DNA from: Streptomyces sp. MST-110588
Lineage (GTDB): Bacteria > Actinomycetota > Actinomycetes > Streptomycetales > Streptomycetaceae
Reading direction: 5' to 3'
Assembly (NCBI RefSeq): GCF_022695595.1
Contig: NZ_CP074380.1
Coordinates: 248,001 to 312,000 of the forward strand
DNA: 64,000 nt
The notes under the pieces are model-generated. The model had not been told where the DNA came from, ran no database searches, and worked only from the letters and a program-made list of their open reading frames with translations. Position 1 is the first letter of the stretch. Each line of letters starts with the position of its first letter. Shown here in pieces: positions 1 to 64,000 of this stretch. A program made the position numbers and the translations under genes.

Positions 1-408
1 CTGCCGGGCACGCCATACGCCGCCGCCCCCGGTGACCGCCGTGAAGCAGCCGTCGGCCCGGGTCAGTCCGGTCACCGGACTGTGCGGCGTGACCGGCAGG
101 CCGAAGGCGTCGGCGTAACGGACGAGGTAGTCGGCCACCTCGTCCTTGCCGGGGTGGTGGTCCGGGTCACCGGGGAAGGCCATGCCGGGCAGGCCGCAGT
201 AGCGCGCCGGGGTGAACAGGCGCAGCGAGTCCCACCGGGCCCGCCAGGAGTCGCCCGGCGCGGCGGCGTCCACAATGGCGAACCGGTGCTTTCGCCGGGC
301 CAGGACGTGGCCCATGGCCAGCCCGGCCTGTCCCGCTCCGATGACCAGCACATCGAGTACGGGCGGCAGCGGTTCGGGCAGTAGCGGTTCGGGCGTTCTT
401 CCGGTCAC
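1..408 (-). CDS. Flavin-dependent monooxygenase, N-terminal part (cut by window edge)
   Basis: The visible 136 residues are the amino end of an NAD(P)/FAD-dependent oxidoreductase of the flavin-monooxygenase type. After a short proline-rich leader comes the FAD Rossmann motif VIGAGQAGLAMG, then the GDSWRARWDSLRLFTPARY segment typical of this family. The GTG start at 408 overlaps the TGA of the upstream NRPS (GTGA), so the two are translationally coupled and the enzyme probably acts on the product of the left assembly line, by hydroxylation, N-oxidation or Baeyer-Villiger oxidation. That role is inferred from position. The NADPH motif and C-terminus lie outside the window, so substrate class cannot be judged. 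Confidence 0.85.
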   Translation of the reverse strand, partial: MTGRTPEPLLPEPLPPVLDVLVIGAGQAGLAMGHVLARRKHRFAIVDAAAPGDSWRARWDSLRLFTPARYCGLPGMAFPGDPDHHPGKDEVADYLVRYADAFGLPVTPHSPVTGLTRADGCFTAVTGGGGVWRARQ

Positions 409-3400
409 GGGGCCTCTCCCTTCACCTGGTCTTCTGCCGGCCGGTCCGCTTCCGGCCGGTCCGTCCCGGCCCTCAACCGCTCCGTCTCCGACCTGTCCGC
501 CTGCGACCGCTCGGACTTTGGCCGCCGCTGTTCGCGTACCGCCGCCGCCAGCTCGGCCACCGTCGCCCCGCGCAGCAGCAGAGAGACCGGCAGCCGGCAC
601 CCCAGTTCCCGTTCGACGCGCAGCATCAGCCGCATCGCGAGCAGCGAACGCCCGCCCAGGGCGAAGAAGTCCTCGTGCACCCCGACGCCGCCGACGTCCA
701 CGCCCAGGGCCTGCGCCCACAGCTCGGCGAGGCGGACCTCGGTCTCGTCACGCGGGGCCTGGTACGCCTTCTTCCGTACGGCCGCCGGTGCGCGGACGGC
801 GGCGGCGAGCGCCTTGCGGTCGACCTTCCCGTTGCCGGTGAGCGGCAGTTCGTCCACGACCGTGCAGGTGGCGGGCACCATGTAGGCGGGCAGCCGCGCG
901 GCGAGACGGCCGCGGAGCCGCTCGGGGTCCGCAGTTCCGGTGACGTACGCGGACAGGGTGCGGTCCTCGCGTCCGCCACCGGCGACGACGGCGGCCGTCC
1001 GTACCCCGGGGTCGGCGAGCAGGACGCTCTCGATCTCCTCCAGTTCGATCCGGTAGCCGTTGACCTTGACCTGGCCGTCCTCCCGTCCCAGGAACTCGAT
1101 GTACCCCTCGGGCCGGAAGCGCCCCAGGTCGCCCGTACGGTAGAGCCGCTCGCCGGTGCCGGGACGGGAGACGAACGCGGCGGAGGTCAGCTCCGGCGCG
1201 TTCCAGTACTCGCGTGCCAGTCCGGTACCGGCGATGTGGATCTGGCCGGTCACCCAGTCCGGGCACGGCCGGCCGGCCTCGTCCAGCACGTACATCCGCT
1301 GGTTGGCCAGCGGACGGCCGTACGGGATCGACCGCCACCCCGGGTCCACCTCGCCGATCTCGTGGTGGATCGACCAGATGCTGCCTTCGGTGGCGCCCCC
1401 AGCCCCACCACCGTCGCACCCGGGGTGATGCGCCGCAGCCGTTCGGGAAGCGTGAGGGGGATCCAGTCGCCGGACAGGAGGACGAGCCGCAGGCTGTCCG
1501 GGACGAGGCCACGGCGGCCGGCCGCGTACTCCACGAGCAGTTCCAGCAGCGCCGGTACGGAGTTCCACACGCTCACCTTGGTCCGTGCCATCTCCTCCGA
1601 CCAACTGGCCGGGTCACGGCGGGCGCCCTCGGCCGGCAGCACCAGCGCGGCGCCGGCGGCCAGCGCGCCGAAGACGTCCCACACCGACAGGTCGAAGCTC
1701 AGCGCCGAGATGCCGAAGACGCGGTCCTCGGGGCCCAGGCCGTAGCGACGGTTGATGTCCAGGACGGTGTTGACGGCGGCGCGGTGGTCGACGGCCACGC
1801 CCTTGGGGTGTCCGGTCGAACCCGAGGTGTAGATCACGTAGGCGAGGTCGTCCGGGCCGGCGGCGTCGGCGGGGACACCGACCGCCTCCCGTACGTCCGG
1901 ATCTTCCCCGTCACCGTCGAGGCTGTCGACCGGCAGGACGTACGGCCCGCCCGGCGTCTCCACCGGGTCGGCGAGCCACGACTGGGTCAGTACGTGCCGT
2001 GCGCCGGCCGAGGACAGTACGGCGTCCCGGCGGGCCTGCGGCCAGGAGGCGTCCACGGGTACGTACGCCGCCGCGCACTTCAGCACCCCCAGTACGGCGA
2101 CGACCTGCTCCCAGCCCTTCTCCATCACCACCCCGACCAGATCACCCCGGCCACACCCCGCAGCGGCCAGCCGGCCGGCCACCCCATCGGACAACCGGTC
2201 CACCTCGCCATAGGACAACTCACGGTCCTCACAGATGACCGCCACCGCATCCGGATGCCGGCGCACCCGCTCGGCGAACAGACCGTGCAGCGGCAGTCGG
2301 GACCGCTCCCCCAGGTCCACGGCGGTGTCGTTGTAGGCGGCCCGCGCCGCCGACTGCCCGTCCGGCAGCGGTGGCAGGGCGGCGTCCTCCCAGCCGGCCG
2401 GTTCCGTCAGCGCCGCCAGTACGGCGAGGTATGCCTCGAACATCGCCCCGGGAACCCCGTCGGGGAACAGCTCCTCCACCACGTCCCAGTTCAGCACCAG
2501 GTCCCCGTTGTCCTCGAACACCTGGTGGTCGATCCACACCTGCGGGGTCTGCATGCGGCTGCTGACGATCCGGCGACGCCAGCCGCCTCCGGAGGCTGGC
2601 GCCGCCCCGCCTTCACCACCTTCACCGTCCTTGGTGTCCTCGGCGTCCTCGGCGACGTGCAAGGCACTGGCGAAGGTGACCGGCATGGCCGCCCGGGTCC
2701 GGCTGCCCCGGGCGGCGTTGCGCCCGGCGAGCACCTCGATGCCACTGACGATCCCGTGTTCCAGGTCGGCCCACACCCGGCGCTGGAGGTCCCCGGCCAG
2801 CGCGGCGAAGTCCCGCCCGGCGCTCGCGTCCACCTCGACCAGCAAGGTGGAACTGCAGTTGCCGACCAGGGCGTCGACGTCCGGGTGCAGCGGGCGGCGC
2901 TGGGACTGCAGGACGTTCAGTGTGAAGTGCGGGCTCTTGCTCCACCGGGCGATCACCCGCGCGTAGCACGTCAGCAGGGTGATGGCGGGGGTCACCCCCC
3001 GCGCGCCCGCGAGGTGCTTGACGCGCTCCCAGTCCCGGGCGGCGATACGGTGCTGGCGCCGGACGAAGCGGGGACGGTCCACCTCGGCCGGGCTCTTGGC
3101 CAGCGGCAGTTCGGGCGCCGGGGGCAGTTCGGGGGCGCGGCGGCGCCAGTGGTCGAGTGCCCGGTCGTACTCGTCGGTGCCGCGCAGCGCCGCCATCGCG
3201 CCGCAGTAGTCGCGGAAGGTCAGCGGTGGCGGGGGCAGGAGGAGGTCCGGGTCCCGGTAGCAGCGTTCCAGGTCGGCGAGGAGCAGCGCGGTGCTCGGGG
3301 CGTCGCAGATGAGCAGGCTCACGGTGAGGAAGACGTGGTGGCTGCGCTCCGTACGCAGGATGCGGATCCCGAACAGGGGCCAGGTGTCGGTCGTGGGGCC

Positions 3401-4060
3401 TTCGTCGGCCAGTGTCCGCCGTACCCGCTCCAGTTCGGCGTCGGCCGCCCCGGCCGGCATCCCGCGCAGGTCCTCGACGCGGGTGCGCAGCGGCGGTACG
3501 TCCTTCAGCACCCGCTGGGTGCCGTCCGGCAGTACGGTCGCGCGGAGCATCGGGTGGCGCCGGACCACCCGGTCCCAGGCGCTGTCGAAGCGGGCCGGGT
3601 CCAGGTCGGGCCGGTCGAATTCGAGCAGGATGTGGGCGCGGATGCCGCCGAGTTCGAACAGCGAGGTCTCGCCGGCCCAGTACGCCTGCTGGATGTCGGT
3701 GAGCGGGAACGGCTCATGGGCCGCCGCGGGGTCCGGGACGGCCCGTACCGTGTCGCTCAGGGAGGTCTCGCGGTGCCTCAGTACGCGCAGGAGGTACGGC
3801 TTGAGTGCGGCGACCCGGCCCCGTAAGGGGGCGGTGAAGGCGCCACGGGGCGCGCGGTAGCGCAGCCTCCCCTCGTCCGCCCACAGCTCCACGCCGCGCC
3901 GCTCCAGTGCGGCGAGCAGCGCCGCGGCCTCGTTGTCGTCGGTGGGGACGGCGGCGGTGGGGGTGCCGGTTCCGGCCGGGGCCGTCCCACCGGTGGTCTC
4001 GTCGATCGTCTCGTCGGTCGTCTCGTCGGTGGTCCCGTCGATGGTCGTCCTGGTGGTCAC
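405..4060 (-). CDS. NRPS, docking-Cy-A(Cys)-PCP, with one apparent frameshift
   Basis: Second NRPS of the left line. Domains by position: TubC-type N-terminal docking domain (about 3940-3775), heterocyclization domain (3730-2390, opening with DIQQAYWAGE), adenylation domain (2300-790, YTSGSTGHPKG) and carrier (760-555, LGGRSLLA), then a charged tail. The specificity residues read D-L-W-N-L-S-L-I-W, close to the cysteine code. The Cy signature DxxxxD is S248-LLIC-D253, so its first Asp is lost. The reading frame breaks at a C5 run at 1396-1400 on the plus strand; adding one base restores GLGGATEGS and joins both halves, so a sequence error is likely. The GTG start at 4060 overlaps the preceding stop (GTGA). 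There is no thioesterase or reductase domain, so release depends on another enzyme. Confidence 0.88.
2029..2290. repeat. Near-identical A-domain segment, copy 1
   Basis: This stretch in the second cysteine A domain matches 6429-6690 with about five differences over 262 bases, far more alike than the surrounding parts of the two genes. The two copies lie exactly 4400 bases apart in the same orientation. Confidence 0.85.
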
Positions 4061-7000
4061 AGTTCGCCCTCTTCCCATCCCTCGTCCCCGTCCGCCCCGG
4101 CGCGCTCCGCGTCCGCGGCCCCTTCCACGACCGGGCCGCCGAGCAGCGCGTACAGCACGTGCGCGGAGGCCGGAAGGTCGAACAGCGGGCGCAGCGGCCC
4201 GGGGTCGAGCGCACCGACCGGGCACAGGCCCAGGCCGTGGGCCGGGGCCACGGTCATCAGGAGCTGGCCCATGTGCCCGGCTTCGAGCGTGGCGAAGCGC
4301 AGACCGTCCTCGCCGTAGACGGGCTCGATCGCGCCCGGCTCGGCGACCAGGAACAGCGAGAACGCGCTGTCGTCCGCGATGGCCCGGTTGACCGGCCAGT
4401 GCGCCGCGGCCGGTGGCGCGGCGCCGGCCGACAGGGTGACCAGGCGGTGGGCGTCGGGGTCGTAGTAGTAGGCACCGGCGGGCACGTCCTGGACGCGGCC
4501 GGCGGCGATGTGGACGTACGTCTGCGTCGGGAACACCGCGCCCGCCGAGGGGTACAGCGCCCGTACGTGGTCCTCGTCGGTGACGCGCTGGCGCAGGGCG
4601 CCCAGCAGGGCGGCGAGGTCCGCCGACGCCACCGTACGCTGCTCGAACTCCCGCCGGGTGCGGCGCAGTTCGGGAGCGACGGCACGGACCGGGGCATCGG
4701 GCAGCCGGACGACGGCGGCCGGCTCCGGATGCGGCAGCCGGCGCAGCCCGGGCCGGCCGCGCTTGAAGCGCTCGCGCTCCTCGGGGTCCGCGATCACCGT
4801 GTGCCGTGGCGCGGCAGCGGCGGACCGGTCGCCGGCACCCCGGTCCGCACTGCGGACCCCGCCTGTTTCCTCGCCGCCCGTGTCCTGGCCCTGGAAGTGC
4901 GCCGCGATGGCGCGGGGAGTCGTCAGCCGCAGGAATTCCGCCAGCACCGGGCGCGTGCCGAAGTCCTGCTCCAGTACGTTCGCCAGCCGCACCAGGTCCA
5001 GGGAACTGGCCCCCAGCCGCAGCAGGTCGGCGTCCGCGTCCACGGCGGGCAGCCGCAGCACCTGGCACACCGCGGCCAGGACCCGGCCCAGCGTGCCTGC
5101 GCCGGACGGGCGGGAGCCGGACGTGGACACGGCGGGCGGTGGTGCGCCGGGCCGTGCGCCAGGGACCGCGGTAAACGCCCGTACCCGGGAGGCGAGTTCA
5201 GCGCGGTCGACCTTCCCGTTGGCGGTGACGGGCAGCGCGTCCAGCACCGCCAGACTCGCCGGGACCATGTACGCGGGGAGACGTTCGGCGAGGTGTTCCC
5301 TGAGCCGTCCGGCCTCCGCCGTGCCGGTGACGCAGCCGATGAGCCGGCGTCCGGAACCCTCCCGCGACACCACGACGGCCGCGGACGTGACCTGCGGGTG
5401 TTCGAGCGCGACGGCCTCGATCTCCCCGAGTTCGATCCGATGGCCGTTGATCTTGACCTGGTTGTCCTGGCGCCCCAGGAACTCGATGTACCCGTCCGGG
5501 TGGAAGCGCCCCAGGTCACCGGTCCGGTACAGGCGCTCGCCGGTACGGGGGTGGGTGAAGAACGCGGCGGCCGTCTGCTCCGGCGCCTCCCAGTAGCCGC
5601 GCGCCAGCCCGGCCCCGCCGATGCAGATGTCTCCGGTCACCCAGTCCGGGCAGTCCCGCAGCCCGTCGTTGAGTACGTACATCCGCTGGTTGGCCAGCGG
5701 GCGTCCGTACGGGATGGAGCGCCACGCCGGGTCGACGCGGTCGATCTCGTGGTGGATCGACCAGATGCTCGCCTCGGTCGCGCCGCCGAGTCCGATGACG
5801 CGTACGCCGGGCCGCAGCGCGCGGATCCGGTCGGGCAGGGTGACCGGGATCCAGTCGCCGGAGAGCAGCACCAGGCGCAGGCCCTCGGGGACCAGTGCGG
5901 GCCGCCCCGCCGCGTACTCCGTGAACAGCTCCATCAGAGCCGGGGCGGAGTTCCACACGCTCACCCCGGTCCGTACCATCTCCTGCGACCAGGCGGCCGG
6001 GTCGCGGCGGGCGCCCTCGCCCGGCAGCACCAGCGCGGCACCGGCGGCCAGCGCGCCGAAGACGTCCCACACCGACAGGTCGAAGCTCAGCGCCGAGACG
6101 CCGAAGATCCGGTCCTCGGGGCCCAGGCCGTAACGGCGGTTGATGTCCAGGACGGTGTTGACGGCGGCGCGGTGGTCGATCGCCACGCCCTTCGGCCGCC
6201 CGGACGACCCGGACGTGAAGATGACGTACGCCAGGTCCTCTCCGGTACATCGCCCGTCCGTACATCGGTTGTCCGTACATCGCTCGTCCGCCTCCGCATC
6301 CGCCGCGGCCACCGTGAAGACCCGCACCTCCGTACCGGCATCTGCCTGCCGGTCTTCGAAGGAGCCGTCTTCGAGCCAGGGCTGCGTCAGTACGTAGCGC
6401 ACCCGGGCTCCGGTGAGCACGTCCTTTCGGCGGGCCTGCGGCCAGGAGGCGTCCACCGGCACGTACGCCGCCGCGCACTTCAGCACCCCCAGTACGGCGA
6501 CAACTTGCTCCCAGCCCTTCTCCATCACCACCCCGACCAGATCACCCCGGCCACACCCCGCAGCGGCCAGCCGGCCGGCCACCCCATCGGACAACCGGTC
6601 CACCTCGCCATAGGACAACTCAGGGTCCTCACAGATGACCGCCACCGCATCCGGATGCCGGCGCACCCGCTCGGCGAACAGACCGTGCAGTGTCTGCGGT
6701 GTTCCCTGCGGCAGGGGCGCGCCGGTGCGGTTGTAGTCCTCGCGCGCCGCCCGCTGCCCGGGCGGCAGCAGCGCGGTGGCGTCGGTGCGCCAGCCCTCCT
6801 GCCCCGCCAGGGACTCCAGCAGCCGTACGTACGCATCGAACATCGCCTCGGGTACGCCGGGCAGGAACAGCCCGTCCACCACGTCCCAGTGGAGCACCAG
6901 GTCCCCGTGGTCCTCGAACACCTGGTGGTCGATCCACACCTGGGGCGTCTGCGAGATGCCGTGGACCTGCTCGCCGAGCCAGGCGAACGGCTCCATGCCG

Positions 7001-8441
7001 TGGCCGCGGTGGTTGACCAGGCTGGTCAGCACCACGGGCGCGGTCGCCGTACGGCCCTGCTGCCGGGAGATCTCCCGCAGCACCTCGACGCCGTTGACCG
7101 CCGCGTACTCCAGTTGTCCGTGCAACTGGTCCTGGAGGCGCCGGGCGCGCTCGGCGAAGTCGCCCTCCGCGCCGTGGTCGACGTCCAGCAGGAGGAAGGA
7201 GGTGAAGTCCCCCACGACGTCCCCGACCTGCGGGTGCAGCGGCAGCCGGTTGAACAGGGTGAGGCTGAGCAGGAAGCGGGAGGTCTTGCTCCACTCCCCG
7301 ATGACCAGGCTGTACGCGCCGAGCAGGACCGCCGAGTGGGTCAGGCCGTGCGCCGTGGCCAGGTCCTTCACCCGCTGCCAGGTGCCCGCGTCGATCCGCC
7401 CGGCGTGGCGGGCGAAGCGGGTGCTCTCCAGCGCCTCGGGGGCGCACCGCAGCGGCAGTTCGGGCGCGGCGGGCAGTTGGGCCGCCCGCCGTCGCCAGTA
7501 CGCGTACGCCGTACGGTACTCCTCGCCGTCCCGCAGAGCGCGCTCGGCCAGGACGTAATCGCGGAAGGTCAGCTCCAGGGGCGGCAGCTCCAGGTGCGGG
7601 TCGCGGTAGAAGCGCTCGCACTCGCCGATCGCGACCTGCCAGCTCCAGCCGTCCACGGGCAGTACATCACCGCTGAGGTGCACCCGGCGGCGGCCGGAGG
7701 GCAGCAGACTGATCCGGATGTCGAACAGCGGCCAGGTGTCGGCGGGCAGCACCTGGTGCGACAGCTCGTCGCGTACGGCGGCGAGCCGGGCCTCGGCCCG
7801 CGCCGCGTCCAGCCCCGTGAGGTCCTGGACCGCGACGCGGTAGTCGGGCAGGCCGGTGTCGGGGAGCACCCGCTGCCGCCCGTCGGGCAGGACGACCGCC
7901 CGGAGCATCGGGTGCCGGCGGATCACCTTCCGCCACGCCGCTTCGAAGCGCCCGGGGTCGAGGTCGTCGCTCTCGAACTCCATGTAGAGGTGGGTCGAGA
8001 CGCCGCCCATGGCGTAGGCGCCGGTACGGCCCAGCCAGTACGCCTGCTGGATCTCGGTCAGCTCGAACGGCTCGTGGGCGGCCGAGGGGTCGGGCGTGAT
8101 CCACGGCACGGGCGGCGCCGACGGCTCGGTCGGCATGGGCGGCTCGGTCGGCTCGGTCGGCATGGGCGGCTCGGTCGGCATGGGCGGGTGCCGGTCGCCG
8201 AGTACGGCGATCAGCTCGTCGCGGTGGGCGCTCAGCTCCGCCCGGAGGCCGTCGGTGAGGGTGCCTTCGGGTGCGGAGCAGCGCAGCCGGCCGTCCTCGA
8301 CGCTGAACTCGATGCCCAGGCGGGTGGCCCGGGCGAGCAGGTCCTCCGCTTCCCGGGACGGGGGCCGGGCCGGGTCCGGGGCCGGATCCGGGGCCGGGCT
8401 CAGGGTGGGGGTCGGGGCCGTTGGTCCGGTCGATTGCGACA

Positions 8442-8445
<4 letters not shown>
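4057..8445 (-). CDS. NRPS, docking-Cy-A(Cys)-PCP-Ox (thiazole-forming)
   Basis: A 1462-residue NRPS expected to condense, cyclize and oxidize cysteine into a thiazole on the PKS chain. In order: TubC-like docking domain (residues about 30-85), a Pro/Glu repeat linker (MPTEP units), heterocyclization domain with intact D260-VLPV-D265, adenylation domain with TSGSSGRPKG and code D-L-W-N-L-S-L-I-W (cysteine-type), carrier LGASSLDL with S1148, and a C-terminal SagB/McbC-like FMN oxidase (about residues 1215-1445; LYPSAGAVFPTQTY, GAYYYDP, EAGHMGQ). Cy-A-PCP-Ox order matches thiazole modules such as those of bleomycin and myxothiazol. It starts GTG-ATG; the GTG overlaps the PKS stop, and ATG at 8442 is the alternative. 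Confidence 0.93.
6429..6690. repeat. Near-identical A-domain segment, copy 2
   Basis: Partner of 2029-2290. It codes for the N-terminal core of the A domain in the Cy-A-PCP-Ox protein. Confidence 0.85.
8107..8187. repeat. Linker repeat in the Cy-A-PCP-Ox protein
   Basis: Imperfect direct repeats of GGCATGGGCGGCTCGGTCGG code for MPTEP units between the docking and Cy domains. The linker length may vary between strains. Confidence 0.75.
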
Positions 8446-15482
<7,037 letters not shown>

Positions 15483-15530
15483 GTGAATTCCCCTTCTCCG
15501 TACATTGTTTCCGGTGCTGAGCGCGGATTT

Positions 15531-16289
15531 TCAGCGCACTCGCGACCGGAGACTCCGGTGGATGCCGCTTTCCACGATTCCGGTGAGAAGCTGCCGGGCG
15601 GAGGAGAGAAAGAAGTGTCCGCCGGGGAGCATGAAGTGACGGAAGGCGCCGGTCGTATGGACCCGCCATTCCTCGGTCTCGGCTTCCGTGGCCGTATGGT
15701 CGGCGAGGCCGCCGAGGGCCGTCACCGGGCAGTCGAGCGGCATCAGCGGTCGGTAGGTGTAGGTGTCACTGATGGTGAAGTCGGCCCGCAGGCCGGGGAG
15801 CAGCAGCCGCATGAGCTCCGGCTCGGCCAGGACGTCCTCCGGCATCCCGCCCAGTTCCCTGACGCCGTCGGCGAACGCCTCGTCGGGGAGGTGGTGGATC
15901 GGTGGAATGCGGTCGGGCAGATGTGGTGCCCGATGGCCGGCCACGAAGAGATGGGCGGGCTCCGGCAGCCCCTGCTCCCGCAGCAGATGCGCCACGTGGT
16001 ACGCGACGATCGCGCCGAGGCTGTGGCCGAAGAGGCCGAACGGCCGGTCGAGGTAGGGGCTCATCGCCCCCGCCGCGCCCGCCACCAGCGCGTCGAGGTC
16101 CCTGCGGGGCGGTTCGTCGATCCGGGTTTCACGGCCCGGCGGTACCAGCGGCAGGACGTCCACCCAGTCGGGCAGCAGCTCACCCCACTCCCGGTACACG
16201 GCGGCTCCGCCGCCCGCGTAAGGGAAACAGAAGAGACGGAATCGGGAATTTTCCTTGGCCCCCACCGAAGGGAGCCATGGGTCAGTCAT
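15531..16289 (-). CDS. Type II thioesterase
   Basis: A 252-residue alpha/beta hydrolase of the stand-alone thioesterase family linked to PKS/NRPS systems. It opens with LFCFPYAGGG, has the nucleophile motif GHSLG with S90, an Asp in the region GGLADHTA, and a late His in LPGGHFFL. Such enzymes clear mis-primed carriers; because neither NRPS in this operon has a TE domain, it could also take part in release, which is inference. It is the first gene of the left operon: the PKS starts 48 bases after its stop. The ATG at 16289 follows a good ribosome site (GGGGGA). Confidence 0.92.
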   Translation of the reverse strand: MTDPWLPSVGAKENSRFRLFCFPYAGGGAAVYREWGELLPDWVDVLPLVPPGRETRIDEPPRRDLDALVAGAAGAMSPYLDRPFGLFGHSLGAIVAYHVAHLLREQGLPEPAHLFVAGHRAPHLPDRIPPIHHLPDEAFADGVRELGGMPEDVLAEPELMRLLLPGLRADFTISDTYTYRPLMPLDCPVTALGGLADHTATEAETEEWRVHTTGAFRHFMLPGGHFFLSSARQLLTGIVESGIHRSLRSRVR

Positions 16290-16864
16290 TACATCCCCCG
16301 TAATTACTGATCACACATTCAGTCCCCCGACGACCTTCCTATCACACACCGATGACACCCCCCACCGGCCAACTGGACTATGTCCAAAAACAGAACCGCA
16401 TCAACAGGGTCGACCGTGCCGCGCTTTACGATCAGCCGCCCGGACCAGGCCGTTCGGAAAATGACCATCGCGCCATTCGTCCGGAATTCACTCAACACTC
16501 GACAAAAGTGACCGGAAATCACCGGTGATCGACCGGCGAACCACGCTCCCTCCTGACGAGTTCTCACCTCACGGCACGCCCCGTCCCTCCTCCCTTCACG
16601 GAGCGACCGGTGGCCTGCGGCGGCGCGGGCCCGGCAGGACCGACACCCGGGCCGCGACCGGCGGCCACGACGGCGGGTCGGCGTCGCCGAAGGAGGGTGG
16701 CCGCGAGGGCCACCGATACAGCCGGTGTCACTCCGATAGGTGAACCCTTGGGTCCACTTCATCCTCTTGGGTCAACCGCGTCGTGCGGCGGAGCGCCGAC
16801 GCGGTCCAATCATGGGCGGCCCGGGATGCTTCGGGATCGGAAGAGAGAAAAGAGAGACCACACG
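16290..16864. other. Intergenic region between left operon and SDR-like gene
   Basis: These 575 bases separate the minus-strand assembly line from the plus-strand SDR-like gene and must hold both promoters. The part next to the thioesterase is less GC-rich than its surroundings. It has a 12-base palindrome at 16518-16529. I could not assign a convincing -35/-10 pair and saw no coding potential. Confidence 0.6.
16518..16529. promoter_or_regulatory. Palindrome, possible operator
   Basis: ATCACCGGTGAT is a perfect 12-base inverted repeat located 229 bases upstream of the thioesterase start in the shared intergenic region. It may be a regulator-binding site, but no cluster-linked regulator gene is in view to pair with it. 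Confidence 0.25.
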
Positions 16865-18607
16865 ATGATCACCTCCCGGTCGGCGACGCCCGGCGAACCC
16901 ACGCCCGCGCCGACGGCTCCGGTGGCGTCGGTCACGCCGGTCATGCCGGTGGCGTCAGTGACTTCCGCGACCTCGGCGGCTTCGGCAGGTCCGGCGGGTC
17001 CGGTGCGGTTGAGGGGGCGGCGGGGAACCGTACGCGGCATGGTGCGCGGCTCGGCACACGGCTTCGTACGCGGTCTCGTCCACGGATTCGTACGCGGCAG
17101 ACGCCTACGCGGCTTCGCGAACGGTCTGCTGTACGGCAGGCCGCGCGCCGGCGACCGGCGGCTGGCCCGCGCCGTCGCCGCCCGCACCATCGTGGTGACC
17201 GGCGCCTCCCGTGGGACCGGCCGCCATGTCGCCCGCCGGCTCGCGGCGGCCGGAGCACACGTGATCCTCACCGCCCGCACAACTCCCGCGCTGCGCACGC
17301 TGGTCGAGGAGATCACCGCCGCCGGCGGCACGGCCGTCGCCCACCCCGCCGACCTCACCGAACCCGAGCAGGTGGACCGGCTCGTCGCCGACATCCGGCG
17401 CGCTCATCTCGGCATCGACGCGCTGGTCAACGCCGCCGGCCACGCCGTACGGCAGTCCCCGGCACCCGCCGGCCACCGCCCGCACGACGCCCACGATGCC
17501 CATGACGCCCACGATGCCCAAGCGCTGATCGCGGCCAACTACCTGGGCCCGCTGCGGCTCACGCTCGGCCTGCTGCCCGCCCTGCGCCGGCGCGGCGGCA
17601 CCGTGGTCGGGGTCTCACCCGCCGACGTCCGCATCCCGCCGCTCCCGCGCACCGGCGTCCGCGTGGCCGCCGCGTCCGCCTTCGACGTCTGGCTGCGGGG
17701 CCTGGCCCCCGAAGTACGCGGCTCCGGCGTGCGCGTGGCCTCGGTCTACGTCGGCGCGACGGGCACCGGGGCGAGCACCGCACGCACTGCGCACACTCCA
17801 CCGTCCCTGCCGCTGCGCCGGCCGGCCTCCTGCGCCGTACAGACGGCGGGGCTGGTGTGTGACGCGCTGGTCTACCGGCGGACCGTGTTCGGGCCCTGGT
17901 GGCGCTGGTTCGGCGAGGTCGTCGGACACCTGCTGCGCGGTCCGCTGGAGCGGGCGTTCGCCCGTCGGTACGAGCGCACCTCCGGAAACGGCACCACCAC
18001 CGGCCCCACACGACCCACCACCGGCCCCACACGACCCATCACTGGCACCACAGGCCCCACCCCTGGCACCATGCGCCGCGCCACCATCGGCATCACGCGC
18101 CGCACCGCCCCGGCGGCCGGGACCGCCCCCGCAGGCCGGCCGCCGGCAGCAGTACCTGCACCGCGGCTCTCGGCGCTGCCGTCCGGCCCGCCGTCCCCCT
18201 CACCGGGCTCGTCGACGACGGTGCCCCGCCGGCCCGCGACGACACCCCACCCGTACCCGTCGGCGCCCCGCCCGCGCCCGGCGGCTCCCCGGCCGCGTCC
18301 CACCGTGGTGATGCCGGGACCGTCCGTGAAGGCAGCGGTACCGGTCCGTCCCACCGCGACACCGCCGGACCCGGCCACGGCACCACGCCCGTACGCCGCA
18401 CCGACTCCGTACGCGACACCGGTCCCGTACGCGACACCGGTCCCGTACGAAGCCCCGCTCCCGTATGAGAGCGCAGACCCTTACGCGGCAACGGACCCGT
18501 ACGCGGCCACGGACCCGCATGCCACGGCGGCCCCTCACACGACGGCGGATCCCCACACGACGGCCGCGGACCGGCGGCCACGCCCCTCCCCGGAGGCACA
18601 GTTGTAG
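16865..18607 (+). CDS. SDR-like protein with lost catalytic motif and disordered tail
   Basis: This 580-residue protein has three parts. Residues 1-100 are low complexity, with repeated VRG/FVRG units rich in Arg. Residues about 103-330 form a short-chain dehydrogenase fold with the nucleotide loop TGASRGTGRHVA and NAAGH. The last 220 residues are a Pro/Thr/Ala/Tyr-rich disordered tail with PYAT and TGPTRP repeats. At the usual YxxxK site the sequence reads VAAASAF (V267, S271), so the catalytic Tyr and Lys appear missing, and a HDA repeat is inserted near residue 207. The WWRWFG segment after the fold resembles membrane-associated SDRs. Reductase activity is doubtful. Start ATG 16865 was chosen for the purine-rich GAGAGA upstream. 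Its link to the left cluster is unknown. Confidence 0.75.
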   Translation: MITSRSATPGEPTPAPTAPVASVTPVMPVASVTSATSAASAGPAGPVRLRGRRGTVRGMVRGSAHGFVRGLVHGFVRGRRLRGFANGLLYGRPRAGDRRLARAVAARTIVVTGASRGTGRHVARRLAAAGAHVILTARTTPALRTLVEEITAAGGTAVAHPADLTEPEQVDRLVADIRRAHLGIDALVNAAGHAVRQSPAPAGHRPHDAHDAHDAHDAQALIAANYLGPLRLTLGLLPALRRRGGTVVGVSPADVRIPPLPRTGVRVAAASAFDVWLRGLAPEVRGSGVRVASVYVGATGTGASTARTAHTPPSLPLRRPASCAVQTAGLVCDALVYRRTVFGPWWRWFGEVVGHLLRGPLERAFARRYERTSGNGTTTGPTRPTTGPTRPITGTTGPTPGTMRRATIGITRRTAPAAGTAPAGRPPAAVPAPRLSALPSGPPSPSPGSSTTVPRRPATTPHPYPSAPRPRPAAPRPRPTVVMPGPSVKAAVPVRPTATPPDPATAPRPYAAPTPYATPVPYATPVPYEAPLPYESADPYAATDPYAATDPHATAAPHTTADPHTTAADRRPRPSPEAQL

Positions 18608-18796
18608 CGGCGACAACCGGCAGTGCGAACACTTCCCGCTCCGAGCAGCGCATTTCGGTCAGCGCCGAACGTTGTCACCGCACCCGGCCGCGCGCGTCGC
18701 TAGGGTTGTCCCGCTTCACTCCACTTGGGTCAGTTCGCTCCCTGCGCACCGTCCCCATGGATGGCAGGGGGAGCCTCCAGTCAGGGGGAAAGAGTG

Positions 18797-19939
18797 ATGA
18801 ACCGCAGCACATCACGGCGCCTGGTGATCGTCGCCACGATCGCCGCGCTGTCGGGAGGGTTCCTCGGTACGGCGCCCGCGAGCGCGGCTCCGGACGACCA
18901 GGCACTCCTGAACGCGGCGCGGACCTATTTCACCGGCGAGAACGCCCTGCGCGTCGACGGCGCCCCGGCCGCCGCCGAGGCGGGCAGAGCCCGCACCCTC
19001 GCCGTGGCCGACGGCTTCCGCCGGGTCCGGGAGGACCGGATGACCGCCCGGCGGCAGATCTCGGAGGTCAACCGGCTGGCCGGGGTCCGGTTCTCCGACG
19101 TCCGGACCGAGATCACCCCGGTCGGCGGGGTCACGGTCCGCGAGAGCGCCGGTTCCGCACGGCTCGGCGTGCGGGAGCACACCCGGTACACGTACGCGGA
19201 CGGTGCGCAGGCCCCGTACGAGTACACCGTCCGGCACGACCTGACCTTCACCCGTGACGGCGCGACATGGGTGCTCTCGGGCATCGGAACGGCCGACGGC
19301 CCGGCTCACCTGGCCACGCCGGAGAAGCTCGGCCCGGCGGAGCTGGCCAGGGCCAGGGCGGAGGCCGTGGCGCTGCGGAAGAGCCTGAAGAAGCCCACGT
19401 CCAAACGGAGTTCCGCGTCCGGGCAAGGTGCCACGAAGGCGCTCGGCTACAACTACCAGGCCATGGTGGACTTCGCCGTGAAGTACGCCACGGCCGGCGA
19501 CAACGTGCCCTATGAGCGGGATGAGAACGACTGCACCAACTTCGTCTCCCAGGCCCTGGCCGCCGGCGGCTGGAAGGAGGTCCCCGGCTGGTACCGGAGC
19601 GACTCCGCCTGGTGGTACAACCACAACTGGTGGCCGATCCCCGACAACCACAGTTGGACGTGGGGCGGAGCACCCAACTGGCAGCGGTTCGCGCGCGACA
19701 GGTCGCACCGGGTGTACGAGCTGGACCGGCCCGGGGCGCTGGGCCTGGCGGACGTCGTCCAGTTCGAGATCCACGGCTACAGCAAACCGGGCGAACCCGG
19801 GCACACCATGATGGTGACGTCGTTCACCGGCGACTGGATGCCGAAGATGAGTTACCACACCACCGACACGCTCAACAAGCCGCTCAGCGAGATCATGGCG
19901 GCCCACCCGAACGAGAAGTTCTGGTTCTTCCGCACCTGA
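18797..19939 (+). CDS. Secreted amidase-domain protein
   Basis: A 380-residue exported protein with a clear Sec signal peptide (basic start, hydrophobic core, cleavage after TAPASA near residue 31). The C-terminal half matches the putative amidase domain family (amidase_6 type): YNYQAMVDFAVKYA, the nucleophile region DENDCTNFVSQAL, and HTMMVTSF with the likely catalytic His. The N-terminal half is a NTF2-like stalk seen in relatives. It probably works on cell-wall or peptide amides outside the cell; the substrate is unknown. It starts with ATG preceded by GGGGGAAAGAG; an in-frame GTG lies one codon earlier. It stands alone, followed by a weak hairpin at 19985-20004. Confidence 0.85.
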   Translation: MNRSTSRRLVIVATIAALSGGFLGTAPASAAPDDQALLNAARTYFTGENALRVDGAPAAAEAGRARTLAVADGFRRVREDRMTARRQISEVNRLAGVRFSDVRTEITPVGGVTVRESAGSARLGVREHTRYTYADGAQAPYEYTVRHDLTFTRDGATWVLSGIGTADGPAHLATPEKLGPAELARARAEAVALRKSLKKPTSKRSSASGQGATKALGYNYQAMVDFAVKYATAGDNVPYERDENDCTNFVSQALAAGGWKEVPGWYRSDSAWWYNHNWWPIPDNHSWTWGGAPNWQRFARDRSHRVYELDRPGALGLADVVQFEIHGYSKPGEPGHTMMVTSFTGDWMPKMSYHTTDTLNKPLSEIMAAHPNEKFWFFRT

Positions 19940-20048
19940 GGAGAAGGCGGCAGAGGCGAGCGGGCGGCACCGCCGACAGCACGGCTGCGGTTACGTGGCC
20001 GCAGTTACCGGTCATGGTCACGGCGCCGGCTTCGCCACGGCGCCGGCG

Positions 20049-20735
20049 CTACGACCGCAACCCGGCTGCGGACCCGGCCGATCCGGCGATCGCGGCCCGC
20101 AACTGCTGCGGTTCCACCGCCCGTTCGCCCTCGTCCCCGCACTTCAGCCGCACCTTCCCGTCATCCCCGATCCGGCGGACCTGTTCCGGGGCCATCTCGA
20201 ACAGCCGCTCACCGTCTTTTCCGGGACGGTCCGCCGCGGCCAGCAGCAGAACGTACCTGCCGGGCGCGGGAAGCTGCGCCTCCGCGGCCGGATACCAGAC
20301 CGTGACCGGCCCGGAGGACGGCACGCCGCCGCGCGCGAGGGTGGTCTCGATCTCGAATCTGAAGCCGGAGCTCTGGGTCACCCCGTCGTCCAGCGCGAGC
20401 CGGCCGGGCCGCAGCGTCCCGCTCACCGGCTGGTACCCGGCGGCCTTACGGGAGTTGATCTCACGCACCGCGGACCGCAGACACGCCTCGGAGGCGGTTG
20501 GCACCACCTCATCACCCTTCCCGCTCATACGGCCGAGGGCCAGCGGCACCGCCACTGCCACGGCGAGCACCGCCACCACCCCCGCCGCCAGCACCGTCCG
20601 ACGCCGCGCCAGGCTCCGCCGGGCCCGGTCGGTGAACTGCGGTCCCGGGGGCCGGGGCGGGCGTCCCGGCTCGGCAGCCGCCGCGAGCAGCCGCCGTACC
20701 TGCTCCTCCGCCTCTCCTGCGGCCTGCTCCCCCAT
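20049..20735 (-). CDS. Single-pass membrane protein, probable anti-sigma partner
   Basis: A 228-residue protein with a charged cytoplasmic N-terminus (about 45 residues), one membrane span (TVLAAGVVAVLAVAVAVPLA) and a roughly 155-residue extracytoplasmic domain containing two cysteines. This layout, and its place 113 bases downstream of an ECF sigma gene on the same strand, fit a regulator of that sigma factor. I see no HXXXCXXC zinc motif, so it is not a classical ZAS anti-sigma factor. The start was set at ATG 20735 because of the strong GGGGAGGA ribosome site; the frame stays open upstream but without a site. Confidence 0.7.
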   Translation of the reverse strand: MGEQAAGEAEEQVRRLLAAAAEPGRPPRPPGPQFTDRARRSLARRRTVLAAGVVAVLAVAVAVPLALGRMSGKGDEVVPTASEACLRSAVREINSRKAAGYQPVSGTLRPGRLALDDGVTQSSGFRFEIETTLARGGVPSSGPVTVWYPAAEAQLPAPGRYVLLLAAADRPGKDGERLFEMAPEQVRRIGDDGKVRLKCGDEGERAVEPQQLRAAIAGSAGSAAGLRS

Positions 20736-20848
20736 CTGTTCCTCCCCTCGTTCGAAACCTGGCTCGCATCGGCCCGGCTTGCATCGGCCTTCCGCGCGCC
20801 GTTCCGCCGCGCGCCGTCCGTCCGGGCGCCGGCCGGGCCCTTCAGCCA

Positions 20849-21370
20849 TCACCCCGGGCCCGTCTCGCGATCCGGTACGGCAAGGAGGAGGCCCGATGCG
20901 CGCAGTGCGGTCAGCGCGCGGGCCGCCCGGCTCTTGACCGTGCCGACCGAGCAGCCGAGCACCTCCGCGATCTGCCGCTCGGTGAGCTGATGATAGAAGC
21001 GCAGCACCAGTACGGCCCGCTGGCCGGGCGGCAGCCGGCGCAGCAGCGCGCGTACGGCAAGGGCGGTCGCCACGTCCTCGTCGTGGCCGGGGCCCGGCAC
21101 TTCCGGCAGCGCCGCCGCCGGGACCTCCCGGTTCCAGCGCCGCCGGCGGTTCTTGGCCAGCAGCCGGACCATGGTCGTACGCGTATAGGCTTCCGCCGCC
21201 TCGGCCCGCCCGATCCGCCGCCACGCCCGGTACGTACGCAGCAGCGCCTCCTGCACCAGGTCTTCCGCCCCGCTGCCGTCCGTGCCGGCCAGCAGGATCG
21301 CCGTGCGCAGCAGGGAGGGGTATCTCGCCGCCATGAAAGCGCTGAACGCCTGGTCCCGGCCGTGGTGCAT
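20849..21370 (-). CDS. SigE-family ECF RNA polymerase sigma factor
   Basis: A 173-residue group-4 sigma factor. Region 2 begins FSAFMAARYPSLLRTAILLAG and continues AEDLVQEALLRTYRAW; region 4 carries LPPGQRAVLVLRFYHQLT and the helix-turn-helix IAEVLGCSVGTVKSRAARA. The AFxAFMAAR-type opening is typical of the actinobacterial SigE subfamily. ATG 21370 follows GGAGGGG. The longer open frame upstream lacks a ribosome site. Together with the downstream membrane protein it likely senses an envelope signal. It lies back-to-back with a lipoprotein-histidine kinase pair. Confidence 0.92.
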   Translation of the reverse strand: MHHGRDQAFSAFMAARYPSLLRTAILLAGTDGSGAEDLVQEALLRTYRAWRRIGRAEAAEAYTRTTMVRLLAKNRRRRWNREVPAAALPEVPGPGHDEDVATALAVRALLRRLPPGQRAVLVLRFYHQLTERQIAEVLGCSVGTVKSRAARALTALRASGLLLAVPDRETGPG

Positions 21371-21737
21371 CCCGCGCCCCTCCGCCCTGCCGCCCCTGCC
21401 GCCGCCGCTGCCCCTGCTCCCGTTCCGCTTTCTCTTTTCCCTTCCCTTAATGAGAGGCCCTGAACGAACGAGAAGGTTCCGCGGACCCTTCTTCTCCCTC
21501 CGCGCAACACTTTCCGAACGAAAGTTCGAGATGTGACGACGGGCCATATCCTGATCGCCTCGTCTCGACATGTCGGGATATCGACACGCCTTCCATGCCA
21601 CCATTCGCCCTGAATGTCATGACGCTGTACGGGTGCCGGATTGCCGCGGCCGGGGGAAGACAACATCATGTTCGACGTAGGCTCGACCCCACCCGCACCA
21701 GCAGGCTCCGCTGTCACCCGTACCGACTGGACGTGAT
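21371..21737. other. Divergent intergenic region (sigma factor / lipoprotein)
   Basis: A 367-base region between divergent genes. On the minus strand a GGAACC element lies about 105 bases upstream of the sigma start and could be an ECF-type -35, but I found no matching -10. A small inverted repeat, CGAAC-GAAA-GTTCG, lies at 21515-21528. No gene seen. Confidence 0.5.
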
Positions 21738-22529
21738 GTGTTCCTCCCCCGCTCCCGGACGGCTTCCTGGCACGTACAGCTGGTGTCGTCGGTCCTGGCG
21801 GTGACGGTCGGAGGATCGCTGCTGAGCGGATGCGCGGGAACCGGTGAGCCCAGGAGCGCCGGACGTACTCCGGTCGCCTCCGCCCCGGCGCGGCTGTGGC
21901 CCGAGCGCACACCCGCGCCGCAGCCCTCCTCATCCGGCAAGGACGACGAGGAGACCAGGCCCTCACCGCTTCCCGGAGGGCCACGGGTGACATCCGGCGA
22001 CATCCGCAACGTGCCGCTGTTCGACGTCGTCAAGGCGCAGGTCGCCGCGGGGTCCGACAACCACGGCGGCCCGCAGTTCGACCGCGCCACCGCGGCGAGG
22101 ATCAACAACTGCGCGCACGACCGGAAGCGGTGCCCCGTACGGAGCCCCCAGTATCGGGACCTCAACGGCGACGGGAAGGAAGAGCTGATCGTCGGCATCG
22201 AGAGCCCGGACAACATCCTGGTCGTATGGGTGTTCATGCTCAAGCGGGGATCGGTGATGCGGGTGCTGGACGCCGCCGCGACACCGCTGTCGGTGGAGGT
22301 CGCGGGCCGGGACATCATCCTGCGGGAACCCACCGGCACGGCCGGGTACTACATGCGGTCGGTCTACTCGTGGGACGAACAGACGCAGAGCATGTCCATG
22401 CGGGCGATGGAATTCGACCGGGCCGACCCCGCCGTCACCTCCAGGAGCACGCCCAGCAGCACACCCGGGAACACGCCGAAAGGCACGCCCAGGAGCACGC
22501 CCGGAAGCACACCCAGGAGCTCGCCGTGA
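21738..22529 (+). CDS. Putative lipoprotein
   Basis: A 263-residue protein with a lipoprotein signal: basic start, hydrophobic stretch and lipobox LLSG-C near residue 32. After a Ser/Pro linker, a roughly 150-residue folded part contains DLNGDGKEELIVGI, which resembles a calcium-binding or FG-GAP-like loop. The last 30 residues are a TP/SP repeat tail (TPGNTPKGTP units). It overlaps the histidine kinase by GTGA, so both are made together and the lipoprotein may tune the sensor, as CseA does for CseC in Streptomyces coelicolor; that comparison is by layout, not by demonstrated homology. The start is GTG; no strong ribosome site is visible. Confidence 0.75.
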   Translation: MFLPRSRTASWHVQLVSSVLAVTVGGSLLSGCAGTGEPRSAGRTPVASAPARLWPERTPAPQPSSSGKDDEETRPSPLPGGPRVTSGDIRNVPLFDVVKAQVAAGSDNHGGPQFDRATAARINNCAHDRKRCPVRSPQYRDLNGDGKEELIVGIESPDNILVVWVFMLKRGSVMRVLDAAATPLSVEVAGRDIILREPTGTAGYYMRSVYSWDEQTQSMSMRAMEFDRADPAVTSRSTPSSTPGNTPKGTPRSTPGSTPRSSP

Positions 22530-23869
22530 GCCCCCGCCGGCGCGGAATCCGGGCCTGCCTTCCTGCCTGGACGGCTACGCTGCGCTGGAAGGTCGCCCTG
22601 TTCGTCACGGTCATGTGCTGCTTCCTCGCCACGGTGCTCGGGGTCCTGGTCCACGTCCTGGTCAGCCGGCAGACCGAGGCCCAGGCCCGGGACGCGGCGT
22701 TGGTCCTGCTGGACTCGACCGTCGAGGCGTACGTCGCGGGTGAGCCCCTCGGGCGCGACGGAGCGATCGACCCGGCCGAGCTGCCCGGCGCGCTGCGTGA
22801 GATGGCGCGGCGCGGCGAGGCCGGTACCCAGCTCGGCCGGCGCCACGGCCGGCCCGTGATGTGGGCGGTCGCCCCGGCCGACGGCAAGGCCCTGGCCGTC
22901 ACCCAGGACTACAGCCAGCGGGAGGCCGTCATCCGCGGGCTGGACCGGGCGATCATCGGCTCCTCGGCCTTCGCCATCGTTTTGACGCTCCTTGTGGGGC
23001 TGTACGCGGCCTCCGGCGTCACCCGGCGCCTGCACCGCACCGCCCAGGTGGCGCGCAGGATCAGCAACGGTGATCTGGACGCCCGGGTGGACGACCCCCG
23101 CGCGCTGTGCCCCGGGTACGCCCAGGACGAGCCGGCCGCCGTGGCGGCGGCGCTGGACGCGATGGCCGCGAGCCTGCAGGCCAAGCTGCACAGCGAGCAG
23201 CGGTTCACCGCCGATGTGGCCCACGAGCTGCGCACCCCGCTCACCGGACTGCACGCCGCCGCCGAGCTGCTGCCGCCCGGCCGCCCCACCGAGATGGTGC
23301 GCGAGCGCGTCCAGGCCATGCGCCGGCTGACCGAGGACCTGCTGGAGATCTCCCGTCTCGACGCGGAGGTGGAGCGCGCCGATCTGCACGAGCATGCGCT
23401 GGGGCCGCTGGCCGAACGCGCGGTACGGGCCGGCCGTCTGGAGGCCGAGGTACGGGTGGTACGGGACGCCCGGGTGCTCACCGATCAGCGCCGGCTGGAA
23501 CGCGTACTGGGAAATCTCCTGGCCAACGCGCACAAACACGGCCGCCCGCCGGTGGTGGTGACCGTCGACGGGCCGGTCATCACCGTACGGGACCACGGGG
23601 ACGGCTATCCGAAGGAGCTGCTCGACCAAGGACCCCAGCGGTTCCGGAGCCGTACGGGAGACGGCAAGAAGTCCGGGCACGGCCTCGGGCTGACCATCGC
23701 CGTGGGGCAGGCCCGGGTGCTGGGCACCACGCTGCGTTTCTCCAACGCGCCGGACGGCGGCGCGGTCGCCGAACTCACCGTGGGCCCGCCCGCGCAGGAC
23801 GAGCGGCCCGGGCGCGAGGAGCCGTCCGCGCCGTCGGACGACCGCTCCGCGGGCTCTTCCGCCGGCTGA
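22526..23869 (+). CDS. Sensor histidine kinase (no response regulator next to it)
   Basis: A 447-residue membrane sensor kinase. TM1 lies near residues 24-46, a short extracellular sensor (about 47-140) follows, TM2 is near 145-165, then HAMP (RRLHRTAQVARRISNGDLDA), HisKA with FTADVAHELRTPLTG and H233 as phospho-acceptor, and a HATPase_c domain (LERVLGNLLANAHKHG, DHGDGYP, GHGLGLTIA). Start GTG overlaps the lipoprotein stop. No response regulator gene lies before or after it, so it is an orphan here. The C-terminal 25 residues are disordered and acidic. Confidence 0.93.
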   Translation: MSPRRRGIRACLPAWTATLRWKVALFVTVMCCFLATVLGVLVHVLVSRQTEAQARDAALVLLDSTVEAYVAGEPLGRDGAIDPAELPGALREMARRGEAGTQLGRRHGRPVMWAVAPADGKALAVTQDYSQREAVIRGLDRAIIGSSAFAIVLTLLVGLYAASGVTRRLHRTAQVARRISNGDLDARVDDPRALCPGYAQDEPAAVAAALDAMAASLQAKLHSEQRFTADVAHELRTPLTGLHAAAELLPPGRPTEMVRERVQAMRRLTEDLLEISRLDAEVERADLHEHALGPLAERAVRAGRLEAEVRVVRDARVLTDQRRLERVLGNLLANAHKHGRPPVVVTVDGPVITVRDHGDGYPKELLDQGPQRFRSRTGDGKKSGHGLGLTIAVGQARVLGTTLRFSNAPDGGAVAELTVGPPAQDERPGREEPSAPSDDRSAGSSAG

Positions 23870-23968
23870 GGGCCCCACGGAACGACGGGCAGGTATCCGC
23901 GACCGCACCCGGCCTGCACCCGCCCGGCCCGCACCCACCCGGCCCCCACATTCGGCTCCCCCGCCAGC

Positions 23969-23999
23969 TTGGTCATGTACCTGCCATATCGGTTAGGGT
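23969..23999 (+). promoter_or_regulatory. Possible promoter of the small secreted protein
   Basis: TTGGTCA and TAGGGT are separated by 18 bases, about 130 bases before the ATG. TAGGGT fits the TAGRRT-like -10 of Streptomyces housekeeping promoters; the -35 is weak. Confidence 0.3.
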
Positions 24000-24131
24000 C
24001 GTTCCTGCCATGATCTCGGGGAGCCCCATGGCGGTGCGGCGCTCGCCGTACCGGTGCGCGGCATCGCCGTCCGGCACCCCCTACCGACATCAGGCACCGG
24101 TGTCCGGCACCGGCCTGAAGAGGAAGGGCAC

Positions 24132-24533
24132 ATGCAACTCAAGCGCACCATGGCCGCCTCGGCGACCATCGTCTCCGTACTGGCGGCCTCCCTCGCCGCC
24201 GCCCCCACCGCGAGCGCCACGACCGACGGCTGCGGGGACCTGTCCAACGGACAGCTCTGCGTCCGCGGCGGAAAGTTGGGCACGACCGGCACGTACAAGT
24301 TCACCACCAGCTACTGGCGCGGCGGCCCCGCGAACGGTGAGGTCACCGTCAAGCTCGGCACCCAGCGCAAGAACGACGACATCACCGCCTACCCGCTGTG
24401 GTTCGGCTCCAAGAAGACCCGCAACGGGTACGCGGAGCTGAGCCGGAGCCACAAGCTCAACTCGGACGAATGCGTCCGCGGTGTCATGCAGTACAAGGGC
24501 AAGACCTTCACCACGAAGTGGCGCTGCCCCTGA
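24132..24533 (+). CDS. Small secreted protein, unknown function
   Basis: A 133-residue protein with a Sec signal peptide (MQLKRTMAAS, hydrophobic core, cleavage after TASA near residue 29). The mature part of about 104 residues has four cysteines (DGC, LCV, ECV, RCP), enough for two disulfides, and is rich in Lys, Thr, Gly and aromatics, suggesting a compact beta-rich extracellular domain. I do not recognise the family. ATG follows a good AGGAAGGG ribosome site. It is monocistronic, ending at a strong hairpin shared with the convergent monooxygenase gene. Confidence 0.8.
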   Translation: MQLKRTMAASATIVSVLAASLAAAPTASATTDGCGDLSNGQLCVRGGKLGTTGTYKFTTSYWRGGPANGEVTVKLGTQRKNDDITAYPLWFGSKKTRNGYAELSRSHKLNSDECVRGVMQYKGKTFTTKWRCP

Positions 24534-24577
24534 AGCGCCTTCCGTGAGACGGCACCTGTGACACGCCGTCCAGGAAT

Positions 24578-24620
24578 CGGCCCCTGCCCACCGGCATTCG
24601 ACTTCTGCCGGCAGGGGCCG
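24578..24620. terminator. Bidirectional terminator hairpin
   Basis: Arms CGGCCCCTGCC and GGCAGGGGCCG (11 bp) enclose a 21-base loop between two convergent genes; the plus-strand side is followed by TTT. Confidence 0.7.
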
Positions 24621-24687
24621 TTTCCGTCCCCGCCCCCGTTCCCGTCTCGTTTCCCTTCTCCACTGTCGTTGCCGTGTCCCGTGGCCA

Positions 24688-25800
24688 TCAGTCCAAGCTG
24701 ATCGCGTTCTTGGCACGCTCGACGGATTCCTCGTCGGCGCCCTGCCCCGGGTTTTCCGTGGCGAGCGCCTGGTTGAGCTCGACGAACGGGCGCAGGCGCT
24801 CCTCGTAGCGGGCGAATGCGCAACGGTGGTCACCCGCCGCCCCGCTCAGCTCCTCGGCCAGTACGTACGCGCCCGCCAGCGCCAGGCTGCTGCCCTGGCC
24901 GGACAGCGGCGAAGGACAGTAGCCCGCGTCCCCCAACAGCACCACCCTGCCCTGCGACCAGCGCTCCATGCGCACCTGCGCCATCGCGTCGAAGTAGAAG
25001 TCGGGCGCCGCCCACATGGCCTTCAGCAGACGCGGTGTCTCCCAGCGCACCTGCGACAGCCGGTCGGCCAGCAGGGCCTTGTGCTGCTCCGGGTCGCGGT
25101 GGTCGTAGGTGAGGGGTTCCGAGGAAAAGCCGACCGTGGCCCGCAGTTCGGTGTTCTCGCGCGCGGGATAGAGGCAGTAGGTGGCCGAGCCCGAACCATC
25201 CTGGAGCCACACCTGCCAGTCGTCCAGGTCCAGGAAGTTCTCGGTGGTGAAGACGGCGACGTACGAACCGAGATGGCGCACGAAGTGGCTCTTGGCACCG
25301 AAGGCCAGGTGCCGGACCTTGGAGCGCAGGCCGTCCGCCCCGACCACGAGGTCGAACATGCGGCTCCCGCCCCCTTCGAAGCCGACCCGTACGCCGTGCG
25401 GCTCCTCTTGGAGGGCCGATATGGAGTCACCGAACAGGTACTCGACACCCTCCGGCATGTTCCGGTACAGCAGTTGCGTCAGGTCCTCGCGCAGCAGCTC
25501 GATGTCCTCGCTGTCCAGCCGCCCGCTGCTGAACGTCATCTCGGTGGAGCGCCACAGCTCGTTGCCCTCCCCGTCCAGCATCGACATCCCGCGCATCCGC
25601 GTACGGGCGCGCCGCGCCTGATCCAGCAGATTCATCCGCTCCAGTACGTCCAGAGCCACCCCGCGGACGTCGATGGCCTGACCGCCCGCACGTACGGCAG
25701 GGGCACGCTCGACCACCGTCGGGGCGTATCCGTGGTGGCTGAGGCGGTGGGCGAGCGCAAGGCCGGCGATCCCGGCACCGGAGATGAGTACGGACTTCAT
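24688..25800 (-). CDS. FAD-dependent aromatic-type monooxygenase
   Basis: A 370-residue class A flavin monooxygenase (PHBH/TetX-like fold). It has the FAD motif GAGIAGLALAHRLSHHG, the second FAD motif VVLLGDAGYCPSPLSGQGSS, and the DG segment VVGADGLRSKVR, all in normal positions. It likely hydroxylates or inactivates a small aromatic or polyketide compound. It is divergent from a GntR-TetR fusion regulator across a 180-base region with a perfect palindrome, a layout typical of inducible self-protection or drug-modifying pairs; the inducer is unknown. ATG 25800 follows GAAGGGA. TetX-like resistance enzymes and biosynthetic hydroxylases cannot be told apart by eye. Confidence 0.9.
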   Translation of the reverse strand: MKSVLISGAGIAGLALAHRLSHHGYAPTVVERAPAVRAGGQAIDVRGVALDVLERMNLLDQARRARTRMRGMSMLDGEGNELWRSTEMTFSSGRLDSEDIELLREDLTQLLYRNMPEGVEYLFGDSISALQEEPHGVRVGFEGGGSRMFDLVVGADGLRSKVRHLAFGAKSHFVRHLGSYVAVFTTENFLDLDDWQVWLQDGSGSATYCLYPARENTELRATVGFSSEPLTYDHRDPEQHKALLADRLSQVRWETPRLLKAMWAAPDFYFDAMAQVRMERWSQGRVVLLGDAGYCPSPLSGQGSSLALAGAYVLAEELSGAAGDHRCAFARYEERLRPFVELNQALATENPGQGADEESVERAKNAISLD

Positions 25801-25940
25801 CGGATTTCCCTTCGTACAACGTACGCGTCGTGCACGGCACGCGCGGCAATATGTACGGCGCACGTTAGGGCTGCCAACTGCTCTTTTCCATCTGTGTCCT
25901 AGTACAGCAAACACCTGCCTCCCATTCCCCCTGCTAGCTT

Positions 25941-25954
25941 CTGTTCTAGAACAG
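25941..25954. promoter_or_regulatory. Perfect palindrome, probable operator of the GntR-TetR regulator
   Basis: CTGTTCTAGAACAG is a perfect 14-base palindrome located directly after a TAGCTT -10-like hexamer (25935-25940) and 30 bases before the regulator's start. A weaker copy sharing the CTGT...ACAG ends lies at 25892-25907. Both are in the divergent promoter region, so the regulator may control itself and the monooxygenase. Confidence 0.6.
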
Positions 25955-25983
25955 GAGCCCGCAGGGCAAGCCAGGAGGTTGTG

Positions 25984-27063
25984 GTGCCCGCAGAACACGT
26001 CCCGCCCTATCTGCGCATCGTCACGGAGATCCGGCGACGCATCGCCGCCGGTGAACTCGCCCCCGGCGACCGGATTCCCGCCATCCGTCAGGTGGCCAAG
26101 GAGTGGGACGTCGCGCTGGCCACCGCCGCGAAGGCGCTGACCGTACTGCGGCAGGAAGGAGTCGTACGTACGCAGCCGCGCGTCGGCACAGTGGTCGCAC
26201 CGACCACACAGGACACCCCTGACTCACCGACCGCGTGGAGCACGTCACCCACCGACCGCCGCCCCGCCGCGCACCGCACGTCCCGTAGGCGGGCACAGCC
26301 CCCGCAGCCCCGCACCCACGCACGTACACGTCCGGGCCCTGAGCGCCCGCCGTTGCGGGAAGGGGAACTGACCCGGGAACGCGTCGTCCGTACGGCCATC
26401 CGCATCGCCGACGCGGAAGGGCTGGCCGCCCTGTCCATGCGGGGCGTCGCGGCTCACCTGGGCGCGGGCACCATGTCGCCGTATCGCTATGTTCACAGCA
26501 AGGACGACCTCGTCCTGCTGATGACCGACGCCGTCTTCGGCGAGATCGACTACCGCTGCGACGCGCCGGCCCACTGGCGGCCCCGGCTGGAATCAGGTGC
26601 CCGGGCCCTGTGGGCGCTGCACCGCGCCCACCCCTGGCTGGCACAGATCGGCCCGCTCAACCGCCCGCTGATACTGCCCGGCATGATCGCGTACTCGGAG
26701 TGGATGCTGAGCGCGCTGGACGGCCACGGCCTCGGCCCGGCGACCATGCTCAACCTGAACGTACTGATCTACAGCTACGTCCAGGGCATGGCGGTCCACC
26801 TGGAGCGGGAAGCCCAGGCCGAAGGAGCCACCGGCCTGTCGGAAGACCAATGGCTCGCCTCCCAGGCCCCCTCCCTGGCGGCCATCATGACCTCCGGTGA
26901 CTACCCGACGTTCACCCGGGTCCTCGGAGCCCTCGGCGAGGAGGGCTACGACCTGCATCTCGACGAGCTGTTCGAAACCGGCCTCACCTCCATGCTCGAC
27001 GGCCTGTCCGTTCTCATAGAAGGCACCCCGACTTCCGTGGAAGGCCCCCCGGCGGCCCGGTGA
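25984..27063 (+). CDS. GntR-TetR fusion transcriptional regulator
   Basis: A 359-residue regulator with two DNA-binding domains. Residues 1-75 form a GntR-type winged helix (YLRIVTEIRRRIAAGELAPGDRIPA, then AKALTVLRQEGVVRT). A 50-residue Pro/Arg/Thr linker follows. Residues about 128-185 are a TetR helix-turn-helix (TRERVVRTAIRIADAEGLAALSMRGVAAHLG, MSPYRYVHSKDDL) and the rest is a TetR ligand-binding domain of the Tet-repressor-like C-terminal class (YSYVQGMAVHLE). Two adjacent GTG codons are possible; GTG 25984 was chosen because AGGAGG sits five bases before it. It probably represses itself and the divergent monooxygenase until a ligand binds. Confidence 0.9.
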   Translation: MPAEHVPPYLRIVTEIRRRIAAGELAPGDRIPAIRQVAKEWDVALATAAKALTVLRQEGVVRTQPRVGTVVAPTTQDTPDSPTAWSTSPTDRRPAAHRTSRRRAQPPQPRTHARTRPGPERPPLREGELTRERVVRTAIRIADAEGLAALSMRGVAAHLGAGTMSPYRYVHSKDDLVLLMTDAVFGEIDYRCDAPAHWRPRLESGARALWALHRAHPWLAQIGPLNRPLILPGMIAYSEWMLSALDGHGLGPATMLNLNVLIYSYVQGMAVHLEREAQAEGATGLSEDQWLASQAPSLAAIMTSGDYPTFTRVLGALGEEGYDLHLDELFETGLTSMLDGLSVLIEGTPTSVEGPPAAR

Positions 27064-27100
27064 TCTGCGTCCTCTTCCACATCGGCCTGCGGTACCAGGG

Positions 27101-27124
27101 CCCTTCCGCCGTGCGGCGGAAGGG
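27101..27124 (+). terminator. Terminator hairpin after the GntR-TetR gene
   Basis: Perfect 10-bp arms CCCTTCCGCC and GGCGGAAGGG around a GTGC loop, 37 bases after the stop codon. There is no long T run, as is usual in actinomycetes. Confidence 0.75.
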
Positions 27125-27255
27125 CACCGGCCTGTAGTGCGATGCGGCGTGCCGGGGCAGGCGGCAGTGTGGTGACCGGCCGGGAAGACCGAAGAAGTCC
27201 CAGTCCCACCTTCGGCGAATCGGCCCGGCCGTTGTCACTGCCACAGGAGGAATCC

Positions 27256-27903
27256 ATGCCCCGTGTACGCCGTTCCCTCGCCGCGGCTGCCGCGGCTGCC
27301 GCCGTCTGTTCGTCGGTCGCACTGACCGTGGGCACCACGGGACCGGCCGCGGCGGCCGTGAACGACAACGGAAACCGGGCCGCCCGGCACAGCACCGATG
27401 CCCGGTACGGTGCCGAAGCCCGGCTGGGCGCCGACGGCCGGCCCGGCACCGAGGAGCCCTCGCTGACCGGAACCGCCAAGCTCAAGCGCGGACCGGGCGA
27501 CAACGTCCACTTCTCCTTCGACGCACACGGCTTCGCCGACAAGGCCCGGGGCACCTTCTACGCCAGACACCACATCGGCAAGACCTGGGGCGGCTACTTC
27601 AAGGGCCGCATCGACTGTCTGCTCACGGGCGGTCCCGTCGCCGTCGCCACGGGCGTCGTGACCGAGATGCACTTCCAGAACGCACCGGGCTTCCCGAAGG
27701 TCGGCAACCTCAAGGGCAAACGTTTCGGCTTCACCGTGCTGGACGACGGCAAGAAGGACCGGCTGGGCTATAGCTGGGCCATGGACGGCGTACCGAAGAA
27801 CAGCGTCGGCAAGTGCGTCAGCTCCGCCCCGTACGAGACGCTGGAGAAGGGCGACTTCAAGGTCCACCACTGGATGCCGTCGCCCGGCGGCGCCCGACGC
27901 TGA
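27256..27903 (+). CDS. Secreted protein of unknown function
   Basis: A 215-residue exported protein. The signal peptide has a long alanine core and probable cleavage after GPAAAA near residue 34. A 35-residue polar linker with repeated DARYGAEARLGADGR-like units follows. The remaining 140 residues look folded and beta-rich (VHFSFDAHGFADKARGTF, WGGYFKGRIDCL) and contain two cysteines (DCL, KCV). I do not recognise the family. ATG follows AGGAGGAA. It appears to be transcribed alone. Confidence 0.8.
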   Translation: MPRVRRSLAAAAAAAAVCSSVALTVGTTGPAAAAVNDNGNRAARHSTDARYGAEARLGADGRPGTEEPSLTGTAKLKRGPGDNVHFSFDAHGFADKARGTFYARHHIGKTWGGYFKGRIDCLLTGGPVAVATGVVTEMHFQNAPGFPKVGNLKGKRFGFTVLDDGKKDRLGYSWAMDGVPKNSVGKCVSSAPYETLEKGDFKVHHWMPSPGGARR

Positions 27904-28234
27904 ACCACCGCTCACCGCCGGGAATGCGCCAGCCCGGGTACGTGACGGGGGTACGCACCCGGGCCGCCGCACCACCGCCCCGAGAGGTCACATCCATCCT
28001 CACGCCGGCCGCCTGCACACCGACTTCAGAAACCGGCTTGAGCGCCGCCCCGGAAGCCGCCGTGACGCCCCTCAGCAGAGGAAGGAGCGGCTGCGCACGC
28101 AGGGCCTTGAGTGCAACTCGGGAGCCCCGCCCCCCACATCCCCACCGGCCGTTCACGCCGTCGCGCCATACGCGCCGAGCTGGGATCTCATGCTCTCCCG
28201 CCGTACCGTCTCCCCATCGCGAAAGGGAGCCCGT
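27904..28234. other. Intergenic region
   Basis: Between the secreted protein and the methyltransferase. I see no gene, strong hairpin or clear promoter. Confidence 0.4.
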
Positions 28235-28969
28235 ATGGACCGGAACATCCGCACCGTCGAGGACGTACTGAACCTCCTGGACGACCTGTTCAGGCAGGAC
28301 GCCGACCGCTGGACGAGCGACGCAGCCGCCTGGTGGGACACCTTCTATGCCGACCGCTCAAAACCTGTGCCGTTCTTCGAGGCCAAGCCGGACGAGAATC
28401 TCGCCTCATACCTCGACCGCCGGCTCATCACCCCGGGCCGGGCACTGGACCTGGGCTGCGGCCCCGGACGCAACGCGCTGTATCTGGACTCCCTCGGCTT
28501 CGAGGTGGACGCAGTCGACCTCTCCACGGCTGCCGTCGGCTGGGCCGAGGAACGCGCCCGTGAGTCCGGAGCCCACGTTCGGTTCCACAAGGGAGACGCC
28601 TTCACCCTCGCCGGCACCGAGTTGAGCGGACGCTATGACCTGATCTACGACTCGGGCTGCTTCCACCACCTTCCACCCCACCGCCGCATCAGCTACCTCG
28701 CCCTGCTCGACCGACTCCTCGCGCCCGGCGGCTATTTCGCACTCGCCTGTTTCACAGACGGAGACAATGGAGGATCCGAACTCCCCGACGCAGCCTTCTA
28801 CCATGACGCCCGCCTCCATGGCGGACTCGCCTACACCCCACAGTCCCTACGCCGGATCTTCTCCCACCTCACAGAGATCGAACTTCGGCGCATGCGCGAC
28901 GAACCGACCGAGTCCGCGTACTTCGGCGAACCCTTCCTCTGGACAGCCCTGTTCCGACGCGATGACTAG
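28235..28969 (+). CDS. SAM-dependent methyltransferase, class I
   Basis: A 244-residue protein with a Rossmann methyltransferase core. Motif I is ALDLGCGPGRNALYL (residues about 69-83), motif II has VDAVDLS, and the post-motif region includes YDLIYDSGCFHHLPP and LLAPGGYFALACF. The HHLPP segment is typical of small-molecule methyltransferases of the thiopurine/tellurite-resistance type. No nearby gene suggests a substrate. ATG 28235 follows GAAAGGGAG; the earlier ATG at 28190 has no ribosome site. It is the only methyltransferase in the window and is nearly 9 kb from the hydroxymalonyl cassette with unrelated genes between, so it is an unlikely partner for it. Confidence 0.88.
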   Translation: MDRNIRTVEDVLNLLDDLFRQDADRWTSDAAAWWDTFYADRSKPVPFFEAKPDENLASYLDRRLITPGRALDLGCGPGRNALYLDSLGFEVDAVDLSTAAVGWAEERARESGAHVRFHKGDAFTLAGTELSGRYDLIYDSGCFHHLPPHRRISYLALLDRLLAPGGYFALACFTDGDNGGSELPDAAFYHDARLHGGLAYTPQSLRRIFSHLTEIELRRMRDEPTESAYFGEPFLWTALFRRDD

Positions 28970-29021
28970 CCAGCACAGGCTCTCGAAGACAGCCGTCAGC
29001 AGCCGTTCACTTCGCCGTCCA

Positions 29022-29756
29022 TCAACGCCAAACCTTCGACTCCAGGCGAATGCTCAACTGACTGCCCAGTTCGCGAAAGCCCAGTGCCTGTGCCACGCGG
29101 CGCGATTCCGGTGGGCGTGCACGCCACTGGGGCAGCAGGCCGTCGGCGAGGGCGTGTGACACCGCGGCCGATGCCACCTGTCGTGCCAGTCCACGGCTTC
29201 GCTGCCCCGGGTCCGTCAGCACACATATATGAGCGGTGGCTGACGGCCACACCTGGTACCCGGCCACGGCGGCGACCGTCCCACCGACGCGTACCACGAA
29301 CGCGGGCGAGGTGATCTCCTCCACCCCGCTCTCCGCCGTGTCTTCCGGTGGCGCCGATCTCGTCAACCGCAGTACGTCGGGGTGCCCAGGAGCGAGTTGC
29401 TCCACGCCCTCACCGGCCGGTGCGGGGCGGAATGCGTCGGTCGAAACGTAGGCGAGAGTCGCCGGGCCCAGTACGTCGGTCACGGGGAGTACGGCCCGTA
29501 GCTGCTCGGGGTCGGTGAGGGCGGCGGACGGCATCTGGAGCAGCGCGTGCCGCAGGGCCTCGGCTGCCGGCTCCGTCGGCGCGGTGACGATCGCCGTGTT
29601 GCCGAGCCGCACGATTCCGGCCCAATGCGGTGGACACAGCCGTGAGCCGGGCGAAACAATCACAGGCGGAGTTCCGTCTGTCCGGAAGGACCCTGACGAA
29701 AACGACAGGGTCTCCCAAAGGCGGCGGGCGCGGTTCAGCAGCGGATCATTGACCAC
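29022..29756 (-). CDS. GNAT-family N-acetyltransferase
   Basis: About 244 residues. The C-terminal 90 match a GNAT domain: FVVRVGGTVAAVAGYQVW, the acetyl-CoA loop in VLTDPGQRSRGLARQVA, and the end NAT signature RVAQALGFREL. The N-terminal half is less conserved, as in two-part actinomycete GNATs. The substrate is unknown. The start is uncertain: GTG 29756 was chosen because residues before it look non-protein-like, but no good ribosome site precedes it and the frame is open to 30008. It is convergent with the methyltransferase gene. Confidence 0.75.
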   Translation of the reverse strand: MVNDPLLNRARRLWETLSFSSGSFRTDGTPPVIVSPGSRLCPPHWAGIVRLGNTAIVTAPTEPAAEALRHALLQMPSAALTDPEQLRAVLPVTDVLGPATLAYVSTDAFRPAPAGEGVEQLAPGHPDVLRLTRSAPPEDTAESGVEEITSPAFVVRVGGTVAAVAGYQVWPSATAHICVLTDPGQRSRGLARQVASAAVSHALADGLLPQWRARPPESRRVAQALGFRELGSQLSIRLESKVWR

Positions 29757-29980
29757 CTCTGCATTGTGCCTGCATCGAAACTCCAGCAGGGCACCGGCGT
29801 CCCAGGCGGTAGTGCTGGTGGCAGCGCATCGGGGTTCGCCCCCTCCCGCGGTCACCGGTCCAGTGCGGTGCCGTAACAGAAGAGACGGAAGAAGGAAGGA
29901 GCGTGACGCCGTGAAGTGGCGAACTTGGCCGCCCGCCCGGAAGGTCCGGGAGCCCGGGCGGCGGTTCCGGAAGGAACGAG

Positions 29981-30295
29981 ATGTCCCGTACGGACAAGAC
30001 GAAGCCACTGTGGGTGCGCCACGCGGAGCACCGTCCCCGGCCGGTGCATGACCACCGTTACGGCGACTGCGATCTGCCGCCGGGCCCGACGCGGGAGCGC
30101 ACGGACACCCGCTGCCGGTGGGAAGACCCCGGCATGCTGCTGATCGGCCGGACCTGCTGTGCGGGGTGCGGTAACCGCTCGTGCATCAAGGAGCGGCAGG
30201 AATTCACCAGGACCAGCAACCGCAAGGAACGATACGCGGGCCGGCGCGAGGCACGCCGTCTCGCCGCTGGCGAGGGCAGGGAGGACGGCGACTGA
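29981..30295 (+). CDS. Small cysteine-containing basic protein, unknown
   Basis: A 104-residue, strongly basic protein, cytoplasmic by sequence. It has DKTKPLWVRHAEHRPRPVHD, then a cysteine cluster RTCCAGCGNRSC that could bind zinc, and a Lys/Arg-rich helical tail (EFTRTSNRKERYAGRREARR). I do not know a function. The GC3 pattern and the GGAAGGAACGAG ribosome site before ATG support a real gene. A nucleic-acid-binding role is possible from composition but is a guess. Confidence 0.65.
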   Translation: MSRTDKTKPLWVRHAEHRPRPVHDHRYGDCDLPPGPTRERTDTRCRWEDPGMLLIGRTCCAGCGNRSCIKERQEFTRTSNRKERYAGRREARRLAAGEGREDGD

Positions 30296-30346
30296 CCTGC
30301 GGCGCTCCTCCTCAGATGTCCCCGCTCCTTGAGGCTGCGGAAGAAC

Positions 30347-31309
30347 CTAGCGGGTTATGTCCCCGCCGCCGGCCAGGGCCGCCTTGCGTTGGCGGGCCGT
30401 CAGGCGGGAGCCGGATTCGCGGCGGGTCGCGCGGCGCAGGAGGGGGACGGCGAGGAGGAATCCCAGGACGGTCCAGGCGATGAGTACGGCGGCGGCGGTG
30501 GGGAGTTCTCAGGAACCGGTGGGCTCGGCGGCCATCGCTTCCTTCGGCAGCAGGGCGGATCGCAGGCCCTGGGCCATCCACTTCAGCGGGAAGACCTCGG
30601 CCACCCGCTGTACCACCACGGGCAGCGAGGTGAACGGGAAGATCGCCCCGGAGGTCATCAGGAGCGCCATCACGGGCAGCATGATCAGAGCGAGTGCCTC
30701 CCGCGGATTGGGCAGTACGGCGCCTATGGCGGCCCCGAGCGGCATCACCGCGAGCAGCCCGAGGGCGGTGACCCACACCAGGGTCAGCCAGTCCGCCGGG
30801 CCGGACGGCAGTGGTCCATCCACGATCAGCGCACCGGCGGCGAGCAGGAGGACGAAGGTGCCGACGGCGACGCCGAGGAGCGAGATGCCCTTGGCGAGAA
30901 GGTAGGCGGGGATACCGCCGGGCGTGGCACGCAGGCGCAGCAGCGTGCCCTCCTCCCGTTCGGTGACCAGGACCTGCGGGAGGCTGATCACGCCGGCCTG
31001 GAACACCAGGTACGCGGCGAAGCCGGCGATCATCAGGTGGGTCATGGGGACGCGGGTGCCGGGGATGGTGTGGTCACCGATGTAGGAGGCGACGGCCAGG
31101 GCGACCGCGAGATTCATCAGATGCCCGGTCATCTCCTTGCGGTTGCGGAGCAGTTGGCGCAGTTCTATGCCGCCGCGCCGGATTCCCGCGCGCCGCCAGT
31201 GGTTCCGCTTGACGTTCCCGCGAGGCTGTTGCGTGCCGGCTCGGTTTTCCGTGCCGGACGACCGGTCTTCGGTGACGGTCCGGTCTGTCGTGGCGAGCTT
31301 TTCCCTCAT
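30347..31309 (-). pseudogene. ABC-2 type permease with an in-frame stop
   Basis: The open part (266 residues, 30509-31309) is a DrrB-like ABC-2 permease with several membrane spans (YLVFQAGVISLPQVLVTERE, LLGVAVGTFVLLLAAG, LLTSGAIFPFTSLP-type region). It halts at TGA 30509-30511 within ...EPTGS. Beyond it the same frame continues 53 codons, with the final span AAAVLIAWTVLGFLLAVPLL and the RR-rich tail typical of the family, to a TAG at 30347. Trp is usual at the stop position, so a TGG-to-TGA change explains it. The truncated protein lacks the last membrane helix. It follows the ATPase gene after 313 bases. A sequence error is possible. Confidence 0.75.
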
Positions 31310-31622
31310 GCGGCCCTACCTTCGTGAAAGCGTTCCGTTTGCTCGTGCCCCTGGGACTGCGCGGGTGGGGCAGAGGAGGCTTTCCCGCCGGCTGCCCTTG
31401 TCGGCTCGGACCGCCGATCCCCCTGTCCCGCCACCTCTTCCGGACCGCTGATGAGGCTCTGCGGACCATCGCTGTGCGGGGCGGGAGCAGGCGGAAGGAG
31501 TGGCATCACCAGGTCCTGATCGCGCTGGCCCGGCGCCGCGTCGACGGGCTCCACGCGATGCTTCGCGGCCGTCAGTCCTACGAGGCCCGGCCCCGGCCGC
31601 CTCTTCGTTACATGACTCGGCA
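31310..31622. other. Gap between ATPase and permease genes
   Basis: A 313-base gap, unusually long inside an ABC operon. I see no credible coding frame or clear terminator; it may hold a second promoter or remnants of a lost gene. Confidence 0.4.
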
Positions 31623-32539
<917 letters not shown>

Positions 32540-32543
<4 letters not shown>

Positions 32544-32971
32544 TGCTGGGCCTCCGTGTGGGCGGCGGCGTGCGCCGTGGGACGTGTGGTGGGGTGGGCG
32601 GCCGGAGGCGGCGCGGAATGCGCCGGCGGGTCGGTCTCCGTACGCGTCAAGGCCGTTCCTCCGGGGCCGACGGACCCGGCCGCGCCCTCGACGATGGCGC
32701 GCAGCGCCGCCACATGCCCCTCGAAGGCGGTACGTCCGTGGCCCGTCAGCCGGACCCGCGTACGGCGCTTGCGGCCACCGCCCTCCTTGCGGATCTCCAG
32801 ATAGCCGGCCTGCTCCAGGGTGTGGAGCTGTTTGGAGAGGGCGGAGTCGCTCAGCGAGAGGCTGTCGCGGATGAAGGGGAAGTCGGCCCATTCGGTGGCG
32901 GCGAGGAGGGCGACCACCGCCAGACGGGTGGACGGGTGGATCAGCTCGTCGAAGCCGGCCGGGGTGGTCAT
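32540..32971 (-). CDS. Winged-helix transcriptional regulator (MarR/HTH_34-like)
   Basis: A 143-residue protein. Residues 8-95 form a winged helix: ELIHPSTRLAVVALLAATEW, SLSLSDSALSKQLHTLEQAG, then the wing with EGGGRKRRTRVRLT. The C-terminal 35 residues are a Pro/Ala/Thr/His disordered tail. Such regulators commonly sit in front of ABC-2 exporter genes and control them. It overlaps its neighbours on both sides by ATGA and GTGA, so it belongs to a tightly coupled operon. Confidence 0.88.
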
Positions 32972-33465
32972 CGTCCGGCTCCCGCATCGCGCAGTGCGCT
33001 CACGCACCATCGGTTCGCAGCGGGCCCGAAGAGCAGGAAGACCCCGACCGTCACAGTGGCGCTGAACAGGCTCGGGCAGGGGAGGTCCGCCCAGCGGGCG
33101 AGCCGGTCGGACAGCAGTATCGTCGCACCGGTCACGCCCGCGGCCCCGAACAACGTGGCGTAGGACCGCCAGGTGTAGCGGGAGTGGTGCAGCCGGACAC
33201 GGGTCCGGCGGCTCGCCCGTACGGCCAGAACGGCCAGGAGGGCCACATAGCCGGCCAGCAGCAGCCAGTGCACCCACTGCGGCAGGCCGTCCAGCCCGGA
33301 CACGGCCAGGAACACCCACATGACGGCAGCCGTGGTCAGGTAGGACTTGGGCGACCAGCCGCCCCTGTGCCGTTCGACCTCGTCATAGACCCGCTCCTGC
33401 GGGATCCGGATCCGCTGCAGATCCGCCCAGGCCCGCTCGGCGTCCACCGGAGTGCTCACGTGCAT
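32968..33465 (-). CDS. Four-helix membrane protein
   Basis: A 165-residue protein with a short charged N-terminus and about four membrane spans (TTAAVMWVFLAVSGL, WLLLAGYVALLAVLAV, ATLFGAAGVTGATILL, FSATVTVGVFLLFGPAA). Function unknown. It is the first gene of the regulator/ABC operon, and ATG 33465 follows GAGG; an in-frame GTG two codons later is the alternative start. It may sense the same signal as the regulator it overlaps. Confidence 0.8.
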   Translation of the reverse strand: MHVSTPVDAERAWADLQRIRIPQERVYDEVERHRGGWSPKSYLTTAAVMWVFLAVSGLDGLPQWVHWLLLAGYVALLAVLAVRASRRTRVRLHHSRYTWRSYATLFGAAGVTGATILLSDRLARWADLPCPSLFSATVTVGVFLLFGPAANRWCVSALRDAGAGR

Positions 33466-34261
33466 CGCCTCGTTCCACGTCGTTCACTTGCCTGGTAGGA
33501 AAGTATCGCCAACTTTCCCGGTCGGCAAGTCGGCGCGCGCGACGCTCCGCGCGCCCCCTCTCCCGCTGGCCCGTCCCCATGCCTCACGCCGCAGGACCGG
33601 CGGGCCCCGACCAATGCCACACGTTCAATCGGCCGAAGCTATTGCTGGCCTTTCTTTTCCCTATCAATAGACGGCAACGGCCTCCTCGCCCCTTTCCCGC
33701 CTCTCGTTCCGGAAAGGAAGAAGCGTCCAAGACTGCGCCGGAGGGCGGAAAAGTGGCCTGGCGCACACATCGGCGAGCACGGAAGTGACGCGGCACACAT
33801 ATACGGCGGAAAAGCGGAGAAGACGGCATGCGTACAGGAAAGCCCGGAGAGCATCACCGGGGCCCGCGCACGCCCGGTCAACCATCCGCGAAACCCTCCG
33901 AAAAGGGTGCAAAAGGGGCCCGTCGGCGTGATCCGGGGCACGGGACTTTGGTCCTGTACGGCCTTTGGTAGTGGGCGGACCGGCGAGAGCAGGACCGGGA
34001 GCCCATGGACTGAGTCGGTAACCAAGGGCCTCTTTTACGAAGGAGCGTAGTAATGGGCGGCCGATGGAGACCATTGCTTTCCATTTCGACCGCCGTTAAT
34101 CATTGCTGAGGCGCCGGGGAAAGCGTCGCGGCATTCACCGAAAGGGTGAGTGAGCGCGGTCACGTAGCCCGGTTCCGATTCGGCCGCCGGCGGCATGCCT
34201 GCCTGTTCATTCGCCAATGGCTGCTCCCTGTTGATTCCAGCGTTTGGAAGAGGTCTCCCGC
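33466..34261. other. Long divergent intergenic region with possible structured leader
   Basis: Nearly 800 bases between the ABC operon and the transglycosylase gene. Composition is less GC-rich than the genes. The open frames here lack codon bias and homology signs. Near the plus-strand gene, GCCTTTGGTA (33961-33970) can pair with most of TAACCAAGGGC (34019-34029), and a small GGAC-TTTG-GTCC hairpin lies just before it. This could be a long regulated 5' leader, but no known riboswitch consensus was recognised. Confidence 0.45.
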
Positions 34262-34978
34262 ATGCCCGCTCCCGCCCTGCTCCGCTCCGTCCGCATCACC
34301 AAGAACCACAAGATCTCCGCGGCCGTCGTCGCCGCCGCCGGCTGCGCCGCGGCGCTGTCCCTGACCGCCGCCCCGGCCGACGCCCACGCCGTGGCCGACA
34401 AGGCGCCGTCGGCCATCAAGCCGGTGTCGGCCAACGGCCAGCCCGTGGGCGCGAAGGTCAAGACGGTCGGCGCGGATGCCCGTACCGCCGGTGCGCAGAA
34501 GAAGGACTTCCCCTCGCTCGCGGACTCCGTCAAGGTCACGGCCATAGCCGCCCAGGACCGCACGGCCCAGGAAGCCGCGAACCGTTCGACGGACCGCAAG
34601 CCGGTCCAGGCGGCCCCCAAGGCCGCGCAGCCCGCCAAGCCCGCGCCGAAGCAGTACGCGAACAACCTGGACGGCTGGATCCGGCAGGCGCTGGACATCA
34701 TGAAGGCCAACGGCATCCCCGGCAGCTACGAGGGCCTGCACCGCAACATCATGCGCGAGTCCAGCGGTAACCCCGAGGCCGTGAACGACTGGGACGTCAA
34801 CGCCGTCAACGGCATCCCCTCGAAGGGCCTGCTCCAGGTCATCCAGCCGACCTTCGAGGCGTACCACGTGGCCGGTACGGCGAACAAGCTGACCGACCCG
34901 GTCGCCAACATCACCGCCGCCGCCAACTACGCGGCCGACAAGTACGGCTCGATCGACAACGTCAACTCGGCGTACTGA
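34262..34978 (+). CDS. Secreted lytic-transglycosylase-like (SLT) protein
   Basis: A 238-residue exported protein. Signal peptide: basic start then AAVVAAAGCAAALSLTAAPADA (about residues 20-41). A 100-residue linker rich in Ala/Lys/Pro follows. The C-terminal 95 residues are an SLT-type muramidase domain: DGWIRQALDIMKANGIP, IMRESSGNPEAVNDWD with the likely catalytic Glu, GLLQVIQPTFEAYH, and NITAAANYAADKYG. It probably cleaves or remodels peptidoglycan. ATG 34262 follows GGAAGAGG. Short SLT proteins like this are common secreted proteins in Streptomyces. Confidence 0.92.
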   Translation: MPAPALLRSVRITKNHKISAAVVAAAGCAAALSLTAAPADAHAVADKAPSAIKPVSANGQPVGAKVKTVGADARTAGAQKKDFPSLADSVKVTAIAAQDRTAQEAANRSTDRKPVQAAPKAAQPAKPAPKQYANNLDGWIRQALDIMKANGIPGSYEGLHRNIMRESSGNPEAVNDWDVNAVNGIPSKGLLQVIQPTFEAYHVAGTANKLTDPVANITAAANYAADKYGSIDNVNSAY

Positions 34979-35061
34979 CCGGCCGGCAACCGGAGCAGGG
35001 ACCCCGGCCCGGGGCACCCGACAGCGGGACATACACGAACAGGGTTACGCAGCGGCCTCCC

Positions 35062-35093
35062 GGCGCCCCGTCGCACCACGCGGCAGGGGCGCC
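35062..35093. terminator. Terminator hairpin between convergent genes
   Basis: Perfect 8-bp arms GGCGCCCC and GGGGCGCC with a 16-base loop, between the SLT gene and the convergent DCC gene. Confidence 0.6.
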
Positions 35094-35177
35094 GCGCGCT
35101 GTCCTGACCGGCCGGCCGACCATAGAGGCGGCGTCAGGTGACGCCGGAAGCCGCGTTGCGCGGCGGTCGCCGGGAGG

Positions 35178-35573
35178 TCACGCGGCGGTGCCTGGCCTCT
35201 GGTGGGCGGGCAGGGCGCACGCCGCCGTGCCGCCGGGCATCTTCTCGCGGTTGTCGGCGACGGCCCGGTAGACGGCGTGGGCGATCCAGCGCACCGGAGG
35301 CAGGCTCAGCGCCGCCCCCAGTACGGCCCAGCCGCCGCCCGCGCTCATGAGGAGCTTGGCGACGGCCCGGGCACCGCCGTACACCGTGCCGGCGGGGGTG
35401 ACCCACAGCACCTCGTACTCGGCGCGCTCCTGGGTGACGCCCAGCGCGTCCAGCTCCGCGAACTGCCACGGGACGATCTCGCAGCGCGGCCGTACGCGCT
35501 TCTCGGCGAACGTCACAGAGGTGGTGCAGAAGCCGCAGTCGCCGTCGTAGACGAGCACAGGTCGGGAGCGCAT
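35178..35573 (-). CDS. DCC-family thiol-disulfide oxidoreductase-like protein
   Basis: A 131-residue protein of the DCC (DUF393) family. The hallmark VYDGDCGFC lies at residues 8-16, followed by an Arg/Pro-rich PWQFAEL segment and the C-terminal VRWIAHAVYRAVADNRE. The CGFC-like pair suggests thioredoxin-type redox chemistry, though the biological partner is unknown. It begins ATG with a weak ribosome site and lies 24 bases downstream of the STAS gene, probably in one transcript. Confidence 0.88.
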   Translation of the reverse strand: MRSRPVLVYDGDCGFCTTSVTFAEKRVRPRCEIVPWQFAELDALGVTQERAEYEVLWVTPAGTVYGGARAVAKLLMSAGGGWAVLGAALSLPPVRWIAHAVYRAVADNREKMPGGTAACALPAHQRPGTAA

Positions 35574-35597
35574 GGCCCCATGATGCAGTGCCCGGTC

Positions 35598-35981
35598 TCA
35601 GAACCTGTCGCCGGGGTGGGTGACGTCGGTTCCGGAGGTGTCCAGGGGCAGCCGCAGATGCAGTCCGGTGCGGCACAGGGCGACGCGTACGGGGGTGCTC
35701 GCGGCGGTGAGTGTCAGACCGCCGTCGGCGGACCGCAGGGCGCCGTGGACGCCGAGCAGGCTGTAGAGGCTCGCGTTGTCGCACCAGGTGATCAGGGACA
35801 GGTCCAGAGCGACGCGGCAGCTTCCGCCGGCCATGGTCTCCACGACGGCATCGCACAGCGCCCGGACGGTGCCGGCGTCCAGTTCCCCGGACAGCCGCAG
35901 CACGGTACGGCATCCGCCGTCCGTGGACGTCTGACGGATTCCCAGCCGGGTCTGCGGGAAATACGCATCGGGCTTGCGCAT
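35598..35981 (-). CDS. STAS-domain protein lacking the usual phospho-serine
   Basis: A 127-residue anti-sigma-factor-antagonist-type protein (SpoIIAA/RsbV fold): RTVLRLSGELDAGTVRAL, then CRVALDLSLITWCDNASLY. In active antagonists the last motif reads D-S-S-G-L and the first Ser is phosphorylated; here it is D68-N69-A-S-L. It may therefore be locked in one state or work without phosphorylation. ATG follows AACAGGAG. A SpoIIE phosphatase gene lies 540 bases away in the opposite direction, but no partner kinase is present. Confidence 0.85.
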   Translation of the reverse strand: MRKPDAYFPQTRLGIRQTSTDGGCRTVLRLSGELDAGTVRALCDAVVETMAGGSCRVALDLSLITWCDNASLYSLLGVHGALRSADGGLTLTAASTPVRVALCRTGLHLRLPLDTSGTDVTHPGDRF

Positions 35982-36522
35982 GGCTCCTGTTCTGACGCAG
36001 TAGGGGCACGACGTCAAGAAGTACGCTCCGCAAAACGGCGTCCGGTCGCGACCGGGGCCGGGCGGACTCCTTATGGCCGTAGCGCCCATATGACGCCCGG
36101 ATCGCGGCATCCGGTTGCAGTCGAGGCCCCTCAACCGGTATGCGCGAATACCTCACACCCGCACGCAGTCGAAGCACGCGGTTGAAGCCCCCCGTCCCAG
36201 CACGCGATCGAGACGGTCACGGGCAGCGGAATGTGCGTACAACTCACTGACCATTACGAAAAGATGACCGGGGAAATCCAGCCGCGCGCCCGGCCCCGTC
36301 AGCAGTGACGACGAGGACTTCCCAGAGAATTCGCCCTTATCCGGGGAGGCGCCTCCGGAGGGCCGATGTGATCATCGGAGGAAATCAAAGACGATCAGGT
36401 TGGGGTTACGAGTGATCAAATTGTGGCGGATAGCGGGCGATCAGGGATGGTTTGGCGGAACCGGTGGTACGTGTTGATGGTGCGGAGCGGCCACAGGTGA
36501 GAATGGGAGGCAAGGGGGAGGT
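35982..36522. other. Divergent intergenic region (STAS / SpoIIE)
   Basis: A 541-base region between divergent regulatory genes. It contains a 12-base palindrome GGAGGCGCCTCC at 36345-36356. No gene and no clear promoter were identified. Confidence 0.4.
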
Positions 36523-37620
36523 ATGCGCGGAATTCACGCGAAGAGCTGGCTGATGCTCACCGTCGTCGTCGCGGTCACCGTCGCCGTGTCCGACATCGTC
36601 GTGGGACCGGACACGAGCCTGGTGGGGGCGATGCTGCTGTGCCCGCTGCTGGCGGCCACCCGGCTGGACGGGACGCAGGCCGCCGTCGCCTGCGGCACCG
36701 GGCTTCTTCTCGCCTTCGCCGTGGCCGCGTACGAGCACACGCTCGTCCGGCCGGACCAGTGGATCCGCCTGGGCGTCCTGGCGTCCGCCGCGGCCTACGG
36801 CGTGTGGGCGGCCGGACAGCGTGCCGCGCGCGTCCGTGAACTGTCCGACGTGGCGTCCACCGCCCAGCGGGCCATCCTGCAGCCGACGTCCTTCCGCCTC
36901 GACGGCACCGCTGTCTGCGCCCGTTACCGCTCGGCCGCGCCGCAGGCCGTCATCGGCGGTGATCTGTACGCGTTCGCCCGCACCCCGCACGGGCTGCGCA
37001 TGGTGATCGGGGACGTACGGGGCAAGGGGCTGGCGGCGGTACGGCTTTCCGCCGCCGCCATCGGGCACTTCCGCGACTGCGCCTACACCCACGCGAGTCT
37101 GGCCTCGGTCGTCAAGGAGATGGACCAGCGGCTCGCCGGGGACCTGGGCGAGGAGGACTTCATCACCGCCGCCGTCGCCGAGTTCACCCCCGGCCGGTTG
37201 CGGCTGGCCAACTGCGGTCACCACTCCCCCCTGCACCTGCCCGCCGACGGCCCGCCCGCCCTGCTCGACCCGCAGGAGGCGGCCACCCCGATCGGCCTCC
37301 AGCCGGACCCCGAGGTGCAGCAGTTCAACCTGGCACCAGGCGACCGGCTGCTCTTCTACACCGACGGCGTCGCCGAGGCGCGCGATCCCTCCGGCGCCAT
37401 GTTCAAGATGCGCAATGTCATCCAGCCCTGCGTCCTGCCGGATCTGGACGACGCCCTCGACGGCGTTCTGGCGGCCATGTCCCGCCACACACGCGCCGCG
37501 CAGGACGACGACGTCGCCCTGGTCCTGGTCGAGCCGGCCACCGCCGTGCCACAGCAGCGGAACGAACGCCGCCGCGCCCTGGACCACGCCGTGTTCCGTA
37601 CGAGCCGAGCCTCCTCGTAG
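36523..37620 (+). CDS. Membrane-anchored SpoIIE-type PP2C phosphatase
   Basis: A 365-residue protein. The first 105 residues carry about three membrane spans (WLMLTVVVAVTVAVSDIVV, VGAMLLCPLLAATRL, GTGLLLAFAVAAYE). The rest is a SpoIIE/RsbU phosphatase domain with metal-binding Asp residues in VIGGDLYAF, VIGDVRGKGLAAV, LLFYTDGVAEARD and QDDDVALVLV. This family dephosphorylates STAS proteins in partner-switching cascades or acts in stress and development signalling. No PAS or GAF sensor is present, so input probably comes through the membrane part. The ribosome site GGGGGAGG is very close to the ATG. Confidence 0.92.
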   Translation: MRGIHAKSWLMLTVVVAVTVAVSDIVVGPDTSLVGAMLLCPLLAATRLDGTQAAVACGTGLLLAFAVAAYEHTLVRPDQWIRLGVLASAAAYGVWAAGQRAARVRELSDVASTAQRAILQPTSFRLDGTAVCARYRSAAPQAVIGGDLYAFARTPHGLRMVIGDVRGKGLAAVRLSAAAIGHFRDCAYTHASLASVVKEMDQRLAGDLGEEDFITAAVAEFTPGRLRLANCGHHSPLHLPADGPPALLDPQEAATPIGLQPDPEVQQFNLAPGDRLLFYTDGVAEARDPSGAMFKMRNVIQPCVLPDLDDALDGVLAAMSRHTRAAQDDDVALVLVEPATAVPQQRNERRRALDHAVFRTSRASS

Positions 37621-37747
37621 CGGCGCGCCCTCTCCTAGCGGCACGCCCTTCCGTAGACGCTCACCTTTCCGTAGCCGCACGCGCCCTCATAGCAGCACGC
37701 CCTGCTCATAGCAGGCGCGCCCCTCCCATAACGGGTGCGCCCTGCGG
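37618..37747 (+). repeat. Degenerate tandem repeat, about seven 18-20-base units
   Basis: Units begin TAG or TAA and run like TAGCGGCACGCCCTTCCG. The first four are exactly 18 bases, the last three 19-20. The first unit starts in the TAG stop of the SpoIIE gene, so repeat growth touches the end of that gene. There is no sign of coding use. Confidence 0.75.
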
Positions 37748-37976
37748 CCCGTACGGGACAGGTCATGTCCGCAGGCGGGCGGCAGACCAATTGCGCGGCG
37801 TGGATACGGTCCACTTCACAAATCCTTGACCCGGTGCGGGCCGATTCGTTGGACTTCCCGTCGAAGGCGTATCACGCCTTTGGATGGAGTCACTCACAAG
37901 GTGAACGACACGGGCGGGCGCTCGCCATCAGCGAGCCGCCCGCTCTGTGCCAAGGAATTCCCCGAAGCGAGGATTC
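37621..37976. other. Leader region of the right biosynthetic operon
   Basis: A 356-base region: the first third is the tandem repeat, the rest must contain the promoter of the operon starting at 37977. TTGGAC (37850-37855) lies 15 bases before TATCAC, a spacing too short to call with confidence. No gene seen. Confidence 0.4.
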
Positions 37977-38999
37977 GTGACCGTATCACCCGCACACAGG
38001 AGCCGCGCGCCGCTCGCGGTGCGTGCCGCGGCCCAGGAGTTACCGGTCCTCGTGGCGCCCGTGGCGGAACTGCCGGAGACGGCCGGGCTGGGACCGGCCG
38101 AGCGGGGTGTCGCTCTGGGCCTGGGAATCGAACGGGTACGGGCCGACGACTCCGTGGACGCGGTGACGCTGGCCGAGCGTGCCGCGCGCGGCGCCCTGGC
38201 CGCCGCACGGCTGACTCCCCAGGACGCGGACGCGCTGATCGTCGTGGAGTCCCGGGCGCCGCAGACCCTGCTCAGCTCGGAGGCGACCCGGCTCCAGCAC
38301 CTGCTCGGGGCCGACCGGGCGATCACGTTCTCGGTGGGCGGGCTGGGCTGTGTCTCCCTCACGCCGGCGCTGCTGGCGGCCCGTGGACTGCTCGCCGCCG
38401 ACCCCGCGACGCGACACGTACTGGTCGCCCACGGGAGCAAGCCCGCGACTCCCGGACGCTATCGCCACCCGGTGACGGTCAACGGGGACGGCGGGCAGGC
38501 GCTGGTGCTCTCCCGGACCGGTCCGGTACGGCTGCTCGACATCGTCCAGGAGACGAACGGGGCGTACTGGGACCTCTTCCACGTCGCTTTCCGGGACCGC
38601 CCGACCGCTCGGTGGCGCGAGGAGTGCCAGGACCCGGCCGCGTACTCCTTCCGGCTGGCGATCGAGACCCGCAACCGGCTGCGGGCCCTGCTCGGCGGGC
38701 TTTTGGAGCGCAACGGAATGTGTCCCGGCGACATCACCGGATTCATCAGCCAGAACCTGTCGGTGGGCAGTTTCGGGTTCACCGAGGAAGCTCTCGACGT
38801 GAAACTCCTGCCGGTCTGCCGGGAAAACCTGCGGGAGTACGGGCACCTCGGCCCCAACGACATCTTCCTGAATCTGTATTCCGCCGTCGAGCGCAAGGAA
38901 CTGGCCGTGGGCGACCGGGCCGTACTCATCAACGTGAGCCCGGTGGCGGCATGGAGTCTGCTGCTGGTGGAAATCGGAGACTTGGAGCTGACGGAATGA
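37977..38999 (+). CDS. KASIII-like (FabH-fold) acyltransferase or ketosynthase
   Basis: A 340-residue thiolase-fold protein of the KASIII family. The nucleophile lies in SVGGLGCVSL (C125). By eye the FabH His position (VPHQAN) aligns with FISQNLS, giving Q259, and the Asn position (GNTSAA) with GHLGPND, giving H290, so the Cys-His-Asn triad reads Cys-Gln-His. Relatives that lose decarboxylative residues, such as CerJ and DpsC-like enzymes, act as acyltransferases. It starts GTG 37977 behind GCGAGG and overlaps the ACP gene (ATGA). Roles to consider are moving the extender acyl group to the AT-less KS protein or loading a starter; both are inference. Confidence 0.85.
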   Translation: MTVSPAHRSRAPLAVRAAAQELPVLVAPVAELPETAGLGPAERGVALGLGIERVRADDSVDAVTLAERAARGALAAARLTPQDADALIVVESRAPQTLLSSEATRLQHLLGADRAITFSVGGLGCVSLTPALLAARGLLAADPATRHVLVAHGSKPATPGRYRHPVTVNGDGGQALVLSRTGPVRLLDIVQETNGAYWDLFHVAFRDRPTARWREECQDPAAYSFRLAIETRNRLRALLGGLLERNGMCPGDITGFISQNLSVGSFGFTEEALDVKLLPVCRENLREYGHLGPNDIFLNLYSAVERKELAVGDRAVLINVSPVAAWSLLLVEIGDLELTE

Positions 39000-39349
39000 C
39001 CTCGCCGACGACCTCGTCCGCGGCCACGAACCCGGCCACGGCCACGAACCCCGACCCGTCCACGACCGCGCCCCTCGAAGAAACCCCCGGAGCGACTCGC
39101 GAAGCATCCCTCGAAGAAACCCTCGGGGAAGTCACCGCGTTCCTCACCGCGGCCCTGCGGCAGGACATCGCGCCGGAGGACGATTACTTCGCGCTGGGGC
39201 TGGCGGATTCGCTGTTCGCCCTGGAGCTGGTGACGTTCGTCGAGGAGCGGTTCGGGCTGTCGGTGGAGGTCGAGGACCTCGATCTGGACAGCTTCCGCAC
39301 CGCGGCGGCCGTCGCCGCGTTCGTCGGCCGCAAGACCGGCCGGCCATGA
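38996..39349 (+). CDS. Discrete acyl carrier protein (FkbJ-like)
   Basis: A 117-residue protein: a 38-residue Thr/Ser/Pro/Ala leader, then an acyl carrier domain (LGEVTAFLTAALRQDIAPEDD) with phosphopantetheine site LGLADSL, S72. In methoxymalonyl-type pathways such a stand-alone carrier receives a glyceryl group from an FkbH enzyme and carries it through two oxidations. It overlaps its neighbours by ATGA on both sides. The long N-terminal leader is unusual for this small family. Confidence 0.92.
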   Translation: MTSPTTSSAATNPATATNPDPSTTAPLEETPGATREASLEETLGEVTAFLTAALRQDIAPEDDYFALGLADSLFALELVTFVEERFGLSVEVEDLDLDSFRTAAAVAAFVGRKTGRP

Positions 39350-40650
39350 CGCGCTCTCCTGGCGGTCCCGCGGCCCCCGCCGATGCGGCCCGCGCGGACG
39401 CGAGCCCCGTCAGCACGGCCTCCGCGAACACGGGCCCGGACCTGGTCCGTACGGCCGCCGAGCTGGCCGCCGCGCTGCGTGACCGGGCCGCCGACTGGGA
39501 TCAGCGGCAGGAGCTGCCGCCCGAGGTGCGCCGTACGGTGGCCGAGGCCGGTCTGCTCGGTGTCGCCGTCCCCCCGGAGTACGGCGGCAGCGGGCTCGGT
39601 GCCGCCGAACTGGGCGAGGTCTGCGCCCACTTGGGCGGGGTGTGCAGCGCGTTGCGCGGGCTGGTCACCGTTCAGAGCATGGTGGCGGCGGCACTGCTGC
39701 GCTGGGGCACCGAGGCACAGCGCGCACGCTGGCTGCCGCCGCTGGCACGCGGTACACGGATCGCCGCCTTCGCCGCCACCGAACCGGACGCGGGCAGCGC
39801 GCTGGCACACGTACGCACCCGGGTCGAGAACGTCGAGGAGGAGGCTGCCGGGAAGAACGATAAGGACCGGGCCGAGGCGATCGCCGTCGGGTCCGGGCAA
39901 GTGGTGGTGACCGGCCACAAGCGGTGGATCACCTTCGGGCGGTCGGCAGATGTCTTCCTGGTGCTGGGCCGGTCGGCAGCGGGGCCGGTCACGGTCCTGG
40001 TGGAGGCGGACCGGCCGGGGGTGCGCAGGGAGCCGGTGAGCGGGCAGCTCGGCATGCGGGCCGCGGACATCGCGCACGTACGCTTCGACGCGGTCACCGT
40101 GCCGCGCGAGAACCTCGTGGCGCCCGCCGGGGCCGGTCTGACCCATGTGGCGGCGACCGCGCTGGACCACGGGCGCTTCACCGTCGCCTGGGGCTGTGTC
40201 GGCATGGCCGAGGCGTGTGTGGCGGATGCGGCGGAGCACGCCGTACGGCGTACGCAGGGCGATGTGGCGCTCGCCGGCCACCAGTTGGTCGGGGCGCTGC
40301 TCGCCCGTGCCGCCGTGGAGACCGCGGCGGCGCGCGAACTGTGCGCGCGGGCCGCGCGGTTGCGGACCGGGAGGGGCCTGCGCGCGGTGACCGAGACCAT
40401 CGTCGCCAAGTACGCCGCCGCCCAGGCCGCCGGTTCGGCCGCGCACAGCGCCGTACAGGTGCTCGGCTCGGCAGGCTGTGGCCCCGAGAGCCGGGCCGGC
40501 CGCTTCTTCCGGGACGCGAAGATCATGGAGATCATCGAAGGGTCACAGCAAGTGGCGGAACTGCACATAGCCGACCGGCTGTTCCGACAGCACGGGCTCG
40601 GCGGTACGAGCCATGCGGACGTCACGAGCCGTACGGAGGCGTCGGCATGA
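39346..40650 (+). CDS. Acyl-CoA dehydrogenase-like oxidase (FkbI-like)
   Basis: A 434-residue flavoprotein of the acyl-CoA dehydrogenase family: VPPEYGGSGLGAAELGEV, FAATEPDAGSA, and the catalytic-base region KIMEIIEGSQQVAELHIADRL with Glu in place. FkbI-type members oxidize the aldehyde of 2-hydroxy-3-oxopropionyl-ACP to hydroxymalonyl-ACP. It is assigned to that step because it sits between the ACP and FkbH-like genes. A 30-residue Ala-rich start and an inserted acidic loop near residue 165 make it longer than usual family members. Confidence 0.9.
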   Translation: MTRSPGGPAAPADAARADASPVSTASANTGPDLVRTAAELAAALRDRAADWDQRQELPPEVRRTVAEAGLLGVAVPPEYGGSGLGAAELGEVCAHLGGVCSALRGLVTVQSMVAAALLRWGTEAQRARWLPPLARGTRIAAFAATEPDAGSALAHVRTRVENVEEEAAGKNDKDRAEAIAVGSGQVVVTGHKRWITFGRSADVFLVLGRSAAGPVTVLVEADRPGVRREPVSGQLGMRAADIAHVRFDAVTVPRENLVAPAGAGLTHVAATALDHGRFTVAWGCVGMAEACVADAAEHAVRRTQGDVALAGHQLVGALLARAAVETAAARELCARAARLRTGRGLRAVTETIVAKYAAAQAAGSAAHSAVQVLGSAGCGPESRAGRFFRDAKIMEIIEGSQQVAELHIADRLFRQHGLGGTSHADVTSRTEASA

Positions 40651-41912
40651 CCGGCGGCACCGCCGGCACCGTCGGCATACCGGAGGCCACCGCGGCACCG
40701 ACGGTCAAATGTCTGGTGTGGGACCTGGACGGCACGGTGTGGGACGGCACCGTACTGGAAGGCGATGCGCCCAGGCCCTTCCCGGCGGCCCTGGAAACCC
40801 TGCGGACCCTGGACGAGCGCGGCATCCTGCACGCGGTCGCCAGCCGCAGCGACCCCGGCGCCGCCGCCGCGCACCTGGCCGAGCACGGCCTGACCGACCT
40901 GTTCACCCTGCTGGACATCGGCTGGGGCGCGAAGTCCGAGGCGGTCCGGCGGATCGCCGGGAAGCTGAACATCGGCATCGACACCGTCGCGTTCATCGAC
41001 AACGACCCGATGGAGCGCGAGGAGATCGCCGCGGCGCTCCCCCAGGTGCGGTGCTACCCGGCCGACCTGGCCGCCCACCTGCCCGAACGCCCGGAGTTCC
41101 GGCCCCCGTTCGTCACCGACGAGTCCCGCCAGCGCCGTGCGCTCTACCGCGGCGAGCTGCGGCGCAAGGAGGCGCAGGAGTCCTACGAAGGGGCGCCCGC
41201 GCAGTTCCTGGCGTCCTTGGACCTGGAGCTGACCGTACGCCGGGCGACCGAGGAGGACCTGGCGCGGGCGCACGAACTGACGGTGCGGACCCATCAGCTC
41301 AACACGACCGGCCGTACGTACGACATGGACGCGCTGCGGGCGCTGTGCGCCTCGCCCCGGCACCAGGTGCTCGTCGCGAGCCTGCGGGACCGCTTCGGGT
41401 CGTACGGGACGATCGGCCTGGCGCTGACGGAGCGGACGGACCGGGCGCAGGATTCAGTAGGAGGCGAGGAGGCTCAAGGCGCGCAGAGGACGTGCGTGCT
41501 GCGGCTTCTCCTGCTGTCGTGCCGGGTGATGTCCCGGGGCGTCGGGCCCGCCCTGATCGGGCACATCGCGCGGGATGCGCTGGCGCGGGGGCTGCGCCCG
41601 CTCGCGGAGTTCGTGCCCACCGAGGTCAACCGGGTGATGCTGGTCAATCTGCGCTTCAGCGGCTTCGAGGTCGTCGAGCGTACGGAGGACCGCCTCGTGC
41701 TGGGACCGGCTCCGGGCGCGCCACTGCCCCCGCCGCCCGCCCACGTACGCGTACGGGTTGCCGACGCCGACGACGACGCCGTGGACACCGACACCGTGCA
41801 CGCCGTGGACACCGGGAACACCGTCACGAAGAACCACGCCGAGCCCGGTCCCGGTCCCGGCATTCCCGATGTTCCCGGCACCGAGCCCGATGTCACCTGG
41901 AGGAACCGTTGA
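40647..41912 (+). CDS. FkbH-like glyceryl-ACP synthase (HAD fold)
   Basis: A 421-residue bifunctional protein. The N-terminal half is a HAD phosphatase with DLDGTVWDGTV (D26, D28) and FIDNDPMEREE; the second half is the GNAT-like acyl-transfer part of FkbH (LTVRRATEEDLARAHELTVRT, CRVMSRGVGPALIG, EVNRVMLVNLRFSGFE). The family takes 1,3-bisphosphoglycerate, removes phosphate and loads glyceryl on a carrier. The final 55 residues are an extra acidic, low-complexity tail. It is coupled to both neighbours by start-stop overlaps. Confidence 0.93.
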   Translation: MTGGTAGTVGIPEATAAPTVKCLVWDLDGTVWDGTVLEGDAPRPFPAALETLRTLDERGILHAVASRSDPGAAAAHLAEHGLTDLFTLLDIGWGAKSEAVRRIAGKLNIGIDTVAFIDNDPMEREEIAAALPQVRCYPADLAAHLPERPEFRPPFVTDESRQRRALYRGELRRKEAQESYEGAPAQFLASLDLELTVRRATEEDLARAHELTVRTHQLNTTGRTYDMDALRALCASPRHQVLVASLRDRFGSYGTIGLALTERTDRAQDSVGGEEAQGAQRTCVLRLLLLSCRVMSRGVGPALIGHIARDALARGLRPLAEFVPTEVNRVMLVNLRFSGFEVVERTEDRLVLGPAPGAPLPPPPAHVRVRVADADDDAVDTDTVHAVDTGNTVTKNHAEPGPGPGIPDVPGTEPDVTWRNR

Positions 41913-42931
41913 ACGGTACGGAGAGCGGTACGGGCGGCGGCGCGGTCGCGGACCCTGTCGGCGCCGACAGACTGGTCGGGGTCGTCGGTGCGGGCACCAT
42001 GGGCGTGGGCGTGGCCCAGTGTCTCGCGGAGGCCGGTCATCGTGTCGTGGTCGTGGACCCGTCCGAAGAGGCCCGGTCGAAGGGCCCGCGCCGGCTGAAC
42101 GACGGACTGCGCACGGCCCGGCTGCTGCGTACGCGTACGAAGGGCGCCGCGCCCGCGTCCCCGGCCGCTTCAGCCCCCGCGCCCGGGAAGGGCCCGGCGG
42201 CGGACGTCGCCGCCCGGATCAGTTGGGTGCCGCACCTGAGCGGGCTGGACGGCGCCTCCTTCGTGATCGAGTGCGGACCGGAGCGCATTCCCGTCAAGGA
42301 GGCGGTGTTCAAGGAACTCGACGCGGTGTGCCCGGCGGACGCGGTCTTCGCCTCCTGTACGTCCGCGATCCCGGTCGCACAGCTCGCCGCGTACACCCAG
42401 CGGCCCGACCGCGTCATCGGCACCCACTTCATGAACCCCGCGTACCTCAAGGACGCGGTCGAGGTGATCCGCGGGCCGCGGACCGCCTCGAGCACGCTGG
42501 ACGCCACGCTCGCCCTGCTGGCCACGATGGGCAAACGAGGACACGTGGTGCGCGATGCGCCCGGCTTCGTCTCCAACCGGATCCTGATGCCGGTGGTCAA
42601 CGACGCCGCGGCGCTGCTCCAGGCGGGCACCTCCGACGCCGGAACCGTGGACAAGATCTTCGAGGAGTGCTTCGGGCACGCGATGGGACCGCTGCGCACC
42701 GCGGACCTGATCGGCCTGGACACGGTGCTCGACTCGCTCCACGTCCTGCTGGAAACCACCGGGGACCCGCGCTTCGAACCCTGTGACCTCCTGGTGGACC
42801 TGGTGCGCCGGGGCGAGTGCGGCCGTAAGAGCGGCCAGGGCTTCTACTCGTACACGTCGCACGGGGCGCACGGGGCGCACGGGGCGTACGAGTCGCACGG
42901 GTCGTACGAGTCGTACGGGAGCCGGCGATGA
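41909..42931 (+). CDS. 3-Hydroxyacyl-CoA dehydrogenase-like protein (FkbK-like)
   Basis: A 340-residue NAD-dependent dehydrogenase. The Rossmann motif is VVGAGTMGVGVAQ, followed by IECGPERIPVKEAVFKELDAV, THFMNPAYLKDAVEVI, and APGFVSNRILMPVVNDAAALL, as in the hydroxybutyryl-CoA dehydrogenase family. FkbK members oxidize glyceryl-ACP to the semialdehyde. The start is TTG 41909, overlapping the FkbH stop (TTGA) behind GGAGG. A Ser/His/Gly/Tyr repeat tail (HGAHGAHGAYESHG) ends the protein. Confidence 0.9.
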   Translation: MNGTESGTGGGAVADPVGADRLVGVVGAGTMGVGVAQCLAEAGHRVVVVDPSEEARSKGPRRLNDGLRTARLLRTRTKGAAPASPAASAPAPGKGPAADVAARISWVPHLSGLDGASFVIECGPERIPVKEAVFKELDAVCPADAVFASCTSAIPVAQLAAYTQRPDRVIGTHFMNPAYLKDAVEVIRGPRTASSTLDATLALLATMGKRGHVVRDAPGFVSNRILMPVVNDAAALLQAGTSDAGTVDKIFEECFGHAMGPLRTADLIGLDTVLDSLHVLLETTGDPRFEPCDLLVDLVRRGECGRKSGQGFYSYTSHGAHGAHGAYESHGSYESYGSRR

Positions 42932-44904
42932 ACGCGTTCGCCACCGGGTCCGGGCCCGAGGACGTCCTGACGCTGATACGCCGGCAGTTCCGGGCGGCGC
43001 CGGACACCACCGCCGTGGTGGTGGGCGATGTGGCGCTGAGCTACCGCGAACTGGCGGCGGCGAGCAGTGCGCTGGCGGCCCGGCTCGCCGCGTGCGGGGT
43101 CCGGGCCGGACGGGCCGTGCTGCTGTACCGGCAGCAGAGCGCGGACACGGTGGTGGGCATGCTCGCCGCCCTGTGGCTGGGCGCGCCGTGGTGCGTGGTG
43201 GAGCCGGGACAGCCGGTGGGCCGCGTCCATGCGCTGCTCAAGGACGTCGACTGCGCGGCCGTGGTGTTCGACGGTACGGACCCGGCCACGGCACCGGAGG
43301 CGGTCCGTACGGTGACGGCCGCAGGCCCCGGCCCGGCGCCGGCGCTCTGCGACTTCACGTGCGCCACATCCGATACGTCCACCGCCACGGCGCCGCCGCC
43401 CGCCGATGTGCCGGGGGACTGTGCCGCGTACGTGATCAGCACGTCCGGGTCGACGGGTGTGCCCAAGGCGGTGGTGATCAGCCGCGCCAACCTCGCGCAC
43501 GTGGTCGCCACCCGCCACGAAGAAGCCGGCCTGGTCACCTTCATGCCGTGCCGGCTGTCCTGGGACGGCGGGCTGATGCTGCTCTTCCCGACATTGTGCA
43601 CGGGCGGTACGGCGGTGCTGCCGGACGCCCGCCGGCTCCCCGACGCCCAGGCCGCGGCGGCGCTGCTGCGGCACCACCGGGCCGCCGCCGTCGCCGGGCC
43701 CCCGTCCTTCTACTCGCTGATGCTGCCCTACCTGGCCGGTGCGGACGAGCATCTGCGGATCGTGACGCTCGGCGGCGAGGTGGTGTCCCCGTCGCTGGTC
43801 CGGGCACACCGGGCCGCGCTGCCCGGCGCCCGGCTGGTCAACGACTACGGGCCGACCGAGACCACGATCACGGTGCTGTCCCATCCCCTGCCGGATATAC
43901 CGGGCGTACCGGATGAACCGGATGTGCCTGGTGCATCGGATGGCGCGGGCGTGCCGGACTCGTCCCGGACCACGGTGCCCATCGGCCTCCCGACGGGCCG
44001 TACGACCGCGTACGTGCTCGATACGCGGCTGGCTCCGGCCGTCGCGGGCGCCGTGGGCGAGCTGTACATCGGGGGCCCGCAGGTCGGGCTCGGGTACGCG
44101 AGCCGCCCGGCGGAGACGGCCGGACGCTTCGTGGCCGACCCGTTCGCCGGGACCGCCGGGGCACGGATGTACCGTACCGGCGACCTGGCCCGTATCGGCC
44201 CGACCGGGGACATCGAGTTCCACGGACGGGAGGACGGGCAGGTCAAGGTGCGCGGCGCACGGATCGAGCGGCAGGCCGTCCGCGCCGTGCTGGAGAGCCA
44301 CCCGGGGGTGGGGCAGGTGGCCGTACTCGGGGTTCCCGAGGAGCGCGGTGGCAGCGCTCTCGTCGCGTTCTGGACGCCGGCCGGGCAGGACGCCGAGGCC
44401 GTGCCCACCGTCCGGGACCTGATCGACTTCTGCGCCGGGAAGCTGCTGGAACAGGCCGTACCCGGTCTCTTCGTGATGGTCGAGAAGATGCCGCTCTCGG
44501 CCGCCGGGAAGACGGACGAGCGCGCGCTGCTGGCCCTGCTTCCGGACCTTCCGCCGGCCGGGCAGGCGCGGACATCCGAGACAGCCGGGACAGAAGGGAT
44601 AGAAAGGACGCCCGGGACGACCGAGACGGTGGAGTCCTTGCAGAAGGCCGTCGCGGACCTGTGGGCCGAGGTGCTGCGGCACGACGGATTCGGCCCGCGC
44701 GACAGCTTCTTCGACGCCGGCGGCAACTCGCATCGCGTCGTGGAACTCCACATGCGCCTTCAGGACAGGTGGCCCAACGCTCTCAGAGTGGGCCGGCTCT
44801 TCGATCTGAACACCGTGGAGGCGCAGGCCGCCGCCCTCGCCGAGGCGCTCGCCGCCCCCGGCGCGGCCCGGCCCGCCGCGGCACCGATGGCTTACGAGGT
44901 ATGA
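42928..44904 (+). CDS. Stand-alone NRPS A-PCP didomain
   Basis: A 658-residue protein: adenylation domain (STSGSTGVPKAVVIS, DYGPTETTI, YRTGDLARIGPTGDIEF, carboxy Lys in SAAGKTDERAL) and a carrier domain (DSFFDAGGNSHRVVEL). The specificity residues read D-G-M-A-T-G-D-I-T, which I cannot assign. It lacks C, E and TE. It could be the loading module for the KS protein it overlaps, or the acceptor for the bare C domain ending the large NRPS; the sequence does not decide. It also could charge the A-less module in trans. Confidence 0.9.
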   Translation: MNAFATGSGPEDVLTLIRRQFRAAPDTTAVVVGDVALSYRELAAASSALAARLAACGVRAGRAVLLYRQQSADTVVGMLAALWLGAPWCVVEPGQPVGRVHALLKDVDCAAVVFDGTDPATAPEAVRTVTAAGPGPAPALCDFTCATSDTSTATAPPPADVPGDCAAYVISTSGSTGVPKAVVISRANLAHVVATRHEEAGLVTFMPCRLSWDGGLMLLFPTLCTGGTAVLPDARRLPDAQAAAALLRHHRAAAVAGPPSFYSLMLPYLAGADEHLRIVTLGGEVVSPSLVRAHRAALPGARLVNDYGPTETTITVLSHPLPDIPGVPDEPDVPGASDGAGVPDSSRTTVPIGLPTGRTTAYVLDTRLAPAVAGAVGELYIGGPQVGLGYASRPAETAGRFVADPFAGTAGARMYRTGDLARIGPTGDIEFHGREDGQVKVRGARIERQAVRAVLESHPGVGQVAVLGVPEERGGSALVAFWTPAGQDAEAVPTVRDLIDFCAGKLLEQAVPGLFVMVEKMPLSAAGKTDERALLALLPDLPPAGQARTSETAGTEGIERTPGTTETVESLQKAVADLWAEVLRHDGFGPRDSFFDAGGNSHRVVELHMRLQDRWPNALRVGRLFDLNTVEAQAAALAEALAAPGAARPAAAPMAYEV

Positions 44905-47900
44905 GCACCGTGGGAGACACCATGACGAGCGGTACCGTGTCCGCGCCCGGCGACGACGACATCGCGATCGTCGGTATGGCCGTCAGGTTCCCCGACGCCG
45001 ACGACCTGGCCGCGTTCCGTACGAACCTCAAGGCGGGCCGGGACTCGGTGGGGGCCATGCCCCCGAAGCGGGCGGCGGCGACCGGGCTGGACCCGGCCGC
45101 GCCCCACCTCCCCATGGGCCATCTCGCCGACATCCACACCTTCGACTACGCGTTCTTCCACTTCTCCCGGCGCGAGGCGTCGCTGATGGACCCGCAGCAG
45201 CGTCTGGCGCTGCTCCTGGCGCATCAGGCGCTGGAGGACGCCGGGTACGCGGCGGCGGGCTTCCGCGATCTCCCGGTGGCCGTCGTCCTCAGCTCCGCGC
45301 CCTCCACCTATCAGGTCGCCGCCGCCGACCCGGGCACGCTCAGCGCGCTGGGCAATGTGCCCTTCGGACTGCCCGCCCGTATCGCCCATGTCCTGGGGCT
45401 GGCCGGGCCCTGTTACGCGGTGGACACCGGCTGCAACGCCTCGCTGATCGCCGTGCATCACGCCTGCCGTGAACTGGCCTCGGGCGAGGCGGAGTACGCG
45501 ATCGCGGGCGGCGTCGGCATCCGGGCGGGCGGCGTGCCGGCGCGGGAGGCCGAGGGTCTGACCGAACTGGTGTCCCCCGGCGACCGCTGCCGGGCCTTCG
45601 ACGCGGCGGCGGACGGCACCGTCGGCGGTGAGGGCGGGGCGGTGCTGCTGCTGACCACCGTACGGCGGGCGCGGGCCGACGGCGCGTCCGTCCACGCGGT
45701 GATCCGTGGCAGCGCCACGCTGCACAACGGCCGTGCCGCGGCCACCATCAGCACACCCAGCGCCGACGGTCAGGCGAAGGTGATCGCCAAGGCGTGGCGG
45801 GCCGCCGGCCTGGATCCCGTACAGGCCGGGTACGTCGAGGCGCACGGCTCGGGCACGCGCCTGGGGGACGCGGTCGAACTGGAGGGCCTGACAGCCGCGT
45901 TCGCCGGGCGGCCGGGCCGGCTGCCGATCGGCTCGGTGAAGACGAACATCGGCCACCTGGACCACGCCGCGGGCGTCGCCGGGCTGGTCAAGGCCGTACT
46001 GAGCGTCAAGTACGGCGAGCTGTACCCGTCCCTGCACTTCGAGCGGGTGACCGGCGGCATCGACCTGGAGGCCGCCGGGCTGGAGGTGGTCACCGAGGCC
46101 CGGGCGTGGCCGGACGAACAGCGGCTGGCCGGCGTCAGCTCGTACAGCCTCGGTGGCATCAACGCGCACTGTGTGGTGCAGCAGCCGCCTTCGCAGGCGG
46201 CGGTCCGGGACCGGCCGGGCCCCCGGCAGTCGGCCGCCGCCCAAGAGCCCGTACTCGTGGGCGTCTCGGCCCGCAGCCGCGGTGCGCTGGCACGGCTCTG
46301 CGGCTCCTTGGGACCCTGTTGCGGGACGGCCGTACGGAGCTGGCCGATGTCGCCTTCACCCTCAATCAGGGACGGGCGCACTACAGGCACCGTATCGCCG
46401 TACGGGCGCGGGACACCGAGGAACTCGCCCTGCGGCTCGCCGCGCAGGCTACCTGGCTCGGTGCCGGGGACACGGAGGGAAGCGGGAACGGCGGGGGCGA
46501 CGGGAACGGTGAAGGTGGAGGGAACGGGGGCCGCGGGGCGGTCGAAGCCGCCGGGCCCGCCGCCCCGGCTCCCGCGGTTCCGCCGGCCGTCGTCCTGCTG
46601 CTCTCCCCCGACGCGCCGCCTGCGGGGGTACCCCCTAAGGACCTGCCGCCGCAGTTGCCCGCCGAGGGCGCCGAAGCCGCCGTCCTGGGAGGGCAGTTGG
46701 CCGTGTACGAGCGGCTGCGCCGCTGCGGCGTGCCGGTCGACGTCATGCTCAGCGGCGGGGTGTCGCGGTACGCGGCCCGCCATCTGCGCGGCGAACTCAC
46801 CGAGCGGGACAGCGCGGAGCTGGCCGCGGGACGCGGGGCCGCGCCCGCCGACCCCGCCCGGCTCGCCGAGGCGGCCGACCGGCTCCTGGCCGACGGCCGC
46901 CCGGTGGTCTTCGTCGAGCTGAGCCCCGAGGGCAGCCTCGGGGCGCTGCTGGCCGACCGGCTCGCGGCGCACCCGGACGCCGAGCTGCTGACGCTGGACG
47001 CACGTACCGGCGGGCTCGGCGCGGTGCTCGGCCGGCTCTACGAGCGCGGTGTGGACCTGGACTGGCGGGAGGCGAGCCCCACGCCGCGCTCGGCGCGCCG
47101 GGTGCGGCTGCCCGGACACCCGATGAACGGGAGCCGGTGCTGGGCCGGTCCGGTGACGAACGCGGCCGTAACGAACACGACCGTGGCGGACACGACCGTG
47201 ACCGGCCGAGCGGCGACGACCACGTCGCCGCCCCCCGCCCCGCCGCAGCGGGCCGTACAGCCGGCGCCGGCCGCCCCGCCGTCGGCCGACGACCCCGCCA
47301 CCTGGCTCCGTACGACTCTGGGGGACATCCTCCAGGCCGAGACCGAGATATCCCCCGAGGACGACTATTTCGAGCTGGGCGGCAACTCGATCATCGCCCT
47401 CCAGCTCGTGGAGCGCGTCGAGCAGCGGTACGGGTTCCGGCCCAAGCTGCTCGACGTCTACGAGCACCCCAAGGTGTCCGATCTCGCCGGTCTCATCCGG
47501 TCGCACACGGCCACCCCCGGTCAGGGCCTGCCCCCGGTGACCGCGCAGGACGGCCTGGTGATGTCCTTCGGCCAGGAACGCATGTGGTTCCACCATCAGC
47601 TCCAGGGCGACAACACGCTCTACAACCTGCCGATGGTCAACCACATACGGGGCCCGGTCGATGTGGCGGCGCTGCGCGGTATATGGGAGGACCTGGCCGA
47701 GCGTCACGAGGTGCTGCGCTCCAATTACGTGGAGCGCGACGGCGTGCCGGAGTTGCGTATCCGTCCGGAGCTGGGCGAGGACTTCTTCCGGTACGCCGAT
47801 GTCTCGGGCGATCCCGACCCGCTGGTCTCCGCGCGCGAGCTGGCGCGCCAGGCGGCCCAGCACCGCTTCGACCTCGCCGTGGACCCGCTGGTCAAGGTGC

Positions 47901-50900
47901 TCGTGGTGCGGCTCGGGCCGGATGAGCACATCCTCCAGGTGACCATGCACCACTCCGTCAACGACGGCGCCTCGCCGAAGATCTTCCAGCGTGAGCTGCC
48001 CGAGCTCTACGCGGCCCGCCGCGAGGGCCGGCCGCACCGGCTGGAGCCGCTGCCGGTCCGCTACCGGGACTACGCGCGCTGGCAGCGGGACCTGCTGGCC
48101 TCCTCGGCGCTGGAGGGTGAACTGGAGTACTGGAAGCGGACCCTGCGGGACGTACCGGTGCTGCGGCTGCCGACCGACCACCCCCGCCCGGCGCGCCGGA
48201 GCTTCACCGGTGACCTGCACACCTTCACCGTTCCGGCGCCCCTCATGCGGGAGCTGCGGCATCTGGCGGCGCGTGAGTCGGCCACTTTGTTCACCGTTCT
48301 GCTGGCGGCGCTGTACCTGCTGCTCGCGCGCCGCAGCGGACAGCGTGACCTGGTCATCGGCACTCCCACCACCGGCCGCAACCGCCCGGAACTCCAGGGC
48401 CTGCTGGGTTTCTTCAACAGTACGGTCGCCCTGCGCGCGGATGTCCACGGCGACCAGGGCCTGCGGGACTTCATCCGGCACGTACGGACGGTGGTCCTCC
48501 AGGCGCTGGAGCACCAGGAGATCCCGTTCGACCGGGTGGTCAGTGCGCTGGGCGTCGAGCGGGACCTGAGCCGGTCCCCGCTGTTCGACGTGTCGTACGT
48601 GCATCAGATACTGCCGCCCATGCAGCAGTTGGACGGTACGGCGGTCGGCTTCTTCGACGAGCGCCACACCTCCTCCAACCTCTTCGGCGGGCTGCCGACC
48701 GGCACCGCGAAGTTCGATCTGACGCTGGTCACCTCCGACCGGGAGGGGGACGAGGAGATGGCCGCGTGCCTGGAATACAGCACGGAGCTGTTCACCGCGC
48801 GGACGGCCGCCGGGATGACCGAGGAGTACGTCGGTCTGCTGTGGGAGATCGTCGCGGCCGGTACGGCCGATGCGTCCGGTACGGCCGGTGACGCGGGCGA
48901 TCCGCCGCTGTCACGCTTCCTCGACGGCTCCGCTGAAACGGTTCGGCCGGCGCCGCCCGCCACCATTCCCGCGCTGTTCGAGGCGCAGGCCGCACGTACT
49001 CCGGACGCGACGGCCCTGCGCGTGCCCGGGGACGACACCACCAGCACCAGCACCGGCACCGGCACCGGCACGGAGAACACCTCCGGCACCGAACTCAGCT
49101 ATGCCGCGCTGGACGCCCTGGCCAACCGGACCGCCCGGGAGCTGATCGCCCGCGGCGCCGGTCCGGAGGAGCGCGTCGCGGTGCTGCTGCCGCGCTCCGC
49201 GCACCTGGTCGTCTCACTCCTCGCCGTACTGAAGTCGGGCGCCGCCTTCATCCCTCTGGACCCGCACTACCCCGAACAGCGGCTGCGGCTGATGCTCGAC
49301 GACGCGGCCCCCGCACTCGTGATCACCGACACCGCGCACGCAGCCCGCGCCCCGCTGTCCGGCCGCGCGGACCTCCTGGTCGTCGACGATCCTCGTACGA
49401 CCGCACGGATCGCCGCCCGCCCCGGCGGAACCGTCCACGACGCGGAACGGCGCGGCCCGCTGCTGCACTCCCACGCCGCGTACATCATCTACACGTCCGG
49501 GACCAGCGGCCGTCCCAAGGGGTGGTGGTGCCCCATACGGGGATGTCCACGGTGCTGCGCGGCACCACTCCCGTGATGGGGCTGGGCGAGGGCGGCCGGG
49601 CGCTCCAGTTCTGCTCGCCCAGCTTCGACCTGGGTCTGTTCGAGATGGTCGAGACGCTGACCAGCGGGGCGACCCTGGTGGTCGCGCCCGCCGAGCGGCT
49701 GCGGCCGGGCGGTCCGCTGGAGCGCCTGGCCCACCAGGAGCGGATCACGGCGCTCTCGCTGCCGCCCTCGGCGCTGGCCGCACTCGTGCCCGGTGAGAGC
49801 CTGCCCGTGCGGACGCTGATCCGCAGCGGGGGCGAGGCGCTGCCGCCGGAGCTGGCCGCCCGCTGGTCGGAGCACCACGCCCTGGTCAACGGGTACGGCC
49901 CCACGGAGACCACGGTGGTCGCCACGATCTCGGACCGGCTCGACGGCGCCCGCGCGCCCATCGGCCGGGCCCTGCCCGGAACCACCCTCCACGTCCTGGA
50001 CGGTGAGCTGGCGCCGGTCCCCGAGGACCGGCCCGGTGAGCTCTACATCGCGGGCCCCACCGTGGCCCGGGGCTATCTGGGGCACCCGGCGCTGACGGCG
50101 GAACGGTTCGTCGCCGATCCGTTCGCGGCCGACGGCAGCCGGATGTACCGCACCGGTGACATCGTCCGCCGGACCGCCGACGGCGAACTGCACTTCGTCG
50201 GCCGGTCCGACCGGCAGCTCAAGATCCGCGGCCATCGCGTCGAGCCGGGTGAGATCGAAGCGGCGCTGCTGCGGCACCGTACGGTCGCCGCAGCCGCCGT
50301 CCGGGAGTGGGCCGACGCCGGCGGGGACACCCGGCTCGTGGCGTACGTCGTGCCCGCAGCCCATACCCCGGCGACGACCGCACCGGCGGGCACCTGTCTG
50401 GCCGACACCCTGCCGGCGGATCTCGCTACCGTCCTGCCCGCCCACGCCGTGCCCTCGGCCGTCATGGTCATCCCCGAACTGCCGCTGACCCCCAACGGCA
50501 AGACCGACCACAGCGCGCTGCCCGCCCCCGGATTCGCCGCGAAGACCGCCGGCGGCTCCAACGGCGCCGACGTCGGTCCCGGCAGCTTTGGCAGGGCACC
50601 GCGCACCGAGCGGGAGCGGCGGCTGTGCGCCCTGTTCGCCGAGGTGCTGGGCCTGCCCTCGGTCGGGACCGACGACAACTTCTTCGAGCTGGGCGGCCAT
50701 TCGCTGCTCACCACCCGGCTGGTCCGGCGTATCGAGGCCACCTTCGGCAGCACGGTCGACGTCTCGACGGTGTTCCTCGCGCCGACCGTCGCCTCCCTGG
50801 CGGAGGAGATCGGCGCGGTGGAGAAGGCCGGAGCGGTGGAGAAAACCGGAGCGGTGGAGAAAACCGGAGCGGTACGGGCAACCGACGTGGACGCCCCGCC

Positions 50901-51714
50901 GCTCGCCTTCGAAACGCTGCTCCCGCTGCGCGCCTCCGGCAGTCGGCCCGCGCTCTTCTGCGTCCATCCGGCGGCCGGGGTGAGCTGGATGTACTCGGTG
51001 CTGGCCCGGCAGCTCGGCCCGGACCGGCCCCTGTACGGGCTCCAGGGCCGCGGCATGGACGGCGTCGGGCCGCTGCCCGGCAGCATCGAGGAGATGGCCG
51101 CCGACTACGCGGAGCAGATCCGCGCCGTACAGCCCGAGGGCCCGTACCACCTGCTCGGCTGGTCCTTCGGCGGGATGGTGGCCCATGCCGTGGCGACCGC
51201 GCTTCAGGAGCGGGGGCAGGAGGTCGGACTGCTGGCACTGCTGGACTCCTACGTCCTTGCGGACCTGGAGGACCCGCCGCTCCAGCCGCCCGAGGGCGAG
51301 CACGCGCTGTACGCGGCGCTGCTGGAGTACGCGGGTATCCGGCCCGCCGGGATGCGGCAGGAGGAGGTGACCCCGGACCGCTTCCTGGAGATCGTACGGG
51401 GCTCGGACAACCCGCTCTCGGGCCTGTCCGAACGCCATCTGCTCGGAATGGGACGGGTGTTCGGCAACGACTCCGCCATCGCCCTGGGGTTCCGCCCGGC
51501 GAAGTTCACCGGAGATGTGCTGTTCTTCCGGGCGGCCAGGGGCCCGCACGATCCCCGGCCGCTGCTGGACCCGGACCTGTGGGCCCCGTACGTCACCGGC
51601 GGTCTGCGCATCCACCGGAGCACCTACTCCCACCAGGACATGGGCTCTCCCGCCGCGCTCGCCGACATCGGCCGGGTGGTGGCCGCCGCGCTGGACCAGG
51701 ACGAGAGGAGCTGA
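44901..51714 (+). CDS. Hybrid PKS-NRPS, KS-(eroded AT)-PCP-C-A-PCP-TE, two apparent frameshifts
   Basis: Domains by position: KS 44940-46200 (DTGCNASL with C178, EAHGSGT, KTNIGH); an eroded AT about 46555-47130, where the GHSxGE serine site reads SGGVSR; carrier 47290-47510 (LGGNSII); C 47560-48890 (HHSVNDG); A 48950-50530 (code D-L-F-S-R-G-G-V-V, unassigned); carrier 50610-50815 (LGGHSLL); TE 50910-51710 (GWSFGG, YSHQDM). Breaks occur at 46310-46312 and 49519-49522; adding one G in each run restores one frame. With no working AT, the extender must arrive another way, and the hydroxymalonyl-ACP cassette upstream is the natural source. The TE makes this the likely last protein of the line. Start ATG 44901 overlaps the A-PCP stop. 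Confidence 0.9.
50816..50873 (+). repeat. Three 18-base tandem repeats in the PCP-TE linker
   Basis: Units of GCGGTGGAGAAAACCGGA, nearly perfect, code for six-residue AVEKTG copies between the last carrier and the thioesterase. Confidence 0.85.
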
Positions 51715-51718
51715 CGGC

Positions 51719-54700
51719 ATGGCCGAGGAGCGGTGGCCGCTGACGGCGGCGCAGACGGGCATCTGGTTCGGACAGGAACTCGACCCGACGGGACTGCGTT
51801 ACAACGTGGGGCAGTACGTGCACCTCCACGGCGCGGTCGACGAGGGCCGGTTCGAGCGCGCCCTGCGGACGGTCCTGGCGGGCAGCGAGACCTTGCGCGT
51901 ACGGTTCGAGCGGGTGCCCGGCGGGGTCGAGCAGGTCCTGGCGCCGCCCCCCGAACGGCCGCTGCGGCGGGAGGACTTCAGCGGCTGCGCGGACCCGTGG
52001 GAGCGGGCCCGGCAGTTCATCGCCGAGGAGTTCGCGGTTCCGTACGACCTGGCGGTGGCTCCCGTCTTCGACCACTACCTGATCAAGGTCGGGGCGGCGG
52101 ACCATCTGTGGTGCCTGAAGATGCACCACATCGTGTGCGACGGGATGGCCGTCGCCGCGCTCATCCGGCGGGTGGCCGCGGCGTACACCGCGCTGTGCGC
52201 GGGCGAGCCGGTCCCGTCCCGGGACGAGGTCTTCGACCGGCTGGAGACGCTGGTCACCGAGGACCAGCGCTACCGCGGGTCCGCACGGTTCCGCGACGAT
52301 GCCGCGTTCTGGGCGGAGCGGCTCGCCGGGGCCGCGGACGCGCCGCAGTTCGCTGCGGGGCCCGTCCCGGCCGACGCCCGAGGTCATCTGCGCGTCGGTG
52401 CGCGGCTGCCGCGGGAGCACTGGGACCGGGTACGGGAACGGGCCAAGGCACTCGACGAGCCCTGGTCCGCCCTGTTCACCGCCGGGGTGGCGGTGGCGCT
52501 GCACGCCGACACCGGCCGGTCCGACATCACCGTGGGCCTGTCGGTACCGGCCCGAACCGGCCGGATCGCCCGCGGCTGCCTGGGGACGGCCGCGGACATC
52601 GTTCCGCTGCGCCTGGACGTCGATCCGGCGGCTCCGGTGGAGGAGTTGGTGCACGCCGCCGCGTCCGCGACCCGTACGGTCCTGCGCCACCAGCGCTACC
52701 GCCTGGAGGACATGCTCAGGGACGCCTCGGCGGTCGGGGACGGCCGACGGCTCCTGGGGCCCACGCTCAACCTGTTGTCCCTGGACCAGGACCTGGACTT
52801 CGCCGGGCTGCGGGCCACCGTGCACGTGGTCTCGCCCGGCCTCACCGACGGCTTTTCCCTCGGGGTCTACCACAACGGCGAGCCCGACCTGAGGGTGGAC
52901 GCCGACGCGGGCGGCAGCCGCTATGCGGAGGCGGACGCGCGGGGCCAGGTGGAGCGGGTGCTGCGCGCGGTGTCGGCCGTGGCCCGGGCGGCGGAGGGCA
53001 CGGCGGTCGGGAGGCTGCGGCTGGACGGCGGGCAGGCGGGGGCCGGCGCGGGGACGCGTACGGGTACGGATACAGGTACGGCGCGGGCGGATGCCGGGAC
53101 CGTACGGTCTCCGGCTCCCCGTACCGATACGTACGCGCCGAAGCCAGAAACCGCACCACAACCGCGTCCTGCGTCCGGACCGGAGCACGCCCCGGCCACC
53201 ATCGTCGGGCTCTTCGCACGGCAGGCTGCGGCGGTCCCTGGTTCGGTCGCCGTGGTCGCGGGCGCGCGACGGCTGACGTACGCCGAACTGGACGAGCGGT
53301 CGGAGCGGCTGGCCCACCGGATCGCCGGCCGCGGAGTGCGGCGCGGGGACCTGGTCGCCGTCGCACTGCCGCGCTCGGCCGATCTGGTCGTCGCGCTCCT
53401 CGCCGTGCTCAAGGCCGGCGCCGCCTACGTACCGCTGGATCCCGGCTATCCCGCCGACCGCCTGGCCGCGATGCTCGCCGACGCCCGGCCCGCACTGCTG
53501 GTCACCGGCCCGGACAGGGACACCGCGCGGACGGCGCCCGAGCTGCCCGTACTGCTGGTGGACAAGGAGGAGACGCAAGAGACCGACGAGCGTCCGGCCG
53601 CCGGGGTCACACCCCCCGACGGTGGTCCGGCCCCCGCCGACCCCGCCTACGTCATCTACACGTCCGGGTCGACCGGCCGGCCCAAGGGCGTGGTGGTGAC
53701 CCACCGCAACGTCACCCGGCTGATCACCGGTACCACCCGGCGGTTCGGCTTCGGCCGCGCCGACATCTGGACGCTCTTCCACTCCCACGCGTTCGACTTC
53801 TCGGTGTGGGAGATGTGGGGCGCCCTGCTGCACGGCGGCAGGCTGGTCGTGGTGCCCGAGGACGTGGCCCGCTCGCCGGAGGAGTTCCGGGAGCTGCTGG
53901 TCACGGAGCGGGTGACGGTTCTCAGTCAGACCCCCTCCGCCTTCCAGCAGCTCGCCGGGGCCGACGCCCGGTGCCGGCCGGACGCGGGCGCCCGGCTCGC
54001 GCTGCGCTATGTGATCTTCGGCGGGGAGGCGCTGGAACCGCGGCGGCTGGCGGGCTGGTACGCGCGGCACGCCGACGACGCACCGTACTTGGTGAACATG
54101 TACGGCATCACCGAGACCACCGTGCATGTCACCGACGGTCCCCTGGACGCCTCGACGGCGGCGGAGGGCGGCAGCGTCATCGGAAGGCCGCTGCCCGACC
54201 TGCGGGTACATCTCCTGGACGCGGCGCTGCGCCCGGTGCCGGACGGTCTTCCGGGTGAGATGTACGTGTCCGGGGCGGGCGTCGCGCTGGGCTATCTGCA
54301 CCGCCCGGCGCTGACCGCCGAGCGGTTCGTCGCCGACCCCTTCGGCCCGGTGGGCACCCGTATGTACCGCAGCGGGGACCTGGCCCGCCGCCGGGCGGAC
54401 GGAACCCTGGAGTACCTGGGGCGCGCGGACCGGCAGGTGAAGATCCGCGGGTACCGCATAGAGCCCGGTGAGGTCGAGGCCCGGCTCGCCGAACTGCCCG
54501 GCGTCACCGACGCCGCCGTGCTGATCACCGAGTACGCGCCGGGTGACCGGCGCCTGACCGCCTATGTGGTCGCGGACGGCCCGGCGGCCGAGCAGGCGGC
54601 GCAGCGGGCGGCCGAGGTGCTGCCCGCGCACATGGTGCCCGCGGACTTCATCCCGGTCCCCGCCTTCCCCCTGACCGCCAACGGCAAGCTGGACGAGCGC

Positions 54701-57700
54701 AGACTGCGCGCGTTCCGGCCGGGAAGCGGCGGGGCGGGCGGGACAGGCGGCGGTGGCCGGGAGCCGCGCGGTGCGACGGAGACCGCGTTGCACGCGCTGT
54801 TCGCCGAGGTGCTGGGGGTGACGGACTTCGGCACCGAGGAGAGCTTTTTCGTCCTGGGCGGCAACTCCCTGCTGGCCAACAGCCTCCTGACCCGGATCCG
54901 TGCCACGCTCCCCGCCGCCCCGACGATCCGTGACGTCTTCCGGTCCTCGACCGTGGCGGGGCTCGCGGCCGTGATCGACGGCGGTACCGATGGCGGTACG
55001 GTGGCGCCGCAGGGCACCCGGCTGGTCCCGGTGCCCCGGCCCGACCGCGTCCCGGCCTCGTACGCCCAGCGCAGCCTGTGGTTCCTGCACCAACTGGGCG
55101 GCCAGGGACCGACGTACCACATCCCGCTTGCGGCCCGGCTGGACGGGCCGCTGGACGTGGCCGCGCTGCGCGCCGCGCTGGCCGATGTGCAGCGCCGCCA
55201 CGAAAGCCTGCGCACGGTCTTCCCCGGCACCGACGGCGAGCCCTGGCAGCGCGTCCTGGAGGACCCCGACGTCCCCCTGACCACGCTGGAGATCGGCGGG
55301 ACCGACGGGGTCGCCGGGGCCGCCGGAACCGACGAGGCCGGCCCGGCGGGCGAGGCAGGCCAAGCCGGTGAGGTCGCGCTGCACGCCGCGCTGGCGCGGG
55401 AGTTCCGGCGGGAGCTGGACCTGACCCGGCAGCAGCCGTGGCGCGCCACGCTGTTCACCCTCGCTCCCGACTCCCATGTGCTGCTGATCGTCGTGCACCA
55501 CATCGCGGCCGACGAACACTCGCTGCACCCGCTGACCCGTGACCTGGCCACCGCCTACGCCGCGCGCCGCGCCGGCCGCGCCCCCGGGTGGCCGCCGCTG
55601 CCGGTGCAGTACGCGGACTTCACGCTCTGGCAGCGGCGCGTCCTGGGCCGCGAGGAGGACCCCGGGAGCCTGCTCGCCGCCGAACTGGCCCATTGGCGTA
55701 CGGCGCTGCGCGGGGCCCCCGACGAGCTGCGGCTGCCGGCGGACCACCGCCGCCCACGGACCGCAGCACATCCCGGCGACGCCGTCCCCTTCACCTGGAG
55801 CCCCGAACTGGGCGCGCGGGCCGCCGAGTTGGCGATGTCCCGCGGCGCCACCGTCTTCATGGTGCTGCACGCCGCCGTGGCCTGTCTGCTCAGCAGGCTC
55901 GGGGCGGGCACCGACATCCCGCTGGGCACGGTGGCGGCGGGCCGTGACGAGGCGGCGCTGGAGGAGCTGGTCGGCTTCTTCACCCATACGCTCGTGCTGC
56001 GGACCGACCTGTCCGGGAATCCCGGCTTCTCGGCCGTCCTGGACCGGGTCCGGCACACCGACATCACGGCCTTCGCGCATCAGCGCGTTCCGTTCGAACG
56101 GGTCGTCGAGGCGGTCAATCCGCCGCGTGAGCTGGGCCGTCATCCGCTCTTCCAGGTGATGATCAGCATGCACACGGGCCGTCAGGCCGAGCTGCGGCTG
56201 CCGGGCCTGGAGGCCACCGCGTTCCAGCCGCCCCGCTCCATGGCCAAGTTCGCGCTGCTCTTCGACTTCACCGAGCGGGCGGACCACGGCATCGAGGGCG
56301 TACTGGAATACAGCGCGGACTCCTTCGAGCGGCCGACTGCGGAGCTGATCGTACGTGCGCTGGGGCGGCTGCTGGAGGGCGCGCTGTCCGATCCGGACCT
56401 GCCGTTCGAGGCCCTGGACATCCTGGACGCGGACGAGGAGCGCCGGCTGAACCTGAACCTGGACCTGCCGGCCGCGCAGGGCGGGACGGCCGGGCACGAC
56501 GGGACGGCCGCGGAGGCGGCGCGGGCGACGGACCCGCTGGACTCGGCGGAGACCACGGGCTCCGCCTCCGTGTCCGCCTCGGCCCCCACGTCCGCCTCCG
56601 CCTCCGCCTCCGCGGAACTGCTCGACGCCCTGTTCCGCTCGGTCCTCGGCCGCGACCGGATCGATCGCGAGGAGAACTTCTTCCGTCTCGGGGGCGACAG
56701 CATCCTCGCCATCCAACTGGTGACCCGGGCCCGCGCCGCCGGTCTCCTGATCAGCCCCAAGGACGTCTTCACCCACCAGAGCGTCCGGGCGCTCGCACGG
56801 GTCGCGGACCGCGCGGTGCCCACCGCCTCCGCGCCCGCCGCGCCGCCCGCCCACCAGCCGCTGGGCACCCTGCCTACCACGCCGATCATGGAGTGGCTCG
56901 CCTCGCTCGGCGGGCCGGTGGAGGGGTTCGCCCAGTCCGTCGTGTGCCGGCTGCCCCCGACGGTCACCGACGAGTCGCTGCGCGCGGCCCTTCAGCAGGT
57001 GCTGGACCACCACGACGCACTACGGATGCGGCTCATCGGCGAGGCCGGCGAGCCGTGGCGGCTGGAGGTCCGGCCGCCCGGCGCCGTACGCGCCGCATCG
57101 TGTCTGCACCGGGTCTCCCTGGCCCGCGAAGGCATCACCGCGAGGACCACCAACGACCCCGACAACCCCAGCGATTCCGGCGATCCACACGGTTCGCAGG
57201 ACCTGCGGCGCCTCCTGGACGAGCTGCGCCGGGACGCGCGGCGCCGTCTGGACCCGCGCGCCGGGAACCTGCTGCGCGCCATCTGGCTCGACGGCGAACA
57301 CCCCCTGCTCCTGCTGGTCATCCACCACTTCGCGGTGGACGGGGTCTCCTGGCGCATCCTCCTGCCGGACCTGGCGGCGGCGCACACCGCCGCGCTGCGC
57401 GGCGGGTCGGCGGCGCTCGCGCCCGTACCGGTGCCGCTGCGCACCTGGGCGCAGGCGCTGGAGTCGGCGGCGTACGGCCCACGGGTGGCGGCCGAACAGG
57501 GCTGGTGGCAGCGCCTGCTGGACCGGGCGGGCGGGGTGATCGGCACCCGCGCGCTGGACCGTACCCGGGACGTCGTCGCAAGCTCCGAGTCGCTGAGCGT
57601 CACCCTGGAGCCGGGGGAGACCGCGGCGCTGCTGGCCGACGTGCCGAACCGTTTCCACGCGGCGGTCCCCGACATCCTCCTGTCCGCGCTCTCGGTCGCG

Positions 57701-60700
57701 CTGCACCGCTGGCGCGGCAACCCGGCCGGCCGGCCCGTACTGGTCGACCTGGAAGGGCACGGCCGTGACGTGTCGCCGGGCGACGACCTGGACGGCGGCC
57801 TGGACGTGTCGCGGACCGTCGGCTGGTTCACCGTGCTCCACCCGGTCCTGCTGGACGCGCGGGTGCCGGACTGGGACGCCATGCGCGACCACGGTGACGG
57901 CCTGGCCGCCGCCGCCAAGCGGATCAAGGAGCACCTGCGGGCGGTGCCCGGCCAGGGCGCGGGCCACGGTCTGCTGCGCTACCGGGGGCAGCGGCTGCCC
58001 GACGTCCACGCGCCCATCGCGTTCAACTACCTGGGGCGCTTCGACACCCAGGGGGCGGGCGAGTGGGAGCCGCTGCCGGGCAGCTTCCGCGGCGAGGCGG
58101 ATCCGGCGCTGCCGCTCGCGCACACGCTGTCGGTCGACGCCTTCGTCGAACGCGGCCCGGACGGACCGCGGATGCGGGTGGTGTGGACCTGGCCCCGGGA
58201 GGTGCTCGACGGCGCGGCCGTCACCGAACTGGCCGAGTCCTGGCGGACGGTGCTGGGCGCGTTCGTCACCCACCACACCGGGCCGTCCGGCGGCGCCCGT
58301 ACCCCTTCGGACTTCCCGCTCGTGCACGTCGGTCAGGCCCGTATCGAGGCGCTGGAGGAGGAGTACGGCGCCCTGGCCGACCTGCTGCCGGTCACGCCGC
58401 TGCAGGCGGGCCTGCTCTTCCACACCCTGTACGACGGGCCCGCCGCCGACGGTCCGGACGGCCCCGCCGACGGTCCGGACGGCCCCGGCGACGGTCCCGG
58501 GCGGCACGATCCGTACGTGGTCCAGCTCGCCCTGGACCTGACCGGTGACATCGAGCCGGCCCGGCTGCACGACGCCGTACGCGCTCTCCTCGCGCGCCAC
58601 CCGCACCTGGGCGGTGGCTTCGTCACCGACGGGCTGGAGCACCCGGCCCTCCTCGTGCCGCGCGAGGTGACGGTCCCCTGGCGTACGGCCGACCTCACCG
58701 GCCTGCCCGATGCCGACCGCACGACGGCCGTACGGCGACTGGCGCGGGAGGACCGGCGGCGCTTCGACCCGCACACCCCGCCGTTGCTGCGGTTCACCCT
58801 GATCCGTACGGCGCGGCGCCACTGGCGACTGGTCTTCACCCACCACCACCTGCTGCTGGACGGCTGGTCGGTGCCGATCGCGCTGCGCGAGCTCTTCGCG
58901 CTGTACGAAGGGAAGTCCCTGGCACCCGCCCCCGCCCATGAGGACGCTCTGCGGTGGCTGGCGGGACGTGACCAGGAGGCCGCGCGTACGGCCTGGCGGG
59001 CGGCGCTGGAGGGGCCGAGCCGACCCACGTCGGTGGTGGGACGCGCGAGGACCGGGCCGGGGAGGCCCCGGCGGAAGACGGCGCACCGGACGGGCCCCGC
59101 GACGAGCCGGGCGAACCGTACGTCTTCGCCCTCCCCGAGGACCTGACACACCGGCTGACGCGCCGGGCCGCACAATGGGGCGTCACGCTCAACTCGATGG
59201 TCGAGACGGCCTGGGCGCTGCTGCTGGCCCATCTGACCGGGCGCGCGGACGTGGTCTTCGGCGTCACCGTCGCCGGTCGCCCCGCCGAGCTCCAGGGGGC
59301 CGCCGACCTGGTGGGTCTCTTCGTCAACACCGTGCCGCTACGGGTGCGTATCGACCCCGGGGAGCGGCTGGGCGACCTCGTAACGCGCGTACAGAGCGAG
59401 CGCGCGGAGCTGCTGGACCACCAGCACCTGGGGCTGAGCGACATCGAGGAGGCCGTGGGCGCGGGCCGGCTCTTCGACACCGCGCTGGCCTTCGAGAACT
59501 ACCCCCTGGACGCCGCGGGGTTCAGCGTGCCGGCGGCCGGGGTGCGGGTGGAGTCCGTGGAGGTGCACGACGGCACCCATTACCCGCTCTCGCTCGCCGT
59601 CCTGCCACGCGAGAACCGGCTCGTCTTCCGGCTGCGGCTGCGCGAGGGCGCGCTGTCCTGGCCTGGTGACGCCGCCGAGCTGGGTGAACTGCTGCTGGCC
59701 TGCTGTGCGGCGCTCGCCGCGGCGGACGACGGGACGGGCGGCGGCGAGACGGCCGACGGCGACACGACCGATGGCAACACGACTGCCGGCAACACGACTG
59801 CCGGCGACACGACCGACGGTGACACGGAGGAGCAGCGCACAGGGAACCAGGGACCAGGGAACCAGGGCGCAGGTACGGCGGGGCGGCTGTCCCTCTTGTC
59901 CGCCGAACACCGCCGTACCGTGCTCGGTTGGGGCACCGGCCCGGACCCCGACCCGGCCGTACGGAACCAGGACGCCCCTGAGCACCCTTTCTCCCTCCCC
60001 GCCGCCTTCGAAGCGGTCGTGGCCCGGCACCCCGGCCGGGTGGCCCTGTGGTCGCAGGGGCAGGAGATCACGTATGGCGAACTCGACGCCCGCGCCAACA
60101 GGCTGGCCCGGCACCTGGCCCGCGGCGGCGCCGGATTCGGTACGCCGGTGGCGGTGGAGTCCGAGCGCTCGCCCGAGGTGGCGGTCGCCTACTTGGCGCT
60201 GGCCAAGCTCGGTGCCGTCTGCGTCCCGCTGCACCCGGGCCTCCCGCCGGAGCGCCGTCAGTGGATCCTGCGGCACACCGGTACGGAGCTGACGCTCGAC
60301 GATCTCCCCGCCGCCGAACGCGCCGCCCGCGCCGAGCCCGCGAAGGGCCCGGGCACGCGGGTGCCACCGTCCCTGACCGCCTGCGTGATCTTCACTTCCG
60401 GCTCCTCCGGCCTGCCCAAGGGGGTGGCGCTGACGCACGGGAACATCCTGACGCGGGCGCTGGACCCCCTGTGGCGGGGGCCGGAGCACGAGCGGGTGCT
60501 CTTCCACAGCCCGCACGCCTGGGACATGGGCCTGTTCGAGGTGTGGATGCCGTTGCTCACCGGGCGGCGGTCCGTCGTGGCACCCGCGGGTGACCTGGAG
60601 CCCGCGGACTACCGCCGGGTGATCGAGGCGGGCGGGGTGACGTCCGCGCTGCTGACCGCGGGGCTGTTCGACGTGATCGCGCAGGAGTGTCCCCAGGCGC

Positions 60701-63147
60701 TGCGCGGGCTGCGTGCCGTGGCCGCCGGCGGGGACGTCCTGCCGCCGGCCGCGGTACGGCGCGCCCGCCGGGCCGCGCCGGGACTGCGGGTGTTCAACCT
60801 CTACGGTCCCGTGGAGACCACCGCGTACGCGGCGGGGTACGAGGTCCCCGCCGGGCCTGCGCAGGACCCGCGGCCCCTGCCCGTCGGCGGACCGGCCCCC
60901 GGCACCCGCGTCCTGCTGCTGGACCCGGCGCTGCGGCCCGTACCCCCGGGCGTGCCCGGCGAGATCCACCTCGCCGGCGGCGGCACGGCCCAGGGCTACC
61001 TCGGCGGGCCCGGCCGGACCGCGGAACGTTTCGTCGCGGACCCGTACGGCCCGCCGGGCAGCCGGATGTACCGTACGGGAGACCTGGGCCGCTGGGACTC
61101 GGCCGGGCGGCTGCACTTCCTGGGCCGCACGGACCGCCAGCTCAAGGTCAACGGTTTCCGGATCGAGCCCGGGGAGATCGAGGCGGCGCTGAGCCGCGAG
61201 CCCGGTGTGGGCGTAGCCGCCGTGGTCGCGCGCGGAACCGGCCCCTCGGGCAAGGCGCTCATCGGGTACGTGGTGCCCGACGGCCCACTGGACACCGGCG
61301 AACTGCGCGCCGGGCTGGCCGCGAAGCTGCCCGCCCATATGGTGCCCGCCACGCTGATCACGCTGGACGCGCTGCCGCTGACCCGCAACGGGAAGGTCGA
61401 CACCGCCGCGCTGCCCGCTCCGGAGCCCGGGGGAACGGCGGCCGGGGCCCGGCCCGTACGCCCCGCCAGCAGGTGCTGGCCGCGCTGCTCGCAGATGTGC
61501 TCGGCGTGCCCGACGTGGGCGTCGAGGACAACTTCTTCGCGCTCGGCGGCAATTCGCTCTCCGCCGTCCGGGTCACCGGCCGGATCCGCGCCGAACTGGG
61601 CGGCGAGGTGTCGGTACGGGATCTGTTCGAGGCACCCACGGTGCGGTCCCTGGAACAGCGGATGGAACGGCGGATGGAACAACGGGCTGAACAGCGGACG
61701 CAGGGCGCGCGCGACGAGCAGGCCGCGGCACCGGCCGGCCCGCGGTGGACTCCCGGCCCCCGCCCGGCGGTCATCCCCCTCTCCCCCGCCCAGAAGCGCC
61801 TGTGGACGGTCAACTACCTCGGGGACCACCGGCCGGACTACGTGACCTCACTGCCCGTCGAGTTCCACGGCGCGCTGGACGTCCCGGCGCTGTGCGCGGC
61901 CGTCGGGGACCTCGTCGAGCGCCACGAGGTGCTGCGTACCGTCCTCCCGTACGGACCGGGCGGGCCCGAGCAGCGCATCCTGCCGCCGGACCGGGCACGC
62001 CCGGACATCCGTACAATCGAGGTGCCGGAAGCCGAACTGGACGAAGCACTGGCGGCCGGCCTCTCACAGGGCTTCGACCTGGCGACCGAACTCCCCCTGC
62101 GGGTACGGCTGTTCCGCTTCGGGCCCGACCGGCACGTCCTGCAGTTCGTCCTCCACCACATCGCCTTCGACGGACATTCCCTCGCTCCGCTGCGCCAGGA
62201 CCTGCGCACCGCCTACCTGGCACGGGCCGCGGGCGAACGGCCCCGCTGGCCCGCCCCGGCGGTCCAGTACGCCGACTACACACTGTGGATGCGCGACCGC
62301 CTGGGCGCGCAGGACGACCCGGACAGCCGGGCGGCCGGGCACGCCCGCTACTGGCAGGAGGCACTCGCCGGCCTGCCGCAGGACCCGGCGCTGCCACGGG
62401 ACCCGGAACTGCCGGACGACGGCGCCCCCCCCGGCCCTCGACCCCACCCCGGCCCTCGCTGCCGACCGCGGACCGGCGGACACCCTGTCCGTCGTCCTGG
62501 ACCCGGACACCCACGCCAGGGTCGCGGCGAGCGCGCGGGAGTGCGCCGCGAGCACGTACATGGTGGTGCACGCCGCCCTCGCAGCCGCGCTCGGCGACGC
62601 GGGAGCGGGCCGTGACCTGCCCATCGGCCTGCCCCTGAGCGGTCGCGACGAAGCGGCGCTGGACGGTCTCATCGGCTGCGTGGTCAACATGGTGGTGCTG
62701 CGCACCGACACCTCGGGCGAACCCACCTACCGCGAACTGATCGGCCGGGTACGCGACCGTCTCCTGGCCGCCCACGACCACCAGGACTTCCCCTTCGACC
62801 GGGTGGTGGAGCTGCTCAACCCGCCCCGCTCCTCCCGGCGGCACCCGGTCTTCCAGACCGCCGTGACGTATCTCCACCTGGACCCGGCCGCCGGCGAGGA
62901 GACCTGGCCGGACGGTCCGAGCGTCCGTATCCGCCCGATGCCTCTGGCCCACACCGAACTGGACCTCCTCTTCCAGTTCCGTGAGCTGCGCGACCCCGGC
63001 AACGGCCCGGGCGGCATCGAAGGAGAACTGCTCTACTCCTCATCCCTCGTCACCAAGGAGACCGCAACCCACATCGTCGACTCCTTCAAGGCCCGGCTGT
63101 CCGCCTTGTGCACCGACCTCGACGCCCGCGTCGACGTACGCAGGTGA
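51719..63147 (+). CDS. NRPS, C-A(Thr)-PCP-C-PCP-E-C-A-PCP-C, three apparent frameshifts
   Basis: About 3800 residues once mended. C1 51730-53010 (HHIVCDG; opening resembles EntF-type first C domains); A1 53190-54710, code D-F-W-S-I-G-M-V-H, close to threonine; PCP 54780-54980; C2 55060-56440 (HHIAADE); PCP 56610-56810 directly after it, with no A domain; E 56850-58270 ([13 protein letters not shown]); C3 58330-59720 (HHHLLLDG); A2 59980-61420, code D-M-F-L-A-G-L-A-Y, unassigned; PCP 61480-61670; terminal C4 61770-63140 (HHIAFDG). Frame breaks at 59011-59014 and 61429-61433 each need one more G; that at 62425-62432 (C8) needs one C fewer. No TE. The final C domain must use a carrier on another protein. 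Confidence 0.9.
59750..59830 (+). repeat. Twelve-base-type repeats in the C3-A2 linker
   Basis: Repeating GACACGACC/AACACGACT units code for [19 protein letters not shown] linker sequence between the third C and second A domain. Confidence 0.75.
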
Positions 63148-63183
63148 CGGGTGGCCGCCCCGTGACAGCCGTGCCGTCACCCC

Positions 63184-64000
63184 GGTCAGCCGTCCTCCCG
63201 CGCCGCCCGTACGGCGCGGGTGCGCAGGACGAGAACCCCGGCACCAGCACGCCCAGCAGCCCCAGCCCGGCACAGCCCGCCACCACCTTCGCCAGTGACA
63301 GCCACGGCAGCACGTCCCACAGGCTGCCGGGGTACCCGCCACCGGCCGGCGCCGACAGCCGCCCGGCCAGCCCGGTGAGACAGCCGGCGGCCACGGCGCC
63401 GGCCAGGACCAGCCCGACGAGCACCACGGTCAGCGACTCCCAGCCGAGCATCCGCAGCAGTTGCCCGCGGGTGGCGCCCGCCAGCCGGAGGGCCGCGAAC
63501 TCCGGTCGTCGCCGGCGCGTGGCGACGACCACGGTGTTGAGGATCCCGGCGCCCGAGAAGAGGGCCAGCGGCACCATCAGGACCCGCATGCCGACCGCGT
63601 TGCGCTCCCGTTGCTTCACGGGGTCGGCAGCACGCCGCGCCCCGGGCGGCGGAGCGCCGGCACCCGTCCGCGCCGGGCCGTACGCGGAGACTTGACCGTA
63701 CGCGGACGTATGGGCGTACACCGGCACCCGGCCGTACGCGGACACATGACCGCGCGCAGACGTCCGGCCGTGCGCGGGCGCGTCAGCCGCCGTCCGCGCG
63801 ACCGCCTGCGAGGCCGCGTGCGAGACCGCCTGCGAGGCCGCGTTGCCGCACAGCAGCAGCGCGCTCACGCCCGCCGCGAACAGGACCGGACCCGCCATGG
63901 CCGCGACCCGCCGTACGGCGCCGGCACCGTTCGCGGCGGCGAGGCCGCCCGAGCAGCGGGACAGCAGCCGGCCCGGCAGCGCGCACACCGCGCCCAACGG
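63184..64000 (-). CDS. FtsX-type ABC permease, C-terminal part (cut by window edge)
   Basis: The visible 272 codons hold two or more membrane spans and an FtsX-like end: GMRVLMVPLALFSGAGILNT, RRRRPEFAALRLAGATRGQ, and WLSLAKVVAGCAGLGLLG. It begins beyond the right edge. The frame as given runs on to 63086 inside the NRPS end; inserting one G in the run at 63234-63237 restores the usual tail (LVLRTRAVRAARED) and a stop at 63184, leaving 36 bases to the convergent NRPS. A His/Tyr/Gly-rich spacer (VSAYGRVPVYAHTSAYG) lies in the extracellular loop. It may belong to an exporter for the right cluster or be unrelated. Confidence 0.8.

Follow-up and report, generated by a model that had tools for sequence, protein, structure and literature searches.

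A KASIII-like protein as a candidate trans-acyltransferase for ACP-bound hydroxymalonyl beside a KS module with a dead AT in Streptomyces

RESULTS AND DISCUSSION

A hydroxymalonyl-ACP cassette precedes a KS module embedded in an NRPS

The window analyzed here is a 64,000-nucleotide stretch of the genome of Streptomyces sp. MST-110588 (NZ_CP074380.1, positions 248,001 to 312,000), a genome assembled as a single contig of 7.9 Mb with a GC content of 67 to 76%. From position 37947, genes on the forward strand encode a KASIII-like protein (K3), a small ACP, FkbI-, FkbH-, and FkbK-like proteins, an A-PCP didomain, and a KS protein (Table 1). The KS protein is ordered KS, shrunken AT, PCP, C, A, PCP, and TE, and a further NRPS follows on the same strand. 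An earlier sequence-only reading of positions 37977 to 51714 had already recognized the ACP and the three Fkb-like genes, and TIGR01686 and Pfam matches bore out the latter. The discrete ACP matched no Pfam or NCBIfam family and was recognized by its frame and motif; relatives of it were detected by tblastn at 50 bits or more in 45 of 64 K3 loci (described below). The range of that reading began inside the KASIII-like gene (37947 to 38999), which it left unnamed and which proves central here.

FkbH enzymes place a glyceryl unit from 1,3-bisphosphoglycerate on an ACP. In zwittermicin and related cassettes, FkbK and FkbI oxidize glyceryl-ACP to hydroxymalonyl-ACP, as stated in accessible portions of two papers and, in part, as general background (PMC6395733, PMC4207774). 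The operon has the composition of a hydroxymalonyl-ACP cassette, namely, ACP, FkbH, FkbI, and FkbK without an O-methyltransferase. Since a Pfam scan detected no O-methyltransferase among the genes from 37947 to 51714, the extender is probably not methoxymalonyl. The A-PCP didomain is the probable source of an aminoacyl starter for the KS. Read in the window frame, the KS has all of its catalytic residues: Cys in DTGCNAS, His in EAHGSGT, and His in NIGH. KS motifs of relatives were scanned with simple patterns, by which some were missed. No KR was seen in the KS module by the Pfam scan.

Table 1. Features of the operon and its downstream region (positions in the window)
Feature	Position	Strand	Basis
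K3, KASIII-like protein, proposed trans-acyltransferase; first gene of the operon	37947..38999	+	ACP_syn_III_C, 23.6 bits (under Pfam cut-off)
Discrete ACP, putative carrier of the extender	38996..39349	+	Open frame with GLADSL carrier motif; start codon inferred
FkbI-like acyl-ACP dehydrogenase	39346..40650	+	Acyl-CoA_dh_1/N/M, 103.9/89/57.9 bits
FkbH-like glyceryl-ACP synthase	40647..41912	+	TIGR01686, 228.6 bits (cut-off 146.65); DLDGT motif in frame
FkbK-like 3-hydroxyacyl-ACP dehydrogenase	41903..42931	+	3HCDH_N, 156.6 bits; 3HCDH, 97.5 bits; start uncertain
Stand-alone A-PCP didomain	42928..44904	+	AMP-binding, 204.8 bits; PP-binding, 33 bits
KS domain and KS-AT linker	44955..46304	+	ketoacyl-synt, 192.8 bits; Ketoacyl-synt_C, 119.6 bits; KAsynt_C_assoc, 44.5 bits
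Pseudo-AT, shrunken, without catalytic Ser	46301..47152	+	Profile A2, 256 bits; frame broken on 5' side
PCP, proposed acceptor of hydroxymalonyl	47303..47497	+	PP-binding, 52.3 bits
C-A-PCP-TE	47549..51714	+	Condensation, 286.1 bits; AMP-binding pieces, 117.6 and 114.7 bits; PP-binding, 62.3 bits; Thioesterase, 101.4 bits
Downstream NRPS	51515..61842	+	Pfam scan: first frame with 4 condensation-type domains, 1 A, and 2 PCP; then part C and A

The AT of the KS module has lost its nucleophile in the window and in its relatives

Next, the AT remnant (pseudo-AT) was examined. Where GHSxGE is expected, the window encodes SGGVSR (positions 46751 to 46768), and the pseudo-AT piece contains no G-x-S-x-G and thus lacks the nucleophile of a cis-AT of the ZmaA type. 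The motif tests used G[HQ]SxG and then any G-x-S-x-G together with the alignment column, ZmaA-AT having GYSFG in the accessible portion of its description. A shortened AT without its active Ser was what the sequence-only reading had described. Profile A2, built from relatives, located it at 46301 to 47152 and scored 256 bits against the pseudo-AT versus at most 78 bits elsewhere in the same genome.

Relatives were collected via K3 and comprised 20 stretches from Streptomyces genomes and 64 named loci, which partly overlap; a scan of genome contigs with the single protein found no relative, and an alignment-based scan did. The nucleophile column of alignment A2 held Gly in 29, Asp in 1, and Ala in 1 of 31 aligned relatives, and Ser in none. 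All 31 matched the KS-AT linker families, and none matched the Pfam AT model PF00698 at an E value of 0.01. Between KS and carrier, GHSxG was absent from all 68 KS ORFs of relatives (60 distinct); single stray G-x-S-x-G motifs occurred in 4 of the 68, at positions other than the nucleophile elbow. The idea that another part of the region might hold an intact AT serine was also rejected, none being seen by motif or by alignment column, with the window pieces aligned as they stand. On these alignments, the AT loss is no local accident but is conserved across the relatives examined.

A structural model of the pseudo-AT from one relative had a mean pLDDT of 88.2, and its best fold matches were PKS KS-AT and AT structures, with large rmsd values (6 to 13 Å) and query-normalized TM-scores of about 0.4 to 0.6. 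When the PDB was searched by sequence alone, the window pseudo-AT returned noise. The model suggests that the old AT is probably a folded but catalytically dead spacer, and it is perhaps a docking platform.

In the window copy, the reading frame appears to be broken at three points, at about 46.35, 49.5, and 59 kb. The first (46.3 to 46.4 kb) lies on the 5' side of the pseudo-AT, the second inside the A domain of the C-A-PCP-TE part, and the third, also apparent, within the downstream NRPS; all were left unmended, and the pieces were searched separately. Relatives are open across the first break (L030 and L031, for instance, have ORFs of 1570 and 1583 aa), and the same two loci carry both halves of the A domain most similar to the second, in one frame and 3 bases apart. 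A lost AT together with broken frames might mean that the cluster is decaying and has no function. This explanation is highly improbable: dozens of relatives with a frame uninterrupted from KS into pseudo-AT show the same AT loss, and a relative's copy of the remnant is modeled as folded with high confidence. Breaks in a GC-rich assembly may also be sequencing errors, and the concern is limited to the window copy, which may be mis-sequenced or dead.

No AT-fold candidate for a trans-AT is found near the module

The source genome contains seven AT domains. As the sequence-only reading had held, the operon contains no other AT; the nearest one found, about 33 kb off on the opposite strand (window positions 12741 to 13688), is a cis-AT in a KS-AT-DH-ER-KR-ACP protein. 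Five more belong to other open frames, each at least 1039 aa long, and the only stand-alone AT found is FabD (346 aa), far away and beside a FabH-family gene. An AT probe matched none of the 64 related loci at an E value of 1e-6; the same probe does find ATs in L153, L154, L156, and L165 and so works. A discrete trans-AT in the flanks was therefore rejected, none being found in the own-genome AT scan or in the 64 related loci. The module thus shares with classical trans-AT PKSs a KS without a working cis-AT and departs from them in having no discrete FabD-like AT in the cluster. The proposal that the extender is handed over without a classical AT is supported insofar as the AT loss is conserved and no discrete AT was found near. 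The operon is probably not free of a transferase, however, as its first gene encodes K3, with the triad of KASIII-type acyltransferases (see below). The search of the flanking cluster for a trans-AT, which the sequence-only reading had named as a test of its view, gave this nonclassical candidate and none of AT fold.

K3 combines a KASIII-like fold with a Cys-His-Asp triad

The K3 model (pLDDT, 84.9) has the thiolase/KASIII fold. Among the Foldseek matches listed, DpsC, NatS, ChlB3, and CerJ came first, with DpsC at the top; identity to the known KASIII-like acyltransferases was only about 20 to 25% in the fold alignments. At the sequence level, K3 scored 50.9 bits against TIGR00747 (cut-off, 292.1), and its FabH and PRK06840 NCBIfam matches were weak and all far under cut-off. 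The K3 family profile matched ChlB3 at an E value of 8.9e-11.

The putative catalytic residues are Cys135 (38349 to 38351), His300 (38844 to 38846), and Asp305 (38859 to 38861), which are invariant in 30 aligned relatives. His300 occupies the position of the FabH Asn, and Asp305 lies five residues on; the two align with ChlB3 GHLGasD, a weak alignment with an E value of 0.54 for this piece alone. The FabH Cys-His-Asn triad is absent: the position of the FabH catalytic His is Gln in the window protein and His in some K3 relatives, and His takes the place of the Asn. In ChlB3, Cys113-His296-Asp301 performs acyl transfer and the enzyme moves an acyl group to an ACP, while CerJ moves malonyl units, according to the accessible portion of PMC9573744; the ChlB3 numbering is used here, the number given there for the CerJ Asp being inconsistent. 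By residue alignment, K3 has the catalytic triad of KASIII-type acyltransferases such as ChlB3 and CerJ, not that of FabH. Since the FabH His/Asn pair is gone, K3 should not decarboxylate hydroxymalonyl well.

The KASIII fold and the FkbH/ACP neighborhood could also suit a condensing enzyme. In tetronate cassettes, FabH-like proteins are believed to join a glyceryl-type unit to the chain, and K3 might likewise join a hydroxymalonyl or glyceryl unit; the top Foldseek match, DpsC, belongs to the daunorubicin starter-unit system. We regard a condensing role as very unlikely, because the active-site replacements just described leave an Asp five residues past the former Asn position, as in ChlB3, and because condensation is already provided for by the type I KS, which has its catalytic residues.

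K3 and the pseudo-AT module occur together across Streptomyces genomes

To extend the analysis, 392 Streptomyces genomes were searched for K3 and pseudo-AT, with scoring of the best 5 or 6 first-look candidates from each genome, so that weaker places of either kind may be missed and the counts given here are those among these best candidates. K3 relatives (E value of 1e-20 or better) occurred in at least 32 of the 392 genomes. At least 23 K3 places, in 21 genomes, had 56% identity or more, and there were more distant ones in addition. Strong pseudo-AT places (222 bits or more) numbered at least 24, in 22 of the 392 genomes. K3 was present on the same contig within less than 10 kb at 24 of these 24 pseudo-AT places, and a pseudo-AT was present at 23 of the 23 K3 places. 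Each of the 21 genomes in which K3 is close also belongs to the 22 with a strong pseudo-AT; the 22nd (G181) has a K3 of 44 to 45% identity, in two pieces.

Gene content was then compared across the 64 named loci. K3 was accompanied by a KS in 54, by FkbH in 41, and by KS, FkbH, and FkbI together in 38. Three arrangements were seen: K3-ACP-FkbI-FkbH-[A-PCP]-[KS-pseudoAT-PCP-C]; [KS-pseudoAT-PCP-C-A]-K3-ACP-FkbI-FkbH-FkbK; and KS-pseudoAT-PCP-C-K3, with no cassette within 10 kb. Sixteen loci had a KS without FkbH. In two of them (L101 and L108), the same contig carries the cassette at a distance of about 15 and 20 kb, and nine (L093, L094, L103, L106, L107, L109, L112, L116, and L119) have FkbH somewhere in the genome. 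The Streptomyces rimosus clusters (L062 and L117) have K3 and pseudo-AT with no cassette in view, and the only FkbH match in that genome is on another contig, beside a distant K3. The remaining three (L088, L073, and L090) lay outside the genome-wide FkbH search. No KS was found in 10 of the 64 loci; seven of these are pieces of less than 15 kb, and the other three (L074, L082, and L091) are about 21 kb, with no KS within 10 kb of K3.

At the level of sequence, then, the locus joins a hydroxymalonyl-ACP cassette, a KS with catalytic residues, a dead AT, the K3 triad, and a constant pairing of K3 with the module. We propose that K3 acts as a trans-acyltransferase of KASIII fold, taking hydroxymalonyl from the free ACP and delivering it to the carrier of the AT-dead module, and we give this a probability of roughly 0.7.

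Two other explanations were weighed against the pairing data. First, the KS might take hydroxymalonyl in trans directly from the discrete ACP, with no prior transfer to the PCP; the product would move onward at a later stage, and K3 might act elsewhere, for example, in moving that product. The KS has its catalytic residues, the cassette has a dedicated ACP in most loci, and no AT-fold transferase was found near, all of which would fit. We nevertheless consider direct use unlikely: the module's own PCP, immediately after the pseudo-AT, would be without a substrate, and K3, with its acyltransferase triad, stays by the module even where the cassette is out of view or farther off. Second, FabD as a general trans-AT, or the cis-AT of a neighboring PKS, might load malonyl on the PCP, and the cassette and K3 would then serve starter loading or tailoring. 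FabD is present in the genome, and KASIII-like enzymes have been tied to starter loading, as in the sanglifehrin (2S)-2-ethylmalonamyl starter unit (known here from a title cited in PMC12186527). This alternative is, if anything, a little less probable than direct use, as K3, the cassette, and the pseudo-AT module are linked in many relatives (KS, FkbH, and FkbI with K3 in the 38 loci above) and each of the six AT domains other than FabD is part of an open frame at least 1039 aa long.

A proposed model for extender loading by K3

For the proposed trans-acyltransferase role of K3, we infer from these features the identity of the moved unit, its donor and acceptor, and any docking role. FkbH, FkbI, and FkbK would make hydroxymalonyl on the discrete ACP. 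K3 would accept it on Cys135, aided by His300 and Asp305, in a ping-pong reaction via a Cys thioester in which the unit would be largely spared decarboxylation until its use by the KS, and would hand it to the module's PCP. The KS, having received an aminoacyl unit from the A-PCP protein, would then carry out decarboxylative condensation. With no KR seen, the predicted product is a 4-amino-2-hydroxy-3-oxo acyl chain, which the C-A-PCP-TE part would carry onward. The old AT would stay as a probably folded, catalytically dead spacer, perhaps with a docking function.

Classical trans-AT ("AT-less") type I PKSs, such as those for oxazolomycin and leinamycin, use FabD-like discrete ATs. Here too a KS module without a working cis-AT appears to be served from outside, but it is one KS module inside an NRPS, no FabD-like AT was found near, and a KASIII-like protein is present instead. 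Zwittermicin A is alike in that FkbH/I/K-type enzymes make an ACP-bound hydroxymalonyl that needs to be moved to a second carrier. There, according to the accessible portion of PMC4207774, hydroxymalonyl-ACP is recognized by ZmaA-AT and aminomalonyl-ACP by ZmaF, and ZmaA-AT moves its unit to the second carrier via an acyl-enzyme. The difference is that the zwittermicin transfer is done by an AT-fold protein with a GYSxG serine, whereas here the AT is dead and the only candidate found has a KASIII fold.

Further KASIII-like acyltransferases are AfcL and SfaN (PMC12186527, seen in part; SfaN by name only). ChlB3, CerJ, and AfcL resemble K3 in having a KASIII fold with Cys-His-Asp, as far as the accessible portions of their descriptions go. 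They differ in attaching an aryl acid, acylating sugars, or storing, shuttling, or releasing chains, and the supply of an extender to an AT-less type I KS module is nowhere stated in those portions (PMC9573744, PMC12186527). Units other than extenders can be moved by KASIII-like acyltransferases, which counts against the role proposed for K3. A KASIII-like enzyme that loads an extender on an AT-less module was not found described in the open-access literature searched (subscription papers and preprints lay outside the search). The foxicin cluster was considered as a relative and rejected, the accessible portion of its description showing a different architecture; a match of the cluster to a named compound was considered as well, and none was made.

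KASIII-like acyltransferases for other transfers and FabD-like trans-ATs are known; the combination not found in that search is an AT-dead extender module constantly accompanied by a KASIII-like protein. The choice of extender unit in a polyketide falls to the AT, which makes ATs one of the main targets of engineering. If the model is correct, a dedicated KASIII-fold loader of ACP-made hydroxymalonyl would be a new portable way to place hydroxyls in peptides and polyketides, and it would account for a group of clusters whose KS modules would be annotated as having no AT.

AT loss in a distant K3 clade and in modules without K3

A more distant K3 clade (37 to 45% identity) was inspected at 13 loci (L142 and L158 to L169). 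A KS was seen in 11 of the 13, and in 10 of these 11 no AT followed it. The distance from KS to carrier was 233 to 295 aa in seven AT-less loci, and in L142, L161, and L164, as judged by eye, the post-AT linker came directly or nearly directly after the KS linker. L165 has an intact AT nearby. The Cys-His-Asp triad was kept in the six distant K3s aligned (L126, L127, L128, L130, L137, and L142). L127 and L142 are the same gene.

In a quick KS tree of 79 rows, which has long branches and few intact references, the AT-less KSs of the distant clade fell in three places. Two were apart from the main group, on the side with the intact-AT KSs; L158, on a long branch, lay beside the main group. This placement suggests that AT loss beside K3 was likely repeated. 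A broader claim can be framed: a further class of trans-acyltransferases, with a KASIII fold in place of the FabD fold and dedicated to ACP-bound hydroxymalonyl, may have repeatedly taken over extender loading from cis-ATs in NRPS-embedded KS modules of actinomycetes, with the dead AT kept as a docking domain. We hold the chances for and against this generalization to be about even.

Pseudo-AT profile scores were intermediate (124 to 141 bits) at six places, three of which (L153, L154, and L156) also had AT-probe matches. The other three (L152, L155, and L157) have a KS, no AT motif, and 341 to 365 aa to the carrier, as does L171 (88 bits), a fourth and less clear case. No K3 was close at these four loci in the 20 kb fetched. 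K3-free pseudo-AT modules therefore exist, so AT death is not always paired with K3, and a module can cope with a dead AT in another way.

Distant K3 relatives and possible continuing erosion of the AT

A clade of distant homologs of K3, the KASIII-like protein proposed to act as a trans-acyltransferase, includes L142 (S. rimosus, G392:C52) and L158 to L167, with 37 to 45% identity to K3. The genes around these homologs are ordered FkbK-ACP-FkbI-K3-FkbH, and AT-less KS modules adjoin them at 10 of the 11 loci at which a KS was seen. At L142, inspection of the sequence by eye revealed an apparent thioester-reductase domain after KS-PCP.

Among the loci listed, the pseudo-AT (the shrunken AT lacking the catalytic Ser) was shortest in L080 and L099: the stretch between the KS match and the post-AT linker spans 234 and 225 aa there, respectively, and 240 to 332 aa in the others, suggesting that erosion of the domain is still going on. 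Four loci (L152, L155, L157, and L171) carry a KS module with a pseudo-AT, and no close K3 was found within the 20 kb searched per locus. Distant FkbH-like and KASIII-like matches are present at L171.

Other biosynthetic genes

The NRPS/PKS genes of the window copy contain three apparent frame breaks (approximately 46.35, 49.5, and 59 kb). In the relatives L030 and L031, the reading frame is kept at the sites corresponding to the first two breaks. A Pfam scan of the downstream NRPS frame detected four condensation-type stretches, one adenylation stretch, and two carrier stretches. With this make-up, one or more modules appear to have no A domain of their own.

Elsewhere in the genome, a second FkbH adjoins another KASIII-like gene, whose product is 27 to 28% identical to K3. 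The window also encodes an NRPS-PKS pair, one member ordered TubC docking-C-A-PCP-nitroreductase-like domain and the other KS-AT-DH-ER-KR-ACP with an intact AT.

Coordinates of additional features
Feature	Position	Strand
NRPS-PKS pair, separate from the K3 operon	window 4060-15482	-
Downstream NRPS frame	window 51515-59143	
Second FkbH with adjoining KASIII-like gene	G000:C1:2687726-2689863
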